The notes beneath the pieces were generated by a model, which was not told the origin of the DNA, did no database searches, and saw nothing but the letters and a program-made list of their open reading frames with translations. From positions 55,790 to 119,789 of the forward strand of contig JAAFIM010000003.1 of NCBI GenBank assembly GCA_013297745.1: a stretch of DNA of 64,000 nt, read 5' to 3'. The stretch's first letter is position 1. The number at the start of each line of letters is the position of its first letter. This DNA is from Chitinophagales bacterium. GTDB taxonomy: Bacteria; Bacteroidota; Bacteroidia; Chitinophagales; Saprospiraceae. Below are positions 1-64,000 of the stretch, one piece after another. The translations under genes were made by a program, and so were the position numbers.

Positions 1-477
1 ATACAATACATCCTCCAGCGGATAATTGCGTTCGATTTGGTCGCGGCGAATACGGCGGCTAAAAGCTGTGGTTTCGGGCGCGTGCAAAAACACTTTTAAA
101 TCCAACAACTCGGACATAGTTTTGTCGTACATCACAAACAAACCTTCAACGATGATAATCGGGCGGGGTTGAAAAAGCAACTGACGCGGGACTACATTGG
201 GGTTATTGAACGTATATTCTTGCCTTTCTACCGTTTCGTAGCGCAGCAAACGGGCTATATCTTCAGCAAATTCGTTCAAGTGTATAGCATCGGGCAGGTC
301 AAAATTAGCCACGCCATTTTCGTCTATTTTTTGCTGTTCGCGGGGGCGATAATAGTTGTCTTGAGAGATAATCAACAATTGCTCTGGCTCAAAAGCCGCT
401 TCCAATTGCTGTAAAAAGGTCGTTTTGCCCGAACCGCTTGCGCCAGTTAGCCCGATTAAAAAAGGTTTGGAGTTCAT
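1..477 (-). CDS. udk: Uridine kinase (5' part, cut by window edge)
   Basis: Pyrimidine salvage kinase that phosphorylates uridine and cytidine. The minus strand reads from ATG at 475-477 to the window edge as 159 codons with no stop, so the C-terminal part lies outside. Near the N-terminus the P-loop GASGSGKTT is visible. It is followed by a segment ending SQDNYYRPR and by NFDLPDAI, the usual substrate-binding region of uridine kinases, and further on by IIIVEGLFVMYD, a Walker B-like strand. The family is normally about 200-210 residues, so roughly three quarters is present. No partner gene is seen on this side, and the next 500 bases downstream are repeat DNA. Family assignment is secure; substrate preference is inferred from the family. 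Confidence 0.9.
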   Translation of the reverse strand, partial: MNSKPFLIGLTGASGSGKTTFLQQLEAAFEPEQLLIISQDNYYRPREQQKIDENGVANFDLPDAIHLNEFAEDIARLLRYETVERQEYTFNNPNVVPRQLLFQPRPIIIVEGLFVMYDKTMSELLDLKVFLHAPETTAFSRRIRRDQIERNYPLEDVLY

Positions 478-526
478 ACCAAAAGTAGCTTAGTTATAAA
501 AAAGGTAAAAGAAGTTATAAAATATA

Positions 527-986
527 ATTATTTGGTACTACTCCAAATTACTTGAAAGATAAAAAAATTAAGCAAAAACTAAATTTTCGTCGTGCGACGC
601 CAAAACCAGCGTATGTCGCGGAAAGACGACCAACCGAGCGTAGCGAGGGCAGTAGCTTTTTTTCTACGAAAAAAACGTCGGCTTGTAGCGACGGTTTTGC
701 GCTTATTTCCGTAGGAAATACAAGCAAAAACGCCTTTTTGGCGTTGGCTTTTTTGGTTACTTTTTTGCCACCAAAAAAGTAATAAAAATAAATTTTTTAG
801 GCGTAAGCCGTCAAAAATTTCTACCCGATTTAACTTATAGCTATTTTGTACTAAAATTAAACCTCAAGCGTAACCCCTGTAATAAACCAAAATTTTCGAC
901 ATAAGCCGTTAAAAATTTTGCAAGCCCACGTAACTTTTCAAAAGCATACTTTTTTTTCAAGTAATTTGGCACAGAGCCAATTATTT
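527..986. repeat. Dispersed intergenic repeat, element C family copy 1
   Basis: The gap between the uridine kinase and the next gene holds a repeat-like element. A perfect 14-bp inverted repeat (CCAAATTACTTGAA at 543-556 and its complement at 956-969) bounds it. Core blocks match the element at 16182-16583: the GTGCGACGCCAAAACCAGCG block, the GGCGTAAGCCGTCAAAA block and the CCTCAAGCGTAAC block. A 76-codon open frame here (552-782) is a by-product of the repeat and is not called as a gene. Confidence 0.7.
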
Positions 987-2165
987 TTTGTCGTCAGCAT
1001 CCAATAAATCAGACAAATTAACCGTATTATTGGCTAAAAAATTATCAATCCATTGATTAATTTCTGTAGATGTGGGCTTGGCTAAACTGGTTATCCAAAA
1101 CTCTCCTATCAAAAATTGACAGTTTTCTAAAGTAGTTTTTACAAACTCTTGCCCAGCAGATTGATAAGGCAATAAAAGCTCCAATTCAATATAATGTGGT
1201 TGATAACTAAAAGTTTCTAATTTTCCTTTTGCCAACAAAATTTGATTTTCAAACTCTTGGCGTACAAACAAGGCTTTACCCTCTGTCAATGGCTCTACTG
1301 AAGGCACAAAACATAAATGCCTTACCAAATTGCCAACACCACCCAAACCAGAAGCTAACAAAACAATGGGTTCATCCGAAAGGCTATTTTCCATCTGCAT
1401 TTGAGCTTGCAATAGAGCAGCCCTTGTCCAACCACGCAATTCCGCCGCAATGTCTTTCTCCAATTGTTGCAAAAAGCGAAAAGCCTCCACATCCCCCCGC
1501 ATAGAAATTAAAGCAATCTTCTCTCGAACCATTTCCTGATGGCTATAATCGGTTAAGGATTGAAAATAAAGATACGGATTTTCTGCTTTATTTTGATGTG
1601 CGCTTTGCAAATTGCTTAACTTTTGGCGATAAGCGTTCAAGTCAGCTTGCGGGATTCCCAATTCAAATACCCGTACAATTTTGGGTGCATTAGCCAATAT
1701 ACTTTGGATTTTTTCCATCAATTCCTGCATTTTTTCGGATAGATATTGCAGTGCCTTATCCAAATCTTTGCGCGTTTCTGCCATTTTGTCCGCTAATTTT
1801 TGCGTTTCATTTAGTTTTTCGCGCACCAAACGCTTAAACTTTTTCAACACTTCGCTATCTGTTGTGCATTCGTCCAAATAGGCAGCCAACGAACCTAAAT
1901 TTTGCATAATCCGCTCATTTTCTTCCTCTTTACTTTGTTTTTTTTGATTGGCTTCTTCATCCCCAATATCTTCTTTTTCGCTATCTACTTGCGATACTTG
2001 TGCTAAAAAAGCCTCAATATCTGGATGTTTGGCATTTAGGAAATCTACAATCTGATTCATTTGCTCCAAGTTAGCACCACTTTCGGGCTGATTTTGATTG
2101 GACAAATTTTCGTTTTCTTCGCCATCATCCCAAGGCGGATTATCCTCGTTGTTATTCTCTTTCAT
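981..2165 (-). CDS. Acidic coiled-coil protein of unknown function
   Basis: I do not recognise this 394-residue protein. The first ~90 residues are very acidic and low in complexity (rich in E, D, N and Q). Residues ~90-170 are strongly heptad-like and lysine/glutamate rich, which suggests a coiled coil. The C-terminal ~200 residues look globular, with alternating hydrophobic strands and several tryptophans and phenylalanines. No signal peptide or membrane segment is seen, so it is probably cytoplasmic. The start ATG at 2163-2165 follows an AT-rich gap of about 45 bases after the HTH lipoprotein gene, which lies upstream on the same strand, so the two may be co-transcribed. Function cannot be stated. 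Confidence 0.6.
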   Translation of the reverse strand: MKENNNEDNPPWDDGEENENLSNQNQPESGANLEQMNQIVDFLNAKHPDIEAFLAQVSQVDSEKEDIGDEEANQKKQSKEEENERIMQNLGSLAAYLDECTTDSEVLKKFKRLVREKLNETQKLADKMAETRKDLDKALQYLSEKMQELMEKIQSILANAPKIVRVFELGIPQADLNAYRQKLSNLQSAHQNKAENPYLYFQSLTDYSHQEMVREKIALISMRGDVEAFRFLQQLEKDIAAELRGWTRAALLQAQMQMENSLSDEPIVLLASGLGGVGNLVRHLCFVPSVEPLTEGKALFVRQEFENQILLAKGKLETFSYQPHYIELELLLPYQSAGQEFVKTTLENCQFLIGEFWITSLAKPTSTEINQWIDNFLANNTVNLSDLLDADDKK

Positions 2166-2210
2166 TTTTAATTAATTGATTGTTTTTAACGGTAAAATAA
2201 AAAGGATAAA

Positions 2211-2513
2211 TCAAAAAATAACCGCGCTGCTATCCCAATCAAATTTGGTATTGAGTATTTGCTCCATCTGTTTTAATTTATACGGCAACGGACTAGCAAA
2301 ACCATCCTCTATCAAAGACAAAGATACAGCTGAAACCCCCAAACTATCCGCCAATTGCTGCTGCGAAATTTGTTGCGCCAAACGCACTTTGCGTATCTGC
2401 TCGCCTATAGGATTAAGCGGTGGATTTACAACGTTTTGTTTTGACCCACAAGCCCAAATGCCCAAAGCCAACAGCGCAACCACAAAAAAAAACCGATATT
2501 TTAATCCGCACAT
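2211..2513 (-). CDS. Small lipoprotein/membrane-anchored protein with XRE helix-turn-helix
   Basis: A 100-residue protein with two parts that rarely occur together. Residues 1-22 form a basic start, a hydrophobic stretch (FFVVALLALGIWAC) and a cysteine at 22 followed by GS, which resembles a loose Bacteroidota lipobox. Residues ~35-85 fit an XRE/HTH_3 fold: IGEQIRKVRLAQQISQQQLA, then DSLGVSAVSLSLIEDG. XRE domains normally bind DNA in the cytoplasm. If the N-terminus is a true lipobox the domain would be exported. If it is an uncleaved anchor, the domain could sit on the inner face of the membrane. It lies 45 bases upstream of the coiled-coil gene and is divergent from the S24 repressor. Domain recognition is good; topology is open. 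Confidence 0.6.
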   Translation of the reverse strand: MCGLKYRFFFVVALLALGIWACGSKQNVVNPPLNPIGEQIRKVRLAQQISQQQLADSLGVSAVSLSLIEDGFASPLPYKLKQMEQILNTKFDWDSSAVIF

Positions 2514-2706
2514 ACGCTATACTTTTTATCTCTATTAGCTACCCAAAGACAGCTTTTTATAATTTTTAAGCAAATTTTTAACCAATAAATTCAAAAAAAA
2601 TTGTATAAAATATAAAAAATCAACATAAAACTTGTATATTTGCCACAGACAAAGTATTAATTTACAACATTTTGTTTTAAAACATACAAACTGTAAAACT
2701 TATCTT

Positions 2707-3381
2707 ATGGAACACGAACAAAAAAAAGAGTTTGCCCTACGTTTTAATAAATTATTTGAACAATTAAAAGCAGATGGCAAAATTAAAAACAAGTCGGCTA
2801 TGGGCGAGTTGTTGGGCTCTTACAATCATATTATTAAAGAAATTTTGGATGGACGGCGTACCCTTACTATAGAACAAATACATAAATTATCCACGCATTT
2901 TGGGGTCAATACCAACTATCTTTTTGGATTTAGCGAACAAATGTTTTTGGCAGAATCTAGCCCCACAAAAGGTAATATCACTTTGGTGGTACAAAAAGCT
3001 CAAGCGGGTTATGCTTTACAGCCTGACAATAATCATTTTTTACAAAATCAACCCAGTTTTAGCTTGCCTCAAATGGAAGGGCAATTATTTGCGTTTGAAA
3101 TTAGCGGCGATAGTATGCTCCCCCATATAGCAGATGGCGATTTATTGATTTGTGAAGACATTGAGCGCGGGCAACCCCTAAAAGATAATGCGGTTTATGT
3201 GGTCGTCACCGATACTGTAGTAGCCAAACGGGTGCAACAAATCCGCGATAATCAAGGATTACAAAAATTGCGGTTGCTATCAGACAACAGCCCCTTGTAT
3301 CAACCTTATGAGGTAGAATTGAACGAAGTGCGAAAAATGTTTAAAGTAAAGCGAAAAATTAGCAACCAAAACATTTTATAA
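2707..3381 (+). CDS. XRE/S24 (LexA/CI-like) repressor
   Basis: A 224-residue repressor-type protein with an N-terminal helix-turn-helix (about residues 8-75) and a C-terminal S24 signal-peptidase-like domain (about 90-220). The self-cleavage signature is complete: an Ala-Gly bond at residues 100-101 (KAQAGY), the catalytic serine 136 in SGDSMLPH and the general-base lysine 174 in VVAKRV. In this family DNA damage or another signal triggers autocleavage and derepression. I chose ATG at 2707 over an upstream in-frame ATG at 2632, because the upstream 25 residues look non-coding and family members begin close to the HTH. A TATATTTG box lies at 2635-2642. The stop codon is inside the target duplication of the mobile repeat that follows. 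It sits just before the retron-like locus and could control it, but the repeat separates them. Confidence 0.85.
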   Translation: MEHEQKKEFALRFNKLFEQLKADGKIKNKSAMGELLGSYNHIIKEILDGRRTLTIEQIHKLSTHFGVNTNYLFGFSEQMFLAESSPTKGNITLVVQKAQAGYALQPDNNHFLQNQPSFSLPQMEGQLFAFEISGDSMLPHIADGDLLICEDIERGQPLKDNAVYVVVTDTVVAKRVQQIRDNQGLQKLRLLSDNSPLYQPYEVELNEVRKMFKVKRKISNQNIL

Positions 3382-3627
3382 ACTGACCTTTCGCAGTTAA
3401 AAAATTTGGTGGATTGAAAAAAATAACAGTGTGCGCTCAATAGCGTGGGGTTTTACACCCCACGCACAAAAATGGTAAAAAATGTTATATTTTCTATTTT
3501 TTTATGGAAAATTTATCAGCGCGCGGGGTATAAAACCCCACGCTATTGAGCGCATATAGGAAAATTTAACTGCAAAAAACTAATTGTAAAAAAAATGAAA
3601 AATATACTGCGAAAGGTCAGTTATAAA
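3376..3627. mobile_element. Element A copy 1: 238-bp MITE-like element with 7-bp target duplication
   Basis: The element spans 3383-3620, beginning CTGACCTTTCGCAGT and ending with its reverse complement. It is flanked by the direct repeat TTATAAA (3376-3382 and 3621-3627). Inside is a long imperfect palindrome built on GCGTGGGGTTTTA and its complement. A second copy at 48267-48502 differs by about four substitutions and one 2-bp indel and has a different flanking duplication, which is what recent transposition in trans would leave. There is no coding capacity. The left duplication contains the TAA stop of the S24 gene. Confidence 0.85.
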
Positions 3628-3728
3628 TTCTCGCGGCAAAATTTAGCGTTTATTTTTGCGCAAAGCTACAGCTTTTTATTTAGTTGGCAAATTTTTTTTA
3701 AAAAATGCTTTTTTTTAACCATAAAATG

Positions 3729-3736
3729 TATCTTTG
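3729..3736 (+). promoter_or_regulatory. Bacteroidota -7 box upstream of the WH-SWIM gene
   Basis: TATCTTTG fits the TAnnTTTG -7 consensus and lies 50 bases before the ATG at 3786. No convincing TTG -33 element is visible at the right spacing, so this is a partial promoter call. Confidence 0.4.
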
Positions 3737-3785
3737 CGCTCGCTTATTTCGTAATTAGGTTTTTTGTTTCTAAAATATAAATACT

Positions 3786-5453
3786 ATGCAATTTAATTAT
3801 AAATATGGTGGTACAAGCCAAGCCAGCAGCAACGCTCAAGCTACCAATATGTCTTTTGCGCCCGATACATTGCGCCAACCTACTTTTTTTGTGGGCAAAT
3901 TGGCCAAACACGTAGCTTTTAGAGAGGCTATTTCTGCCCTCAATGCTGTTGTTGTTTCCGATTTGCGGTTCAAACCCAAAGACAAAACCGAATACTTGGC
4001 TTGGGCAAAAGCGCAAGAAGAGCGTTGGCTAGCCGAATATGTGGGCGCGAAAATCAACTTGAGCGAGCTACAAGACAAGATAAAAAATATCAACGCTCAA
4101 ATCGCGCAAGTGGATAAAGAGCAGCAGAAAACAACGGAGGTTTATTATAAAGCCAAACGCAGCTATTTTGATTATTTGTACAAAAAAGATATTGACGCGT
4201 GGATAGTTTTAGACCCAGTGATTACGATTCATCCCGACGCTGTATTTTTTGAATGTTTTAGCCAGGACGAAAGCACTTACGGCAAATTGAGCTGTAATTA
4301 TAACGTGTTTAAAGAAATCAACGAGTTTGAATGTGGCACAACTAATATTGATTATTCTGCCGCGCTTTACAACGAATTTCAAAAAATCCGCGACTACAAA
4401 GAAACCGAGTTCAAAATTGACCCGTCAGGCTTTGAGGTGCAAACAGGTACAGAAGATTTGTACAAAGAGGTAAAAATTGACCTACCAGATTCTTGGGTAA
4501 GGGGATTTTTGCAGGTGAGTTCGGCTATGACTATGCCCGCTACAGTTTTGGAGTTGCAACCGATGGATATTCACAGTTTGTGCTTGTATTTACGCCGTTT
4601 CAAAGAAAAACACGGACCGCGCTCTTTGCGCTTCCAACTAAACCCTGGCCAGCCGATAAAAGTCGTGTTTGAACCCTGGAATTATGAGTTGGTGTTTGAA
4701 CGTTCTATTTTCAAAGGGGACAAAGCTCAAGAAGTGCGCATTTGGGGTAGAAAACGTTTGCTTACTTTGGAGCGTTTGATACCAATAGCCAAGCGTTTCA
4801 TCATCACTTTATTAGGTTCTGGCTTGCCCTCTTTCTACGAAGCGGATTTGGGCGATATGAGTTACACTTTGGGTTTATCTGGTTGGACTAGCAACGATTG
4901 GTCTCGCGCTGGCAACTTTGATTTGTTAGCTCCCCGCACCCAAACCGATAGCATTACCCAAAATTTGGTTTTCCAAACCTTAAAACAAACCTGGTACGCT
5001 ACCGAAACCGACTTAGCCAAAAAATTAAACCTAACCCCCGACGTAATCGCTGGCAGTTTGTCCGCTTACACTCAGGCTGGGCGGGTTATTTACGATAGCT
5101 ATAATAAGGTATTCCGCGCGCGCGAACTCAGCCGCGAGCCGTTGGATATGAAAACTTTGCGCTTTGCTTCCCCACAAGAGGAATTGGCGAATAAATTGAT
5201 AGCTGAAAATAAAGTAACCGTCAGCGCGGAAGAATTAGCGGATGGCAAAACTCGCCTCACGGGTACGGTAAGACAAGGTAACCAAACTTATCATCCTACT
5301 CTTGTTATTGATGCCGATGATAGAATGATAGAAGCCGTTTGCGATTGCAATTTTTATAATATGAACAAACTCCGCAAAGGTCCTTGCGAGCATATTTTGG
5401 CTTTGCGTATGGCTTTCAACGCGAAAAAAGCTAAATTAGCGCTAATTTTTTAA
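3786..5453 (+). CDS. Winged-helix/SWIM zinc-finger protein (probable retron accessory protein)
   Basis: A 555-residue protein with a C-terminal SWIM zinc finger: C519 and C521 (CDC), C534 and H536 (CEH), which fits CxCx(n)CxH. Before it, about residues 393-446 (LKQTWYATETDLAKKLN followed by AGSLSAYTQAGRVIYD), lies a segment with the pattern of a winged helix. The N-terminal ~390 residues are not recognised; part is basic and may be coiled coil (about 75-125). SWIM fingers bind DNA or proteins. No signal peptide is present. The gene lies upstream of, and on the same strand as, the retron-like ncRNA and reverse transcriptase. From memory, WH-SWIM proteins are among the accessory proteins catalogued with retron RTs. 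Domain call is solid; role as effector or regulator is inferred. Confidence 0.75.
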   Translation: MQFNYKYGGTSQASSNAQATNMSFAPDTLRQPTFFVGKLAKHVAFREAISALNAVVVSDLRFKPKDKTEYLAWAKAQEERWLAEYVGAKINLSELQDKIKNINAQIAQVDKEQQKTTEVYYKAKRSYFDYLYKKDIDAWIVLDPVITIHPDAVFFECFSQDESTYGKLSCNYNVFKEINEFECGTTNIDYSAALYNEFQKIRDYKETEFKIDPSGFEVQTGTEDLYKEVKIDLPDSWVRGFLQVSSAMTMPATVLELQPMDIHSLCLYLRRFKEKHGPRSLRFQLNPGQPIKVVFEPWNYELVFERSIFKGDKAQEVRIWGRKRLLTLERLIPIAKRFIITLLGSGLPSFYEADLGDMSYTLGLSGWTSNDWSRAGNFDLLAPRTQTDSITQNLVFQTLKQTWYATETDLAKKLNLTPDVIAGSLSAYTQAGRVIYDSYNKVFRARELSREPLDMKTLRFASPQEELANKLIAENKVTVSAEELADGKTRLTGTVRQGNQTYHPTLVIDADDRMIEAVCDCNFYNMNKLRKGPCEHILALRMAFNAKKAKLALIF

Positions 5454-5545
5454 CCAAAAACAAATAAAAATGTCTTAAAATTGATTTTTTTTGTATAAAA
5501 ATGATATTTTTTGCAACTTTTTTTAGTATTATGGGTATAATCCCC

Positions 5546-5575
5546 TTGACAAGTTAAGAAACATACTTATCTTTG
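5546..5575 (+). promoter_or_regulatory. Promoter of the retron ncRNA
   Basis: TTG at 5546-5548 (within TTGACA), 19 bases, then TATCTTTG at 5568-5575. This matches the Bacteroidota primary-sigma promoter (TTG, N19-21, TAnnTTTG). The expected start site is about 5-8 bases downstream, just before the a1 segment of the ncRNA, so the RNA has a transcription unit of its own. Confidence 0.75.
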
Positions 5576-5581
5576 TGGCAT

Positions 5582-5872
5582 CGTTTTAATCACGAAAGAA
5601 ATAAGTCAATTTTGAATTTTTGGTATTGTGCGCCCTGAACCTTGCAAACTGAATGTTGTTTCGGCATTCCTGCTAACAGACCCAATCACGCATCACTAAG
5701 CAAAATCTTTATGATGCTAATGGGGGTGTCGGGGTACTAGGGGACTAATTAACGGTTTTAAGTCTTTGGACTTTCAATTAGTCCCCTAGTACCCCGACAC
5801 CCCCATTAGCTGGAGTTGATTTTCTTAGCCCTAAGAATGAACGAAGGCGCGCCACAATAACAAAACTTATCC
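5582..5872 (+). ncRNA. Retron msr-msd noncoding RNA
   Basis: Candidate retron template RNA, between the WH-SWIM and LURP-one-like genes. (1) Flanking a1/a2 complementarity: 5601-5635 pairs with 5846-5870 in blocks (ATAAGT, TTTTG, TATTGTG and CGC/CC, with bulges). (2) A msr-type hairpin at 5651-5669, GAATGTTGTTTCGGCATTC. This equals the hairpin of retron Eco1/Ec86 as I remember it (GGATGTTGTTTCGGCATCC) with one compensatory pair change, and is followed by the same CTGC after one extra C. (3) A small stem GCATCA/TGATGC (5690-5695 with 5712-5717). (4) A perfect 35-bp inverted repeat, 5716-5750 with 5776-5810, loop with inner stem AAGTC/GACTT, acting as the msd stem. (5) A stem TCTTAG/CTAAGA at 5823-5836. 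A promoter precedes it and a terminator follows it. Exact 5' and 3' ends are estimated; the branching guanosine was not assigned. Confidence 0.82.
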
Positions 5873-5875
5873 GAA

Positions 5876-5914
5876 ACACCAACGTATTTGATACGCTGGT
5901 GTTTTTTTTTGCTT
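5876..5914 (+). terminator. Rho-independent terminator of the retron ncRNA
   Basis: Stem ACACCA-A-CGTAT, loop TTG, then ATACG-C-TGGTGT, followed directly by a run of nine to ten T. It lies immediately after the a2 segment, so the ncRNA is a short independent transcript rather than only a leader of the downstream genes. Confidence 0.8.
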
Positions 5915-5952
5915 TTTTTTTCAATCATCACCACATATTTTTCAACAACACT

Positions 5953-6546
5953 ATGAGCATTTTCTCCCACGATGATTTTATCATCGACCAAAAGGTTAAT
6001 TTCTTCCAATTTGGCAATACTTACCAAATTTTAAACCGCCAAAACCAACCTATCGGCCGCATCCAACAGATTTTAACTGGCTTTCAAAAGTTTTTAAGAT
6101 TGTTGGTACACAAAAAAAACCTGCCTTTTTTATTCCAAATACAAAATGCAGACGGACAGGTAGAAGCTTCTTTACAACGCGGTTGGAGTTTTTTTGGTTA
6201 TGCTGCTGTCTCCATTTTGGATGCAAACGGGCAACAAATTGGCACGATTGAACGTAGATTTACTTTCGTAACCCCCACTTTTGAGATAAAAGATAGACGC
6301 GGCGCACTCATCGCCAAAATTACAGGCAATTGGATAGCTTGGACGTTTAAAATAGAAAACCCACAGGGCGAAACAATCGGCACTATTGATAAAAATTGGG
6401 CTGGTTTGGCTATGGAAATGTTCACTTTTGCGGATAAATATCGGGTACAAATCGCCGCAGATTATCCCGAAGCAGAACATAAAGTCGCTATCTTGTTGAG
6501 TGCCGTAACTATTGATATGTTATTGAAAGAATCAGAAAAATCATAA
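5953..6546 (+). CDS. LURP-one/phospholipid-scramblase-like protein
   Basis: A 197-residue protein whose sequence is a run of short beta-hairpin units: FGNTYQILNRQNQPIGRI, VSILDANGQQIGTIER, FEIKDRRGALIAKITGNW and FKIENPQGETIGTIDKNW. The repeated pattern (hydrophobic strand, turn with G, I-G/A-x-I) is that of the LURP-one-related/scramblase/tubby-like fold. The end is helical (EHKVAILLSAVTIDMLL), as in that fold. I chose ATG at 5953 because the upstream 18 codons are phenylalanine-rich reads of the terminator T-run. There is no signal peptide. It lies between the retron ncRNA and the RT gene (102 bases before the RT) on the same strand, the position often held by retron accessory genes. Lipid or membrane interaction is a family-based guess. 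Confidence 0.65.
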   Translation: MSIFSHDDFIIDQKVNFFQFGNTYQILNRQNQPIGRIQQILTGFQKFLRLLVHKKNLPFLFQIQNADGQVEASLQRGWSFFGYAAVSILDANGQQIGTIERRFTFVTPTFEIKDRRGALIAKITGNWIAWTFKIENPQGETIGTIDKNWAGLAMEMFTFADKYRVQIAADYPEAEHKVAILLSAVTIDMLLKESEKS

Positions 6547-6590
6547 TTAGTTTTTAGTGGTTAGTGATTAGTTTTTAATTGTATTTTTTT

Positions 6591-6632
6591 CACTCCCCAC
6601 CTCTCACCTCTCACTCCCCACCTCTCACCTCT
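6591..6632 (+). repeat. Two tandem 21-bp units before the RT gene
   Basis: CACTCCCCACCTCTCACCTCT is present twice head to tail (6591-6611 and 6612-6632), 16 bases upstream of the RT start codon. The strand is strongly pyrimidine-rich, unlike its AT-rich surroundings. Nothing else is seen in the gap between the two genes. Confidence 0.7.
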
Positions 6633-6648
6633 CAATCCTTTATAAATT

Positions 6649-8214
6649 ATGGAAAATAACGAACAACCGCGCACGCGGCAGCAGATTTACGACGCTATAG
6701 CTCAGGCTGGCACAAAAGAAGAATTTGTTTTATCGGAAATGAAGCGTTTGGGCTTTTGGGATATTACCAAAGAAGTTCCCAAAGAGTCCGAAGAATTGCG
6801 CCTCAAACGCCAAGAGTTGGTAAAACAGCTCAATGACTTGCTCAAAGTCCAACAACAATATGGCGACAGTCAAAAATTGTTGAAAGAAATGCGCGCCGAG
6901 CGTATGGCCAACGCCCTCAAAAAACGGGAAGAAACCAAAGCCCGCCGCATAGCCAACCGAAACGAAAAAGCGCGCCTTTGGGCGGAAAGCCAAGCGCAAG
7001 ATATTACCTATTTGGGCGAGGATGTATCGGGTGGTTTGAACCAAAAACAATCCGACACAGCCAAATTGCAACAATTGGGGCTGCCCGCCTATAACAATGT
7101 GTTGGAATTGGCGCAAGCAATGGGCGTATCTATGAGCGAGTTGCGATTTTTGGCATTTGATAGACGCACTAGCCGCGTTAGTCATTATCAACGGTTTGAA
7201 ATACCCAAGAAAACGGGCGGCACGCGCAAAATTTCCGCTCCTATGCCCCGTCTAAAAAAGGCGCAGTATTGGATTTTACAGAATATACTCTATCCTTTGC
7301 ACACGCACAAAGCCGCGCACGGGTTTGTACCCCAATTATCTATAGTTACAAACGCCCAAAACCACGTGGGCAAAGAGGTTTTAATCAATATAGACCTCAA
7401 AAACTTTTTCCCTACCGTTACTTACCGCCGCATCAAAGGTATGTTTGTAGCTTTGGGTTATTCCGAGCAGTTGGCGACGATTTTCGCGCTGTTATGTTCA
7501 GAACCCGATGTGGATAAGGTAGAATTAGACGGCAAAACCTTTTTTGTAACGCGCGGCGAACGCTTATTGCCTCAAGGCGCGCCCACAAGTCCAGCTTTGA
7601 CCAACATTATTTGTTACAAATTGGATATTAGATTGGCGGGTATGGCTGCCAAATTCGATTTTACCTACTCCCGCTACGCCGACGACATCAGTTTATCCGC
7701 TATGGATAGCCGTTATATCAATTTAGCTTTGCGCCAAGCCGAACAAATTATCACCGATGAGGGTTTTATTATCAACCCCAACAAAGTACAAGTGATGCGC
7801 AAAGGCGCGCAAAAAGAAGTTACGGGTATAGTCGTTAATGAAAAGTTGAACGTTAGCAAATCTCACCTCAAACAATTCCGCGCTGTGTTGCATACCCTTG
7901 CCAACAAAGGAGCGGACAAGGTTGTTTTCGGTGGTGCTAATTTGGAACTGTCTATACGCGGTTTTGCTCAGTTTGTGAAGATGGTTAATCCCGAAAAGGG
8001 GGAAAAATTGGTGCAAGAAGCCAACGAAATCCTTTCCCGTGAGGATATACGCCAACAATTGGATAAATTGAAAGGTACTAAACCCGCCAAATTTAGCCGC
8101 CGCCCCGCCAAAACTGAAGAAAAAGTGGTTGAAACCAAACCCAAAGCTGATATTATTGATAATAATTCTAATAATAATAACGCAGCAACCGATTGGTGGG
8201 ATATTTTTGCCTAA
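6649..8214 (+). CDS. Retron-type reverse transcriptase
   Basis: A 521-residue RNA-directed DNA polymerase. The RT palm motifs are all visible: INIDLKNFFPT with D249, LPQGAPTSP (308-315) and YADD at 343-346 with both catalytic aspartates. The two retron-specific signatures are also present: NAxxH as NAQNH (235-239), just before motif A, and VTG (391-393) in the Y region. An N-terminal extension of about 170 residues is basic and coiled-coil-like (about 45-110) and includes ITYLGEDVSG; it is longer than in classical retron RTs. The C-terminus (about 470-521) is low-complexity and ends in a short tryptophan motif (DWWDIFA). In retrons the RT copies part of the cognate ncRNA into msDNA, and the RT-msDNA complex controls a toxic or antiphage effector. 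The matching ncRNA lies upstream, separated by one gene. Not a group II intron RT: no maturase region or intron RNA was seen. Confidence 0.9.
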   Translation: MENNEQPRTRQQIYDAIAQAGTKEEFVLSEMKRLGFWDITKEVPKESEELRLKRQELVKQLNDLLKVQQQYGDSQKLLKEMRAERMANALKKREETKARRIANRNEKARLWAESQAQDITYLGEDVSGGLNQKQSDTAKLQQLGLPAYNNVLELAQAMGVSMSELRFLAFDRRTSRVSHYQRFEIPKKTGGTRKISAPMPRLKKAQYWILQNILYPLHTHKAAHGFVPQLSIVTNAQNHVGKEVLINIDLKNFFPTVTYRRIKGMFVALGYSEQLATIFALLCSEPDVDKVELDGKTFFVTRGERLLPQGAPTSPALTNIICYKLDIRLAGMAAKFDFTYSRYADDISLSAMDSRYINLALRQAEQIITDEGFIINPNKVQVMRKGAQKEVTGIVVNEKLNVSKSHLKQFRAVLHTLANKGADKVVFGGANLELSIRGFAQFVKMVNPEKGEKLVQEANEILSREDIRQQLDKLKGTKPAKFSRRPAKTEEKVVETKPKADIIDNNSNNNNAATDWWDIFA

Positions 8215-8528
8215 TTATTGGAGTTGTTTAGTATGATTTTTATCTTTTAATTTCTCTATGTTGTGCGGGACTAAAGTCCCAGCACAATTGATATTTAGGA
8301 TTTTTTCGCGCTTTTGGGGCTAAAGCCCCGCGCGTTTTATACTTTTATCGGTCAATACCAACGGGTTTTAACCCGTTGAAGGACAAAAAAACAATTGCAA
8401 CAGACTTTAGTCTGTTGCTTAAAAGGCATAAACAGTTATTTTTCTTGATTGAAAATGTAAAAAAATTCTTACTAAACATCTCTATTATTATAATAATTTA
8501 TAAATATCTATAGAAAAAGCAATTCGCC
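8215..8528. repeat. Cluster of four unlike palindromes after the RT gene
   Basis: The gap holds four separate REP-like hairpins, each with the A/T-rich centre seen elsewhere in the window: around 8258-8285 (GCGGGACTAAAGTCCC), 8308-8336 (GGGGCTAAAGCCCC with GCGC flanks), 8359-8379 (CAACGGGTTTTAACCCGTTG) and 8396-8419 (GCAACAGACTTTAGTCTGTTGC in two arms). The stems differ, so they are different repeats with a common design. No gene is seen. Confidence 0.6.
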
Positions 8529-8813
8529 TTAATTGGTGGGTTGCTTTTTTTTGTGTTTATACCCGTTTTTGCAAAGTTTTAACGCGTTATTTGCGTGACT
8601 CAACGCGTTATTCACGCGGCTCAATGCATTATTTGCGCGGCTCAATGTGTTATTTGCGTGGCTCAATGTATTATTTGCGTGGCTCAATGTGTTATTTGCG
8701 TGGCTCAATGTGTTATTTGCGCGGCTCAACGTGTTATTTGCGTGGCTCAATGTGTTGTTTGCGTGGCTCAATGCCTTGTTTGCGTGTTTCAATGCCTTGT
8801 TTGCGCGTTTCAA
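8529..8813 (-). CDS. Heptad-repeat ORF over the minisatellite (doubtful gene)
   Basis: The minus strand is open for 94 residues from a TTG codon at 8811-8813: MKRANKAL, then about eleven copies of a seven-residue unit (SHANNTL), then a basic tail. The heptad could form a coiled coil. Against it: the unit is 21 bases, so all frames stay open once one is; three plus-strand frames are open too; there is no ATG; and no promoter was found. It could be a real repeat protein, but the repeat explains the open frame without selection. Confidence 0.25.
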   Translation of the reverse strand: MKRANKALKHANKALSHANNTLSHANNTLSRANNTLSHANNTLSHANNTLSHANNTLSRANNALSRVNNALSHANNALKLCKNGYKHKKKQPTN

Positions 8814-8822
8814 TGCGTTAAA
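8580..8822. repeat. 21-bp minisatellite, about 11 units
   Basis: Tandem array of a 21-base unit with consensus GTTATTTGCGTGGCTCAATGT, starting about 8580 and decaying toward 8822 (the last units change to TTGTTTGCGTGTTTCAATGCC). Units differ by one to three bases, mostly transitions (GCGTGG/GCGCGG, AATGT/AACGT). Confidence 0.85.
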
Positions 8823-8834
8823 TTTGTGTTTTAG

Positions 8835-9141
8835 GTGATAAAAAAATTATTGGCGGTTAGGATGTAGATTTTTAAATTGGATTAAGCAACAAATAGGTTT
8901 TTATTTTTTACAAACCCCGTGTTTTACACGGGGCAATTGCTGTTCAACCCCGTTGGGGTTGGCAATATAAAACCCCAACGGGGTTTAACAAAAATAGCCC
9001 CGCGTTACAACGCGGGGACAATGTGTAAAAAAATTTACAAGATGATTTAATTTTTAATTGTTATTTTATTTTTTTTTATAAAATTGGCACGATATTTGTA
9101 GTCATAAATATAATTTTTAACTAATTTAATTTTTTAAAATA
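8835..9141. repeat. Palindromic repeats before the 9142 gene
   Basis: Three kinds of hairpin lie here: CCCCGTGTTTTACACGGGG (about 8916-8935), an inverted pair of AACCCCGTTGGGGTT and AACCCCAACGGGGTT (about 8946-8988), and CCCCGCGTTACAACGCGGGG (about 8999-9018). The rest is AT-rich spacer. A TATTTG box at about 9093-9098 could be part of the promoter of the next gene, but the match is poor. Confidence 0.6.
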
Positions 9142-9759
9142 ATGGCAAAATTTTTTCCCCGTAGCGAAGCCGAAAAACGGGTTTGGTTAGCACATTTTAA
9201 AGAAAAACTGCCCGTAATTGGGCGCAATTTAAATTTAGACCCAAATAGATTGCAACAAATAGACGCAAAATTGGGGTTAATGATTGCACAAATAGATGAT
9301 GTACACGCTGCCGAAATGAATTTGGCTACTGTAGTACAAACGCGCAACGAAAACAGGGACGAAACTATGCCTGAAGTGTTTCAGTTGGCAAAAGAGATAA
9401 AAACCAACAGTAATTATCTCAAATCTATGGGCGAAACGCTGGGAATTGAACCCAATCCGCGCCCAAAAGCGGCTAAAACTGTGCCAAGTATAGAAAGTTT
9501 GGAAGTTGTGGTTAAAATTAGCAATCAAAAAATTACTTTTGAGTTCAAAAAACCGCGCGGGGTGTCTGTGATTATTTATTGCCGCCGCAGCGATGAAGAT
9601 TTTGTGCAAGTTCGGCAAATTACGGGCAACAGTTACGAAGATACCCGCAGCAATTTGCGCAATCAACCCATAGAAAAGCGCGAGTATTGTTTTACGCTGA
9701 TAAAAAATGACAAAGAAAGCGACCGTTCCACTATCTACCCTGTGGCGGCTTTGCAATAA
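9142..9759 (+). CDS. Hypothetical protein with C-terminal fibronectin-III-like strand region
   Basis: A 205-residue protein without signal peptide. The N-terminal half (about 1-115) is helical and charged (EAEKRVWLAHFKEKLPVIGR). The C-terminal half (about 120-205) reads as beta strands (ITFEFKKPRGVSVIIYCRRS, then EKREYCFTLI) with the look of a fibronectin type III module. I do not recognise a named family. It stands alone between repeat DNA and a terminator. ATG at 9142 is the only sensible start. Function unknown. Confidence 0.7.
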   Translation: MAKFFPRSEAEKRVWLAHFKEKLPVIGRNLNLDPNRLQQIDAKLGLMIAQIDDVHAAEMNLATVVQTRNENRDETMPEVFQLAKEIKTNSNYLKSMGETLGIEPNPRPKAAKTVPSIESLEVVVKISNQKITFEFKKPRGVSVIIYCRRSDEDFVQVRQITGNSYEDTRSNLRNQPIEKREYCFTLIKNDKESDRSTIYPVAALQ

Positions 9760-9762
9760 CAA

Positions 9763-9801
9763 AAAAACCAACCTGCAAAATGCGCAAGTTGGTTTTTTTT
9801 A
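9763..9801. terminator. Bidirectional terminator between convergent genes
   Basis: Stem AACCAAC...GTTGGTT with inner TGC/GCGCA pairing, A-run on one side and T-run on the other. It serves the 9142 gene on the plus strand and the outer-membrane protein gene on the minus strand. Confidence 0.75.
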
Positions 9802-9814
9802 TTAAAATAATGGT

Positions 9815-10564
9815 TTAAAATTGATAAGATATGCCCAAAGCCGCACCAATTTGATACTGAAAACGATTTATTTTATAACGAACCGTAGCAAAATTAGCTT
9901 CAGCAAAAGCGGATATATTTTTATACAATTTATAGTTAAAATTTACCCCTGTTTGTAGCTGTGCCCAACTGTTATTTTCTGTATTTGGTTTATTATTTGC
10001 ACTTCTTTGGCTTATTTTGCCGTCTTGTAAGTCGCTAATTATATAATTTTGTGCTACAATAATAGTTGGGTTGTAAGCTAATTTTATAGATAAATCCCAT
10101 TTGTTGCGTTTGATAACTGCATAACTTGCGCCGAGTTGTAATTGTAGAAAATGAAAATTATTTACGACTGATAAAGTTGGATTTGAATACTCTTCTCCTA
10201 AATTTGCGTAAGCTTGGTCTAAAAAAGGTTCCGTTGGAGGAGCTGTTATAATTCCAGGTATTATTATACGCGGGTCAGGATAATAACGCAATAAACGTTT
10301 TGTATTTACGCTAAAATATGCACAAGATACAAAGGCAGCTAATCTATTGAATTGTTTTTTAATTCCTACGCCATATAACGTATTATACTTTTTGTTAAAA
10401 CTATAAAAACCATCCAAATCCCGATTAGTATAAATTGGCGACACTGAAGCGTTGATAGCCCAATGATTATCTACAATTTTCTTTTTAGGCTTACGTTTTT
10501 GCGCATAAGTGTGGGTTGAAACAAAAAATAAGAGCGCGATAAGCGATAACAGTTTAAAATACAT
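9815..10564 (-). CDS. Outer-membrane beta-barrel protein
   Basis: A 249-residue exported protein. Residues 1-21 are a clear signal peptide (LLSLIALLFFVSTHTYAQ, cleavage after AQ likely). The mature part starts with a very basic stretch (KRKPKKK) and continues as alternating strands with aromatic residues. It ends in YQF, the C-terminal phenylalanine expected of a beta-barrel. The size fits an eight-stranded OmpW/porin-family barrel of the kind common in Bacteroidota. It is transcribed toward the terminator at 9763. Ligand and role cannot be told. Confidence 0.7.
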   Translation of the reverse strand: MYFKLLSLIALLFFVSTHTYAQKRKPKKKIVDNHWAINASVSPIYTNRDLDGFYSFNKKYNTLYGVGIKKQFNRLAAFVSCAYFSVNTKRLLRYYPDPRIIIPGIITAPPTEPFLDQAYANLGEEYSNPTLSVVNNFHFLQLQLGASYAVIKRNKWDLSIKLAYNPTIIVAQNYIISDLQDGKISQRSANNKPNTENNSWAQLQTGVNFNYKLYKNISAFAEANFATVRYKINRFQYQIGAALGISYQF

Positions 10565-10636
10565 ATTGAATCCCGATTAATTTTGATAACTATTCGGAAT
10601 AAAACGGGGATAAAATAAATAGGTTGGGTTATAAAA

Positions 10637-10672
10637 ACAAAAAAAGCGATTGTTTCCAACCGCTTTTTGTAT
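10637..10672 (-). terminator. Terminator of the glutamate dehydrogenase gene
   Basis: On the minus strand AAAAAGCGGTT, loop GGAAAC, then AATCGCTTTTTTT, 18 bases after the stop codon of the dehydrogenase gene. Stem has one mismatch; the T-run is long. Confidence 0.7.
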
Positions 10673-10689
10673 AAAAATGTATGTATTGA

Positions 10690-12105
10690 CTATGGGAATA
10701 TGCCCAAAGCTGCGTAGTCGTTGCCAATTTTTTTGATAGCATAAACAAAAGCAGCAGTGCGCAAGCTATTCAATCCAGCTATAGATTTCCAAGTGTTGCG
10801 GATACCGTGGTAAGCGGTAATCATAGTTTCTTCCAAACCAGAGCGAACCAAATCCACCTCGTCAGCACCGCGAACGATAATCGCGCGGTCGCGTTCGTCA
10901 ACTTTTTTGCCAGTTAGGCTTTCTACTGTATTGATGATATTTTCGTACGCTTTTTGTTCAAAACGTTTTTGCATACGGCCGAAACGCACGTGAGAAAGGT
11001 TTTTCAACCATTCAAAGTAAGAAACGGTAACCCCACCAGCGTTGATGTACATATCGGGGATAATCAAACAACCGCGTTGCAATAAAATAGCTTCAGCTTC
11101 GGGCGTAACGGGACCGTTGGCAGCTTCGGCGATGATTTTAGCTTTGATACGAGCAGCGTTATCGGCATTGATTTGGTTTTCCAAAGCAGCAGGAACGAGA
11201 ATATCACATTCCAACTCCAACGCTTCGCCACGAGTTGCCAATTGAGTTGCACCAGCGAAACCAAGGATTGAACCTGTTTTGTCGCGGTGAGCAATCAACG
11301 CTTCTACGTCCAAACCAGCAGCGTTATAGATAGCGCCATCGTGTTCGGCAACGCAAATCACTTTAACCCCACCCTCTTTTTGAGAGATTAAGCCCGTGTA
11401 AGAACCCACGTTACCCAAACCTTGGATAACCATAGTTTTGCCTTCCAAGCCTGTGGTCAAACCCAACGCTTTCATATCGTCTTCAAACGAGCAAGCAGTG
11501 CGCAAGCCGTAGAATACACCACGACCTGTAGCTTCTGTACGCCCTTGAATACCGTTTTGGTTAACGGGTTTGCCCGTAACGCAACCAGCAGCGTCGATTT
11601 CGCCGTGTTTGAGCGCGGTATAAGTATCTACAATCCAAGCCATTTCGCGAGGACCTGTACCATAATCGGGAGCGGGAACATCAAGGCCTGGGCCGATGAA
11701 GTTTTTGCGCACCAATTCGGCAGTATAGCGGCGAGTGATACGCTCCAATTGTTCAACTGTGTATTTTTTAGGATTAATTTTAATCCCACCTTTTGCACCA
11801 CCAAAAGGAACATCAACTACAGCACATTTGTAAGTCATCAACGCAGCAAGAGCCATAACCTCATCTTGGTTAACGTCTTCGCTGTAACGGATACCACCTT
11901 TGGTAGGTTGGCGGTGATTGCTGTGCTGAACGCGGTAGGCTTCCAAAACCTCTACGTCGCCATTGGCTAATTTGAGCGGCACTTGCACTCTCAAAACTGC
12001 ATTGCAACCTTTAATTTGTTGGAGTAAGCCCTGCGGCAAACCTGTGAAAGGGGCGGCTTGGTCGAAATACTTTTCAACGCCCTGAAAAAAGCTGTACGCT
12101 GACAT
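10690..12105 (-). CDS. Glu/Leu/Phe/Val-family dehydrogenase, probable glutamate dehydrogenase
   Basis: Catalyses reversible oxidative deamination of an amino acid, most likely glutamate to 2-oxoglutarate, linking nitrogen and carbon metabolism. The 471 residues from ATG at 12105 carry the family landmarks: KGGIRY (69-74), [20 protein letters not shown] with K93 and the catalytic K105, and a Rossmann glycine motif ([11 protein letters not shown]). An upstream in-frame start 27 codons earlier gives an unlikely basic tail, so the inner ATG before [13 protein letters not shown] is preferred. The protein is somewhat longer than typical ~425-residue bacterial enzymes. Substrate choice between glutamate and branched-chain amino acids cannot be proven by eye. 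It is the last gene of a minus-strand run from 16123. Confidence 0.88.
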
Positions 12106-12166
12106 AACGTTTTTGTTGTTTAAAAAATTTTTTGAATAAAATATATGGTAAAAACGATTATCTGAT

Positions 12167-12613
12167 TTAAAATTCTGTTTCAACACATAATTTCCTAAAA
12201 GGAATATCTTTAATCTGTGTTAATATATCTGAAGCAATGGGAAAAGCAAAATCATCTTGAAACCAAATAACTATTAGAGTAGAAATAAACCAATCTTCTT
12301 CATTATTTTTGTTTTTTAAACCACCACTACCAAAATGCGTCAAATTTGATATGCAGCAAGCAGAAGGTAAAGACATAGGCACACCAAATCCATATTCGCC
12401 TTTGTACTCTATAGGCGTTTGTGTAGGGGTAATGAGATGCAAAGCTTTTTGTTGAAAAATGTGTTCAGCTCTTCGCTTTGCCTGCTCTATAATCATTTGA
12501 TTTAGTCTATCGTGAGGCAATCCTTCGATTAAACCTACATAAGTTGGAAATTGATAAAAGCCTTCTATAGAAACCACTAAATTGCGGTCGACAATAAGTT
12601 TATTTTTATTCAT
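12167..12613 (-). CDS. Hypothetical protein
   Basis: A 148-residue protein starting [19 protein letters not shown]. An upstream in-frame start (12676) would overlap the CcmD-like gene in another frame, so the ATG at 12613, five bases after that gene's stop, is preferred. It has no signal peptide or membrane segment. Two cysteines (ACCISN) stand in the middle. No family was recognised. Its tight spacing suggests co-transcription with the heme/cytochrome c maturation genes upstream. Confidence 0.6.
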
Positions 12614-12618
12614 TTTAT

Positions 12619-12798
12619 CTACTCCTCTTCCTGTTGTTCGAGCTGTTTGAGGCGGCTTTCCATAGTAAAAAGCCAATAAAATACAGCGATTAAGAGAATA
12701 GCGATAACGCCCACGACTACATAAATTTTGCCATTGCTGTACATAAGAGCTTCAGAAGCGGATTGGACAGCGGCGGGGGGATTAAGTTGGGTATTCAT
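12619..12798 (-). CDS. CcmD-like small membrane protein
   Basis: A 59-residue single-span protein: short polar N-terminus, MYSNGKIYVVVGVIAILLIA, FYWLF, then a charged tail (ESRLKQLEQQEEE). This is the pattern of Bacteroidota CcmD-family proteins, which accompany CcmC in heme delivery for cytochrome c maturation. It lies directly downstream of the CcsA/CcmC gene on the same strand, which supports the call. Confidence 0.75.
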   Translation of the reverse strand: MNTQLNPPAAVQSASEALMYSNGKIYVVVGVIAILLIAVFYWLFTMESRLKQLEQQEEE

Positions 12799-12909
12799 AC
12801 GATAAAAGAGAATAAAATACGGTTAAAATGATTTTTCGGGGGCAAAGGTGCGTTTTTTTTATGAATTAAAAGGTATAAACCGAATAAAATTTTTTCAAAA
12901 AGCAGCTTT

Positions 12910-13989
12910 TTATCCCATTTTTTCCGCTTTGCGGGCAGCTAATAGCACAATACGCGCGTTTATGTTCGCAATCCATACCCCAAACAGTATCCAGCCGATA
13001 ATAGCGGGGTAGAAAACAAGTCTTAAGTTGTTGTCCAAATCATAACTGCTAAAAGCGGGATTTCCCCCCATACCAGGGTGCAAACTATCCACCATACGCG
13101 GTACAATATACAGCAAAGGTATTAGCGTGGAAAAAGCAAAAATGTTGTAAATGGCCGAAATGCGCCCTTTTTTGTCCAAATCTTCAAAAGAACCCCTAAG
13201 CACAAAATAAGCCATATAAATTAATAAAGCTATAGCCGAAGTGTTCTGTTTAACGTCCCAACTCCACCAATCGCCCCAAGTATAACGCGCCCACAACGCG
13301 CCCGTCAATATCCCCACTATCCCATATAATAAACCTATAGCGGCAAAAGATTGAGATTTAACATCATAAACATTATGCTGGGGGCGGCGCAGGTGCAAAA
13401 TGCTATAAATAGCCGAAACCAAGAGCAATAACATCATCCCAAACCACATCGGCACGTGAAAGAATAAATTGCGGATAGATTCTTCTAATATATTGAGAAA
13501 GGGGAATTTGCGCCCTTCGCTTTGGGGATAAGGTTGTACGGCAGAGAAAGCAGCTTGAGTATTTTCGCCAATTTTATCAAAAATTACCGCCGATTTTACT
13601 GAAGTATAACCTTGTGTGGGGCTGCTAATTTCTAACAAAGGATAGGGACTTTTTTTATTGAGCGCGGGCGAGCTAATATCCACGGGCATATTCCCCTCTG
13701 GTATATCAAAATTAAGCACCAAATCATTCCCCAACACCTGCGCACCTTTGGCTTCAATAGCTTGGTTTTTATTCAAACGGATACGCGCCTTGAGCGAATT
13801 GTTGGCTACATCGGGCGCATAATTGGAATTGTACGTGGATAATTGGAGTAGCACTTCCCCCCGTTGGGAGATAAAAGCTGGGCTAATTTTTTGCACGCCT
13901 GCGCCCATAGGTGTGAGCATACCAGCGATTAATGTGTAAAAAATTAGACTAATCGATAAAAATTTCCACCAATGTTGTTTGATAAGCAT
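12910..13989 (-). CDS. ccsA: Cytochrome c biogenesis protein CcsA/CcmC family
   Basis: Inner-membrane heme-handling protein for cytochrome c maturation. The 359 residues contain a first membrane segment (about 10-28), a ~140-residue periplasmic region rich in strands, and then five or so membrane spans. The family's tryptophan-rich heme-binding motif WGDWWSWDVKQ follows the third span; histidine candidates stand in the flanking loops (FFHVPMWFG, LHPGMGG). The large N-terminal periplasmic insertion is a Bacteroidota feature. The neighbouring CcmD-like gene fits. Whether it is best called CcmC (system I) or CcsA (system II) is not decided by the sequence. Confidence 0.85.
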   Translation of the reverse strand: MLIKQHWWKFLSISLIFYTLIAGMLTPMGAGVQKISPAFISQRGEVLLQLSTYNSNYAPDVANNSLKARIRLNKNQAIEAKGAQVLGNDLVLNFDIPEGNMPVDISSPALNKKSPYPLLEISSPTQGYTSVKSAVIFDKIGENTQAAFSAVQPYPQSEGRKFPFLNILEESIRNLFFHVPMWFGMMLLLLVSAIYSILHLRRPQHNVYDVKSQSFAAIGLLYGIVGILTGALWARYTWGDWWSWDVKQNTSAIALLIYMAYFVLRGSFEDLDKKGRISAIYNIFAFSTLIPLLYIVPRMVDSLHPGMGGNPAFSSYDLDNNLRLVFYPAIIGWILFGVWIANINARIVLLAARKAEKMG

Positions 13990-14000
13990 ATTAGATAAAA

Positions 14001-14564
14001 TTACTGCGCTTCTTTATTCTCAAAGAAGCTGAAAATGGATTTACCATAATTGCGCGTTTCTATAAACTGTGGCGCATTTTCAAAATTATGGCTTTTGTCG
14101 TGTTCAACAATCAAAACGCCCCCTTTGTTTAATAATTGCTGTTCAAATACCAACTTGGGCAGTAACGCCGTTTGGGGCAGCGCATAGGGCGCGTCAGCGA
14201 AAATAATATCGTAAGACTGTTTGGCGTAAGCTAAAAAGCCGAACACGTCAGTTTTTAGAATTTGATATTGCGACTTTTCTAACTTAAAAATCTCGCAATG
14301 TTGTTGGATATGTTGGGTGCAAATGGCATTTTTTTCCACAAAACTAACCTGTTTTGCCCCACGGGATATAAATTCAAACCCAATAGCCCCCGTACCCGAA
14401 AATAAGTCCAAAACCTGCGCGTCTTCTATTTCTATCCAATTCTGAAGGATATTGAATAAACTTTCGCGGGCAAAATCTGTAGTTGGTCGGGTTAAGGCTT
14501 CTGCGTTTTTGAGTTTTGGGAAACTAATCTGCCGCCCTTTGAGGCTGCCGCTAATAATGCGCAT
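14001..14564 (-). CDS. rsmD: 16S rRNA (guanine966-N2)-methyltransferase RsmD
   Basis: Methylates G966 of 16S rRNA using S-adenosylmethionine. The 187 residues begin MRIISGSLKGRQI, carry TRPTTDFARESLFNIL, and the SAM-binding LDLFSGTGAIGFEFISRGA. The motif IV region reads FADAPYALP, where DPPY is usual, a small deviation at the second residue. Length is normal. The stop lies 12 bases upstream of the ccsA start, so the two are probably co-transcribed. Confidence 0.92.
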   Translation of the reverse strand: MRIISGSLKGRQISFPKLKNAEALTRPTTDFARESLFNILQNWIEIEDAQVLDLFSGTGAIGFEFISRGAKQVSFVEKNAICTQHIQQHCEIFKLEKSQYQILKTDVFGFLAYAKQSYDIIFADAPYALPQTALLPKLVFEQQLLNKGGVLIVEHDKSHNFENAPQFIETRNYGKSIFSFFENKEAQ

Positions 14565-14684
14565 AGGTTTTAGTTGTTAGTTGTTGGTGATTAGTTATTT
14601 TGTTAATGATAAATTGTTAGAAATTGTTTATGTCTATTGTTGTATCACTTTTATACAAGCAACTAACCCACTAACAATCAATTA
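14565..14684. other. Short gap rich in TTAGT-type words
   Basis: The 120 bases hold repeated TAGTTGTTAG/GATTAGTTA words and the loosely complementary TAACCCACTAACAATCAATTAC. A like TTAGTGGTTAGTGATTAG stretch stands at 6550-6575. No gene, promoter or strong hairpin is seen. Confidence 0.4.
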
Positions 14685-15506
14685 CTAAGCAACAAATACA
14701 TCCGCAAATAGATGAGTTAATAGATTAGAAAAAGCTTGGGGAAAAATAAGCCTTTCGTTGGCTGGCAAAAAATGAATATGGCGGATATATTTGAACAATA
14801 ATTTATAAACTTCTGAATCTTCCACCAACTCACCTGATATATGCAAAGCTTGTATATTGGGGTCTAATTGATGTTGCTGATAAAAATGTAAAACTGCGTA
14901 CAAAACATCGGAAGATGCGTAAAATTTATACGTTTTATAATCTACAAAATTATGCTTATTAAAATAAGCCAACAACAAAGTTTGATGTTGTATATGTACA
15001 AAAACTGCCGCCTCGCTGTCTTTATTCACCAAACAATTATTCCAGTAATTCAATAAAGCTGCTCCGTTGTATTGCACTTCATTTTGTTTAAATTGTGCAT
15101 TTAATGTTTTGAACGTAGCAACGGGCAAGCCAAATACCACCATTTTTTGAGCAAAATAAAGCGGTTGGCTTTGTTGCAAAAGGGGCGTTTTGGCGTTTAC
15201 AAAATAATCTATACTTTCATTAAAATCTTGACTGTCTATAAATTGCCAATCGTCAGTGCTGCAAATAAGTGTAGTATTGCGAAACGTCATCCCCAACCAA
15301 TTATCTTGCGCCAATATAGCGGGCAAAGTTTCGCTCAAGCTGTAGTTGGTATCCAATTGATAAGCGCGCAAAGTTAGCAGCTTTTTGCTTGCATCAGTTA
15401 TACAATAACAAAGCCTATCCACTCCCACGAGAATGGATAGGTCATAAGTATTGGTCAAAGCGGGCTGCCAAAAATCATCTTGGATGTTATGAATCAGCGC
15501 TACCAA
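14685..15506 (-). CDS. DUF3822 family protein
   Basis: A 273-residue cytoplasmic protein of the DUF3822 family, which in Bacteroidota usually stands next to rsmD, as here. It begins VALIHNIQDDFWQPALTNTYDLSILVGVDRLCYCI and follows the family's actin-like/ASKHA-type alternation of strands (LSILVG, VFVHIQHQTLLLAYF, ALHISGELVEDSEVYKLL). Function is not established. The first codons overlap the end of the upstream gene by seven bases, so translation may be coupled. Start codon uncertain, as a GTG-type start is used in this reading. Confidence 0.75.
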   Translation of the reverse strand: MVALIHNIQDDFWQPALTNTYDLSILVGVDRLCYCITDASKKLLTLRAYQLDTNYSLSETLPAILAQDNWLGMTFRNTTLICSTDDWQFIDSQDFNESIDYFVNAKTPLLQQSQPLYFAQKMVVFGLPVATFKTLNAQFKQNEVQYNGAALLNYWNNCLVNKDSEAAVFVHIQHQTLLLAYFNKHNFVDYKTYKFYASSDVLYAVLHFYQQHQLDPNIQALHISGELVEDSEVYKLLFKYIRHIHFLPANERLIFPQAFSNLLTHLFADVFVA

Positions 15507-16123
15507 TTGCCAGAAGTTGAAGGTTTGTACAAATCACCTACTTTACGCACTTCGATAGGATTGAAGTCAGCATTATACATCATATAAGAAGAATCATATT
15601 CAGGCAAATAATCTCTATAATAAGCTGATACTTCAAAAGTAGGAATTTGAATCACTGCACCGCCTACGCCACCAGATACTTCAGCGCTATCTTTTTCTAT
15701 TCTAAATTGTTTGTTGTTGGAAAAAGGAATTAAAGCGATTTCTGTAAAATACTCATCTACATTCGTTTTGCCTGTAACTGATTTTTTTAGAAACGTTTGC
15801 AAGGAATCAATCGCGGGACGATATGTTACGCCCTGTTTGATGATTTCTCCCTCTGCGCCTTGAGTTTGCATTTCCATTTCAAAACTATCTGTCGTAAGCA
15901 CGTATTTGAGCGAGTCAAAGCTGGGTGCATAAGTATTGCGCAAAGTCTTGTACATTTTTTGCAATTCGGCAATTTCTACCAACCGCTCACGCACTTTTGT
16001 TTCTCTACCTTCCCAAGTATTTTTAAACTCGATAGGTACCCGCACACTGTCGTACAACATGTACGCTACCACCAAAGCTAACACGATAAGCCCGCTATTG
16101 ATAGCCAATTTGGTATAATTCAT
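15500..16123 (-). CDS. Membrane-anchored coiled-coil protein
   Basis: A 207-residue protein with one membrane span (about 8-24, LAINSGLIVLALVVAYMLY), then a charged helical segment (about 40-65, KVRERLVEIAELQKMYKTLR) and a C-terminal region of strands and acidic loops facing the periplasm. No named family was recognised. It overlaps the DUF3822 gene by seven bases and is the first gene of the minus-strand run down to 10690. Repeat element C lies directly upstream. Confidence 0.65.
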   Translation of the reverse strand: MNYTKLAINSGLIVLALVVAYMLYDSVRVPIEFKNTWEGRETKVRERLVEIAELQKMYKTLRNTYAPSFDSLKYVLTTDSFEMEMQTQGAEGEIIKQGVTYRPAIDSLQTFLKKSVTGKTNVDEYFTEIALIPFSNNKQFRIEKDSAEVSGGVGGAVIQIPTFEVSAYYRDYLPEYDSSYMMYNADFNPIEVRKVGDLYKPSTSGNW

Positions 16124-16174
16124 AAGAATAAAATTTATATGTGTTTGATTAAAAATAATAAAATTTAGTATCTA

Positions 16175-16590
16175 ATTATCACTGGAGTTACGCTTGAGCT
16201 ATTTTGTAATAAAAGTCAAGTTGGAAAGCTAAATCTTCGCCGTGCGACGCCAAAACCAGCGTATGTCGCGGAAAGACGACCAACCGAGCGTAGCGAGGGC
16301 AGCAGCTTTTTTGCAACGCAAAAAACGTCGGCTTGTAGCGACGGTTTTGCGCTTTTTGCGTAATAAAATGAAGCAAAACAAGCAAAAACGGCGAAGCCCT
16401 CCCGAAGGAAACGCCTTTTTCCTGACGGGAGCCCTTCGGGGTTGGCGTTGGTTTTTTTGGTACTTTTTTGCCATCAAAAAAGTACAGAAAAATAATTTTT
16501 TAGGCGTAAGCCGTCAAAAAAATTTCTAACCTATTTAATTTTTAGTTTTTTTGTACTAAAATGAAGCCTCAAGCGTAACTCCAATTATCA
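16175..16590. mobile_element. Element C: ~402-bp MITE-like repeat with target duplication
   Basis: The ends are inverted: TGGAGTTACGCTTGAGCT at 16183-16200 and AGCCTCAAGCGTAACTCCA at 16565-16583 (one extra base). Direct repeats ATTATCA stand at 16175-16181 and 16584-16590. Core blocks recur in diverged form at 543-969 and about 18115-18360. Inside are smaller palindromes, including CTCCCGAAGGA and CTTCGGG pieces. Open frames across it are fragmentary and differ from copy to copy, so no gene is called. Confidence 0.78.
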
Positions 16591-16685
16591 GCATTTTTTA
16601 GCCAATACAGAAAAACAGCGCAATTATACAGCATTTTTTCACAACAGCAACTTATAAACTTATTTTTTGATAAAAATTGTTGTTC
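16591..16685. other. AT-rich gap after element C
   Basis: No hairpin, promoter or open frame of note stands between the end of element C and the stop codon of the HMG-CoA lyase gene. Confidence 0.4.
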
Positions 16686-17561
16686 TTATGCCGTAACTTC
16701 CGCCACAGGAAACACCAAACCTGCCATTTGTATAGATTTTTCCAACTCTTGAGCGTTGATGCGCGGGGCTAAATTTTGCCGCTGCAAGTAATCCCACATT
16801 TTTTCTGTAGGCATATTGCCCGTCAAATCATCCTTAGCCATAGGACAACCACCAAAACCTTTGATAGCTCCGTCAAAACGCAAACAACCATTATCCACAG
16901 CAGCAGCCAATTTATCCCGCCAATCGTCAGGACGACTGTGCAAATGCGCCCCAAATTCTACATCTGGATAAGGTGGGATTAAATTCTTGAATAAATACGC
17001 TACCGTTTCTGCCTTAGCTACGCCCACTGTATCCGACAAAGATATAATTTTTATCCCCATATCTGCTAATTTATCCACCCAATATTGTACAATTTCTACA
17101 TTCCATTCATCCCCATAAGGATTGCCAAAACCCATAGAAATATACACAACCAACTGTTTTTGAGCTTGTTGGCAAAGGGTCTGAATGTCTTGCAAACGAA
17201 TAAGCGAATTGGCTATAGTCGCATTGGTATTGCGAAGCTGGAATGTTTCGGATATAGAAAAAGGATAACCCAAATAAGCAACCTGTTCCATTTGACAGGC
17301 TTCTTCTGCCCCGCGCTGATTGGCTACTATAGTCAGCAATTGGGTTTGGCTCTCTCGCCAAGAGATGCTATTTAAGACCGTTTTGGTGTCTTGCATCTGC
17401 GGAATAGCTTTAGATGATACAAAACTGCCACAATCCAACACATCAAAGCCTACTTTCAACAATTGATTAATATAATTTATCTTCTGGTCTGTAGGTATAA
17501 ATGTGGTCAATCCCTGCATCGCATCGCGAGGACATTCTATAATTTTTAGGGTTTTTTGCAT
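16686..17561 (-). CDS. mvaB: Hydroxymethylglutaryl-CoA lyase
   Basis: Cleaves HMG-CoA to acetyl-CoA and acetoacetate, in leucine breakdown. The 291-residue TIM barrel shows the active-site residues: ECPRDAMQGL at the N-terminus with R and D, GAHLHSRPDD with the metal-binding histidines, and the glycine-rich loop with the catalytic cysteine in FDGAIKGFGGCPMAKD. Length matches the ~300-residue family. It has its own promoter at 17645-17676, so it is a separate unit. No other leucine-degradation genes are nearby. Confidence 0.92.
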   Translation of the reverse strand: MQKTLKIIECPRDAMQGLTTFIPTDQKINYINQLLKVGFDVLDCGSFVSSKAIPQMQDTKTVLNSISWRESQTQLLTIVANQRGAEEACQMEQVAYLGYPFSISETFQLRNTNATIANSLIRLQDIQTLCQQAQKQLVVYISMGFGNPYGDEWNVEIVQYWVDKLADMGIKIISLSDTVGVAKAETVAYLFKNLIPPYPDVEFGAHLHSRPDDWRDKLAAAVDNGCLRFDGAIKGFGGCPMAKDDLTGNMPTEKMWDYLQRQNLAPRINAQELEKSIQMAGLVFPVAEVTA

Positions 17562-17644
17562 ACTTTTTTGGTAGTTTATAGGATTTATTCAGACAAAATA
17601 TATTAGGTTTGCGCCGTCATAGATTTTTTTATAAATTTTAGCCG

Positions 17645-17676
17645 CAAATATAGCCTATTTTGCTTTATTCAACAAA
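17645..17676 (-). promoter_or_regulatory. Promoter of the HMG-CoA lyase gene
   Basis: On the minus strand TTTG (17673-17676), 20 bases, TATATTTG (17645-17652). Full match to the Bacteroidota promoter consensus, 84 bases before the start codon. Confidence 0.75.
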
Positions 17677-17724
17677 CATTTCAGCGCGAAAATGGTTGTT
17701 ATTTACAAAAAAAATTAACAATTT

Positions 17725-17967
17725 ATGCAAAAACGTACTTTATACACCGCTATTGGCTTTGTATTTTTTATCTTAGGTGCTTTATCTTTGCTTATCAATA
17801 TGGTGGGTTTAGACTTTGGCTTTTTATTCTTTTTGGATTACTTGGGCAAATTGGGCTCTTTTCTGTTCAAACTTGGATTTATCCTCGTTGGTATCTTGAT
17901 TGTAGCCTTTGCCAATGCGGATGAAAACCGCTACGACGAGTATTTTGATGGCGAAAAAGAGGCATAA
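17725..17967 (+). CDS. Small two-span membrane protein
   Basis: An 80-residue protein with two hydrophobic segments (about 9-29, FVFFILGALSLLINMVGLDF, and 43-63, KLGFILVGILIVAFA) joined by a short loop, and an acidic tail (ENRYDEYFDGEKEA). It is inner-membrane by prediction. Short proteins of this shape occur widely in Bacteroidota without known function. A terminator follows. ATG at 17725 is the only start in frame. Confidence 0.65.
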   Translation: MQKRTLYTAIGFVFFILGALSLLINMVGLDFGFLFFLDYLGKLGSFLFKLGFILVGILIVAFANADENRYDEYFDGEKEA

Positions 17968-18037
17968 ACAGCCCGCAACTGGTTGTGCTGCGACCGCCTC
18001 AACCCCTTCTGTTTTCCTCTTCCCAACCATTGGCTTT

Positions 18038-18079
18038 ACCTCATTGTTCTCTGCTCGGGAACGTTGAGGTTTTTTTTTG
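18038..18079 (+). terminator. Terminator after the small membrane protein gene
   Basis: ACCTCA..GTTC, loop, GAAC..TGAGGT followed by nine to ten T. The stem has a two-base internal mismatch. Confidence 0.7.
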
Positions 18080-18114
18080 TACAAAATTCTATTTATACAG
18101 AACTTTAAAAGTGA

Positions 18115-18360
18115 GTATGTGATAGAAACGTGCCGCGCGAAGCGCGTAACTACACCAATCCGTTGAGTTTCTACACTGTTTGAAGTGAGCCGAAGCGCAG
18201 CTTTAGCAAGCGGAGCGAACAAGTTTGTAGAACGGCGAAGCCCTCCCCTGAAACAAGGCGTTTTTGGTACTTTTTGCGCCTGCAAAAAGTACGAAGAAAA
18301 GAACGTCGAAGCCCTCACTGAAATTTTTAGGCGCAAGCCGTTAAAAAAAATTTCCAAAAC
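18115..18360. repeat. Diverged element C copy upstream of the histidine kinase
   Basis: Blocks shared with 16182-16583 and 543-969: the GAAGCCCTCCC block, GGTACTTTTTGCGCCTGCAAAAAGTAC in place of the GGTACTTTTTTGCC..AAAAAGTAC hairpin, and TTTTTAGGCGCAAGCCGTTAAAAAA. The ends are not clearly bounded. No gene was found in it. Confidence 0.5.
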
Positions 18361-18434
18361 ACAAGTTTTTATAATCACTGTCTTTAATAATTTACACTAC
18401 TATTTACACTCTTACTTTTCAAATTCAGTATTAT

Positions 18435-21400
18435 ATGCTCACAAAACTACTCTCTTTATTCCACAATCATCGCTTGGCTTGTCTATTAACCCTTTTTGGG
18501 CTACACTTAGGCTTGGGTTACTTGTCCCAACAAAAAGCTGCTACCCCGCTTAGTATGGATTATTATACCCAACAATTATCTGATGCTATACAAAAAGAAG
18601 AAAATGAGGTGATGAATGTGTTTTTCAACGGCTCTTTTATCCTTAATGCTATACAGAATAGTTACAGTTTGGATACGCTAAAAGCTTATGAGAAAAAACC
18701 TTATACCCTGTTGATATTTGACCAAAGCGACTCGTTGATTTACTGGAATAATAATAGAGCTGAATTATACAAAGGCGACAATATAAAAGCGGATACTTTT
18801 ATACATCAAAGTTATAGATTGCAAAATTCAGATTATTATCTTATCAAAGCACCTTACAAACCTGTACTCAACGGACAAAGTTTAAACTATACCTTAGTGG
18901 CCTTAATCCCTATACACGAACAGTATAATATAAACAATGAATACTTACAGAACAAGTTCAGCTTAATGCCTGCTGACTGGAGTAATTATGTGCAGGTGAG
19001 CGACCAGCCTACCCCTTTTTACGCTAAGGGCAAAAACAAACTGCCTTTGGTCTATCTGAAAGCTAAAGATGGTGCTTTGCTCAAATCTTGGGCGTCTTGG
19101 TCTATGTATTTTTATCTGTCGGCTTTAGTCTTTGCTTTATTCAGTTTATACTTAATAGCTGCCCGTCTTTCGTTTATCAAAGGTTTGGGGTTGATATTGG
19201 GTGGTTTGTTGTTGGGTAGATGGCTTAGTTATGTGTATAAATTCCCTTTGGTAGCCAAAAGTTTTGAACTGTTCAACCCCACATTTAGCCGTTCGCTGCA
19301 CTTATGGAGCGATTCATTGGGCGAGTTTATATTAGAGGTGAGCTTATTGATATTTGTGGCTATCTTTGTGCATAGAGAGTTGAGATTAGCGCATTTTAGA
19401 CCGCTCAACAATAGTTTTAGATGGCAGTATGTAGGGTTTGTGTACGCGCTTATTTATGTAGAGATAGCCGCTTTAGTACTGTTGGTTGATAATATAATCA
19501 CCAATAGCTTCATCTCTTTTAGATTTGATAATGTATCAGAGATAGAAATCAACTCGTTTATCACCGTTGGGGGGCTTACTGGGCTTTTTGTGGCTATGCT
19601 TATCAGCAATTTTCGCCTGTTAGGTTTGTTACAACAGTTTGGCTTTGAGTTCAAACGTAGAGCCATAATTTTTGTCAGCGTGTTGGGTATCGGCGGTTTG
19701 TTGACTATAGCCGTAGGTATGAGCTGGCAAGAGGTGCTTATTGCGTGCGTATTTTCTACCTTATTTACCGTCTTATTAGCTTTTTTTGCCCGCAGCAAGG
19801 CTATCAACTTGGTGTGGATAACCTTATGGTTGTTATGGTTTGCCATATTCAGCACCGTAGTGTTCCGATTGACTAACTTAAACAAAAATAACAGCGATAA
19901 ACAACAATTTTTACAAGCCTTATCTGCCGAACGCGACCCGTATTTAGAGGATAATTTTGGTACTATAGATAGTTTGGTGCGTAACGATGACTTTTTCAAC
20001 ACCTTCTTTTCCACAGGGTTTATATCCAGAAAGCAAACTATAGACCGACTTAAGTTTAAATACTTAGACAATATATTCTTTGGGCGGTATGATTATAACC
20101 TTGCGGTGTTTGCATCTGATAGTTCTACCCATCGTTCAGAGTTTAGAGACTTCTCCGAATTTACCTTCTTCATCAACAAATCCCAAGTTTGCTCCTCGCC
20201 TAATCTGTTTTTTTACAGTGAAAACGAACGCCGACATCTCTATTATGCCAAAATTGAGATTAGAAACAACAATAAATTACAAGGCTTTTTTGTTATTGAA
20301 TTTATCCCCAAGCCTGTTGCCAACCGCAATAATATATTAGTGGAGGTGCTGAAAATGCGCCGCTCACCGCAAGAAAAACTAACTGATACTTACCAATATG
20401 CTTTGTTCAAGAACGATAAAAAAGTTTTCAGTTGGTTAGACAACAGCCCCAGCTTTCTTCCTTACAGTATGCCCACCCCACAAGGGGGTAAGTTTGCCGA
20501 GATAAGCTTTGAGCGAGATAATTATTTAGCTTATCGCAACCCCAACAACAATAATTTAGCCATTATATTGATACCTGACGCTTACTTTTGGCATAATTTC
20601 ACCCTCTTTGCGTATATATTCTGCACCGCGTTAGCCGTTTTTGCTTTTATAATGGTTTTATTTTGGCTGTGGTATAAGCTGTTTAACTTCAATTTATTAT
20701 CTTTGGGGGTTGAAATAAGCCTTCGCGAACGTATCCAAACGGGTATAGTCTTGGTTTCTTTCTGCTCTTTTCTGGTGATAGCGGTTATTACGATAATCTA
20801 TTTTAGGAATGAATACAACTCTTATCACCAAGATAACATAAAAGATAGGATTAAAGATGCCGCAAAGTTTGCTTCGCTCAAAACCCAAACCCAATTTGAC
20901 AACAAATCCCCCTATCCTCGCGCGCTGGAATTAGCCGAATTGATACAGTTAGATGTTAGTTTGTACCAACTCAACGGGCAGTTTATCAGCTCTTCAAGCG
21001 AAAATGTGTTTGAACAAAAATTGGTCTCGCGCAACATTAACCCTATCGCTTTGCACAAATTTAGAAATTTACAAGAACAAGAGTTTATATTAAGCGAACA
21101 AATAGGCAATTTTACCTACTTTTCGGCTTATTTGTTGCTCAAAGATGACTGTAATGAACCGCTTGCGTATATAAATCTGTCTTATGATAGTGAAGCTGGC
21201 AATACCAACCGCGCTAAAGAGGTTGCCCAATTTTTGGCTGCACTGCTCAATGTGTACGTTTTCTTTTTGCTTTTGGCTGGTGCGGCTGCGCTTTTTATCG
21301 CCCGTACCGTTACCCGCCCGCTTACCATTATAGCAGACAAGTTGAAATCCGTGCGCTTATCGCGTAAAAACGAGCCATTAGAGTGGAAAATTAACGACGA

Positions 21401-22154
21401 ATTGGGTTCTTTGGTTAGCAAATACAATCAAATGTTGGTGGATTTGGAACGCAGTAAAGACGAGTTGGAACGTACCCAACGCGAATCGGCTTGGCGGGAT
21501 ATGGCCAAGCAGGTTGCGCACGAGATTAAAAACCCATTAACCCCGATGAAATTAGGTATTCAGTTCTTACAAAAGCTGTTTTACCTTGACCCAGAGAAAG
21601 CTAAAGCCAAATTGGAAAAGACTGTGCAGGATATATTGTTACAAATTGACAACTTAAGCCATATTGCGTCCGAATTTTCCAACTTTGCTAAGATGCCTAC
21701 AGCCCAAAACGAAAAATTTGATATATTGGCGGTCTGCAAAGCGGTTTTTCAACTGTTTGAATCGGAACAATCCGAACAGCTTAACCTCGTTTTGTCCTTG
21801 CCTCAAGGTGAAAGCTACGTGTGGGCAGACAAAAATCAACTGCTTAGGGTGCTTAACAACCTGTTTAAAAACGCTATACAGGCTATACCAGACCAACAAC
21901 AGGGGGAAATAAGCCTTTCTGCTCAATGCTTAAGCGATAAAATCATCATCTCTATAAGCGATAACGGTTGCGGAATACCCGCAGAAATGCGCAAAAATAT
22001 CTTTGTACCCAATTTTACCACCAAAAGTTCAGGCTCAGGGATAGGTTTGGCTATGTGCAAAAACATAATAGAAGCGTCCAAAGGCAAAATATATTTTGAC
22101 GAAAACCCCTCTGGCGGGACTATTTTTAGGGTAGAATTACCCCTTTATGGTTAA
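18435..22154 (+). CDS. Large membrane sensor histidine kinase, NtrY-like
   Basis: A 1239-residue sensor kinase. The N-terminal ~480 residues contain a first span, an extracytoplasmic part and a block of about eight further spans (about 220-480). Then come a second extracytoplasmic domain (about 490-700), two more spans around 720 and 770, a third sensor-like domain (about 790-920) and a last span followed by a HAMP (FIARTVTRPLTIIADKLKSV). The kinase core is intact: H-box AHEIKNPLTPMKL with H1029, N-box NNLFKNAIQAIP, G1 SDNGCGIP, F and G2 boxes (FTTKSSGSGIGLAM). The order HAMP-HisKA-HATPase and the AWRDMAKQVAHEIKNPLTP wording resemble NtrY-type kinases. No response regulator lies beside it, so it is an orphan here. 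The ligand is unknown. Confidence 0.88.
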   Translation: MLTKLLSLFHNHRLACLLTLFGLHLGLGYLSQQKAATPLSMDYYTQQLSDAIQKEENEVMNVFFNGSFILNAIQNSYSLDTLKAYEKKPYTLLIFDQSDSLIYWNNNRAELYKGDNIKADTFIHQSYRLQNSDYYLIKAPYKPVLNGQSLNYTLVALIPIHEQYNINNEYLQNKFSLMPADWSNYVQVSDQPTPFYAKGKNKLPLVYLKAKDGALLKSWASWSMYFYLSALVFALFSLYLIAARLSFIKGLGLILGGLLLGRWLSYVYKFPLVAKSFELFNPTFSRSLHLWSDSLGEFILEVSLLIFVAIFVHRELRLAHFRPLNNSFRWQYVGFVYALIYVEIAALVLLVDNIITNSFISFRFDNVSEIEINSFITVGGLTGLFVAMLISNFRLLGLLQQFGFEFKRRAIIFVSVLGIGGLLTIAVGMSWQEVLIACVFSTLFTVLLAFFARSKAINLVWITLWLLWFAIFSTVVFRLTNLNKNNSDKQQFLQALSAERDPYLEDNFGTIDSLVRNDDFFNTFFSTGFISRKQTIDRLKFKYLDNIFFGRYDYNLAVFASDSSTHRSEFRDFSEFTFFINKSQVCSSPNLFFYSENERRHLYYAKIEIRNNNKLQGFFVIEFIPKPVANRNNILVEVLKMRRSPQEKLTDTYQYALFKNDKKVFSWLDNSPSFLPYSMPTPQGGKFAEISFERDNYLAYRNPNNNNLAIILIPDAYFWHNFTLFAYIFCTALAVFAFIMVLFWLWYKLFNFNLLSLGVEISLRERIQTGIVLVSFCSFLVIAVITIIYFRNEYNSYHQDNIKDRIKDAAKFASLKTQTQFDNKSPYPRALELAELIQLDVSLYQLNGQFISSSSENVFEQKLVSRNINPIALHKFRNLQEQEFILSEQIGNFTYFSAYLLLKDDCNEPLAYINLSYDSEAGNTNRAKEVAQFLAALLNVYVFFLLLAGAAALFIARTVTRPLTIIADKLKSVRLSRKNEPLEWKINDELGSLVSKYNQMLVDLERSKDELERTQRESAWRDMAKQVAHEIKNPLTPMKLGIQFLQKLFYLDPEKAKAKLEKTVQDILLQIDNLSHIASEFSNFAKMPTAQNEKFDILAVCKAVFQLFESEQSEQLNLVLSLPQGESYVWADKNQLLRVLNNLFKNAIQAIPDQQQGEISLSAQCLSDKIIISISDNGCGIPAEMRKNIFVPNFTTKSSGSGIGLAMCKNIIEASKGKIYFDENPSGGTIFRVELPLYG

Positions 22155-22215
22155 TTGCTAACTGCTTTTTATATTTATGTGGGTACAAAATGGGGTTTAT
22201 TTTTATCTAAAAAAT
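22155..22215. other. Spacer after the kinase gene
   Basis: The 60 bases before the first array are AT-rich and show no terminator or other signal I can defend. Confidence 0.3.
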
Positions 22216-22516
22216 CATTTTGCGGTATCAATAAGCCTTTTTACTACAGACATATTAGCATTTTGTATTATCAACAAGCCTTTATGCTATAGACATATTA
22301 GCATTTTGTATTATCAACAAGCCTTTATGCTATAGACATATTAGCATTTTGCGGTTACAAACAACCTATATGCTACGGGCTTTTTAAATTTTTGTAGTTG
22401 CAAACAATCTATATGCTACAAATTTTTTGGCTTTTTGTAGCTGCAAACAACTTATATGCTACAGGCTTTTTTATATTTTGTGTTTTTAAATAGCTTATTT
22501 TTAAAAAAATTATCAT
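22216..22516. repeat. 43-bp tandem array, about 7 units
   Basis: Units begin near 22216, 22259, 22302, 22345, 22388, 22431 and 22474, exactly 43 bases apart. The unit reads CATTTTGTATTATCAACAAG, then CCTTTATGCTATAGACATATTAG. Units 2 and 3 are almost identical; later units drift (TATCAACAAGCC becomes TGCAAACAACC, GCTATAGAC becomes GCTACAGGC). It is AT-rich and non-coding. Confidence 0.85.
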
Positions 22517-22555
22517 TATTTTATAAAAACAAGTATCAATTATAATTTATTAGGA

Positions 22556-22866
22556 ATTATAATTTGCGTTGTAAAACGTATTAATAGCGTGGGGTTTTAT
22601 ACCCCACGCACAAAATTAATCCCCGCGTGCAGTGTAAAATCCCACGCTTTATTATACAATTATTCCCGCGTGGGGTGTAAAAATCCACACTTTATTATAC
22701 AATTATTCCCGCGTGGGGTGTAAAAATCCACGCTTTATTATACAATTATTCCCGCGTAGGGTATAAAAATCCACGTTTTATTATACAATTATTCCCGCGT
22801 GGGGTGTAAAACCCCACGCTATTGATACACAACATATAATTTATATTACTAATTAAATACTTTTTC
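22556..22866. repeat. Element B copy 1 with inner 43-bp hairpin array
   Basis: The ends match the element at 48564-48739: ATTATAATTTGCGTTGTAAA with the AATAGCGTGGGGTTTTATAC block on the left and CTATTGATACACAAC with AATTAAATACTTTTTC on the right. Between them this copy has five units at 22622, 22665, 22708, 22751 and 22794 (period 43), each holding CCCGCGTGGGGTGTAAAA and TTATTATACAATTATT. The GTGGGG..CCCCAC halves make hairpins. Confidence 0.7.
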
Positions 22867-22906
22867 GCCCTTAATTAAATTATTTTTGCAAAAAATGAAA
22901 ATAAAT

Positions 22907-22937
22907 TTGCACAATTAAAAAACTGTTTGTATTTTTG
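22907..22937 (+). promoter_or_regulatory. Promoter of the 22983 gene
   Basis: TTG at 22907-22909 (in ATTTG), 20 bases, TATTTTTG at 22930-22937. This is a full match to the Bacteroidota consensus, 46 bases before the start codon. Confidence 0.75.
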
Positions 22938-22982
22938 CATTATTATATCATTACATAACCTTTATAAACAAAAACTGCCGCT

Positions 22983-23702
22983 ATGAACAACAAATCAAAT
23001 CCTAACGCTAATCCTACCGATGGCGAAGACAAAAAAGTAAACCGCAAAAGACCCTTACCCGTCCGCTATTTGGCTGTAGCCACTTTGGGGGTAGAGGTTA
23101 GCAACCGTTGGGCAAATCAATATCAACAGCTACAAATGCCTACAGCAAACCCTAACAGCCTTTTGACAGATAGTCAGAACTTATTGGCACTTATTCAACA
23201 ACAAGATGAGTTGGAAACCGACAAGTTTAACAACACAAAAGAGTTGTTAGCTATCAATAAAACCCTTAATCAGGGCGTTAGTCAGCTTAAAAAGCATATC
23301 AAAAGCGAGTATTCACAGCTCAAAAATTGGGATAGCTATTTCAAAGAGTACGGTTTAGAACCCAACTCAAGGGGTATGTACGAACTTACCGCCGATAATA
23401 GCCGCCGCGTAGTGGCTTTGGAAAAGTTGGTGGCTAAATTGTCCGAACCACAAAACCCTTTTGCGCGCAAATCATTCGGGTTGGCCGAGTGGGTACAGGC
23501 TAAAAACGAACACGAAACCGCGTGGAACAACAGCAATACAATGCGCAGTAATCGTTCTAATATCTCTAATCAAATCACTACCCTATTGGCTACAGTGCGC
23601 GAAAGTCTTAGTAATGTGCAAAAATATGTCAATGCGGTCAACAAACCCGTTGATGCCAAAGCGATTAAACGCGGTTTGGGCTTTCTTAAAGAGAGTTTCT
23701 AA
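22983..23702 (+). CDS. Hypothetical helical protein
   Basis: A 239-residue protein without signal peptide or spans. After a polar basic N-terminus (about 1-25) it is almost wholly helical, with long charged helices (about 70-115, 135-160, 185-225) of the kind that form coiled coils. No family was recognised. It has its own promoter. The DUF2851 gene starts only 18 bases after its stop, so the two probably form an operon. Confidence 0.65.
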   Translation: MNNKSNPNANPTDGEDKKVNRKRPLPVRYLAVATLGVEVSNRWANQYQQLQMPTANPNSLLTDSQNLLALIQQQDELETDKFNNTKELLAINKTLNQGVSQLKKHIKSEYSQLKNWDSYFKEYGLEPNSRGMYELTADNSRRVVALEKLVAKLSEPQNPFARKSFGLAEWVQAKNEHETAWNNSNTMRSNRSNISNQITTLLATVRESLSNVQKYVNAVNKPVDAKAIKRGLGFLKESF

Positions 23703-23719
23703 CCGATTAAAAGCTGATT

Positions 23720-25009
23720 GTGAATATAAAAAAACTGCCTGAACATTTTTTACAATATGTTTGGCAACACAAACGGTTTGATTTTAGCCAGCTAAAAACG
23801 GTTGACGGGCGCAAAGTGCTGCTTGTGGATACGGGAACGCACAATACTAACGCGGGAGCTGATTTTCTGCTGGCTAAAATTTACTTAGATGATGTGCTTT
23901 GGGTTGGGGATGTGGAGATACATTGGCGTTCTTCGCAATGGTATACCCACCGACACGAAAAAGACCCAGCTTATAACAGTGTAATTTTGCACGTCGTCGC
24001 TCAATACAATAGCATAACGTACAACCAAAAAGGGGAAGAACTGCCCGTTTTGGTCATTCCGCCCGCGCTGATAGAAGCTGATTTGTTGTCAAAATATGCT
24101 TATTTGTCCGCAGAAAAACAGTTTATACCCTGTTATCAACATTTTGCACAATATGCAAGCGCGGTGATGCCCGATTTTTTGCCCATTTTGACCCAAGAAA
24201 GATTAACAGCCAAAGCCAATTTTATTTTAAACGAGTTAGAAACCAGCAAAAACGATTGGGCGCAGGTCTTTTATCAACAACTTAGCCTTTTTTTATCCGC
24301 CAATATCAACGGGGAGGCTATGCTGGCTCTAGCTAAATCGCTGCCGTTTATCTTATTGCAAAAGTACAAAAGCAACCTCTACCAGTTGGAAGCCTTATTG
24401 TTGGGGCAATCGGGTTTATTGCCTGCCGAGAGCAAGGACGCATACTTGCAAAAGTTGATAAATGAGTACGATTTTTTATCCAAAAAACACGACTTAAGCC
24501 CTTTATCTGCCCAATTATGGAAATTTAGCCGTATGAGACCCGCCAATTTCCCCACCATAAGAATAGCCCAATTAGCCCAACTGATTTTTCAAACCGAGCA
24601 TTTATGGGCATCGTTGTTGGCTATAGATGATTATCGCGACTATGAACCCTTTTTTGAGGTACAATTACACAGTTTTTGGGACGATAAGTACCGTTTGGAA
24701 AAAACAAAAACTGTTTCCCCCAAAAGAATGGGAAAAACAGCCGTTCACCACCTGCTGATAAACACCGTTGCACCGTTCTTATACGCTTGTGGGCAAGCTA
24801 TGCAAACCCCTGTTTATAAACAAAAAGCTATAGAATTGTTGCAAAATCTACCCGCAGAAGATAATCCTGTGTTGGAAGAATGGGAAAAATTGGGGCAAAA
24901 AGCGTCCGATGCCAAAGACAGTCAGGCTTTATTGCAGTTGAAAAAATGCTATTGTGAACAATTAAATTGTGTAAATTGCCCTATAGGGAAGCGTTTTTTA
25001 TTTGAATAG
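23720..25009 (+). CDS. DUF2851 family protein
   Basis: A 429-residue protein of DUF2851, found in Bacteroidota and relatives. The conserved N-terminal block is clear: GTHNTNAGADFLLAKIYLDD, VLWVGDVEIHWRSSQWYTHRH, and DPAYNSVILHVVAQYN. At the C-terminus a cysteine group (KKCYCEQLNCVNCPIGKRFL) is also family-typical and could bind metal. A GTG start at 23720 is used in this frame. No function is established. The stop codon at 25007-25009 touches the stop of the convergent GH16 gene with no base between, and no terminator is visible between them. Confidence 0.85.
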   Translation: MNIKKLPEHFLQYVWQHKRFDFSQLKTVDGRKVLLVDTGTHNTNAGADFLLAKIYLDDVLWVGDVEIHWRSSQWYTHRHEKDPAYNSVILHVVAQYNSITYNQKGEELPVLVIPPALIEADLLSKYAYLSAEKQFIPCYQHFAQYASAVMPDFLPILTQERLTAKANFILNELETSKNDWAQVFYQQLSLFLSANINGEAMLALAKSLPFILLQKYKSNLYQLEALLLGQSGLLPAESKDAYLQKLINEYDFLSKKHDLSPLSAQLWKFSRMRPANFPTIRIAQLAQLIFQTEHLWASLLAIDDYRDYEPFFEVQLHSFWDDKYRLEKTKTVSPKRMGKTAVHHLLINTVAPFLYACGQAMQTPVYKQKAIELLQNLPAEDNPVLEEWEKLGQKASDAKDSQALLQLKKCYCEQLNCVNCPIGKRFLFE

Positions 25010-27250
25010 TTAGAACTGTAGCCCGATTTGGTGGGTATCATCGTTGTTGCAATCATAAAAAAGCGGCGGCAATTGGTTATTTTGTCGTTGCCGATAGCGG
25101 CCTATGCAGCGTTTTTGCGCGTGTAGCACGAATATATCCTTACCATTTTTAGCCAAAGAGATAAAATTGCCCAGCCTATAGTCTCCCTCCGCGCTAAAAA
25201 CGTCCAAAGTACTCTGCATAAACTCCCCCAACGCGCCCGAATAAGTGTTGCGCTCGTACAAAGTTTTAATTTTACCGTTGTTGGCGATATAAAACAGCTC
25301 TATTAAACCATCTTTGCGGTTGAAAATGGGGCGAATTGCTACCGTACCCCCCACATCTTGCGCGGGTAAAAACGTTTTTTGGTTGGTGTTTAAATTTACA
25401 TAGATTAGTTTTTGGTCGTTGGTAGGGTAGAAAAAGCCGTTTTTGAACGGGTGAGCTATAATTTGTTTAAAACAATCCCCCTTTTTCGCCCCTTTAGTAG
25501 GTTTAGATACAGGTTGAACGGTTAAATGCAGCCCATTTTTTGCGCTTACGGTATCGAACAAAGGCAAATCTACCCGTTGCAAATGCCCTTTTTTATCCGA
25601 ATAAAGTAAAGTTTGCGGGTTCAGCAGGGTTAAATTGGGGTTATGAACGATAATCTCGCTTTGATAATGTAAATATCGTTTTGTACGGCGGTGATAAATC
25701 AGCAAGTTAAGCCGCTTTTGGTCATCTCTAAACGCAAAAAAAGTACTCTGCAAACTGTTAGTTAAATAATGGATAAGGTTATCCCTTACCGAATAATTAT
25801 CGCCGTTGCTCACATTAAGTTGAGCGGCGGTTTTTTTATGGTATAAATCAACCCCCACCTGCCATATTTTGTTATCCAAACCCTTATAAAACACGATAAA
25901 ACTATCCCTTTGCGGCAGATTATAAGCTACTATAGCGCAAGAATTGTCCGCATTATCAGCTAAAGTATCAATTATGCTGGTATAAACGGTACTTTCTCCT
26001 TTAGGATAAGTGCTTAAAGTGCGCAAAAAAGGCACGTTTTTCCCCTTATCATCAGCCAACAGATAAACCAAACGGCTATTTTGTCCCTGTTCTAATAAGG
26101 CAGATTGGGCTATATTTGCCCCTGTGCGCGAGTTAAACCCCGTAGATTGATATTGATAATTAGCTTGAAAGTATGTATTTTGGGCATAAGATTGCACATA
26201 ATGGCGAAAAGCGGTTGCGTTGGTATCTGCCCAATCCCAAATAAGGCTATCTGTTCTATACCCGCTATAATGTGGTTGATAATTAACGCTGGCAGGGCGA
26301 TAGACACGCACATAATCTACCTCCATAATCCCCCCTTTGCCGTTGGCAAAAGTGCTATGGCTAAGAATAACATTTAATTTTGCGAAGGGAATACCCCCGT
26401 ATTGGGTGCGAATTTCGTTCCCATCTATGAACCAAGTAACCGCTTCAGGTGTCCAAGCCAAAGTATACGTATGAAAATCATCTTGTGGGTTGCTCACCTC
26501 AAACTTATAGTTGGTTGCACAAGGGAAACAAGCGGGGTTTTGATACCCATTGGCTTGCACAGTCGCCCAAAAGTGTTGAACAGGGGCTTTTTGCCAACTC
26601 TCTTGAGTATATTTTGCCTCAAATATATCTATTTCAAACCCGGGACAAAAGCCTTGCGGCGGACAAGGTAAGGTATCCGCCCGTTGAAAAGGCAAACAAG
26701 AATACACACTAGCCCCATTTGTACAGGGCTGATAAGGGTCTCCCCACAACCAAAAAGCAGGATAGTCGCCAGAAACGTTGGGTAATTTAGCCCGTATTTC
26801 AAAAATGCCGTAAGCAAAACCCTTCAGCCACTGTTGTTCGCCCTGACTGCAAGGATAATCTTGGTCATATACAGCCGTCAAAACCGCGCTTTGTCTTTGC
26901 GAACGCCAATATTGCCCCTGATGAAAGACAGAATCTATATACTTATGATTGTAAAGCGTATAAGCACCCATTTTTAGTATTCCGTCATCAAGGGTTAAGT
27001 GTCGGTTGGTAGCCAGTTCGCTGCAGCTGCGTTGGATTGGGTTATGGTCAATACCTCTTAAGTCGTCATAAGGAAAACCTTTTTTCCACTTGGCAAGCCC
27101 TTTATCGCTATGATATAATTGAGCAGTATCCGTATAATTGAACTCGTCAGCCCATATTAAAACATAATTATCTAAATTAAGCCTTCTTTGCGCGCTGCTA
27201 CTAACAATCAGAAAGGTAAAAAAGGCAAGTGTATTGATTATTTTCAGCAT
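25010..27250 (-). CDS. Secreted glycoside hydrolase family 16 protein with C-terminal repeat domain
   Basis: A 746-residue exported enzyme. Residues 1-20 are a signal peptide (IINTLAFFTFLIVSSSAQ). The GH16 domain (about 30-320) has the catalytic ExDxxE motif as EIDIFE, E206 and E211 with D208, and FHTYTLAWTPEAVTWFIDG and MEVDYVRVY blocks. GH16 enzymes cut beta-1,3 or beta-1,4 glucans, agars and similar polymers. A cysteine-rich insertion (about 175-205) stands before the motif. The C-terminal ~400 residues read as strand-rich repeats (YLLADDKGKNVPFLR, FIVFYKGLDNKIWQVG, PIFNRKDGLIELFYIANNGK), perhaps a beta-propeller like those of fucose-binding lectins. No type IX sorting domain is obvious. 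No SusC/SusD pair is near, so it is not part of a polysaccharide locus in view. Confidence 0.85.
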   Translation of the reverse strand: MLKIINTLAFFTFLIVSSSAQRRLNLDNYVLIWADEFNYTDTAQLYHSDKGLAKWKKGFPYDDLRGIDHNPIQRSCSELATNRHLTLDDGILKMGAYTLYNHKYIDSVFHQGQYWRSQRQSAVLTAVYDQDYPCSQGEQQWLKGFAYGIFEIRAKLPNVSGDYPAFWLWGDPYQPCTNGASVYSCLPFQRADTLPCPPQGFCPGFEIDIFEAKYTQESWQKAPVQHFWATVQANGYQNPACFPCATNYKFEVSNPQDDFHTYTLAWTPEAVTWFIDGNEIRTQYGGIPFAKLNVILSHSTFANGKGGIMEVDYVRVYRPASVNYQPHYSGYRTDSLIWDWADTNATAFRHYVQSYAQNTYFQANYQYQSTGFNSRTGANIAQSALLEQGQNSRLVYLLADDKGKNVPFLRTLSTYPKGESTVYTSIIDTLADNADNSCAIVAYNLPQRDSFIVFYKGLDNKIWQVGVDLYHKKTAAQLNVSNGDNYSVRDNLIHYLTNSLQSTFFAFRDDQKRLNLLIYHRRTKRYLHYQSEIIVHNPNLTLLNPQTLLYSDKKGHLQRVDLPLFDTVSAKNGLHLTVQPVSKPTKGAKKGDCFKQIIAHPFKNGFFYPTNDQKLIYVNLNTNQKTFLPAQDVGGTVAIRPIFNRKDGLIELFYIANNGKIKTLYERNTYSGALGEFMQSTLDVFSAEGDYRLGNFISLAKNGKDIFVLHAQKRCIGRYRQRQNNQLPPLFYDCNNDDTHQIGLQF

Positions 27251-27271
27251 AAATCGGATTAAAAAAGGGGA

Positions 27272-27302
27272 TAAAAAAAGCCCCTACTAAAAAGTAGAGG
27301 CG
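27272..27302 (-). terminator. Terminator of the rpoBC operon
   Basis: On the minus strand GCCTCTACTTTTTAGTAGGGGC followed by seven T (arms at 27280-27287 and 27294-27301), eight bases after the rpoC stop. One G-T pair is in the stem. Confidence 0.85.
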
Positions 27303-27309
27303 TTAAAAG

Positions 27310-30300
27310 CTAATCGTTATCTTCTATTTTTTCTTTGCGGCGAGAATCCACCGATTGTATTTTTTCCAAATCACCAACCACCAATCTATCAAAACGGCGG
27401 TTGCCCGTACCAGCGGGTATTTTCTTACCGACAATGATATTTTCTTTCAAGCCATTTAAGTGGTCAGTCACCGCAGCAATAGCAGCAGTAGAAAGCACTT
27501 TGGTAGTTTCTTGGAACGAAGCGGCTGAAATCCAGCTTTTTGTACCTAAAGACGCCTTAGTGATACCTTGTAGAATAACCCGTCCAATAGCGGCTCTTGC
27601 AGAACGGAAAGTTAGCGGTTTTTTGCCCGCACGATTCAAGCTCGTATTTTCTTCCCGAATTTGGCGTTCGGTAATATGTTGGCCAGTATGATATTTGTGA
27701 GAATCACCTTTATCCTCTACCACATATCTATCTAGTAGTTTGTCATTTTCAGAAATAAAATCAAAGCGAGAAACAGCCTCTTTTTCTAAGAAGCGAGTAT
27801 CACCAGAATCTAGAATTTGTACTTTACGCATCATTTGGCGAACGATAACCTCAATATGTTTGTCGCTAATCGTGATACCTTGAGCGCGATACACTTCCTG
27901 CACCCCATTGACGAGATAATACTGAACAGAGTAACTTCCCTGAATAGCTAAAATATCGTGAGCAGCAATAGAGCCGTTGGAAAGAGGCGTACCAGCGCGA
28001 ACGAAGTCACCATCTTGAACAAGAATATATTTGGACAAGCCAATAAGATATTTGCGTTTTTGTCCATCTTTAGCTTCAATAGTACATTCGCGATTACCCC
28101 GTTTGAGTTTACCAAAGGTAATAATCCCATCAATTTCTGCCACTACAGCAGGATTGGAAGGCTTACGAGCTTCAAACAATTCAGTTACGCGCGGCAAACC
28201 GCCAGTAATATCCTGAATTTTGCCTGTGGTACGCGGGATTTTGGCTAGAGTATGCCCTTGTTTAATCACCACATCCACCGCGTTGCCCTCTTTATCATAT
28301 TCTGGTTTAACCTGCAAATAAGCACCAGCAGGCAAGTTATACTCGCGGAGTTGATTGCCATTAGCATCCAATATACGCAAGCTAGGCACTTTTTTCTTAT
28401 TTTTAGACTCTGTGATGACCAACTCTTCGCGGTTGGTTTGCTCATCGCGTTCTGTGCGGCAGGTAACCCCCTCTATAACATCTTCAAAAACAATAACCCC
28501 ATCATATTCACTGATTAGCAGGGAGTTGTAAGCATCCCATTCAGAAACTAAATCATCTTTTTTGATAAAGTCACCATCTTTAACAAAGATAGTGGAGCCA
28601 TAAGTGATAAAATTGGTGGTCAAGACCCGTCCAGTTTTGGGTTCGATAATACGCATTTCCCCTGTACGAGAGATTACCACATTTTGGCTTTGTCCTTTGT
28701 CCTCATTTAGCAACTCAACAGATTTGATAGCATCAAATTCTACCCGACCATCATATTTGGCTTTAAGTTGAGAATCTTCGGCTTGATAAGAAGCTGTACC
28801 CCCTACGTGGAAAGTACGCAAAGTAAGCTGAGTACCAGGTTCACCGATAGATTGGGCAGCAATAGTACCTACAGCATCGCCTAATTCAGCAGCGCGTCCT
28901 GTGGCGGTATTTTTGCCATAACATTTTAGACAAACACCTTTGCGAGACTCACAAGTCAGCACAGAACGAACGTGGACTGTTTCCACCCCAGATTCTTCTA
29001 TCAACTGCGCATATTTGGTGGTTATATACTCGTTGGCATCCATCAAAACCTCGTCAGTTTCGGGATGATAAACCTCATACAAGGTATAACGCCCTTCTAT
29101 ACGCTCGGCAAGCGGTTGGATAATTTTATCTTTTTCTTTAAGTGCTTGGACAGGAATACCGCGCAAAGTACCACAATCAAACTCATTGACAACAACATCT
29201 TGCGCCACATCCACCAAACGGCGGGTCAAATAACCAGCATCTGCGGTTTTGAGGGCTGTATCAGCAAGACCTTTTCGCGCACCGTGGGTAGAGATAAAGT
29301 ATTCCAAAACGTTGAGCCCTGCGATAAAGTTGGACAAAACGGGATTTTCAATAATCGCACCACCAGTATCACCAGATTTACGCGGTTTAGCCATCAAACC
29401 ACGCATTCCACAAAGCTGTTTAATTTGTTGTTTGGAGCCACGCGCGCCAGAATCTAGCATCATATAAACGGAGTTGAAGCCCTGTTTGTGCGCAGACAAT
29501 TCTTTCATCAAAGTTTCAGTAACCGATTGGTCAGCTTTAGTCCAAAGGTCAATAACTTGATTGTAACGTTCATTATCTGTAATCAGCCCCATATTATAGT
29601 TTTCGCGAATTTCGGCGGCTGCATCGTGAGCTTGGTCAATTACTATTTGGCGATTGGAAGGGGTTATCAAGTCAGGCAGGTTGAACGACAATCCACCGCG
29701 ATAAGCCCAATTGAACCCAAGTTCTTTAATATCATCCAAAAATATAGCTGTTGTACTAAAGCTGGTGCGTTCTAGCACCTCAGAAATTACCTTTTTGAGA
29801 TTCTTTTTAGAAAGAACTTCATTAATAAAAGGCACTTTTTTAGGCACTTTTTCATTAAACAAAGTACGTCCTACGGTAGTTTCTATCAATTTAGAAACCA
29901 ATCTTTTTTGGTCATTTTCTACATTAGCGCGTACTTTAATATGTGCGTGTAAATCAACTTTTCCCTCGTTGTGAGCAATAATAACCTCTTCGGCAGAATA
30001 AAAAGATTTACCTTCACCTTTTACCACCACCCCATCCATAGTTTTTTTGCCTTTGGTGAGATAGTACAAGCCCAAAACCATATCCTGAGAAGGCAAGGTA
30101 ATGGGTGTACCATTTTGAGGATTAAGCATATTATGAGCAGCCAACATTAGCGTTTGGGCTTCCAAAATAGCGGCATTGCTCAAAGGCACGTGAACAGCCA
30201 TTTGGTCACCATCAAAGTCAGCGTTGAAAGCAGAACACACCAATGGGTGTAATTGGATAGCTTTGCCCTCTATCAATTTGGGCTGGAAAGCCTGTATAGA

Positions 30301-31653
30301 AAGTCTATGCAAGGTTGGCGCGCGATTGAGCAACACAGGATGCCCTTTCAACACATTTTCCAAAATATCCCAAATAACAGAATCTTTTTTATCAACTAAT
30401 TTTTTAGCAGATTTTACCGTTTTGACAATACCCCTTTCTATCAATTTTCTGATAATAAAAGGCTTAAACAACTCGGCAGCCATATTTTTGGGGATACCAC
30501 ATTCGTGAATTTTGAGCGTAGGTCCCACCACAATAACGGAACGGCCAGAATAATCCACCCGTTTACCCAATAAGTTTTGGCGGAAACGTCCCTGTTTTCC
30601 TTTCAAGACATCAGAAAGGGATTTTAAGGCACGGCCACCTTCAGCTTTTACCGCGTTCGATTTGCGAGAGTTATCAAAAAGAGAATCAACTGCTTCTTGC
30701 AACATCCGTTTTTCGTTGCGAAGGATAACCTCTGGCGCTTTTATTTCCAACAATCTTTTGAGGCGATTATTGCGGATAATAACCCGACGATAAAGGTCGT
30801 TCATATCAGAAGAAGCGAAGCGTCCCCCATCAAGAGGCACTAAAGGTCGCAATTCGGGAGGAATAACCGGCAAATAATGAATAACCATCCACTCTGGGCG
30901 ATTTTCCATAACCAATTGCCCCTCGCGGAAGGCCTCTACTATACGCAAGCGTTTTAAGGCTTCTGCTTTACGCTGTTGAGAGTTTTCTGTGGCGGCTTTT
31001 TCGCGCAATTCGTTGGACAAATCATCCAATTCAATTTTGGAAAGCAAAGCAAATACTGCTTCCGCGCCCATTTTGGCTACAAATTTGTTGGGGTCATCAT
31101 CCGAAAGTAAATGGTTGTCGCGGGGAAGAGTATCCAAGATGTCCAGATATTCTTCTTCAGTCAATAAATCTTTGACTGTGCTACCGTTTTCGCCACGCTC
31201 GGCGACGATACCTGGTTGAATAACCACATAACGTTCGTAATAAATCACACTTTCCAATTTTTTGGAAGAAAATCCGAGCAAGTAGCCAATTTTATTTGGT
31301 AAAGATTTAAAATACCAAATATGAACTATAGGCACAACCAATTTGATATGCCCCATACGTTCGCGACGTACTTTTTTCTCGGTAACTTCCACACCGCAAC
31401 GGTCGCACACGATACCTTTATAACGGATACGTTTATACTTGCCGCAATAACATTCATAATCCTTAACGGGTCCGAATATACGCTCGCAAAAAAGTCCATC
31501 GCGTTCGGGCTTATAAGAACGATAATTTATCGTTTCAGGCTTAAGCACTTCCCCGTAAGAACGCTCCAAAATAGAATCGGGCGATGCGAGGCTAATCGTG
31601 ATAGAATTAAAGTCGTTGGTGGCTTTATGTGTGCTGTTTTTTTTGAATGGCAT
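27310..31653 (-). CDS. rpoC: DNA-directed RNA polymerase subunit beta'
   Basis: Large catalytic subunit of RNA polymerase, 1447 residues, normal for Bacteroidota. Landmarks: the zinc-binding [20 protein letters not shown] near the N-terminus, the catalytic magnesium loop [16 protein letters not shown], and the second zinc site ([20 protein letters not shown]). The bridge-helix region ([20 protein letters not shown]) and trigger-loop region ([19 protein letters not shown]) are both intact. It lies 142 bases after rpoB with a hairpin between. Confidence 0.98.
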
Positions 31654-31735
31654 AGTTGAGTTATGCGTTTTTTAGTGGTTGGTGTGGTATAGGAATAGGG
31701 CTAACCCTAAAAACTATTCGTAAGTGGATAAGACA

Positions 31736-31770
31736 TAAAAAGCCTTTCAGCCTAAAGCAGGCTGAAAGGT
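31736..31770 (-). promoter_or_regulatory. Terminator-like hairpin between rpoB and rpoC
   Basis: A perfect 10-bp stem CCTTTCAGCC (31743-31752) and GGCTGAAAGG (31760-31769), loop 7. On the transcribed strand it is followed by CTTTTTATG, a weak T-run. It could be an attenuator or a processing site between the two subunit genes. The gap holds no other gene. Confidence 0.65.
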
Positions 31771-31795
31771 TTATTTTTTATGCAAAAACTGTATT

Positions 31796-34700
31796 TTACT
31801 CAAATTTGACCTCTAAGGCAAGCCCACGAAGCTCGTGTACAAGTACATTAAACGATTCGGGGATACCTGGAGTGGGCAAGTTATCGCCTTTGACAATAGC
31901 TTCATAAGCTTTGGCACGGCCGATAATATCATCAGATTTGATAGTCAATAATTCTTGTAATATATGGGCAGCACCAAAAGCTTCGAGCGCCCAAACCTCC
32001 ATCTCACCAAAACGCTGACCACCAAATTGGGCTTTACCACCCAAAGGTTGTTGAGTAATCAACGAGTAAGGTCCAATAGAACGAGCGTGCATTTTATCAT
32101 CGACCATGTGGGAAAGTTTTATCATATAAATCACCCCAACAGTGGCTTTTTGGTGAAAGCGGTCGCCTGTTTCGCCATCATAAAGATAAGTTTGTCCATA
32201 AGAAGGCAATTTAGCTTGTTGTACAAACTCTTCTATATCTTCTAATGAAGCCTCATCAAATACGGGAGTAGCAAATTTCATTTTGAGTTTTTCGCCTGCC
32301 CAACCTAAAACGGTTTCAAATATCTGCCCTAAGTTCATACGAGAAGGCACCCCCATTGGATTAAGTACTATATCTACTGGGGTTCCATCTTCTAAGTGAG
32401 GCATATCTTCATCGCGAACAATACGAGCGACGATACCTTTATTACCGTGACGGCCTGCTAATTTGTCCCCAACACGCAATTTACGTTTTTTGGCAAGATA
32501 AACTTTGGCCAATTTTAGCACTCCAGCGGGCAATTCGTCACCAATAGTGATAGCAAATTTATCCCGTTTGTAAGCGCTTATTGCTTCATTTTCTTTGATA
32601 GAAAAATTATGTAACAGTTGGCGCACCATTTTGTTGATACGGTCATCATCAGTCCAATTGGTATAATCAACGAAGTTGAAATTTTCAATCTCTAAGAAAG
32701 ACTTTTCAGTAAATTTAGCCCCTTTGGAGACCAATAATTTACCATAAATATCTTTAACCCCTAAAGAAAGCTTGCCATCCAACATTTGTAGTAATTTAGC
32801 CACTAATTTACCCCGCAACTCACCGATATTTGCCTCATGGGTTTTATCCAACTCATCCATTTCGGATTTATCTTTAACCTTTTGGACTTTATCTTTTTTG
32901 GCGCGTTTGAACAAGCGTTTGCCAACCACAACCCCAGTAGTAGATGGTGGAGCTTTCATAGAAGCATCTTTTACATCGCCAGCTTTGTCCCCAAATATCG
33001 CGCGAAGTAATTTTTCTTCTGGTGTAGGGTCTGATTCACCTTTTGGGGTAATTTTTCCTATTAGAATATCCCCCTCACGCACCCAAGCCCCAATACGAAT
33101 AATACCCTCTTCATCCAAATCCTTGGTAGTTTCTTCACTAACATTAGGAATATCATTAGTAAATTCTTCTTCGCCCAATTTGGTATCGCGCACATCCAAC
33201 TCAAACTCTTCAATATGAATAGAAGAGAATATATCTTCGCGTACAACCCGTTCAGAAATCACAATAGCATCTTCAAAGTTATAACCTTTCCAAGGCATAA
33301 AAGCAACCTTAAGATTTTGTCCCAAAGCCAGTTCGCCCTGTTCGGTAGCATAACCCTCGCAAAGCACTTTATTTTTCCAAACTCTTTCACCTTGTCTAAC
33401 TATCGGTTTAAGATTTATACAAGTATTTTGGTTGGTGCGACGGAATTTTATTAAGTCATAAGTAATCGTATCGTCATTAAAAGAAACTAGACGTTGGTCG
33501 TCATTGCGTTCGTAACGAATAACAATTTTATTGGCATCAACAAACTCAACCACACCCTCCGCTTCTGCTGTAACCAACATACGAGAATCTCTAGCAATTT
33601 TGCCCTCGAGACCTGTACCAATAATAGGCGAATGCGGTTTTAACAAAGGTACGGCTTGACGCTGCATATTAGAACCCATCAAAGCGCGGTTGGCATCATC
33701 ATGCGAAAGAAAAGGAATTAGTGATGCAGACACGCCCACAATCTGATTGGGGGAAACATCCACAAAGTTAGCTTCTTCTTTCGGCAACAACTTGAACTCC
33801 CCCTGACGGCGAGAGAACAAATCATCGGAGAAAAATTCGCCCGTTTTAGGGTCAACAACGTTAGCTTGAGCTACGGTTTTGTCATCTTCTTCTTCAGCTG
33901 ATAAATAGCGGAAATGGGTCAAGTCTGCTTTTTCGTCTAAAACTTCTCGATAAGCTGTTTCAATAAAGCCCATCCGATTGATTTTGGCGTGTACACAAAG
34001 GGTAGAAATCAAACCGATATTAGGTCCTTCTGGGGTTTCGATTGTACAGAGGCGTCCATAATGTGAATAGTGAACGTCGCGCACCTCAAAGCCAGCACGC
34101 TCCCTAGAAAGTCCCCCAGGTCCAAGCGCAGAAATACGGCGTTTGTGGGTTATTTCGGAAAGCGGGTTGGTTTGGTCTAAGAACTGAGATAGTTGGCTTG
34201 TACCAAAGAAAGAGTTTATAACCGCAGATAAAGTGCGGGCATTGATAAGGTCGGTAGGGGTAAACACCTCATTATCGCGAACATTCATCCGCTCGCGTAT
34301 GGTTCTAGCCATACGAGCCAAACCAACCCCAAATTGAGCATATAATTGTTCGCCAACTGTACGTATACGGCGATTACTCAAATGGTCAATATCATCAATT
34401 TCTGCTTTTTGGTTCATCAAACGCACCAAATAGTGGACAATTTCTATAATATCCTGATTGGTTAGGATAATAGTATCTATAGTTGGCGGTTCAGCAGTTT
34501 TTTCGTCATCAGGACGGTCGTACAAACGGCGATTTATTTTATAACGTCCAACCTCACCCAAAGAATAACGTTTTTCGGAGAAAAACAATTTTTGGATAAT
34601 GCTGCGGGCAGTTTCGTCATCAGGTGGTTCTGCACCACGCAATTGGCGATAAATATGTTGCACAGCTTCTATAGCTGAATTGGAAGTATCTTTTTGTAAC

Positions 34701-35638
34701 GTATTATAAATAATAGAGTAGTCATCTTGTATGTCTTCGCGTTGGAGAATTATAGTTTCGTTATCCGTATCCAAAATTTCTTCTATATTATCCTCATCAA
34801 GGATAACATCACGCTCCAAAACCACTTCATTTCGTTCTATGGAAACGACCTCCCCAGTTTCTTCATCCACAAAATCTTCTACCCAACTGCGCAAAACCCT
34901 TGCTGCAAGTTTGCGCCCTATGTTATTGGTTAGTGTATCTCGGTCTGCTTTAATTTCATCAGCCAAACCAAATATATTCAAAATATCACGGTCGCTATCA
35001 TAACCTATAGCACGCAATAAAGTAGTGACTGGAAATTTTTTCTTGCGGTCAATGTAAGCATACATAACCTGATTGATATCAGTAGCAAACTCCATCCAAG
35101 CCCCTTTAAAAGGAATAACGCGAGCTGAATAAATTTTGGTGCCATTCGGGTGACGGCTTTGTCCAAAAAATACTCCAGGTGAGCGATGCAATTGGGATAC
35201 AACTACCCTTTCTGCCCCATTAATAATAAAAGTTCCTTTTGGAGTCATGTAGGGGATATTGCCCAAAAATACATCCTGTGTACTTTGTTTAAAATCTACA
35301 TGCTCTTCATCATTACAAGAAAGGCTTAATTTGGCTTTAAGCGGCACGCTATAAGTAAGACCTCTTTCCATACATTCGTCCATAGAATAGCGAGGCGGGT
35401 CTATGAAGTAGTTTATAAATTTGAGTTCAAAAGTATTGCGTGCATCAGTGATGGGAAAATTTTCTTGAAAGACTTGAAACAAGCCTTCTCCTTCTCTATT
35501 TTCGGGGGTTGTTTCCAACTGAAAAAACTCTTCAAAAGACTTGAGTTGAATTTCAAGAAAATCGGGATAGTGGGATTCATCGCTATACTTACCAAAGTTA
35601 TATCTTTGATAGGTATTTTGGTGCTTATTTGATGCCAT
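31796..35638 (-). CDS. rpoB: DNA-directed RNA polymerase subunit beta
   Basis: 1280 residues, usual for the phylum. The rifampicin pocket reads [16 protein letters not shown], then [15 protein letters not shown], with the D, H and S positions that keep sensitivity unchanged. The active-site region ([16 protein letters not shown]) and the C-terminal clamp block ([20 protein letters not shown]) are intact. It lies downstream of rplL with an intergenic hairpin and upstream of rpoC. Confidence 0.98.
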
Positions 35639-35700
35639 ATAGCGGTTTTGATAAGAATTTTGATAAGGATTATTTGCAAAAAGTCCTTATTATAAATAGG

Positions 35701-35742
35701 AAAATAGGCTTAGCTACTTTAATGATGTAACTAAGCCTACAA
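35701..35742 (-). promoter_or_regulatory. Hairpin between rplL and rpoB (possible attenuator)
   Basis: TAGGCTTAG (35705-35713) and CTAAGCCTA (35731-35739), extended by GCTAC/GTAAC with a mismatch. On the transcribed strand it is followed by TTTTCC. This is the place where many bacteria set a partial terminator so that ribosomal protein transcripts exceed polymerase transcripts. Role inferred from position. Confidence 0.55.
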
Positions 35743-35772
35743 TCAGGCTGTAGCAATTAGCTATTACCTGTA

Positions 35773-36144
35773 TTATTTTACTTCTACCTCTGCACCAGCA
35801 GCTTCAAGAGCAGATTTGATAGTAGCAGCTTCTTCTTTGGTAACGCCAGTTTTGAGCGGAGCGGGTGCTGCATCTACCAAGTCTTTAGCTTCTTTCAAGC
35901 CAAGTCCAAGAACGGTTTTAACCTCTTTAACAACGTTCAATTTAGCTGCACCAGCTGATTTGAGTATAACATCAAAGGCAGTTTTTTCAGCTACGGGAGC
36001 TGGACCTGCTGCTGCTGCTGCTGCTGGAGCTGCTGCTGCTGCTGGCTCTATGCCATATTGTGATTTGAGGATATCAGCGAGTTCTTTAACTTCTTTAACA
36101 GTAAGGCCAACAAGTTGTTCAGCCAATTGGTTTAAATCTGCCAT
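35773..36144 (-). CDS. rplL: 50S ribosomal protein L7/L12
   Basis: 123 residues. N-terminal dimerisation domain ([23 protein letters not shown]), an alanine/proline hinge of about 20 residues (seen in DNA as a GCTGCTGCTG run), and a C-terminal factor-binding domain ([20 protein letters not shown]). Stalk protein that recruits elongation factors. Follows rplJ on the minus strand. Confidence 0.97.
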
Positions 36145-36222
36145 TTTATTAGCGAATGTTTTGAATTGTTATGATTTTTGAAAATGATATTTTAGATAGT
36201 GGAAGCCACAAGAGGGTATGGA

Positions 36223-36756
36223 TTAGCCTTCACGCTCTTCCAAAGTTTTGAGTACACCTGCGATAGTGTTGCCTCCTGATTGAAGCGCACCAAGCAAGTT
36301 CTGCATAGGAGATTGAAGCATTCCAATAACATCGCCAAGCAATTCTGCTTTGGATTTGATTTTGGTAAGTGCATCCAAGCTTTCATCACCCAAAAATACA
36401 GATGTATCAATAAAGGCTGCTTTGACAGCAGGTTTTTTGTCACCAGCTCTAAATTCTTTGATTAATTTGGCGGGTAAATTACCTGTTTCAGAGAACATAA
36501 CAGTAGAAGGACCTTTGAGAGCGTCATACAATCCACTGTATTGCACCTTAGTTTCTTCTTCAGCCCATTGCAAGGCTTTTTTAATCAACTTATTTTTTGC
36601 TACGTGGATGGCTACACCCTGCTCATAGCATTTGTAACGTAGTTTGTTGATTTTTTTTACTGGAAGCGTTGAGCAATCGGTAATATAAAAATATTTGTTA
36701 TCAATGAATTGCTGTTTGAGCTCTTCAATGAGGGAAGTTTTTTCCGTTTTATTCAT
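36223..36756 (-). CDS. rplJ: 50S ribosomal protein L10
   Basis: 177 residues. Base of the ribosomal stalk that carries L7/L12. N-terminal KTSLIEELKQQFIDNKYFYI and HVAKNKLIKKAL are typical. The C-terminal helical tail (PMQNLLGALQSGGNTIAGVLKTL) binds L7/L12 dimers. It starts 21 bases after rplA, leaving little room for a long L10-binding leader between the genes. Confidence 0.97.
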   Translation of the reverse strand: MNKTEKTSLIEELKQQFIDNKYFYITDCSTLPVKKINKLRYKCYEQGVAIHVAKNKLIKKALQWAEEETKVQYSGLYDALKGPSTVMFSETGNLPAKLIKEFRAGDKKPAVKAAFIDTSVFLGDESLDALTKIKSKAELLGDVIGMLQSPMQNLLGALQSGGNTIAGVLKTLEEREG

Positions 36757-36777
36757 GACTTATGATGGTTTTGGCAG

Positions 36778-37470
36778 CTATTTAATGGTTTTGGTATCAA
36801 TTTTAATCCCTGGGCTCATTGTTGAGGCTGCATAAACGGTTTTAATGTATTGGCCTTTTGCAGATGAAGGTTTCATTCTATTGAGGGTAGCGAATACTTC
36901 TTTGGCATTTTCTGCAAGTTGAACGGGGCTAAAACCCACACGACCTACAGAGGTATGAACAATACCGTATTTGTCTACGCGGAAGGAAGTTTTACCTTTC
37001 TTAATCTCGCGTACTGCTTCTCCCACATTAAGAGTAACTGTACCAGTTTTAGGGTTGGGCATTAGGTTACGAGGACCTAAAATTTTACCCAATTTACCAA
37101 TTTGAACCATCACGTTAGGTGTTGCTACTATAACATCTACATCAGTCCAACCACCAGATACCTTTTGGATATACTCGTTGAGTCCTGCGTAATCAGCACC
37201 TGCGTCTTTTGCTTCTTGCTCCTTGTCGGGAGTACAAAACACGAGTACTTTTTTCTCTTTTCCTGTACCGTGAGGTAAGGTGATAGTACCGCGAAGATTT
37301 TGGTCAGCTTTGCGTGGGTCAATACCCAAGCGCACATGCACATCTACAGAAGCGTTGAATTTCGCAAGATTCACGTCTTTAACCAGTGACATTGCTTCCT
37401 CTATAGAGTAGAATTTATCAGCTTCTACTTTTTTATTAGCTTCAACACGTTTTTTAGCTATTTTTGACAT
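36778..37470 (-). CDS. rplA: 50S ribosomal protein L1
   Basis: 230 residues from the ATG before [14 protein letters not shown]. An upstream in-frame start adding seven residues (MRNPNFK) is possible but does not fit the family. Landmarks: [20 protein letters not shown] and [14 protein letters not shown]. It binds 23S rRNA at the L1 stalk and often represses its own operon. Confidence 0.97.
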
Positions 37471-37548
37471 TTTAAAATTTGGATTGCGCACTTATGTACA
37501 GCTTAGAGGTATGAGCAAAGTGCGTTTAAAATAAAATTTTGATAAGAC

Positions 37549-38004
37549 TTAGTTTGCCCAAGGCGCATTACCAGCTATGGTAATACCCATACTACGGGCA
37601 GTACCAGCAATCATTTTCATTGCGGGGTGCAATTCAAAACAATTGAGGTCAGCCATTTTGTCTTTAGCGATGGCTTCTACTTGTTCCCAAGTTACAGAAC
37701 CTACTTTTTTACGGTTAGATTCAGGAGAACCTTGCCCTTGTTTCAACTTTGCGGCTTCAAAAAGTTGCACAGTTGCTGGGGTGGTTTTAATAATGAAATC
37801 GAAAGACTTGTCTTTGTAGACAGTAACGATAACGGGCAATACTTTGCCCATTTTTTCTTTATCTTGTGTAGCAGCATTAAAGCGCTTGCAAAACTCCATG
37901 ATATTCACCCCTTTTGCCCCTAGTGCTGGACCGATGGGAGGTGCTGGGTTTGCTTGACCGCCTTTAACTGTCAACTTGATAAATGTTTGAATTTCTTTTG
38001 CCAT
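37549..38004 (-). CDS. rplK: 50S ribosomal protein L11
   Basis: 151 residues: [28 protein letters not shown] at the N-terminus in broken form, then [12 protein letters not shown] and a C-terminal rRNA-binding domain ([20 protein letters not shown]). It is the base of the GTPase-associated centre. The usual nusG-rplK-rplA order holds. Confidence 0.97.
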
Positions 38005-38034
38005 TTTGGTTGTTAGCGTAAGATTATAATAAAT

Positions 38035-38625
38035 TTATAGCTGTTTTTCTACTTGTAAGAAGCTCAGTTCCACCTCTGTACCGCGTCCAAATACGCGAAT
38101 AACCAATTTGATTTTCTTTTTTTCTTCATTAACCTCTTGCACAACCCCTAAGAAATTCTGGAAAGGTCCTTCTATTACTTTGACTTCTTCACCCACAACA
38201 AACACTGTTTCTTTTGTTGCTTCTTCTTCCTCATCAGCACTATCAATCATTTGAAGTATGCTTCTTGCTTCCGAATCACGCATAGGTATAGGTTTTTCCT
38301 TACCTAAGAAGTGGATTACGTCTTTAATATCTACTATTTTGGGTAGGATGCTATCTTTTACCCAAGCTTGAGGGTCTGCTTCCACAAAAATATAGCCAGG
38401 CATTTGTATCTGTTCTACATATACAGGGCGCTGATTGCGTATCTTTTTTTGTTTTTTAACTGGCAAAAGAACTCTGCCTATCAAGCTTTTTTCTTCGGGG
38501 CGCAATCTAGATAGCTCTAATTCTATCATTTCTTGAATTTTGCGTTCCTTATTAGATACAACACGAAGAGAATACCATTTAAAAGCAGGATTGCTGGTAA
38601 TTTCTTGTTCTATATTATCAGACAT
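38035..38625 (-). CDS. nusG: Transcription termination/antitermination protein NusG
   Basis: 196 residues. The NGN domain begins WYSLRVVSNKERKIQEMIE and includes QMPGYIFVEADP. The KOW motif is GEEVKVIEGPFQNFLGVVQ. NusG couples RNA polymerase to Rho or ribosomes. The acidic stretch between the domains (DSADEEEEATKE) is a mild oddity. Confidence 0.97.
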   Translation of the reverse strand: MSDNIEQEITSNPAFKWYSLRVVSNKERKIQEMIELELSRLRPEEKSLIGRVLLPVKKQKKIRNQRPVYVEQIQMPGYIFVEADPQAWVKDSILPKIVDIKDVIHFLGKEKPIPMRDSEARSILQMIDSADEEEEATKETVFVVGEEVKVIEGPFQNFLGVVQEVNEEKKKIKLVIRVFGRGTEVELSFLQVEKQL

Positions 38626-38640
38626 AATGTGAACTAAGGA

Positions 38641-38808
38641 TTAGGAGTACAATAAGTTAAATATAAACGCCCATGCAAAATCTATCAAAAAAATAAGCAG
38701 CCCCACAAAAATGGAAGCTACTATTACCGTGATAGCGGATTTGTACAAACTTGGCCAAGTTGGCCAAGTTACGTTATATTTTAGCTCGTCATAACTTTCT
38801 TTAAACAT
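38641..38808 (-). CDS. secE: Preprotein translocase subunit SecE
   Basis: A 55-residue single-span protein: MFKESYDELKYNVTWPTWPS is the SecE amphipathic segment with the conserved VTWPTW, followed by the span (SAITVIVASIFVGLLIFLID). It sits between tRNA-Trp and nusG, its normal place, with 15 bases to nusG. Confidence 0.93.
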   Translation of the reverse strand: MFKESYDELKYNVTWPTWPSLYKSAITVIVASIFVGLLIFLIDFAWAFIFNLLYS

Positions 38809-38854
38809 AAAAGTATGGAGTTTTGTAGTGAAGATGATAAGTTCTTAACGATAG

Positions 38855-38927
38855 CACGGGCGGAGAGGCTCGAACTCCCAGCCTGCGGTTTTGGAGACCG
38901 CTGCTCTACCAATTGAGCTACGCCCGT
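38855..38927 (-). tRNA. tRNA-Trp (CCA)
   Basis: 73 nt cloverleaf on the minus strand. Acceptor ACGGGCG/CGCCCGT, anticodon loop CTCCAAA gives CCA. All stems pair. The 3' CCA is not encoded. It lies between tuf and secE. Confidence 0.95.
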
Positions 38928-38930
38928 ATA

Positions 38931-38965
38931 AAAGAGGTTAAACCTTTTGAAAGGCTTAACCTCTG
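38931..38965 (-). terminator. Hairpin after tuf
   Basis: AGAGGTTAA.CCTTT and AAAGG.TTAACCTCT form a long stem. On the minus strand TTTTAT follows, just before tRNA-Trp. It probably gives partial termination after tuf and may also serve in processing of the tRNA. Confidence 0.65.
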
Positions 38966-38994
38966 TATGAATTTATAAAAACGATTGTTTTTAA

Positions 38995-40182
38995 TTATTC
39001 TATTATTTCGCTTACACGGCCTGCACCTACAGTACGGCCACCTTCGCGGATTGCAAAGCGCAACCCTTTTTCCATTGCTATGGGAGCAATAAGCTCTACA
39101 GTCAATGCAAGGTTGTCACCAGGCATAACCATTTCCACGCCTTCTGGTAAGGTGATAGCACCTGTTACGTCAGTTGTACGGAAATAGAATTGAGGGCGGT
39201 ATCCGTCAAAGAAAGGTTTGTGGCGGCCACCTTCGTCTTTACCTAAAACGTAAACTTCACATTTGAATTTGGTGTGAGGCAATACGCTATTTGGTTTGCA
39301 AATTACCATTCCACGACGTAAGTCATCTTTCTCGATACCACGCAATAGAATACCAGCGTTGTCGCCAGCTTCACCACGGTCAAGTAGTTTGCGGAACATT
39401 TCAACACCAGTTACGGTAGAAGTCATTTTTTGTTTGTTGAAACCAATGATGTCAACAGGTTCGCCAGTTTTAACAACACCACGCTCAATACGACCAGTGG
39501 CAACAGTACCACGACCAGTGATAGTGAAAACGTCCTCGATTGGCATCAAGAAAGGTTTGTCTACTTCGCGAACTGGTTGAGGGATATAAGAATCTACAGC
39601 GTTCATTAGCTCCATAATAGTAGCTACACCTTCTGCATCACCAGTCAAGCCTTTCAAAGCTGAACCTTTGATGATTGGAGTGTTGTCGCCATCAAATTCA
39701 TACATGCTCAATAATTCACGAACTTCCATTTCTACGAGTTCAAGCATTTCTGGGTCTTCAACCAAGTCAACTTTATTCATAAAAACTACAACTTGAGGAA
39801 CACCAACTTGGCGAGCCAAAAGAATGTGTTCGCGAGTTTGTGGCATTGGACCGTCAGTAGCTGCAACTACAAGTATAGCACCGTCCATTTGAGCAGCACC
39901 AGTAACCATGTTTTTTACATAGTCAGCGTGACCTGGACAATCTACGTGAGCATAGTGACGATTAGCAGTTTCATATTCTACGTGAGCGGTGTTGATAGTA
40001 ATACCGCGTTCTTTTTCTTCGGGAGCTGCGTCAATTGAATCGTAGCTACGATGTTGAGCAAGACCTTTTTCAGCCAATACTTTGGTGATAGCTGCGGTTA
40101 AAGTAGTTTTGCCGTGGTCTACGTGACCGATGGTGCCTACGTTTACGTGGGGTTTGGTACGTACGAACGTTTCCTTAGCCAT
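38995..40182 (-). CDS. tuf: Elongation factor Tu
   Basis: 395 residues. GTP-binding motifs [18 protein letters not shown] and NKVD are all intact; domain 2 and 3 follow in normal order. It delivers aminoacyl-tRNA to the ribosome. It is preceded by four tRNA types and followed by tRNA-Trp, secE and nusG, the usual arrangement in this phylum. Confidence 0.98.
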
Positions 40183-40239
40183 TTGAGTGATTACGAATTA
40201 ATGAGTTGAAAGAAATAATTTCTGATATTTTGTATCCTG

Positions 40240-40311
<72 letters not shown>

Positions 40312-40322
40312 TTTAAGTGATG

Positions 40323-40395
40323 AGCAGGCGACGAGGGTCGAACTCGCGACATTCAGCTTGGAAGGCTGACGCTCTACCAACTGAGCTACACCTGC
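40323..40395 (-). tRNA. tRNA-Gly (TCC)
   Basis: 73 nt on the minus strand. Anticodon loop CTTCCAA between TCAGC and GCTGA gives TCC. Acceptor GCAGGTG/CGCCTGC pairs with one G-T. Confidence 0.95.
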
Positions 40396-40406
40396 GGAAT
40401 AAAAAG

Positions 40407-40489
40407 TGGGGGTAGACGGATTCGAACCGCCGAAGTCGTAAGACAACAGATTTACAGTCTGTCCCATTTGGCCACTCTGGTATACCCCC
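40407..40489 (-). tRNA. tRNA-Tyr (GTA)
   Basis: 83 nt on the minus strand with a long variable arm. The anticodon loop around CAGACTGTAAATCTG gives GTA. Acceptor GGGGGTA/TACCCCC is perfect. Confidence 0.95.
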
Positions 40490-40527
40490 AAACTTTGCCA
40501 AATTTAAAACGATATTAAAAAAAGAGG

Positions 40528-40601
40528 AGCCGGTGGAGGGATTCGAACCCACGACCCCGAGATTACAAATCACGTGCTCTGGCCAACTGAGCTACACTGG
40601 C
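40528..40601 (-). tRNA. tRNA-Thr (TGT), copy 2
   Basis: 74 nt on the minus strand. Loop TTTGTAA gives TGT. Mature sequence identical to the copy at 40640-40713. The stems carry three non-pairs: A4 against C69 in the acceptor (GCCAGTG/CACCGGC), T against T in the anticodon stem (CGTGA/TCTCG), and T against T in the T stem (GTGGG/CCCTC). Confidence 0.9.
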
Positions 40602-40639
40602 TGCTTTTGTTTGCAGTGATATTTAACGACAAAAAGAAG

Positions 40640-40713
40640 AGCCGGTGGAGGGATTCGAACCCACGACCCCGAGATTACAAATCACGTGCTCTGGCCAACT
40701 GAGCTACACTGGC
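40640..40713 (-). tRNA. tRNA-Thr (TGT), copy 1
   Basis: 74 nt, first gene of the tRNA-tuf unit on the minus strand. Same sequence and same three mismatched pairs as the copy at 40528-40601. Flanking bases (GCTTTT.TTTGCAGT) are also shared, which shows a recent tandem duplication of about 110 bp. Confidence 0.9.
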
Positions 40714-40771
40714 TGCTTTTATTTGCAGTTAAATATCTAACAACTTTTTACTTGTTGCTTAATTGCGAGTG

Positions 40772-40802
40772 CAAAGGTACGATGTTTTTTTATTCCCGCA
40801 AA
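40772..40802 (-). promoter_or_regulatory. Promoter of the tRNA-tuf-secE operon
   Basis: On the minus strand TTTG (40799-40802), 19 bases, TACCTTTG (40772-40779). Full consensus, 58 bases before the first tRNA. Confidence 0.8.
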
Positions 40803-40925
40803 TTTTTTTTCAAAAAAGTAGCATTTTTTTTCAAAAAAACGCATTTTTTTATCAAAAAAGGACTTTTTTATTTAAAAATCGTAATTTTAGACTTTCAAAA
40901 CTGCATTTTATACGAATTAAAAAGT

Positions 40926-41222
40926 TTATGGTCTAACTTTTTCTTTGTGTTTAATCAATTGTTTGCGCATAGCCTCACCGCATAAATCTATAGCTTCCTC
41001 AAAAGTTTTGCAAGTTTCTTTGGCTACAAGGGTAGCGCCTGCTACTATAGTTTTGAGTTCGGCTACTTTATCCTGCACTTGTCCTGTGCGTTCCAATTTC
41101 AGAATAACATCAGTGCTAATAATGGCATCAAAATATGTTTCCAACTTAGCCACTTTTTTGTTGATAAACTCTACCAACTTTTCGTCTGCATCAAAATGCA
41201 CGGATTGAATTTTAATTTCCAT
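40926..41222 (-). CDS. hpf: Ribosome hibernation-promoting factor, short form
   Basis: 98 residues beginning MEIKIQSVHFDADEKLVEFI, with the basic C-terminal end (AMRKQLIKHKEKVRP) that contacts 16S rRNA. It is the short HPF/YfiA type without the dimerisation domain. It stabilises inactive ribosomes under starvation. It has its own promoter at 41314-41344 and stands directly upstream of the tRNA-tuf promoter. Confidence 0.9.
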   Translation of the reverse strand: MEIKIQSVHFDADEKLVEFINKKVAKLETYFDAIISTDVILKLERTGQVQDKVAELKTIVAGATLVAKETCKTFEEAIDLCGEAMRKQLIKHKEKVRP

Positions 41223-41313
41223 ATTTTACCCAATTTTTTGATAAAAAAAATAATTATAGATAAAAAAGCTGTTTCTTTGCGCTGAGCTATGCCTTTAACT
41301 GCTTATGTGGGGG

Positions 41314-41344
41314 CAAAGTTCCAATAAAATTTTATCCCTGCAAA
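41314..41344 (-). promoter_or_regulatory. Promoter of hpf
   Basis: On the minus strand TTTG (41341-41344), 19 bases, GAACTTTG (41314-41321). The -7 box keeps TTTG but has GA in place of TA. It lies 92 bases before the start. Confidence 0.55.
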
Positions 41345-41445
41345 TTTTTTCACCTTTTTGTTAGCTATTTTTTGCAAAAAACGTCTTTTTTTAGCATTTT
41401 GTAGACATTTTAAACCTATTTTAGCATTTTGATTTAGATAAAATT

Positions 41446-42000
41446 ATGAAAAAAAATTTTTTAGCCGCCTTTTGTTTGTGTTTGTGGGCTTGTCAAAACG
41501 ATTTAGAAGATGTAGCCCGTATAGAATTGCAGTCAGAGGCAGGAATAGAACGCGCTGAAGACATAGAAATTTATTACAGCGATTCAGCTATAGTGCGGTT
41601 TAAGATTAAATCCCCGCTGATGCTATATTATATGGACATCAAAAACCCCCGACGTGAATTTCCCAAAGGCATCGCAGCAGATTTTTTTGATTACAACCAA
41701 CAGCCCAGCAGCCAACTTTCAGCCCGTTATGCCATACAAACCGAACTCAATCAAAAGATATTATTGCGCGACAGCGTAGTGATTTGGAACAACAAACAAG
41801 AGCGGCTAGAAACGGAAGAGCTGCTTTGCGATGAACGGGCTCAGATGATTCATAGCGAAAAATTTGTCAAAATACAAACCCCAACCTACACTATGTTTGG
41901 GTATGGATTACATTATAATTTGGAGACTACAGATTGGACTTTGGATAAAGTTAGCGGCACGATATTAACCAACAAAAATGGAGACACGGATTTGAACTAA
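41446..42000 (+). CDS. lptC: LPS export protein LptC, lipoprotein form
   Basis: 184 residues. A short signal with cysteine at 16 (FCLCLWACQND) suggests a lipoprotein, which is common for Bacteroidota LptC. The LptC/OstA fold follows: EIYYSDSAIVRFKIKSPLML, then REFPKGIAADFFD and LRDSVVIWNNKQERLETEELL. It receives lipopolysaccharide from the inner-membrane LptBFG complex and hands it to LptA. No other lpt gene is in view. Confidence 0.85.
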   Translation: MKKNFLAAFCLCLWACQNDLEDVARIELQSEAGIERAEDIEIYYSDSAIVRFKIKSPLMLYYMDIKNPRREFPKGIAADFFDYNQQPSSQLSARYAIQTELNQKILLRDSVVIWNNKQERLETEELLCDERAQMIHSEKFVKIQTPTYTMFGYGLHYNLETTDWTLDKVSGTILTNKNGDTDLN

Positions 42001-42032
42001 AAAAAATTCCCATTATTAAAATTTATAAAGTT

Positions 42033-42497
42033 ATGCGCAGCATTTTTTTTTCCACCCTCGCCATATTAATTTTTGCCCATTGCGCTAAAAAAGATGATTT
42101 TGCGGAACAAGACGACATACTCATCCGAAATTATCTGCAAAACAATCAAATCAGCAATTACCAACGCGATGACGAATCAGGTTTGTATTGGTTTTATACC
42201 CGCTTGGCTCCCACCGAGCGCAAAATAGAGCCTTATCACACTGTAGAATTAGACTATCGCGCCCAACTGTTGGACAGCACCATTATATATGATTGGGGCA
42301 GACCACAAAGGGTAAAATTAAGCGCAGCCATTGTTGGTTGGCAGTTGGGTTTATTATATTTTACTAGAACTTCGGCGGGCACTTTGTTGGTGCCTTCGCG
42401 TTTGGCTTATGGCAACGAGGGACTTTCGCCCAACATACCCCCCAATACCATAATTAAATTTGATGTTGATATTATAGAACTACACCCGCATTTTTAG
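42033..42497 (+). CDS. FKBP-type peptidyl-prolyl isomerase, lipoprotein
   Basis: 154 residues. Signal with cysteine at 17 (ILIFAHCAKKDD) indicates a lipoprotein. The C-terminal half is an FKBP domain: VELDYRAQLLDSTIIYD, AIVGWQLGLLYFTRTSAGTLLVP, SRLAYGNEGLSPNIPPNTII, FDVDIIEL. It helps proline isomerisation in the periplasm. It lies 32 bases after lptC on the same strand. Its end overlaps the convergent MFS gene by 18 bases. Confidence 0.88.
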   Translation: MRSIFFSTLAILIFAHCAKKDDFAEQDDILIRNYLQNNQISNYQRDDESGLYWFYTRLAPTERKIEPYHTVELDYRAQLLDSTIIYDWGRPQRVKLSAAIVGWQLGLLYFTRTSAGTLLVPSRLAYGNEGLSPNIPPNTIIKFDVDIIELHPHF

Positions 42498-43685
42498 CCC
42501 CAAAACAAAAACTGCAGACAAACAAAGCGCAAACCAATAAAAAGGCAATTCGGGCGAAATTAAAGATAAACCGCTACAAATAAAAGTGGTGAAAAAATTA
42601 GCCACAGCATTGAGCCCTTGAGCTATCCCGAAAACTTCTCCCCTATCTTCATCGTTAGTTTCTTTTCCTATCAACCCGTCTATTACACCCATAATATAAC
42701 TTATTGTCAAACAATCAATAATACAGATTAAATAAATCTCCAAATGGGTAGTCGCCTGCGCATAAGCCAACAAAACCAGCACCCCTACCGCTGAACAAAC
42801 CAAGATAGCGGTTCTTTTATTGATACGTTCGGCAAAAAATCGGAAAAAGATAAGACTGGTTCCCGCATTGAGCAATCCAAAAAACATAAAATTATAAGCT
42901 ACCTGCTCACCCGAAAACTGCAAATTTCCCAAAGTCAAATAATTGACATAATACCAATAATAGCCCAAACACAAAGTCACCAACATCTGCATCTGTATTA
43001 AAATTAGCAAATTGGGATTTTTTTCCGATTTTTGTTTTAATCTTTTATACAGACTTTTTATATTGAGCGAACGATACAACAGCATTTTGACCTCTTGCCA
43101 ATCTATCCTCGCATTGGCTGGCAAATTGGGATGCATTTCTGGCAAAATCCAACACAAACCTATATTAAAAACAGCCAAACATAAAGCTATAGCTATAATT
43201 ACAGGCAATTGCTGCTCTTCTGACAAATTAAACCAAATCAAAATACTACCCGTCACCGCAGGGCCTATCACCACCCCCAATGAAGCTATAGAACCCTCCG
43301 TACCCATATTTTTGTACAAATCTTCTGGTTTGGAAATATCGGTAACGGCAGCCCTTATCGCTGTATGAATACCATTCGTCAACCCATCTCCAGCCCTACT
43401 AATATATAAAGCCCACCAACGCTGGGGCAATAACATCAGATTAAAAAACAAAGTCCCCACAGCCGCCAGCAAAAATAAAGGCCGTCGCCCCAATCTATCC
43501 GCCATAACCCCCAATATCGGCGCACTAAATAATTGTATCCCCGTGAATAAAGCCGTAGAAAGCCCCAGCCAAAATTGTGGCGCCTCCAGCCCTTTTACCA
43601 TCTTGGGCAAAACAGGACTAAGCATAGTGCCCACAATTATATCCACAAATACTATCAAATATATGATTTTCAATCGTTTATCCAT
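42480..43685 (-). CDS. MFS transporter
   Basis: 401 residues with about twelve membrane spans. The loop 2-3 motif GVMADRLGRRPLFLL is the MFS signature, as in drug/H+ antiporters of the TetA-like group. A long charged loop (about 185-225) divides the halves. Substrate unknown. It has a consensus promoter at 43726-43757 and a 12-bp inverted repeat over it. Confidence 0.88.
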   Translation of the reverse strand: MDKRLKIIYLIVFVDIIVGTMLSPVLPKMVKGLEAPQFWLGLSTALFTGIQLFSAPILGVMADRLGRRPLFLLAAVGTLFFNLMLLPQRWWALYISRAGDGLTNGIHTAIRAAVTDISKPEDLYKNMGTEGSIASLGVVIGPAVTGSILIWFNLSEEQQLPVIIAIALCLAVFNIGLCWILPEMHPNLPANARIDWQEVKMLLYRSLNIKSLYKRLKQKSEKNPNLLILIQMQMLVTLCLGYYWYYVNYLTLGNLQFSGEQVAYNFMFFGLLNAGTSLIFFRFFAERINKRTAILVCSAVGVLVLLAYAQATTHLEIYLICIIDCLTISYIMGVIDGLIGKETNDEDRGEVFGIAQGLNAVANFFTTFICSGLSLISPELPFYWFALCLSAVFVLGLKMRV

Positions 43686-43725
43686 TATACTGTTATTTTT
43701 AACCCCCTTTTTTAGAAAAAAGGCG

Positions 43726-43757
43726 CAAAGATATTTATTTTTTTAATACTGTGCAAA
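43726..43757 (-). promoter_or_regulatory. Promoter of the MFS gene
   Basis: On the minus strand TTTG (43754-43757), 20 bases, TATCTTTG (43726-43733): full consensus, 41 bases before the start. Confidence 0.75.
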
Positions 43758-43826
43758 CATTGTCAAGTTTTTTTCATTAATTGAAAAATAAAGTTGTTTT
43801 TTTTTGAAAAACACTTGCACAGTATT
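43745..43826. promoter_or_regulatory. 12-bp inverted repeat between divergent genes
   Basis: AATACTGTGCAA (43745-43756) and TTGCACAGTATT (43815-43826) are perfect reverse complements, 58 bases apart. The first overlaps the -33 part of the MFS promoter, the second lies on the side of the 43901 gene. They look like paired operator half-sites. Confidence 0.5.
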
Positions 43827-43900
43827 TTCAAACGCTTTATATTGCGGGCGTTTTTACACAATCATATAAATTTTTAAACTTTTAAAAATACAAAATTCTT

Positions 43901-44593
43901 ATGTTCAATCCAAAAACAGCGAAATTAGCTGACTTAAAGTCAAAAGACATCAACAAAAACATCCTTAAAAAACTTGCTAAAGTTGCCAAAGACGAGAAAA
44001 GCGCCGTGCCTTTTTTCTGTAAACACAACTTCAAGTTCTCTGACGGGGTAGAAGGACCTTTGCTCGCAGCTGGAAAAATTAAAAAATACAAAGCTGAATA
44101 CAAAAAACTAAAAACAGCAGATGAATTCTCTGGATTGGTTTATGTACAAATGAGCGACAAAGGCATTCCTACTACAGTATTTATGCCCGCAATTGGTAAA
44201 TTACACACCAAAGACAGCATCCTGAACAAAGCTATGAAAGCTATGTTTACTAGCGCTTGGGCTGGTTATAAAGTAGGCGCAGAAATTGACGAAAAAGCAG
44301 CAGAAGCCGCAGAAGATGCAGCAGAAGCATTGGCAGATGTAGAAGTTTCAGAAGATGAAGCTACTTCAGAGGCAGCTCCTACCGCCGAAACCAAAGAAGC
44401 TCCTGCTAGCGCAGATGCTCCTGCTACAGCTGCTGCTCCCAAAAAAGGCGCAGAAAAATTAAAATCTGATGTAGAAGCTTTGGAAGCCTTGCTTGAGGCG
44501 ATGAAAGGCAACCAAGATGCAGCAAAGCACTCTGAAATGGATGCTGAATTTAAAAAATTGGTAAGTGGCATCAAAGGCGATAAAAAACAATAA
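43901..44593 (+). CDS. Lysine-rich protein with acidic-alanine linker, head of the hydrolase cluster
   Basis: A 230-residue protein I do not recognise. Residues 1-130 are compact and lysine-rich (DLKSKDINKNILKKLAKVAK, FFCKHNFKFSDGVEGPLL, FSGLVYVQMSDKGIPTTVF). Residues 130-185 are an Ala/Glu/Pro linker (DEKAAEAAEDAAEAL, SAAPTAETKEAP style). The C-terminal 45 residues are helical (LEALLEAMKGNQDAAKHSE), then FKKLV. The tail loosely resembles the N-terminal segment of the hydrolases that follow (LKAKLLSIINEYK..AKNNEFK). There is no signal peptide. A terminator separates it from those genes. Function unknown; partnership with the cluster is a guess from position and tail. Confidence 0.65.
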   Translation: MFNPKTAKLADLKSKDINKNILKKLAKVAKDEKSAVPFFCKHNFKFSDGVEGPLLAAGKIKKYKAEYKKLKTADEFSGLVYVQMSDKGIPTTVFMPAIGKLHTKDSILNKAMKAMFTSAWAGYKVGAEIDEKAAEAAEDAAEALADVEVSEDEATSEAAPTAETKEAPASADAPATAAAPKKGAEKLKSDVEALEALLEAMKGNQDAAKHSEMDAEFKKLVSGIKGDKKQ

Positions 44594-44619
44594 TCGCTAA
44601 ATCATCCCACTACTTTATA

Positions 44620-44684
44620 AAAACGAATTTTTATCCATTACAACCTTATGATGAGCAACTGATGGGTAAAAATTCGTTTTTTTT
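44620..44684 (+). terminator. Terminator after the 43901 gene
   Basis: AAAACGAATTTTTA.CCAT, long loop, ATGG.TAAAAATTCGTTTT and eight T. Stem of about 17 bp. Confidence 0.8.
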
Positions 44685-44722
44685 ATCAAAATATAACCAT
44701 AAATCAAATAAAACTCAAAAAT

Positions 44723-46273
44723 ATGCTTGAAGAATTAAAAGCTAAATTGCTATCTATAATTAATGAATATAAACAAGTATCAGTAGCCAAAAATAACGAG
44801 TTTAAAAACGCCCCCCCCTCCCAAACTCCCCCAGCAGCCGCTGTTTCCGCTCCAGCAGCCAAAACCATCTCAGCTAGTGTGGGCGAAAATGGAAAAAATA
44901 ACCCCGAAGACGTAAAACTGGTCAAAACCCTGCTTAATAAATTTGGGGCAAAATTAGACCCCAATAATCCAGCCGTTGGACCTTCTACTATTGCTGCTAT
45001 CAAAAAATTTCAACAAGAGAAAACTGGTATAAGCGCTCCCAATGGCTCAATTTCTCCCAGCGATAATACTTGGAAAGCCCTCAATGGCGCAGGAACTACT
45101 ACTCCAGCTAACAATACCACCACTCCGCCAGCTAACAATACTACCCCAAGCCAAACTATATCAGATAGCGTAGGCGACAAAGGTAAAAATAAACCCGAAG
45201 ACGTAAAACTGGTCAAAACCTTACTAAATAGGTTTGGGGCGAAATTAGACCCCAATATACCCGCTGTTGGACCTTCTACCATTGCTGCTATCAAAAAATT
45301 TCAACAAGAAAAAGCTGGTATGAGCAACCCTGACAGCTTAATTTCTCCCAATGGCAGAACTTGGGCAGCGCTCAATGGCACAGGAACAACCAATACCACC
45401 AATCCACCAAATAACAATCCGCCAAACAATAATACAACTCCCCCACCACCAGCCAACGGTAAAGAACAAACCCTTGGCGGAGCTGATGATGCTACCGAGC
45501 AAAAACTACAAGAGTTTATGCAAAATATGAGCGATATTCAGGTGCAAATCAACCCGGGACAAAACCCGCCCCAAATTATTGGTGTGCGCCCCCCTTACCA
45601 CATCAACGCAGGCAAATCCGCCGAAAAAGCTAGAGCTGCTCGCGCAGGCAATACAAAAGTGGCTAACATTATCAGCCAAATTGGTTTGGGTGGAGCAGCA
45701 GGCGATGGAAAAGCAACCCCCGAACAAATGAAAAAATTCCTTGAAGAGTGTATCAAACAAAACCTAATCCCAGCAGGTGAGCGCACTAGTAAAGGCATGC
45801 GCGACTTTTTGGATAAATTTGGAGTAAGTACAGACTGCTCTGGTTTGGCTTTACAAGGCATTAATTTTCTGAATGATGGTGATATGCAAAGAGATAGCTC
45901 TGATGTGGTTGGTATTATGAATACAGCCATGATACGCGATGAAGCCGCCAAAAGAAATGGCAAATTCACCAACGTCAGCAGCCCCAATGCGCTCAAAGCT
46001 GGAGATATGATGAACCTCAACAATGGCGATGTGTATCACGTGCGCTTATTAATTGATGTGGATAAAATGCCTGACGGTAGCATAGAATTTACCACCGTAG
46101 AATCCACTGGGGCTAATATAAGCAATCAAGGCGACGGTGTGGGTCAAAGACGCTGGAAATTCCCCAACCCCGCGAAGTTTGAAGGCTTACTTATCCAAAG
46201 AAATGGAGCTTTTGTTGCGGCAAGCGCTGATGACAGAAAATATCCTTATGTTCGCCACACCTCTCAACAATAA
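44723..46273 (+). CDS. Leaderless cysteine-peptidase-type hydrolase with two peptidoglycan-binding domains
   Basis: 516 residues. Residues 1-30 are the cluster's shared helical tag (MLEELKAKLLSIINEYKQ). Two PG_binding_1 domains follow at about 49-121 and 145-219, each with SVGxxGKNxPEDVKLVKTLL and STIAAIKKFQQEK. After a threonine/asparagine/proline linker comes a C-terminal domain (about 255-516) with the NlpC/P60-like TDCSGLALQG (C372) and histidine 439 in GDVYHVRLL. NlpC/P60 enzymes cut stem peptides of peptidoglycan. There is no signal peptide or span, so export by Sec is not expected. The two binding domains are near-duplicates of each other. First of five related genes. Confidence 0.82.
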   Translation: MLEELKAKLLSIINEYKQVSVAKNNEFKNAPPSQTPPAAAVSAPAAKTISASVGENGKNNPEDVKLVKTLLNKFGAKLDPNNPAVGPSTIAAIKKFQQEKTGISAPNGSISPSDNTWKALNGAGTTTPANNTTTPPANNTTPSQTISDSVGDKGKNKPEDVKLVKTLLNRFGAKLDPNIPAVGPSTIAAIKKFQQEKAGMSNPDSLISPNGRTWAALNGTGTTNTTNPPNNNPPNNNTTPPPPANGKEQTLGGADDATEQKLQEFMQNMSDIQVQINPGQNPPQIIGVRPPYHINAGKSAEKARAARAGNTKVANIISQIGLGGAAGDGKATPEQMKKFLEECIKQNLIPAGERTSKGMRDFLDKFGVSTDCSGLALQGINFLNDGDMQRDSSDVVGIMNTAMIRDEAAKRNGKFTNVSSPNALKAGDMMNLNNGDVYHVRLLIDVDKMPDGSIEFTTVESTGANISNQGDGVGQRRWKFPNPAKFEGLLIQRNGAFVAASADDRKYPYVRHTSQQ

Positions 46274-46334
46274 CCCCACATACTCTTTTTTTCTAAACAT
46301 CTACTTATACCTTCGCACCCAATAACCACCAATA

Positions 46335-48266
46335 ATGGCAGAATTAGACGACCTTAAAGCAAAATTAATTGCTATTATCGACGAATATAAGACAGTTAGC
46401 AAAGCAAAAGCAGTTGAGTTTCAGAACATAACCAAAGACAGAGAAGGGACAGGTTCTGATTATAAAAATCAACGCGACAATCCCATAGAAGGAGACGTAA
46501 CTTGCAACGTGACTAGTGTTGCTATGCAGTTGATAAAATTAGCTAACGGGGACGAAACCAAAGTCCGTACTGAAGCTGTTGCCTTATGCAAAGCCAAAGG
46601 AATTAGCGCTACAGAAAGTACAGAATTAGAAGAAATGCTCCGCCAACTATCTATTTCTGCCAACGGGGGCAAAAAACAAATTAATGGCTTAAACTGCTAT
46701 ATGTATCCTAACATATTGAATGCAGTAGCCAAAATGTTTAAAGGCTTAGTTTCTGAAACTCGCGAAGTTTTTGGGGCAGGGGTAGTTACCGCCAAAAATA
46801 TAGAAGAACTTAAAACCAAACTTAAAGCAGAATTAGCCAAAGGCGCAGCTTTGCGTTCATCCTCTAAACTCACTCATGGCGGGCATATCGTCGCCATCAC
46901 AGACTACAAAAATGATGGTTTGGTCATCAATGACCCTTATGGGGCGCGTTTCGCCAACGGTTATGTCAAAAATGGCGACTCAGCAGGCAACGCTAAAACT
47001 AATTTTAACGAAAGTCTAGCCGCTACTCGATTCAAACATAATTCTGCTATGGTAGCTAGTATCAAAGATGCTATTTCTCGTGGGGTAAAATTGCCGTCCA
47101 ATGTAGGCGAAAAAAATTTCTACACTTGGGCGGAAGTGGATACTTACGATATCGGTAGAAATGTGCAAGCTATGTCTGGGAATATAGCCAATGTACAAGC
47201 CAATACTAGCAATGACAAACCCGCCGAAACTACCCAAAATCCTGCCGCTGCCAAAACAATCTCTGATACAGTGGGCGAAAATGGTAAAAATAAACCAGAA
47301 GATGTTTTATTAATAAAATCACTTCTCAATAAATTTGGCGCAGGCTTAGACCCCAAAAATACCAACTGCGGCCCTCAAACTATAGCCGCAATTAAAAAAT
47401 TTCAACAGGAAAAAGCTGGGCTTAAAAATCCTGATGGGCTAATTTCTCCCAACGGAACCACCTGGCGAGCCCTAAATGCTACCAGCGGCGGAGCTACCCA
47501 ACCCGTTAATAACTTGGAAAGTATGCGCACTCGTGTAGAAGAATTACGCACTGCTGCACGTGCAATTATAGAAAAATTAGACGATAAACAAACCCAAATC
47601 GCGGTTACACAAGCTCAATTAGATGCTATAAAAATTTATTCGGATAAAGCAACCGAATTTTTGGCCGCATATAATGGTGCAGACGCAGCACAAAAAAAAG
47701 CCATAGACGACAAATTCGTAGGCTATGTGGCTGATTTGAAAACTAAGTCAGATTGGGTTAAAAACAGTCTACTCCCCAAACTAAAAGTAAGTGCTGGCAA
47801 CACTCCCCCCACCACCCCCACAACTACTGGACTTACTACTTGGGATTCACACACCAATACCCGAATAGGCTCTCTTGATTCTCGTCTTAAAGCTCCCGCA
47901 GCTGCATTTATCAATGATGTAGAAAAAGAACTAGGTATAAAATTACGTGTAACTTCTGGTTTCCGCGACCTCAAAGAGCAAGATGCGCTATTTGATAAAG
48001 GTGGAGTCACCAAAGCGCGTGGTGGTCAAAGTTATCACAACTATGGCTTGGCTATTGACATTTGCATTATCAAAGACGGCAAAGCAGACTTCCTAATTAC
48101 CCGCGAAATAGCCAATATAGGCAAAAGACACGGCTGGGATTGGGGTAATGATGTGGTTGGGACTTGGGATAAACCTCACTTCCAAAATACATTCGGAAAA
48201 TCTGTAAAGGAACTTTGTATAGCTAAATATCCTGAACGCGCCAAACGCCTAGGCTATATTAAATAA
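46335..48266 (+). CDS. Leaderless two-enzyme hydrolase: C39-like peptidase, PG-binding domain, M15 peptidase
   Basis: 643 residues. Tag at 1-31 (LDDLKAKLIAIIDEYK). A C39-like papain-fold domain at about 45-245 shows C57 in EGDVTCNVTS, H184 in HGGHIVAITDY and D200 in VINDPYG, a full triad. One peptidoglycan-binding domain is at about 308-381. After a helical spacer (about 395-480) comes an M15 D,D-/L,D-peptidase of the VanY/endolysin type (about 505-625): RVTSGFRD, SYHNYGLAID (S566, H568, D575) and KPHFQ (H615). So two catalytic units flank one binding unit. No signal peptide. The stop codon is within the target duplication of element A copy 2. Confidence 0.85.
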   Translation: MAELDDLKAKLIAIIDEYKTVSKAKAVEFQNITKDREGTGSDYKNQRDNPIEGDVTCNVTSVAMQLIKLANGDETKVRTEAVALCKAKGISATESTELEEMLRQLSISANGGKKQINGLNCYMYPNILNAVAKMFKGLVSETREVFGAGVVTAKNIEELKTKLKAELAKGAALRSSSKLTHGGHIVAITDYKNDGLVINDPYGARFANGYVKNGDSAGNAKTNFNESLAATRFKHNSAMVASIKDAISRGVKLPSNVGEKNFYTWAEVDTYDIGRNVQAMSGNIANVQANTSNDKPAETTQNPAAAKTISDTVGENGKNKPEDVLLIKSLLNKFGAGLDPKNTNCGPQTIAAIKKFQQEKAGLKNPDGLISPNGTTWRALNATSGGATQPVNNLESMRTRVEELRTAARAIIEKLDDKQTQIAVTQAQLDAIKIYSDKATEFLAAYNGADAAQKKAIDDKFVGYVADLKTKSDWVKNSLLPKLKVSAGNTPPTTPTTTGLTTWDSHTNTRIGSLDSRLKAPAAAFINDVEKELGIKLRVTSGFRDLKEQDALFDKGGVTKARGGQSYHNYGLAIDICIIKDGKADFLITREIANIGKRHGWDWGNDVVGTWDKPHFQNTFGKSVKELCIAKYPERAKRLGYIK

Positions 48267-48510
48267 CTGACCTTTCGCAGTGAAAAAATTTGGTAGATTG
48301 AAAAAAACAACAGTGTGCGCTCAATAGCGTGGGGTTTTACACCCCACGCACAAAAATGGTAAAAAATGTTATATTTTCTATTTTTTTATGGAAAATTTAT
48401 CAGCGCGGGGTATAAAACCCCACGCTATTGAGCGCATATAGGAAAATTTAACTGCAAAAAGCTAATTGTAAAAAAAATGAAAAATATACTGCGAAAGGTC
48501 AGTTAAATAA
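48259..48510. mobile_element. Element A copy 2: 236-bp MITE-like element with 8-bp target duplication
   Basis: The element spans 48267-48502, CTGACCTTTCGCAGT to its reverse complement, flanked by TTAAATAA (48259-48266 and 48503-48510). It is nearly identical to 3383-3620, with about four substitutions and one 2-bp difference in the GCGCGCGGGG run. The left duplication contains the TAA stop of the hydrolase gene. Confidence 0.88.
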
Positions 48511-48563
48511 CTGAAGTTATCTATCAATATTTGCACTTAAGTAGCAAGAACAATTTATTTGAT

Positions 48564-48739
48564 ATTATAATTTGCGTTGCAAAACGTATCAATAGCGTGG
48601 GGTTTTATACCCCACGCACAAAATCAGATAAAAAAACAGATATTTTTGGTTATTTTGATTAAAAATTCATTGTCGCGTGGGATATAAAACCCTATTGATA
48701 CGCAGCGTAGAATTGATATTGTCAATTAAATACTTTTTC
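48564..48739. repeat. Element B copy 2
   Basis: ATTATAATTTGCGTTGCAAA with AATAGCGTGGGG at the left and CTATTGATACGCAGCG to AATTAAATACTTTTTC at the right, matching the ends of 22556-22866. Ends are imperfect inverted repeats (GCGTTGC..CGTATCAATAG with CTATTGATACGCAGCG). It holds one hairpin where copy 1 has an array. The rest of the gap to 48858 is AT-rich without a signal I can name. Confidence 0.65.
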
Positions 48740-48858
48740 ATACTTAAATAGCGTGTGGGTCTACCGCACATAATTATCTTTTGCTAAATAACCTCAAATT
48801 GAGCCGCAAGCACAATGCCAGTAAATAATTTCTTTTTATAAAATAAAAATAATAAATA

Positions 48859-50718
48859 ATGAGCAACCAAGACCAATTGGCAGAACTCAAAGCACGCCTT
48901 ATGGCTGTTATTGATTCTTACAAACAATTCAATAAAGAATTGCCTGCCGAACTAAAAGCTACAGTCAATCAAGTATTAGGACCTCAACAAACTACCCCTA
49001 ATAAAGATGGCCAGACCCAAGCACCAGCCAACAATGCACAACAAACTACCACCAATAAAGATGGTCAGCCCCAAGCACCAGCAGCCAATCAACTACCCGA
49101 CCAAAGCGCTGCAACTGCCGAATTTATCAAAAAATTTGGTAATGTAACCCCATCCAAAAAAGCATTAGGCGCTAAAGACCCCAAACAATTGGCAGGCTTG
49201 AAAAGCCAAATGGGCAATATCAACGCAGCAGCTACCAAACACGGCATTAATCCTGCAATGATTGCAGCTATGATGAGCCGCGAAACAGGCGGTGAAGAGG
49301 GCTTTGGCTATAAATCTCTCAAAGAGTTTGGTATTACCCCCAAACAACAGCTTGACATTATGCAAGGCAAGCTAAAATCACAAGGCGCAGAAGCTCACCA
49401 AATCAAACAAGATGAGTTTGTTTTGCTTTCTACCTCTCCCCTCTCCAAATTTCCAGGGCTCAACGACACAGAAAAATGTTGGGGCGATAGCAAAGCACAA
49501 GGTTACGGCCCTATGCAGTTAGATTATGGTTATAATTCTAGCAAAATCCTCAAAGTGTTGATGAAATCAACCCCTGCAGAACGCGATACAGCAGCTATTG
49601 ATACTTGTACAGGCTTGTTGGCTACTTATCTTAAAATGATGAAAAGAAAATATCCTCAAGCTACAGAAGCACAACAGCTAAAAGCAGCAATGGCAGCCTA
49701 TAACAAAGGCCCTAATGTGGATATCAACAATCCAGATGCTGGCACCGCAGGCGGCGATTATTCAAAAGACGCGGTTGAACGTATGGCAGTTTTGCAAGGC
49801 ACAGATTTGTTTAAAGGTGGTGCTAATCCCAACCAACCCGCCAATCCTAACCAACAAACAAATCCAAATCAACAAACTAACCCTCAACAGCCTATAACTG
49901 CAAGCAAAACGATTAGCGGCTCTGTTGGCGACAAAGGTGATAACAAACCTAAAGATGTGCTTTTGGTCAAAACTTTGTTGAATAAATTTTATAACTCTTT
50001 CAACCTTGCTGATGCCAACACCAACACCAAAGTTGGACCCACTACTATTGGCGTTATCAAAAAATTCCAACAAGAAAAAGTAGGTTCTGCCAATCCTGAC
50101 GGACGTATTGATGTAAGCGGCAAAACTTGGAAAGTCTTAAACGGTGAAACTCCTGCCGCAACCAACACAGGCGGCAATCAACAACCCACAGGCAATGGCA
50201 CTGGCGCAAAACCAGGCTGGGTAACAGTAGCTGAACGTTTCAAGGGGATGAAAGAAGCTGACCCTAAAAACTATGAAACTATTCACGGTTTCTTTAAACT
50301 TCTAGGGCTAAAATTTGGTCACCCTTCTACAGGCATTGTTAGCCCAACTGCTACTGCTTGGTGTGGTGCCTTCGTGTCTTGGTGTCTCAATAAATCAGGA
50401 CAAGCAATGATTACCAGCGATGGGGGTTATGATGGTACAAGAGCACTCAAATACGCCACTTATGGCCAAGCTACCAAAGATAATAAACCCGCTTATGGCG
50501 CGATTGGAGTAATGGCTCACGGACACGTAGGCTTTGTAGTTGGCCGCAATGGCAATAACATCGCATTGTTAGGTGGTAATCAAGGACAAGAATGTAATGT
50601 TACCAACTATGCCCTCAATAGATTCTCTGCTTTCCGTTTTCCTACTGGATATAATCCTCCCGCAGAAGCTTATAACCTTGGTGGAGTAGATGCTGGCGAA
50701 GCAGGCAGCACCCGTTAG
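48859..50718 (+). CDS. Leaderless two-enzyme hydrolase: lysozyme-like domain, PG-binding domain, CHAP-type amidase
   Basis: 619 residues. Tag at 1-35 (LAELKARLMAVIDSYKQFNK) then a Q/N/T-rich linker in which NKDGQ recurs. A lysozyme/SLT-like domain at about 110-315 has candidate E142 in MMSRETGGEEG and the GYGPMQLDYGYN and AMAAYNKGP blocks. A peptidoglycan-binding domain is at about 350-428. The C-terminal domain (about 455-600) fits the TIGR02594/CHAP-like group: TATAWCGAFVSWCLNKSG with C502, HGHVGFVVG with H556 and LLGGNQ. No signal peptide. Together the two enzymes could cut both glycan and peptide. Confidence 0.82.
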   Translation: MSNQDQLAELKARLMAVIDSYKQFNKELPAELKATVNQVLGPQQTTPNKDGQTQAPANNAQQTTTNKDGQPQAPAANQLPDQSAATAEFIKKFGNVTPSKKALGAKDPKQLAGLKSQMGNINAAATKHGINPAMIAAMMSRETGGEEGFGYKSLKEFGITPKQQLDIMQGKLKSQGAEAHQIKQDEFVLLSTSPLSKFPGLNDTEKCWGDSKAQGYGPMQLDYGYNSSKILKVLMKSTPAERDTAAIDTCTGLLATYLKMMKRKYPQATEAQQLKAAMAAYNKGPNVDINNPDAGTAGGDYSKDAVERMAVLQGTDLFKGGANPNQPANPNQQTNPNQQTNPQQPITASKTISGSVGDKGDNKPKDVLLVKTLLNKFYNSFNLADANTNTKVGPTTIGVIKKFQQEKVGSANPDGRIDVSGKTWKVLNGETPAATNTGGNQQPTGNGTGAKPGWVTVAERFKGMKEADPKNYETIHGFFKLLGLKFGHPSTGIVSPTATAWCGAFVSWCLNKSGQAMITSDGGYDGTRALKYATYGQATKDNKPAYGAIGVMAHGHVGFVVGRNGNNIALLGGNQGQECNVTNYALNRFSAFRFPTGYNPPAEAYNLGGVDAGEAGSTR

Positions 50719-50746
50719 TATCAAAAACTAAATTGATGTGAAATAA

Positions 50747-50782
50747 AAAGGACTAAATTTTTATAAGATTTAGTCCTTTTTT
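50747..50782 (+). terminator. Terminator after the 48859 gene
   Basis: AAGGACTAAAT, loop of nine, ATTTAGTCCTT and T-run. Perfect 11-bp stem. Confidence 0.85.
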
Positions 50783-50811
50783 ATAAATTAAATATATAAT
50801 TCATAACTTCT

Positions 50812-51945
50812 ATGTCAAACGAAAACCCACTAGCAGAACTCAAAGCGCGCCTTATGGCTGTTATTGATTCTTATAAACAGTTCAATAAAGAACTACCTGC
50901 TGAACTCAAAGCTACAGTCACTCAAGTATTGGGAACACAACAAACGCCCCCCAATAAAGATGGGCAAACCCAAACTCCCGCTGCCAATCAACAACCCAAC
51001 CAAACCACGCCTGCCGATGCGGCAAAACCCGTAACTGCAAGCAAAACGATTAGTGGCTCTGTTGGCGACAAAGGTGATAACAAACCTGAAGATGTGCTTT
51101 TGGTCAAAACTTTGTTGAATAAATTTTATAAAGCTTTCAATATCGCTGATGCCAACACCAACACCAAAGTCGGAGCTACAACAATTGGTGTTATTAAAAA
51201 ATTCCAACAAGAAAAAGTAGGCTCTGCCAACCCTGACGGGCGTATTGATGTAAGCGGCAAAACTTGGAAAGTCTTAAACGGCGAAACTCCCCCTATTGCT
51301 AATAACGAGGGCACTCAACAACCCCCAGCCACCAATAACGGCAAACCGCTTACAGCGGCGGAAATGAAAGATGCTTATGCTAAAATAGCTGCCCAATACG
51401 GGTTAGAACCTGCCGTTGTCTATGCTATACAAGAAGTTGAATCCAAAGGTGAAGGCTATTTGTCTGACGGACGACCAAAAATTTTATTTGAACCCCATAT
51501 TTTCTGGGAACAATTACAAAAAGCAGGTAAAAACCCCGCAAAATATGTCGCTGGCAACGAAGATATTTTATACCAAAAATGGGGCGCACGCCCTTATGGT
51601 ACTTATGCCGCTCAATATCCCAAATTAGAAAAAGCGAAAAAAATTGATAAAATAGCAGCCTTAAAATCCGCTTCTTGGGGAGAATTCCAAATTATGGGCT
51701 TCAATCACAAAATTGTTGGATATCCTGATGTAGAAAGTTTTGTAGCAGCTGTATCTGTTCAGGGCTCGACCAATAATATCAATGCACTAATGAAATTTTT
51801 AGAATCAGAAAAACTACTTCGCCACGTAAAAGGAGCCAACAAAAATTGGGCTGCATTGGCAGCAGGTTACAATGGACCTGGTTACAAAAAGAATAAATAC
51901 GACACCAAAATGGCCGCCGCTTATGCCAAATACAAAAATAAATAA
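50812..51945 (+). CDS. Leaderless N-acetylmuramidase with PG-binding domain
   Basis: 377 residues. Tag at 1-35, a linker, a peptidoglycan-binding domain at about 78-156, a second linker, then an N-acetylmuramidase domain (DUF3380 type) at about 180-377. E210 in AIQEVESKGEGYL is the probable catalytic glutamate, and KILFEPHIFW, SWGEFQIMGFNH and AAGYNGPGYKKNKYD are family blocks. It is the same architecture as some phage endolysins, but without phage genes nearby. No signal peptide. Confidence 0.85.
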   Translation: MSNENPLAELKARLMAVIDSYKQFNKELPAELKATVTQVLGTQQTPPNKDGQTQTPAANQQPNQTTPADAAKPVTASKTISGSVGDKGDNKPEDVLLVKTLLNKFYKAFNIADANTNTKVGATTIGVIKKFQQEKVGSANPDGRIDVSGKTWKVLNGETPPIANNEGTQQPPATNNGKPLTAAEMKDAYAKIAAQYGLEPAVVYAIQEVESKGEGYLSDGRPKILFEPHIFWEQLQKAGKNPAKYVAGNEDILYQKWGARPYGTYAAQYPKLEKAKKIDKIAALKSASWGEFQIMGFNHKIVGYPDVESFVAAVSVQGSTNNINALMKFLESEKLLRHVKGANKNWAALAAGYNGPGYKKNKYDTKMAAAYAKYKNK

Positions 51946-51982
51946 TATTCAACAACCTCTCAAAAAATAAACCTTTTAAATA

Positions 51983-52981
51983 ATGTCCAATCAAGACCAA
52001 TTAGCAGAACTCAAATCACGCCTTATGGCTGTTATTGATTCTTACAAACAATTCAACAAAGAACTACCAGCAGAGTTGAAAGCCGCTGTTAATCAAACCT
52101 TAGGTGCACAACAAACTACACCTAATAAAGATGGCCAAACTCAACCTCCCACTACAGCAAAACCCACCACCGCAAGCAAAACGATTAGCGGTTCTGTTGG
52201 CGACAAAGGTGATAACAAACCCGAAGATGTACTTTTGGTTAAAACTTTGTTGAATAAATTTTATAACTCTTTCAACCTTGCTGATGCCAACACCAACACC
52301 AAAGTTGGACCCACTACTATTGGCGTTATCAAAAAATTCCAACAAGAAAAAGTAGGTTCTGCCAATCCTGACGGACGTATTGATGTAAGCGGCAAAACTT
52401 GGAAAGTCCTGAACGGTGAAACTCCTGCCGCAACCAACACGGGTGGCAATCAACAACCCACAGGCAATGGCACTGGCGCAAAACCTGCTTGGATTAGCAA
52501 AGCAGAATCTTTTAAAGGATTAAAAGAAAGAGATGCTAAAAATTACGAAACTATTCACAACTTTTTTAAATCTTGTGGGCTTAAATTTGGTGATGGTGGT
52601 ATAGAAAGTCCCAGCGCTACTGCTTGGTGTGCTGCTTTCGTATCCTACTGCCTCAAAAATAGTGGTCAATCTGCTTTATCTGGATATCCAGGAGTACGCG
52701 CCAAAGCTTATGAAGATTATGGAGTGCCCACCAAAGATGGTAAACCCGCTTTTGGCTGCATTGCTGTAAAAAAAGGTAAAAGTTACCATGTAGGCTTTGT
52801 AGTGGGTCGCAATGGCAATAATATCGCTATGTTGGGTGGCAATCAAAATCAGGAATGTAACATTACCAACTATCCAATAAGTGCTTTTACCGCTTTCCGT
52901 TTCCCTTCTGGTTACAATCCTCCCGCTGAAGCCTATAACCTTAACGGTGTAGAAGCTGGCGAAGGTGGTAGCACTCGTTAA
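51983..52981 (+). CDS. Leaderless CHAP-type amidase with PG-binding domain
   Basis: 332 residues. Tag at 1-35 (LAELKSRLMAVIDSYKQFNK), short linker, peptidoglycan-binding domain at about 66-144, linker, C-terminal TIGR02594/CHAP-like domain at about 168-320 with C216 in TAWCAAFVSYCLK and H269 in SYHVGFVVG. The binding domain and both linkers are nearly identical in DNA to those of the 48859 gene, and the catalytic domain is a diverged paralogue. It looks like that gene without the lysozyme unit. No signal peptide. It starts 37 bases after the muramidase gene. Confidence 0.83.
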   Translation: MSNQDQLAELKSRLMAVIDSYKQFNKELPAELKAAVNQTLGAQQTTPNKDGQTQPPTTAKPTTASKTISGSVGDKGDNKPEDVLLVKTLLNKFYNSFNLADANTNTKVGPTTIGVIKKFQQEKVGSANPDGRIDVSGKTWKVLNGETPAATNTGGNQQPTGNGTGAKPAWISKAESFKGLKERDAKNYETIHNFFKSCGLKFGDGGIESPSATAWCAAFVSYCLKNSGQSALSGYPGVRAKAYEDYGVPTKDGKPAFGCIAVKKGKSYHVGFVVGRNGNNIAMLGGNQNQECNITNYPISAFTAFRFPSGYNPPAEAYNLNGVEAGEGGSTR

Positions 52982-53014
52982 TTATTGTCTAATAATACTT
53001 CAAATTATCTTATC

Positions 53015-53047
53015 AAGGTTGGGCTTCGGCTCAACCTTTTTTTATTT
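53015..53047 (+). terminator. Terminator at the end of the hydrolase cluster
   Basis: AAGGTTGGGC, TTCG, GCTCAACCTT and a long T-run, with one G-T pair. It closes the transcript of the 50812-52981 pair. Confidence 0.85.
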
Positions 53048-53083
53048 TTTTTATCAAAATATCCCCATTTACAAAAAAACGGT

Positions 53084-53091
53084 TAATTTTG
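53084..53091 (+). promoter_or_regulatory. Bacteroidota -7 box upstream of mfd
   Basis: TAATTTTG fits TAnnTTTG, 74 bases before the chosen start. No clear -33 TTG. Confidence 0.35.
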
Positions 53092-53165
53092 CGCCGTCGT
53101 TTTAGTTCATTAACTTTCAAGCTCCAATTTACTCTTTGCGTAAGTTGGGGCATTATCTTATTTGT

Positions 53166-56100
53166 ATGAATTTACAACCTCTCGCCCAAATCCGCTCGCG
53201 TTATATCCAAGCACCCGTTTTGCAAGAATTGGGCAAACAACTCGCTGCGAGCAAAAATTCCGTACATAGCCAAATCATCGGCGCTTGTGGTTCGGAAGCT
53301 GCGTTTATTCTATTCGGTTTGCAACAATGGGCGAAAAAAACCATACTTATCGTTTGCACAGACAAAGAAAACGCTGTACATTATCACAACGATATTGAAA
53401 CCGTTTTCGAGCATAAAGAGGCTTTATTGTTGCTAGACTCTTACAAAAACCCTTATCAGTTTGCTAAATTAAACCGCCACGCTGTCCTACAGCGCACAGA
53501 AGCAGTAAATCAAGTCATCAACTTTTCGCATCGCCCCCAACTTATCGTAACCTATCCAGAGGCTTTGTTGGAAAAAGTGGTCGCACCCGCCGAACTCAAA
53601 CAAACCACTATCCATATCAAAACAGGCGAGCGGTTGGACGTGATATTTTTGGCTGAAGTGCTGCAAGAGTATGGATTTACGCGGGTGGATTTTGTGGGCG
53701 AAGCGGGCGAATATGCCATCAGGGGCAGTATTGTGGACATTTACTCTTATGGGAACGAATTGCCGTATAGAGTGGATTTATTAGACGACGAGGTGGAAAG
53801 TTTGCGCACATTCAACCCAGAAACCCAACTTTCACAGCAAAAAATTAGCAGTTTGGCGATTATCCCCAACGTTAATACCAACTTCAAAGCTAGCCAAAAA
53901 ACCTCTTTTTTATCCCTTTTGCCCAAAAACGCTATAGTTATCCTCCACAATAGCCAGTTTATATTAGATAAAATCCAAGAGGGGCAAACACTGCGCAATC
54001 AGTTGGTAGAAAATGGGGGATTGAGCGGAATAGACGATGCTGAAGCTGCCGATTTGGTAAAAAATAACGCTTTTATTGATGAACAAGGGGTAAAAACCGC
54101 ACTTAATCAACTCCACACTATAGAATGGGGACATTATCAACCCATTTTTAGCCTAACTATGGCGGCTATTAAGTTGCAAAGCCAAGCCCAACCCGCTTTC
54201 AACAAGAATTTTGAGCTGTTGATACGCCATTTGCACCAGAATACAGCCAATAATTTAAACAATTATATTTTTGCGGATAATCCTAAACAATTAGAACGTT
54301 TTGCGCATATATTCCAAGATTTACAAGCCAAAGTAGCTTATCAGCCCATAAATGCTTCCCTTTCGGAGGGTTTTAGCAGCACGACTACAGACGTGGTTTG
54401 TTATACCGACCATCAGATATTTGAACGCTACCATGCTTATCGCTTGAGAAAAGGTTTTGATAAAAACAACGCGCTACAGCTCAAGACGCTGCAAGAACTG
54501 CAAATGGGCGATTATGTTACCCACATTGACCACGGCATAGGGCGTTATGTGGGATTGGAAAAGATAAATATCAACGGCGTAAGCCAAGAAGCGGTTAAGT
54601 TGGTGTATAAAGATGGCGACCTGTTGCACGTCTCCATTCAATCGCTGCACAAAATATCCAAATACGCGGGCAAAGATTTGGACTCGCCCCCTGTGCATAA
54701 GCTCGGTTCTGGTGTTTGGGCAAAAACTAAACAAAAAACCAAAGGCAAGATTAAAGAGTTGGCTTTTGATTTGATAAAACTATACGCCCAACGCAAAGCA
54801 GCGCAAGGATTTGCCTTTCCCCCCGATACGTATTTGCAAAACGAACTCGAAGCCTCTTTCATCTATGAAGACACCCCCGACCAAGCCAAAGCTACCGAAT
54901 CTGTAAAAGCCGATATGGAAAAAGCTTATCCTATGGATAGGTTGATTTGTGGCGACGTGGGTTTTGGCAAAACAGAAATAGCCATTCGCGCCGCCTTCAA
55001 AGCTGCTGTGGCAGGCAAACAGGTTGCTGTGCTTGTCCCCACCACAATTTTGGCTCTCCAACACGCGCAGACCTTTGCCGACAGGCTAAAACCCTTTGGG
55101 GTAACGATTGATTATCTCAACCGATTTAGAACCGCCAAAGAAAAAACCGCCATATACAAAAAGGTAGAAAGCGGACACCTCAATGTGTTGATAGGCACGC
55201 ACGCGCTTTTAAACGAGAAGGTTAAATTTTCTAAATTGGGCTTACTTATCATAGATGAAGAGCAAAAATTTGGGGTCGGAGCCAAAGAGAAGTTGCGCAA
55301 CCTAAAGATAAATGTCGATACCCTCACCCTCACGGCTACCCCTATACCCAGAACGTTGCAGTTTTCGTTAATGGCAGCCCGTGATTTATCCATCATCAAC
55401 ACCCCCCCGCCCAATCGCAAACCGATAGAAACCCAGCTTAAAACGTTTGACAACGAACTGCTCAAGAAGGTCATAGAAGAGGAAATAAATAGAGGCGGTC
55501 AGGTGTTTTTTGTCCATAATAGGGTACAAACCTTACCCGAAGTGGTGGCGTTGGTCAAATCGTTGGTGCCTAATGCGGACGTGGCTATGGCGCACGGTCA
55601 AATGGAAGTACATCACTTGGAAGAAACGCTGTTGTCGTTTATAAAAGGATTTTACGATGTGTTGATTTGCACCAATATCATAGAAACAGGTTTGGATATA
55701 CCCAACGCCAACACGATTATTATCAATAATGCTCATCACTTTGGCTTGAGCGACTTGCACCAGTTGCGGGGGCGGGTTGGGCGCAGCAACAAGAAAGCGT
55801 ATTGTTATCTATTCGCTCCCCCTTACTCGGTTTTAAGCCCTGATGCCAAAAAAAGGTTACAAACTATAGAACAATTTGCGGAGTTGGGCGCAGGGTTTCA
55901 AATCGCTATGAAAGATTTGGATATACGCGGCGCAGGGGATATTTTGGGGGGGGAACAGAGCGGCTTTATCTCCAATATCGGATATGAGACCTACCAAAAG
56001 ATATTGGAAGAGACCGTGCAGGAGCTAAAACAGCACGAGTACAAAGAGTTGTTTGCCGAAGAAAACGAATTGGAAACAAAAGTGGTACGGGAGGTTAGCA

Positions 56101-56558
56101 TAGATACCGATGAAGAGATGCTTTTTCCCGACAACTACATAGAAAGCGTACAAGAGCGGTTGAATTTATACCAACAACTCAACAAATTGACGGACGAAAC
56201 CCAAGTTAAAAACTTTAAACAGCAGATTGTGGATAAGTTTGGCAAAACGCCCACCGCCGTAGAAAATTTATTCATTGCTTTGCGCTTGCGTTGGTTGGGG
56301 CAAGAGTTGGGCTTTGAGCGGATAATTTTGCAGAAAAAGAAGCTAAGACTTTACTTTATTGCCAACCCCCAAGATAGATTTTATGAAAGCCCGCGCTTTA
56401 ATCAACTGCTCCAATATGTGCAGGTTTGTCGCGTGCCAGCTTTTACCCTCAAACAAACGGGAAATTTATTGTCTATTGTAGCCGAAAACATATCCCACTT
56501 GCAAGCTGCCTATTTGGTGCTAACAGATATGCACAAACAAACCAAAAAGCAAGGTTAA
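53166..56558 (+). CDS. mfd: Transcription-repair coupling factor
   Basis: 1130 residues from ATG at 53166 (MNLQPLAQIRSRY); a start 10 codons upstream is less likely. Mfd removes stalled RNA polymerase and recruits UvrA. Order: UvrB-like module (LLLDSYKNPY, then ADFVGEAGEYAIRGSIVDIY style block), CarD-like RNA polymerase interaction domain (GDYVTHIDHGIGRYVGLEKI), then the helicase with DRLICGDVGFGKTE (Walker A), IIDEEQKFG (DEEQ box), TATPIPRTLQFS, and QLRGRVGRSNKKAYCYL. The C-terminal TRCF domain follows. Full length. Confidence 0.97.
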   Translation: MNLQPLAQIRSRYIQAPVLQELGKQLAASKNSVHSQIIGACGSEAAFILFGLQQWAKKTILIVCTDKENAVHYHNDIETVFEHKEALLLLDSYKNPYQFAKLNRHAVLQRTEAVNQVINFSHRPQLIVTYPEALLEKVVAPAELKQTTIHIKTGERLDVIFLAEVLQEYGFTRVDFVGEAGEYAIRGSIVDIYSYGNELPYRVDLLDDEVESLRTFNPETQLSQQKISSLAIIPNVNTNFKASQKTSFLSLLPKNAIVILHNSQFILDKIQEGQTLRNQLVENGGLSGIDDAEAADLVKNNAFIDEQGVKTALNQLHTIEWGHYQPIFSLTMAAIKLQSQAQPAFNKNFELLIRHLHQNTANNLNNYIFADNPKQLERFAHIFQDLQAKVAYQPINASLSEGFSSTTTDVVCYTDHQIFERYHAYRLRKGFDKNNALQLKTLQELQMGDYVTHIDHGIGRYVGLEKININGVSQEAVKLVYKDGDLLHVSIQSLHKISKYAGKDLDSPPVHKLGSGVWAKTKQKTKGKIKELAFDLIKLYAQRKAAQGFAFPPDTYLQNELEASFIYEDTPDQAKATESVKADMEKAYPMDRLICGDVGFGKTEIAIRAAFKAAVAGKQVAVLVPTTILALQHAQTFADRLKPFGVTIDYLNRFRTAKEKTAIYKKVESGHLNVLIGTHALLNEKVKFSKLGLLIIDEEQKFGVGAKEKLRNLKINVDTLTLTATPIPRTLQFSLMAARDLSIINTPPPNRKPIETQLKTFDNELLKKVIEEEINRGGQVFFVHNRVQTLPEVVALVKSLVPNADVAMAHGQMEVHHLEETLLSFIKGFYDVLICTNIIETGLDIPNANTIIINNAHHFGLSDLHQLRGRVGRSNKKAYCYLFAPPYSVLSPDAKKRLQTIEQFAELGAGFQIAMKDLDIRGAGDILGGEQSGFISNIGYETYQKILEETVQELKQHEYKELFAEENELETKVVREVSIDTDEEMLFPDNYIESVQERLNLYQQLNKLTDETQVKNFKQQIVDKFGKTPTAVENLFIALRLRWLGQELGFERIILQKKKLRLYFIANPQDRFYESPRFNQLLQYVQVCRVPAFTLKQTGNLLSIVAENISHLQAAYLVLTDMHKQTKKQG

Positions 56559-56565
56559 AAATTCG

Positions 56566-56606
56566 CCCTTTTTTCATTTGACGATGAAAAGAGGGTTTTG
56601 TTTTTA
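56566..56606 (+). terminator. Terminator of mfd
   Basis: CCCTTTTTTCAT, TTGACG, ATGAAAAGAGGG with one mismatch, then TTTTGTTTTT. It starts eight bases after the stop. Confidence 0.8.
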
Positions 56607-56659
56607 TCCCTATTTATACCCGACCAAAATTATTGTTTATATAATCAGCATAAATTTGC

Positions 56660-56912
56660 TTATTTTAAAAAAGTTGGTCTTGGGTTGCGCATAGACGCAT
56701 CTTTTTTAATCTGATTGTTTCTGTGGCGAATATAGACGCAACTTTTTTAATCTGGTCGTTTCTGTGGCGAATACAGGGCTAACTTTTTTACTTTTGTTGC
56801 TTTTGGGTTGCCCACAGGCTTAACTTTTTTAGTTTTGTTGCTTCTGTGGCGGACACAAGCTTAACTTTTTTAATCTGGTCGCTTCTGTGGGGAATTTATC
56901 AGCGTCTTTTTT
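56660..56912. repeat. 41-bp tandem array, about 6 units
   Basis: CTTTTTT starts recur at 56701, 56742, 56783, 56824, 56865 and 56906, exactly 41 bases apart. The unit is CTTTTTTAATCTGGTCGTTT then CTGTGGCGAATACAGGCTTAA with variants (TTTTGTTGC for ATCTGGTCG). A degraded unit precedes the first. Confidence 0.85.
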
Positions 56913-56963
56913 AATTTTTAAAAGTTAAATAATTATTTTTATCATAACAATTTCTAACAAAAC

Positions 56964-57003
56964 AAAAACCCCAAACTGTTTATTATCACAATTTGAGGTT
57001 TTG
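56964..57003 (-). terminator. Terminator of the NDH-2 gene
   Basis: On the minus strand AAAACCTCAAATTGT, loop, ACAGTTTGGGGTTTTTGTTTTG. Two mismatches in the stem. Confidence 0.7.
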
Positions 57004-57030
57004 GTATAAATAAAAAGTTATCGTTATCTG

Positions 57031-58404
57031 CTATTGTTGCGCTGGATTGTTATCATCACCCAATTGAGAAGACTTGATTTCCAACAGTCCCCCTTTTTGT
57101 TTTTCTTTGGGGCGTATCATCAACCGCAAAGATTGGTCAAAGGTAAAATAAGACCAAGCCCAAGAAACGAGGATAAAAAATCGGTTTTTTGCCCCTATAA
57201 TATAGTACAAATGGATAAGCAACCAAACCAACCAAGCCATTAGCCCCGAAAAGCTAAACGAGGGCAAATCTACTACAGCCATATTGCGGCCAATGGTTGC
57301 CATAGAACCTTTATTTTTATACGCAAAAGGCTGAAGCGGGCGTTTCTTTTGTATATTTAGCAAGTTTTTGGCTAAATGAATAGCGTGCTGAATGGCCACA
57401 GGAGAAACTTGGGGGTGTCCGTTAGGGTAATTTATCTCGTGGGTTTGCAAAGCTAAATCGCCTAAAGCAAAAATGTTGTCAGTACCATTAACCTGATTAA
57501 ATTGGTTGCAAAGCATACGCCCAGCCCTTCCATAAGTTTCGGCAAGAAAGCCCTGTAGTTGATTTGCTTTAATCCCAGCAGCCCAAATTACCGTATTTGC
57601 TCTTATTTTATCCCCTTTATCCAACGTAACATAGTCACCGTCGTAGTCTAACACCCTCGTATTTAAACGCACATCAACATTACACTTTTGGGTGAGAAAC
57701 CGAAGGCTTGCATCTTGTGATTTTTTGGACATAGCCCCCAACAATTCTCCCCCCGACTCTATCAAATAAATTTTCATCAGGTTAAAATCTAATTCGGGAT
57801 AGTCTTTGGGCAATACATAACGCCTCATTTCTGAAATAGCCCCAGCCAACTCTACCCCTGTAGCCCCGCCCCCAACGATGGCTATGCTCAAAAACTCAGA
57901 CACATCCCCCGCGTCTCTCATATTAAGCGCAGCTTCAAAATTATGCAGTATCGTGTTGCGGATAAACAAGGCTTCACCTGTAGTTTTCATCGGCAACGCG
58001 TTTTTAAGTATGTTTTGATTAGCAAAGAAGTTGGTATCTGCCCCAGTAGCCAAGCAAAGATAATCATATTGTATCTTGCCTATATTGGTAAGCAAGCAAT
58101 TTTCTTCCGCTTTGACCTCTTTGACCTCCGCCATTCTAAAATGGACGTTTTTCTTATCGTGGAAAATTTTGCGAAAGGGGAAAGAAATCGCGGACGGTTC
58201 CAACCCAGCCATAGCCACCTGATAAAAAAGGGGTTGAAACTGATGGAAATTTTGTTTATCTATTAAAATTACCTGATAAGGTGATTTGAAAAACCAAGCA
58301 TCTGACAATTCCACAGCCAGTTTTAGCCCAGCAAAACCACCCCCAACAATAACTAAACGCTTTTGTCCTTCAGCGCAAGGGGGGATATTGGCAATATCAA
58401 TCAT
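57031..58404 (-). CDS. ndh: Type II NADH dehydrogenase (NDH-2)
   Basis: 457 residues from the ATG before IDIANIPP; a start 19 codons upstream adds an unlikely hydrophobic tail. Single-subunit NADH:quinone oxidoreductase, not proton pumping. FAD site KRLVIVGGGFAGLKLA near the N-terminus, NAD site IAIVGGGATGVELAGAI, ATGAD and NIFALGDLA strands, and AIQHAIHLAKNLL near the quinone site. The C-terminal ~80 residues contain a hydrophobic stretch (SGLMAWLVWLLIHLYYI), usual for membrane attachment of this subtype. The fold is that of bacterial and alternative NDH-2. Confidence 0.93.
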   Translation of the reverse strand: MIDIANIPPCAEGQKRLVIVGGGFAGLKLAVELSDAWFFKSPYQVILIDKQNFHQFQPLFYQVAMAGLEPSAISFPFRKIFHDKKNVHFRMAEVKEVKAEENCLLTNIGKIQYDYLCLATGADTNFFANQNILKNALPMKTTGEALFIRNTILHNFEAALNMRDAGDVSEFLSIAIVGGGATGVELAGAISEMRRYVLPKDYPELDFNLMKIYLIESGGELLGAMSKKSQDASLRFLTQKCNVDVRLNTRVLDYDGDYVTLDKGDKIRANTVIWAAGIKANQLQGFLAETYGRAGRMLCNQFNQVNGTDNIFALGDLALQTHEINYPNGHPQVSPVAIQHAIHLAKNLLNIQKKRPLQPFAYKNKGSMATIGRNMAVVDLPSFSFSGLMAWLVWLLIHLYYIIGAKNRFFILVSWAWSYFTFDQSLRLMIRPKEKQKGGLLEIKSSQLGDDNNPAQQ

Positions 58405-58447
58405 AAAAATTTGAAGTTGAATGAAAAAAATATCATTTTTTAATATA

Positions 58448-58455
58448 CAAAGGTA
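58448..58455 (-). promoter_or_regulatory. Bacteroidota -7 box upstream of NDH-2
   Basis: On the minus strand TACCTTTG, 44 bases before the chosen start; the -33 element is not clear. It favours the inner ATG, since the longer start at 58461 would lie upstream of it. Confidence 0.4.
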
Positions 58456-58511
58456 AAACAATTTGCTAACTTTGCGTTATATTTTGTATCCTATTTAAAA
58501 CAAGCTAAAAT

Positions 58512-59258
58512 ATGAAAATAATTATACTCATTTTATTGACTTGCGGCGCGCATATATGCGGTATAGCCCAAGTAAGTTTTGAGCGGATAGTCAATCAAAG
58601 CTGCGCGTGTATGCAAACAAAAGGTTGGAATACAGACAAAATAAGTATGCAAACCCAAACCGACAGTTGTTTGAATGTAGCCATTATTTACAACTTTTCC
58701 GATTTAGAAAAGGAGATGGCAATTAACTTCAACGATGGCAGGGCGGGGCAATTGTTTGGGGAAAAATTGGGAAAAGCCTTATACAAAGACTGCGCGGTGT
58801 ATAGATTGTATTTGGAACAGGTTACCGAATTGGAAATGAAAGAGGTTTTGTACAGCAAAAGCAGCCAAAAAGGGAGATTGGAGGTTATAAAAACGGATAT
58901 GCAAGGGCAAAGGATGAATTTGTGCATACGAACTGCGGCAGATAGTTTGCTTTGTTTCGCTTGGTTGCGACAGTTTAAAAATGACAGCCTTTTTATCCAA
59001 AATGATGCTTTGCTAAAAGGGCGGGAGCTAAACATTTTTTATGAGTATCAAAACCTATTCAATTATAGACAAAACCTGTACGAACAAGTAGCGGTTATAT
59101 TGGACATAGAGATTTATCCTGTAGATACGCGCCAAGATAATTTTATCAACCCCAATGCGGAAAGACAAAGGTTGAAAGCAGCAAAAATAGAACAGAAACA
59201 AAAAATCCGCATAGCCAAGCAACAACTTAAAGCAATGCGGAAACAGAAAATTGGATAA
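58512..59258 (+). CDS. Secreted hypothetical protein
   Basis: 248 residues. Signal peptide about 1-20 (IIILILLTCGAHICGIAQ). A region with two cysteines (QSCACMQTKGW) follows, as in Bacteroidota exported proteins of unknown role. The tail (about 210-248) is strongly basic and helical (LKAAKIEQKQKIRIAKQQLK). No family was recognised. It stands alone between divergent and convergent neighbours. Confidence 0.65.
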   Translation: MKIIILILLTCGAHICGIAQVSFERIVNQSCACMQTKGWNTDKISMQTQTDSCLNVAIIYNFSDLEKEMAINFNDGRAGQLFGEKLGKALYKDCAVYRLYLEQVTELEMKEVLYSKSSQKGRLEVIKTDMQGQRMNLCIRTAADSLLCFAWLRQFKNDSLFIQNDALLKGRELNIFYEYQNLFNYRQNLYEQVAVILDIEIYPVDTRQDNFINPNAERQRLKAAKIEQKQKIRIAKQQLKAMRKQKIG

Positions 59259-59273
59259 AGTGCAGCTCAACAA

Positions 59274-60107
59274 TTAATGCGTTTCTTGACTTTGGGCTAA
59301 AAACAGGGTAGATTTTGCTTTATGTGATTTGATAAGTTTCAACCCCATAATTATACTCAGCCAAAGGATAACAAAAGTGAAACCCACCATAGCACTATTC
59401 ATTTTTTGGAAGATAAAAAAGTCATAAAAACCGTGGCTGATAATAGGCACCAATAAAGAAAAGGCAAGAAATAACATAGCCCAAGCCCGATGCGCGGTAA
59501 ATTTGTACAAACCCATAAAATAACCCATTTGCACCGCAAAAGCCGCGTGAGCAGGCACAGCGGTAAACATACGGGTGAGCGCGACGCTGACCCCACCCCC
59601 GCGTTCGATGACATACAATACATTTTCGGCGGTAGCAAAACCCATAGCCACCATCACCGCATAAACAATCCCGTCTAAAGGCTCATCAAACTCTTTTTTG
59701 CTAACGAGAAAAAAACGCAATATCAAAAACTTAACCAATTCTTCGCTCACCGCCACCACCCCAAAAGCAAAAATAAAAGAAGAGCTCCAATCGCCCATAG
59801 GCAAAAAGCCCCAACTATAAATCCAATACTTTTCCATTTGGATGGCAAAATAAGTGCTGATAACCCCCAATACAAACGCTTTAACCAAATATCTGCAAGG
59901 TTCTTGCTCTTGTTGGTCGCGGTAATAAATAAAAATAGAAATTAACAAACCGGGCAAAATGGTCAAAATCCAAGGCGTATAATGTAAAATTGTTGCAAAA
60001 AACAATAAAAAAGCTATACCGCTGATATTGGCAATCGCTAAAAACAAAAGCGGCAAAGCGATAGCAGCCAATAAAAAACGGCTCATTCGCACAAATAAAT
60101 CATTCAT
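59274..60107 (-). CDS. PrsW-like intramembrane metalloprotease
   Basis: 277 residues, about eight membrane spans. PrsW-type motifs: SEELVKFLILRFF (EExxK-like), then AHAAFAVQMGYFMG and IISHGFYDFF, with glutamate and histidines placed for zinc. PrsW cleaves an anti-sigma factor in Bacillus; substrate here is unknown. It starts 39 bases after the glycosyltransferase gene on the same strand. Confidence 0.85.
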   Translation of the reverse strand: MNDLFVRMSRFLLAAIALPLLFLAIANISGIAFLLFFATILHYTPWILTILPGLLISIFIYYRDQQEQEPCRYLVKAFVLGVISTYFAIQMEKYWIYSWGFLPMGDWSSSFIFAFGVVAVSEELVKFLILRFFLVSKKEFDEPLDGIVYAVMVAMGFATAENVLYVIERGGGVSVALTRMFTAVPAHAAFAVQMGYFMGLYKFTAHRAWAMLFLAFSLLVPIISHGFYDFFIFQKMNSAMVGFTFVILWLSIIMGLKLIKSHKAKSTLFLAQSQETH

Positions 60108-60146
60108 ACCACAAAAAAATACAAGGTTGAAAGAAAGGGCTAGACG

Positions 60147-61223
60147 TTATAGTTCGGTCAATAAATTGCTTATGGCTTTTGATAATAAATTTTTGTCTTC
60201 AATAGGCTGAAAACCGACAAAATCTGATACTTGAGACCAAGCTTTTTCTAAACTAAAATCTAATTGAGCGCAAGTATAGCAAATTTTTTTCTTTAATAGT
60301 TCTTTTGCCAAAAATTCTTGCTCAGTTTGGGCAGGAGTAGGAACTAAAACCACATTTTTGAGCGCCATTTGATGCAAATCCATAATGGTAGAATAACCAG
60401 CCCGCGCCACCAACAAGGCAGATTGGGATAAAATAATGGGCAAGTCTTCGGCTGGGCAAAAACTGCGTATTTCTACATTTGTGCTAAGCAAAGTTAAATT
60501 TTGGGTTTCTATGGGCAAACCTCTAATCAAAATAAAACGTTTGTTGGGGAATAAAGCTGCTTGCGCTAAACATAATTTTTCAAAAATTGTACGTTGAGGC
60601 TCTACCCCTGACAACAAAAACACCGCGTCGTACACAATCGGCTGCGAAAAAACTTGGGTATCAAACCGCGATAAAGCACCAATATATTCACCTTTAAACC
60701 GTTTTGGGAGACAAGACAAACGCCCAGCTAAATCAGAATGCTGCGTATCTACCACCCAACATCGCGAAAAACGGGCAATAAGACGATGATAATACCCATA
60801 AGCCATTTTTTCTAAGAAAAAATTGGGTATAATTGGGTTTAATTGATGGGTCATAAACACAGAAAAAACGTTGTGGTGATACAAGCCAAAACGATTATCG
60901 GAAATAATCGCATTTATTTGTTCTTGTTGAACAATATCAGCCAACATTCTACGTTCTAAACCCATTATTTTATAAATTTTGGGCAGCTGGACAGCCATAT
61001 TCAAAAACATACTTTTGTAAGGATAGCTAATATCATAACTTGGCAATTCTCTATATTCCAAATGGGTAAAATTATCCCGCAGCAACTCCCCCGCTTGCCC
61101 ATCTGAAGCCAAAATTGGCTGCACACCGACCCGTTGTAAAGCTTCAATGATAGGAACACAACGGGTGGCGTGTCCCAAACCCCAATTAAGCGCAGCCACA
61201 ATAATTTTTTTATTTTTAAACAT
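60147..61223 (-). CDS. MurG-like glycosyltransferase
   Basis: 358 residues from the ATG before FKNKKIIVAALNWGLGHATR. An upstream start at 61283 overlaps the promoter of the divergent lipoprotein genes and is rejected. The N-terminal GLGHATRCVPII loop and the C-terminal PAEDLPIILSQSALLVARAG, then GYSTIMDLHQMALKNVVLVPTP fit the GT-B fold of the GT28/MurG-like group. Nucleotide-sugar and acceptor are not known. It is not the real MurG: no cell-wall genes are near, and the wording of the donor loop differs. Confidence 0.78.
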   Translation of the reverse strand: MFKNKKIIVAALNWGLGHATRCVPIIEALQRVGVQPILASDGQAGELLRDNFTHLEYRELPSYDISYPYKSMFLNMAVQLPKIYKIMGLERRMLADIVQQEQINAIISDNRFGLYHHNVFSVFMTHQLNPIIPNFFLEKMAYGYYHRLIARFSRCWVVDTQHSDLAGRLSCLPKRFKGEYIGALSRFDTQVFSQPIVYDAVFLLSGVEPQRTIFEKLCLAQAALFPNKRFILIRGLPIETQNLTLLSTNVEIRSFCPAEDLPIILSQSALLVARAGYSTIMDLHQMALKNVVLVPTPAQTEQEFLAKELLKKKICYTCAQLDFSLEKAWSQVSDFVGFQPIEDKNLLSKAISNLLTEL

Positions 61224-61250
61224 ATTCAATCTTTTTTTCAAAAAAACAGC

Positions 61251-61258
61251 TATCTTTG
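61251..61258 (+). promoter_or_regulatory. Bacteroidota -7 box upstream of the small lipoprotein genes
   Basis: TATCTTTG, 41 bases before the first lipoprotein ATG. No clear TTG -33 element. Confidence 0.45.
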
Positions 61259-61298
61259 CACAAAAATAAGTTTCTAACCACAAAAAATATAAAAAAAT

Positions 61299-61424
61299 AT
61301 GAAAAGAGCAAAAAATATGTTGGTATTTGCAACCATTTTAACCCTTTTATTAGGATTTCAGGCTTGCAAAGCAGGCTGTGGTTGTCCCAAATTTTCTACC
61401 CAACAGCAAAACCCCAACCAATAA
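61299..61424 (+). CDS. Tiny lipoprotein 1 of 3
   Basis: 41 residues. Signal with lipobox (VFATILTLLLGFQAC, cysteine 23), then KAGCGCPKFSTQQQNPNQ. It shares the frame C-K-x(n)-G-C-P-K-F-S with the next two genes. After lipidation only about 19 residues would remain. Too short for most gene finders. Confidence 0.7.
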   Translation: MKRAKNMLVFATILTLLLGFQACKAGCGCPKFSTQQQNPNQ

Positions 61425-61475
61425 CAATCCAAAACTTAGCTTTTTATATTCTCAACACCGATAAAAATCAATAAA

Positions 61476-61601
61476 ATGATTCGCAATTCAAAAAAAATCA
61501 GCTTATTATTTAGCTGTGCCTTATTGTTTGTACTTGCTATGAGCAGCTGCAAAAGCCAAAGAAGTGGCTGTCCAAAATTCTCTATAGAACAAGCAAAGTA
61601 A
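61476..61601 (+). CDS. Tiny lipoprotein 2 of 3
   Basis: 41 residues. Signal with lipobox (LLFVLAMSSC, cysteine 25), then KSQRSGCPKFSIEQAK. Paralogue of its neighbours by the CKSxxSGCPxxFSI core. 51 bases from the first. Confidence 0.72.
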   Translation: MIRNSKKISLLFSCALLFVLAMSSCKSQRSGCPKFSIEQAK

Positions 61602-61651
61602 GCGCATATTTGCTTTTTACTTATTTCTTCACCGCAAACTATTATTTATTT

Positions 61652-61780
61652 ATGCACAAAAATATAAAAAAACTAGCTTTAGGTTTCAGTCTAATTGCTA
61701 TTTGTGTTTTATCTTTATCTGCTTGCAAAAGCAAAAAAAGTGGTTGTCCTAATAATTTTTCTATCCAACAAGCCCGCTAA
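61652..61780 (+). CDS. Tiny lipoprotein 3 of 3
   Basis: 42 residues. Signal with lipobox (AICVLSLSAC, cysteine 25), then KSKKSGCPNNFSIQQAR. One residue longer in the core (NNF for KF). It ends two bases before the galE ATG, so it is probably on the same transcript. Confidence 0.72.
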   Translation: MHKNIKKLALGFSLIAICVLSLSACKSKKSGCPNNFSIQQAR

Positions 61781-61782
61781 TA

Positions 61783-62808
61783 ATGCCTAAATTTTTGGTT
61801 ACAGGTGGCTGCGGGTACATAGGCAGCCATACTATAGTAGATTTATTGGACAACAACTTTGAGGTTATTTCGGTGGATAGCCATATACGCTCGGGGGCAG
61901 AAATGCTCGCGGGCGTTTTTAGTGTAACGGGCAAAAAGGTGATAAATTATCAAATAGACCTTTGCGACCCTGCCGCTACCGCCAATTTTTTCGCTCAACA
62001 CACAGATATTGTGGCAGTTATACACTTTGCTGCGCTCAAAAGCGTGCCTGAATCTGTACAAAAGCCACTTTTATACTATCAAAACAACCTCAATAGTCTG
62101 TCTAATGTATTAGAAAATATGCAACACGCGGGGATTAACAACCTAATTTTTTCCTCGTCTTGCTCAGTCTATGGCAACACCCAAGAATTGCCCGTAAGGG
62201 AAGATACACCGCTACAAAAAGCTGAAAGTCCTTACGCCCGCAGCAAACAAATGTGCGAACAGATGATAACAGACTGTTGCGCGGTCAATCCCAACCTAAA
62301 TGCGATTTTGTTGAGATATTTCAACCCTGCGGGCGCGCATCCTTCTGCCAAAATGGGGGAAATTCCCCGCGCCAATTCTTACAATATGGTGCCGATTATG
62401 ACCGAAATAGCGGCTGGTTTGCGGGATAAATTTACCGTTTTGGGCGATGATTATCCCACCCGCGACGGCTCTTGTGTGCGCGATTATATCTATATTATGG
62501 ATTTAGCTGATGCGCATACGCGCTGTTTAAAATTTTTGTTAGAAAAACGCCAAACTCAAAACTTAGAGGTTTTTAACGTTGGTATCGGACAGGGAGTTAC
62601 CGTTTTGGAGGCGATAAAAGCGTTTGAAACGGTGATTAAAAAACCTTTTCCCTACCAAATGGGTGCAAGACGCGCTGGAGATATAGCCGCTATCTACGCC
62701 AATTACGATAAAGCTGCCCGATTGTTGGGTTGGCAGCCGCGTTATGGGATTAGCACCATTATGGAAACAGCTTGGCAATGGCAGCAAAAATTAACATCAA
62801 ACAAATAA
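61783..62808 (+). CDS. galE: UDP-glucose 4-epimerase
   Basis: 341 residues. NAD-binding TGGCGYIGSHTIVDLL, the catalytic serine region SSSCSVYG and YxxxK as SPYARSK, and YFNPAGAHPSAKMGE. Interconverts UDP-glucose and UDP-galactose for surface polysaccharide or galactose use. It follows the tiny lipoproteins with no gap. Confidence 0.95.
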   Translation: MPKFLVTGGCGYIGSHTIVDLLDNNFEVISVDSHIRSGAEMLAGVFSVTGKKVINYQIDLCDPAATANFFAQHTDIVAVIHFAALKSVPESVQKPLLYYQNNLNSLSNVLENMQHAGINNLIFSSSCSVYGNTQELPVREDTPLQKAESPYARSKQMCEQMITDCCAVNPNLNAILLRYFNPAGAHPSAKMGEIPRANSYNMVPIMTEIAAGLRDKFTVLGDDYPTRDGSCVRDYIYIMDLADAHTRCLKFLLEKRQTQNLEVFNVGIGQGVTVLEAIKAFETVIKKPFPYQMGARRAGDIAAIYANYDKAARLLGWQPRYGISTIMETAWQWQQKLTSNK

Positions 62809-62834
62809 TTAACATCAAAAACAACCGCTATTGT

Positions 62835-63212
62835 ATGCGAAAAATATCCTTCCTTAGTCTACTCATCCTATTTATATGGACAATTCCAGCCCAAGCTGCA
62901 CAGCAAAAAACCGAAATTAGCCAAACCCAATCTATTGAAAATCAACTAATTAGTGAAAACACTTTAAGCAATCCCATTGAGCCAAAACAAAAGCTAAAAG
63001 CTAGAAAATGGGCTAAAAAATTGCGCCCACAGCAAGCTCAAGACCGTATGTTTCCCAACTCTTTCGCTTGGACAGGGGTTTGTTTGCTAATTGTGGGAAT
63101 TTTGATGAGTCTAATTTTTGGGGGAACATTAGGCACCATCGCCAGCATTATAGCAGCGGTAGGGCTAATTTTTATCGTGGTATGGATTATCCAACGGCTT
63201 TCTTATATGTAA
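62835..63212 (+). CDS. Membrane protein with signal peptide and two spans
   Basis: 125 residues from the ATG before RKISFLSLLILF; a start 21 codons upstream overlaps galE and is rejected. Signal peptide about 1-22 (ending PAQAAQ), a polar basic part, then two spans (about 74-94 and 96-118, GVCLLIVGILMSLIFGG and ASIIAAVGLIFIVVWII). No family was recognised. Probably with the TM2 gene, which starts four bases later. Confidence 0.7.
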   Translation: MRKISFLSLLILFIWTIPAQAAQQKTEISQTQSIENQLISENTLSNPIEPKQKLKARKWAKKLRPQQAQDRMFPNSFAWTGVCLLIVGILMSLIFGGTLGTIASIIAAVGLIFIVVWIIQRLSYM

Positions 63213-63216
63213 AATT

Positions 63217-63666
63217 ATGCACTATATCCGCATTTTTCTATTTGTTTTGCTCGCTTTGGCTGGTTTTCAGTTGAGTCTAACCTCGCGCAACCAACCCTTA
63301 CCTGTGGAACCTTTGGCGTTGGAAAAATCAATGCCTGCTTGGAAAGCCAAAATTTATGCTAAAATTGGTTTGAAACAGCAAAAAAAAGCAGCACCACGCG
63401 CTCAAGATTATAAAATTAGAACCCAAATGTCCGCATTTTTATTGTGTTTATTCTTTGGTTTTTTGGGATTGCATCGTTTTTATACAGGGCATTATGTTAT
63501 TGGTTTATTGCAATTAATGACTTTTGGCTGTTGTGGTTTTTTCTGGATAGTAGATTTACTTTTAATCGCTTTCAACCTATTGCCTACAGCTTGGGGGGAA
63601 AAATTGGTGTCTTGGAATTATACAGCTTTGGACGACAAACAAAAAACCCCACTAAGATTAGATTAA
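63217..63666 (+). CDS. TM2 domain protein
   Basis: 149 residues. N-terminal signal or anchor (FLFVLLALAGFQLS), a basic linker, then a TM2 domain (about 72-125): MSAFLLCLFFGFLGLHRFYT with GHYVIGLLQLMTFGCCGFFW and IVDLLLI. The GLHRFYTG turn between the two spans is the family mark. Function of TM2 proteins in bacteria is unknown. Confidence 0.85.
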   Translation: MHYIRIFLFVLLALAGFQLSLTSRNQPLPVEPLALEKSMPAWKAKIYAKIGLKQQKKAAPRAQDYKIRTQMSAFLLCLFFGFLGLHRFYTGHYVIGLLQLMTFGCCGFFWIVDLLLIAFNLLPTAWGEKLVSWNYTALDDKQKTPLRLD

Positions 63667-63721
63667 CTGTTTTTGGGGACAAAAGCCTACACCTAATTTT
63701 ATATTTTTATATTTTTATGAA

Positions 63722-63763
63722 CAAAAAAAGCCCGCCTTAGAATTTTAAGGTTGGCTTTTTTGC
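63722..63763 (+). terminator. Terminator after the TM2 gene
   Basis: AAAAAAGCC.CGCCTTA, GAATT, TTAAGG.TGGCTTTTTT. Stem with a small bulge; T-run of six. Confidence 0.8.
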
Positions 63764-64000
63764 ATTTTATACTGAATTGAAAAAGTAAGTGTGTAATAAG
63801 AGCTATTAAGCATTCTAATTATAAAAATAAGCGAGAGCGTGGGGTTTTATACCCCACGCGGTGAAGCATCTTGTTAGCGTTGGGTTTTACACCCAACGCA
63901 AGCAAGAATAAAATTTTATAATATATATGTTTTTGGTGTGTTGGGTGTAAAACCCAACACTAATAAGGTTTATTTTATCTACCGCACGGGGTATAAAACC
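63764..64000. repeat. Palindromic repeats at the window end
   Basis: GCGTGGGGTTTTATACCCCACGC (about 63837-63859), GCGTTGGGTTTTACACCCAACGC (about 63877-63900), and GTTGGGTGTAAAACCCAAC (about 63941-63959). These are the same palindrome design as in elements A and B. A further copy (GCACGGGGTATAAAACC) is cut by the edge. No gene is seen. Confidence 0.65.

Follow-up and report, generated by a model that had tools for sequence, protein, structure and literature searches.

A type XIII retron in a Chitinophagales draft genome, with probably dispersed parts and a partner protein of predicted clamp fold

The 64,000-nucleotide stretch of Chitinophagales DNA analysed here (hereafter the window) carries a locus whose sequence identifies it as a type XIII-kind retron. 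A SWIM gene, a noncoding RNA (ncRNA), a LURP-one gene and a reverse transcriptase (RT) gene lie in that order on the plus strand. Because the RT and SWIM proteins match the PADLOC profiles RT_XIII and SWIM_XIII and the ncRNA is supported by covariation, we assigned the locus to this type, whose name is said to go back, with the other retron type names, to Mestre et al. 2020. The preliminary description had proposed a retron, and both the PADLOC profiles and our covariance model bear this out and allow it to be typed as XIII. It was also right in naming a WH-SWIM protein as a retron partner, a pairing already known, since PADLOC holds a SWIM_XIII model, and the four-part order SWIM-ncRNA-LURP-one-RT that it described is real for this genome. 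Its view of the locus as a complete defence unit did not hold: the WGR/HEAT-type gene found in 27/27 other loci is missing from this one and lies on a different contig. We consider it probable that the parts of this retron are dispersed across the draft genome, with the WGR gene and a second ncRNA on other contigs, and that its action is controlled by msDNA.

The RT (521 amino acids; 6649-8214, plus strand) matched RT_XIII at 606 bits (1e-182), as against 301 bits for the next PADLOC model, and the best 25 of the 66 PADLOC models matching it all bear retron-type names; its placement among retrons, by this margin, comes from HMM typing and not from a tree. The motifs NAxxH, YADD and VTG are all present. 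The protein ends in the peptide WWDIF (8194-8208, plus strand), a candidate docking motif suggested by a motif count on homologue tails: WWx[ILVMF] occurs within the last 9 residues in 101 of the 120 best RT homologues, compared with a mean of 0.41 and a maximum of 4 in 500 shuffles. Six related genomes encode a PIP-box-like RT tail (hydrophobic-x-x-F-F), the tail here being of the WWxF type. The closest metagenomic homologues share 60-92% identity with the RT. No relatives were found in viral contigs, and of four matching plasmid records one, from Methylobacterium, is a full relative. A pattern search of genome contigs yielded three loci; two of them, from Nostoc, hold RTs that lack the type XIII N-terminal part, and their genomes gave no SWIM_XIII match.

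The ncRNA occupies 5624-5858 on the plus strand, including a1 (about 5624-5635) and a2 (about 5847-5858). When a covariance model was trained on 15 relatives, with the window sequence excluded, it matched positions 5638-5848 at 83.5 bits (E 5.6e-22), and thus the structured RNA noted in the preliminary description passed this check. In the underlying alignment (A1), 91.3% of the cells pair and 21 of 26 pairs show two-sided changes; the covariation score was 0.608, versus 0.210 for shuffled alignments (0/500 as good) and 0.07-0.14 for slid ones. The RNA has the msr stem-loop, the msd hairpin, the a1/a2 pairing and the position near an RT gene that characterise a retron ncRNA; the a1/a2 duplex of the window copy is weak, a pairing as good arising in 14 of 200 shuffles. 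The G of the CTTGC motif at 5644 (plus strand) is the same in 16/16 aligned ncRNAs and, by analogy, is a candidate priming G. The msd is a long hairpin, about 33 bp and almost perfectly paired (5718-5808, plus strand), and the relatives too have long hairpins just 5′ of the RT. The RNA sequence is preceded by a promoter-like TTG-N19-TATCTTTG (5546-5575, plus strand) and followed by a hairpin and T run resembling an intrinsic terminator (5875-5910, plus strand). A search of the window RNA against Rfam 15 gave no family at its threshold; the only matches were microRNA models below threshold, on the msd hairpin, and were put down to chance given its length.

The SWIM_XIII gene (3786-5453, plus strand; 2.5e-237, 786 bits) follows a promoter-like TAnnTTTG box (3729-3736, plus strand; TATCTTTG) with T-rich stretches upstream of it; TAnnTTTG is the Bacteroidota promoter consensus. 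A palindromic dispersed repeat (about 3443-3543) lies directly upstream of the gene. In the predicted structure, residues 34-373 form a two-domain fold like that of the PCNA sliding clamp, with a helical insert at about 68-139, and are followed by a predicted winged helix (389-445) and a SWIM zinc finger of the form CxC..CxH (519-536). The SWIM protein thus shares its predicted fold with the PCNA and 9-1-1 clamps, at 5-11% identity among the matches listed, and differs from them in the helical insert, the fused winged helix and the SWIM finger. Pfam PCNA was not among the three families listed for this protein (E <= 10, a search in which HMMER filters drop weak matches), no PCNA family appeared among 25 of the 49 Pfam families matched by 23 SWIM members, and no clamp was found among 17 PDB sequence matches. 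The clamp fold therefore rests on the predicted structure, without support from sequence.

Between the ncRNA and the RT lies a gene of the LURP-one/Scramblase family (5953-6546, plus strand). Its product scored above the cut-off of Pfam Scramblase (the LOR profile was listed for homologues of the protein and not for the protein itself) and is predicted to fold into a Tubby-like barrel; it thus shares a Pfam match and a predicted fold with the LURP-one, Tubby-like and scramblase proteins, and differs from them in lying beside a retron, a setting seen in this genome only. Might this gene have replaced WGR as the local effector, giving a new retron type SWIM-ncRNA-LURP-one-RT in which the distant WGR protein acts alone? 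The position of the gene, on the same strand as its neighbours, fits this idea, since in some other retron types the effector gene stands between the ncRNA and the RT, and its relatives are few (10 at E <= 1e-3 among 164 candidates). However, a LURP gene adjoins none of the 27 other SWIM_XIII loci (blastp on ORFs and tblastn), the Tubby/LURP-one fold is to our knowledge not a known toxin fold, and the distant WGR protein belongs to the XIII family and ranks in its similarities like the RT; we consider such a replacement rather unlikely. Because of the same 0/27 count, membership of the LURP gene in the retron is unproven, and we rejected it as a conserved partner on context; the suggestions in the preliminary description that it is an effector or regulator, and that it might recur near homologous RTs, gain nothing from the 27 loci read, in all of which a tblastn match to SWIM did recur. 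In a dispersed type XIII retron, the LURP-one protein would either be carried along as a passenger or serve as a membrane-tethering accessory.

Relative to the PADLOC type XIII set (RT_XIII, SWIM_XIII, WGR_XIII and HEAT-ARM_XIII), the RT, SWIM protein and ncRNA of the window are homologous parts, the ncRNA likewise lies upstream of the RT, and WGR_XIII is present in the genome; what differs is the WGR gene on another contig, the LURP-one gene between ncRNA and RT, and the second ncRNA elsewhere. In the 27 other loci SWIM is preceded by the large WGR/HEAT-type gene, which is not among the ORFs of positions 1-14000 of the window. A WGR_XIII gene (6.1e-280) with an intact ORF of 1058 amino acids lies on contig C105, 13.7 kb and 9.3 kb from the contig ends, and is the only WGR relative found in the host genome with the WGR protein of locus L059 as query; SWIM_XIII, RT_XIII and LURP each gave a single match in the whole genome. 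When loci are ranked by similarity to the C105 protein, the order follows the ranking by similarity to the window RT (Spearman 0.82 over 25 loci and 0.62 over 19 core loci), a blunt test, because RT and SWIM genes that sit together do not correlate significantly in the core set (rho 0.33, p 0.17). An ORF at 9142-9759 was rejected as a retron partner because it belongs to a set of 9 dispersed paralogues that also has a member beside the WGR gene on C105.

The genome is a draft of 154 contigs, and an ordinary contiguous type XIII retron might in principle appear split through errors of assembly or binning. Against this, the SWIM gene lies 59 kb inside a 120-kb contig and the WGR gene is well within C105; the tetranucleotide composition of stretches from C105 and from C92, the contig with the second ncRNA, correlates with that of the window at r 0.95-0.96, the same as within the window, while 12 loci of other genomes reach at most 0.91; the contamination figure is 0.06; and splits occur in five more genomes, one of them with contigs of 1.1 and 2.5 Mb. 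We therefore regard such an artefact as very improbable.

The second, divergent ncRNA matched the model at 53.4 bits, with no non-standard pair in the displayed part of the match. It has a good a1/a2 duplex (0/200 shuffles) and a terminator-like hairpin, lacks the long msd stem, its longest helix being 7 bp, and may be decaying. A vWA gene that follows it was rejected as an effector, nothing beyond position supporting it, and MoxR/vWA conflict systems were rejected as relatives, a term search of PMC7159879 giving no occurrence of SWIM, WGR or PCNA. Dispersed msDNA-like copies are known from Nannocystis, according to two titles cited in PMC6868368. The missing msd stem, together with the absence of a WGR gene upstream of SWIM, the dispersed repeat near SWIM and the sporadic occurrence of the system (SWIM_XIII in 0/12 genomes listed for the host's family at 1e-50), could also indicate a decaying remnant, from which WGR was lost while LURP and repeats moved in, and in which neither ncRNA copy works. 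Yet the RT, SWIM and LURP ORFs of the window are intact, with the RT and zinc-finger motifs in place, as is the WGR ORF; the RT, SWIM protein and ncRNA score as full members; and in a comparison of 24 ncRNAs, without adjustment for length, the msd core of the window folds with the lowest energy. Decay of the whole system accordingly seems to us an improbable reading.

A dispersed arrangement recurs elsewhere. An RT relative is present in 27/27 SWIM_XIII genomes searched, a count made from the SWIM_XIII side and carrying no background rate, and in 5 of the 27 the RT lies on another contig than SWIM. In five genomes other than the host the RT stands apart from the WGR-SWIM pair, and in four of these an ncRNA was found also apart from the RT; as genome-wide RNA searches scored 90 of several hundred candidates per genome, absence of an ncRNA in those genomes is no proof. 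The cyanobacterial sets G894, G810, G853 and G689 resemble the present one in that the parts are dispersed and all present; they differ in that the RT is set apart from a WGR-SWIM-ncRNA group, whereas here it is the WGR gene. A further genome, G719, was rejected as split, its WGR gene being cut by contig ends. In two of three further loci (L166 and L167) WGR-SWIM pairs stand alone: a large gene of the WGR-DUF6493 kind, which has its WGR domain (Pfam) at the N-terminus and no WGR_XIII match at 1e-10, precedes a shorter SWIM_XIII-like gene (4.5e-62 and 7.4e-73, respectively), and no RT or ncRNA was found in these stretches. Here and in the five other genomes the parts lie apart, yet none of the proteins is missing, and this suggests that they act in trans.

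How might such a system work? The RT would prime on a G of the msr, probably 5644, and copy the 5718-5808 hairpin into msDNA, which the SWIM protein, by virtue of its predicted PCNA-like clamp, winged helix and zinc finger, could bind or encircle. The WGR protein would join the SWIM protein; in PARPs, the WGR domain senses DNA breaks. Until disturbed by a phage, the msDNA would likely keep this pair inactive, and its loss or change would free the pair to attack DNA replication. The system is predicted to act against phages. In its most specific form the model is a distributed retron built on a sliding clamp: a single RT would serve, in trans, ncRNAs at separate loci and would dock by its C-terminal aromatic tail on the PCNA-like ring, msDNA would be held in or by the clamp, and phage attack on it would release a replication-blocking WGR-clamp complex; this version we offer tentatively, as a possibility with the odds against it. 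The predicted clamp and the WGR domain, and the position of the RT after an RNase III gene in three cyanobacterial loci, would also suit a set of WGR, SWIM and RT proteins serving cellular DNA replication or repair. That reading we think unlikely, given the patchy distribution of the SWIM_XIII system (7/299 genomes of one family at 1e-100, and none of the 12 listed for the host's family at 1e-50) and the general description of retrons as phage immune systems, combining an RT with a template ncRNA and an effector, in PMC12548924.

The literature that we searched on type XIII retrons contained no tested mechanism, searches for retrons with LURP-one or WGR gave no title on the type XIII combination, and 'retron type XIII' receives a passing mention in PMC11953036, for Variovorax. 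The covariance model supplies an RNA signature for type XIII, and the predicted clamp offers this type a concrete hypothesis, that of msDNA held on a sliding clamp. Where the parts of a retron are dispersed, detection based on gene neighbourhoods could miss or mis-type such systems.

What kind of retron does this locus represent? The open reading frames (ORFs), motifs, promoter-like boxes, RNA and terminator listed in the preliminary description were all present in the window. Among the PADLOC models, RT_XIII best matched the reverse transcriptase (RT; 6649-8214, + strand; 606 bits versus 301 bits for the next-best model), and SWIM_XIII matched the first gene (3786-5453, +) at 786 bits. The middle gene (5953-6546, +) belongs to the Scramblase/LURP-one family, and the LOR domain is listed for its homologues. 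A covariance model built from 15 sequences, with that of the window excluded (R1), recovered the non-coding RNA (ncRNA; 5624-5858, +) at E 5.6e-22, the runner-up in the 64 kb reaching only E 0.26. This typing and the ncRNA match bore out the earlier claim of a retron: the locus is a genuine type XIII-kind retron that is dispersed and carries an inserted LURP-one gene.

Relatives were sought with SWIM_XIII in overlapping samples, some genomes occurring in more than one: 395 genomes of the window's phylum (15 matched at 1e-3, six near full length, the window's genome among them) and 299 of one family (seven at 1e-100). In the cyanobacterial phylum, 12 of 244 genomes matched at 1e-50, 11 of these near full length; in the order, seven of 119 did so at the same cut-off, five near full length, and the seven include the window's genome. 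With Terrimonas and Methylobacterium loci added, the comparison set comprised 27 loci outside the window with near-full-length SWIM_XIII, a count that leaves out shorter or partial matches; the loci read were 8.8-21.6 kb long. In all 27, the next large ORF upstream of SWIM was a large same-strand gene, separated from it by up to ~360 bases, or by ~0.7-0.8 kb with a few small ORFs between in L073, L074 and L077. Twenty of these genes formed one blastp cluster, of which the four members scanned (L059, L063, L001 and L036) all matched WGR_XIII at ≤1.5e-251; the gene of L080, truncated by the contig end, also matched this cluster. The other six were divergent, and all six, when scanned, matched WGR_XIII or HEAT-ARM_XIII at ≤6.2e-8. 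The LURP gene was absent from all 27 loci (blastp on ORFs; tblastn at 0.01) and from eight further RT loci read. Because no large WGR/HEAT-type gene lies upstream of SWIM in the window and none of the 27 loci carries LURP, the proposed four-part unit was not established.

The sole WGR_XIII relative found in the window's genome (1058 aa, 6.1e-280) lies on another contig, C105 (8705-11881 of stretch L086), and the stretch read there gave no ncRNA match. Its similarity ranking across loci follows that of the window's RT (rho 0.82, n = 25; 0.62 for 19 core loci); the same test on the window's adjacent RT and SWIM gave 0.70, and a non-significant 0.33 for core loci. A second ncRNA occurs near the end of contig C92 (L099, 8158-8391), 162 bases upstream of the ATG start codon of a vWA-domain gene (PF00092, 1.7e-7), the two together spanning 8158-9222. 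This copy has diverged: it retains the msr and helix 2 as well as a1/a2 and a terminator-like hairpin, and lacks the long msd stem. The GC content and tetranucleotides of the C105 and C92 stretches and the window are consistent with one genome.

A 205-aa gene (9142-9759) is one of nine dispersed paralogues in the genome, one of which adjoins the WGR gene on C105; repeat-rich ORFs or arrays adjoin several of the copies read, the neighbour of the window's copy being an 11-copy 21-bp array (8584-8820). A GC-rich palindromic repeat resembling GCGTGGGGTTTTATACCCC, often in inverted pairs, is found directly upstream of SWIM (3443-3543) and at 22587-22819, 48327-48617 and 63837-63895.

An RT relative at 1e-40 was present in all 29 genomes searched, 27 of them carriers of near-full-length SWIM_XIII and only two not. 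In four genomes (G894, G810, G853 and G689), WGR, SWIM and ncRNA stand together and the RT lies on a separate contig, where the stretches read gave no ncRNA match; in G853 the upstream contig end is within 0.3 kb of the RT, so an ncRNA there could escape detection, and the SWIM locus is at least 90 kb from either end of its contig. The RT of G961 is likewise apart from WGR-SWIM, and the search of that genome yielded no ncRNA. In L073, L074 and L078, the RT is on SWIM's contig, ~2 kb or more past SWIM. G719 was rejected as a split genome, the contig break falling inside WGR. In cyanobacterial L075, WGR-SWIM is followed by two type XIII ncRNA copies (6279-6513 and 7605-7793) ~1.1 kb apart, and the RT is on a different contig. 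In three cyanobacterial loci, the RT follows an RNase III gene (L073 and L154, by Pfam; L074, by shared blastp cluster); an NYN-domain gene is also nearby in L073.

A regular-expression scan located the ncRNA in 12 sources, the window among them. For an alignment of 16 sequences, RNAalifold gave three helices with 26 pairs; pairing held in 91.3% of cells, and covariation was 0.608, against 0.210 in shuffled alignments (0/500 as high), which leave relatedness in, and 0.07-0.14 in slid versions, over which a structure derived from the same alignment is favoured. R1 also matched the non-training loci L064, L073, L074, L078, L075 (two copies), L156 and L099, and had matches in 21 of the 29 genomes; the other eight were six with divergent SWIM and two Nostoc without SWIM_XIII. 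With 35- and 50-base flanks, which truncate some arms, a1/a2 pairing was better than all 200 shuffles in 17 of 24 copies; for the remaining seven, including the window's, 14 to 118 shuffles were equal or better.

Reading was extended to three loci whose SWIM_XIII-like genes are shorter. In L166 (2224-6578) and L167 (2214-6649), a gene with an N-terminal WGR and DUF6493 (Pfam) precedes the SWIM-like gene, with no RT or ncRNA match in either stretch; therefore, WGR-SWIM pairs also occur outside retrons. The facts fit a partner module joined by RT and ncRNA, a direction that we infer, and the WGR-DUF6493 and SWIM_XIII-like pair is perhaps the source module of type XIII. In L168, a cation ATPase gene precedes SWIM, and the gene after it has only a sub-threshold DUF6493 match. 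Because this pair does not fit and the similarity-ranking test is blunt, the reading of a dispersed type XIII-kind retron is slightly weakened; taken as a whole, we consider it moderately probable.

Might the RT tail dock on SWIM, whose predicted fold is a PCNA-like clamp? Among the 120 best of 4020 RT matches, 101 have WWx[ILVMF] within the last nine residues, against a mean of 0.41 and at most 4 after shuffling; the motif of one, P0062, lies in a membrane-helix-like tail and is likely fortuitous. The motif occurs in only five of the 29 RTs of the loci read, the window's among them; the RT of L058 makes a sixth, with WWTTF at its end. A PIP-box-like pattern, [ILM]xx[FWYL][FWY], lies within the 20 C-terminal residues of every one of six related RTs (L060, L061, L063, L064, L065 and L071; shuffled mean 0.27), which were picked after their tails had been inspected. 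Over all 120 homologues, it was not clearly enriched in the last 15 residues (6; shuffled mean 2.15, most 8), and the cyanobacterial RTs of L073-L079 have neither pattern. Because the tails vary in this way, docking on the clamp is a hypothesis with mixed support. In P0060, P0061, P0062, P0102 and L036, hydrophobic, membrane-helix-like tails replace the soluble WW tail. The new points are the dispersal of the retron's parts and the predicted clamp.
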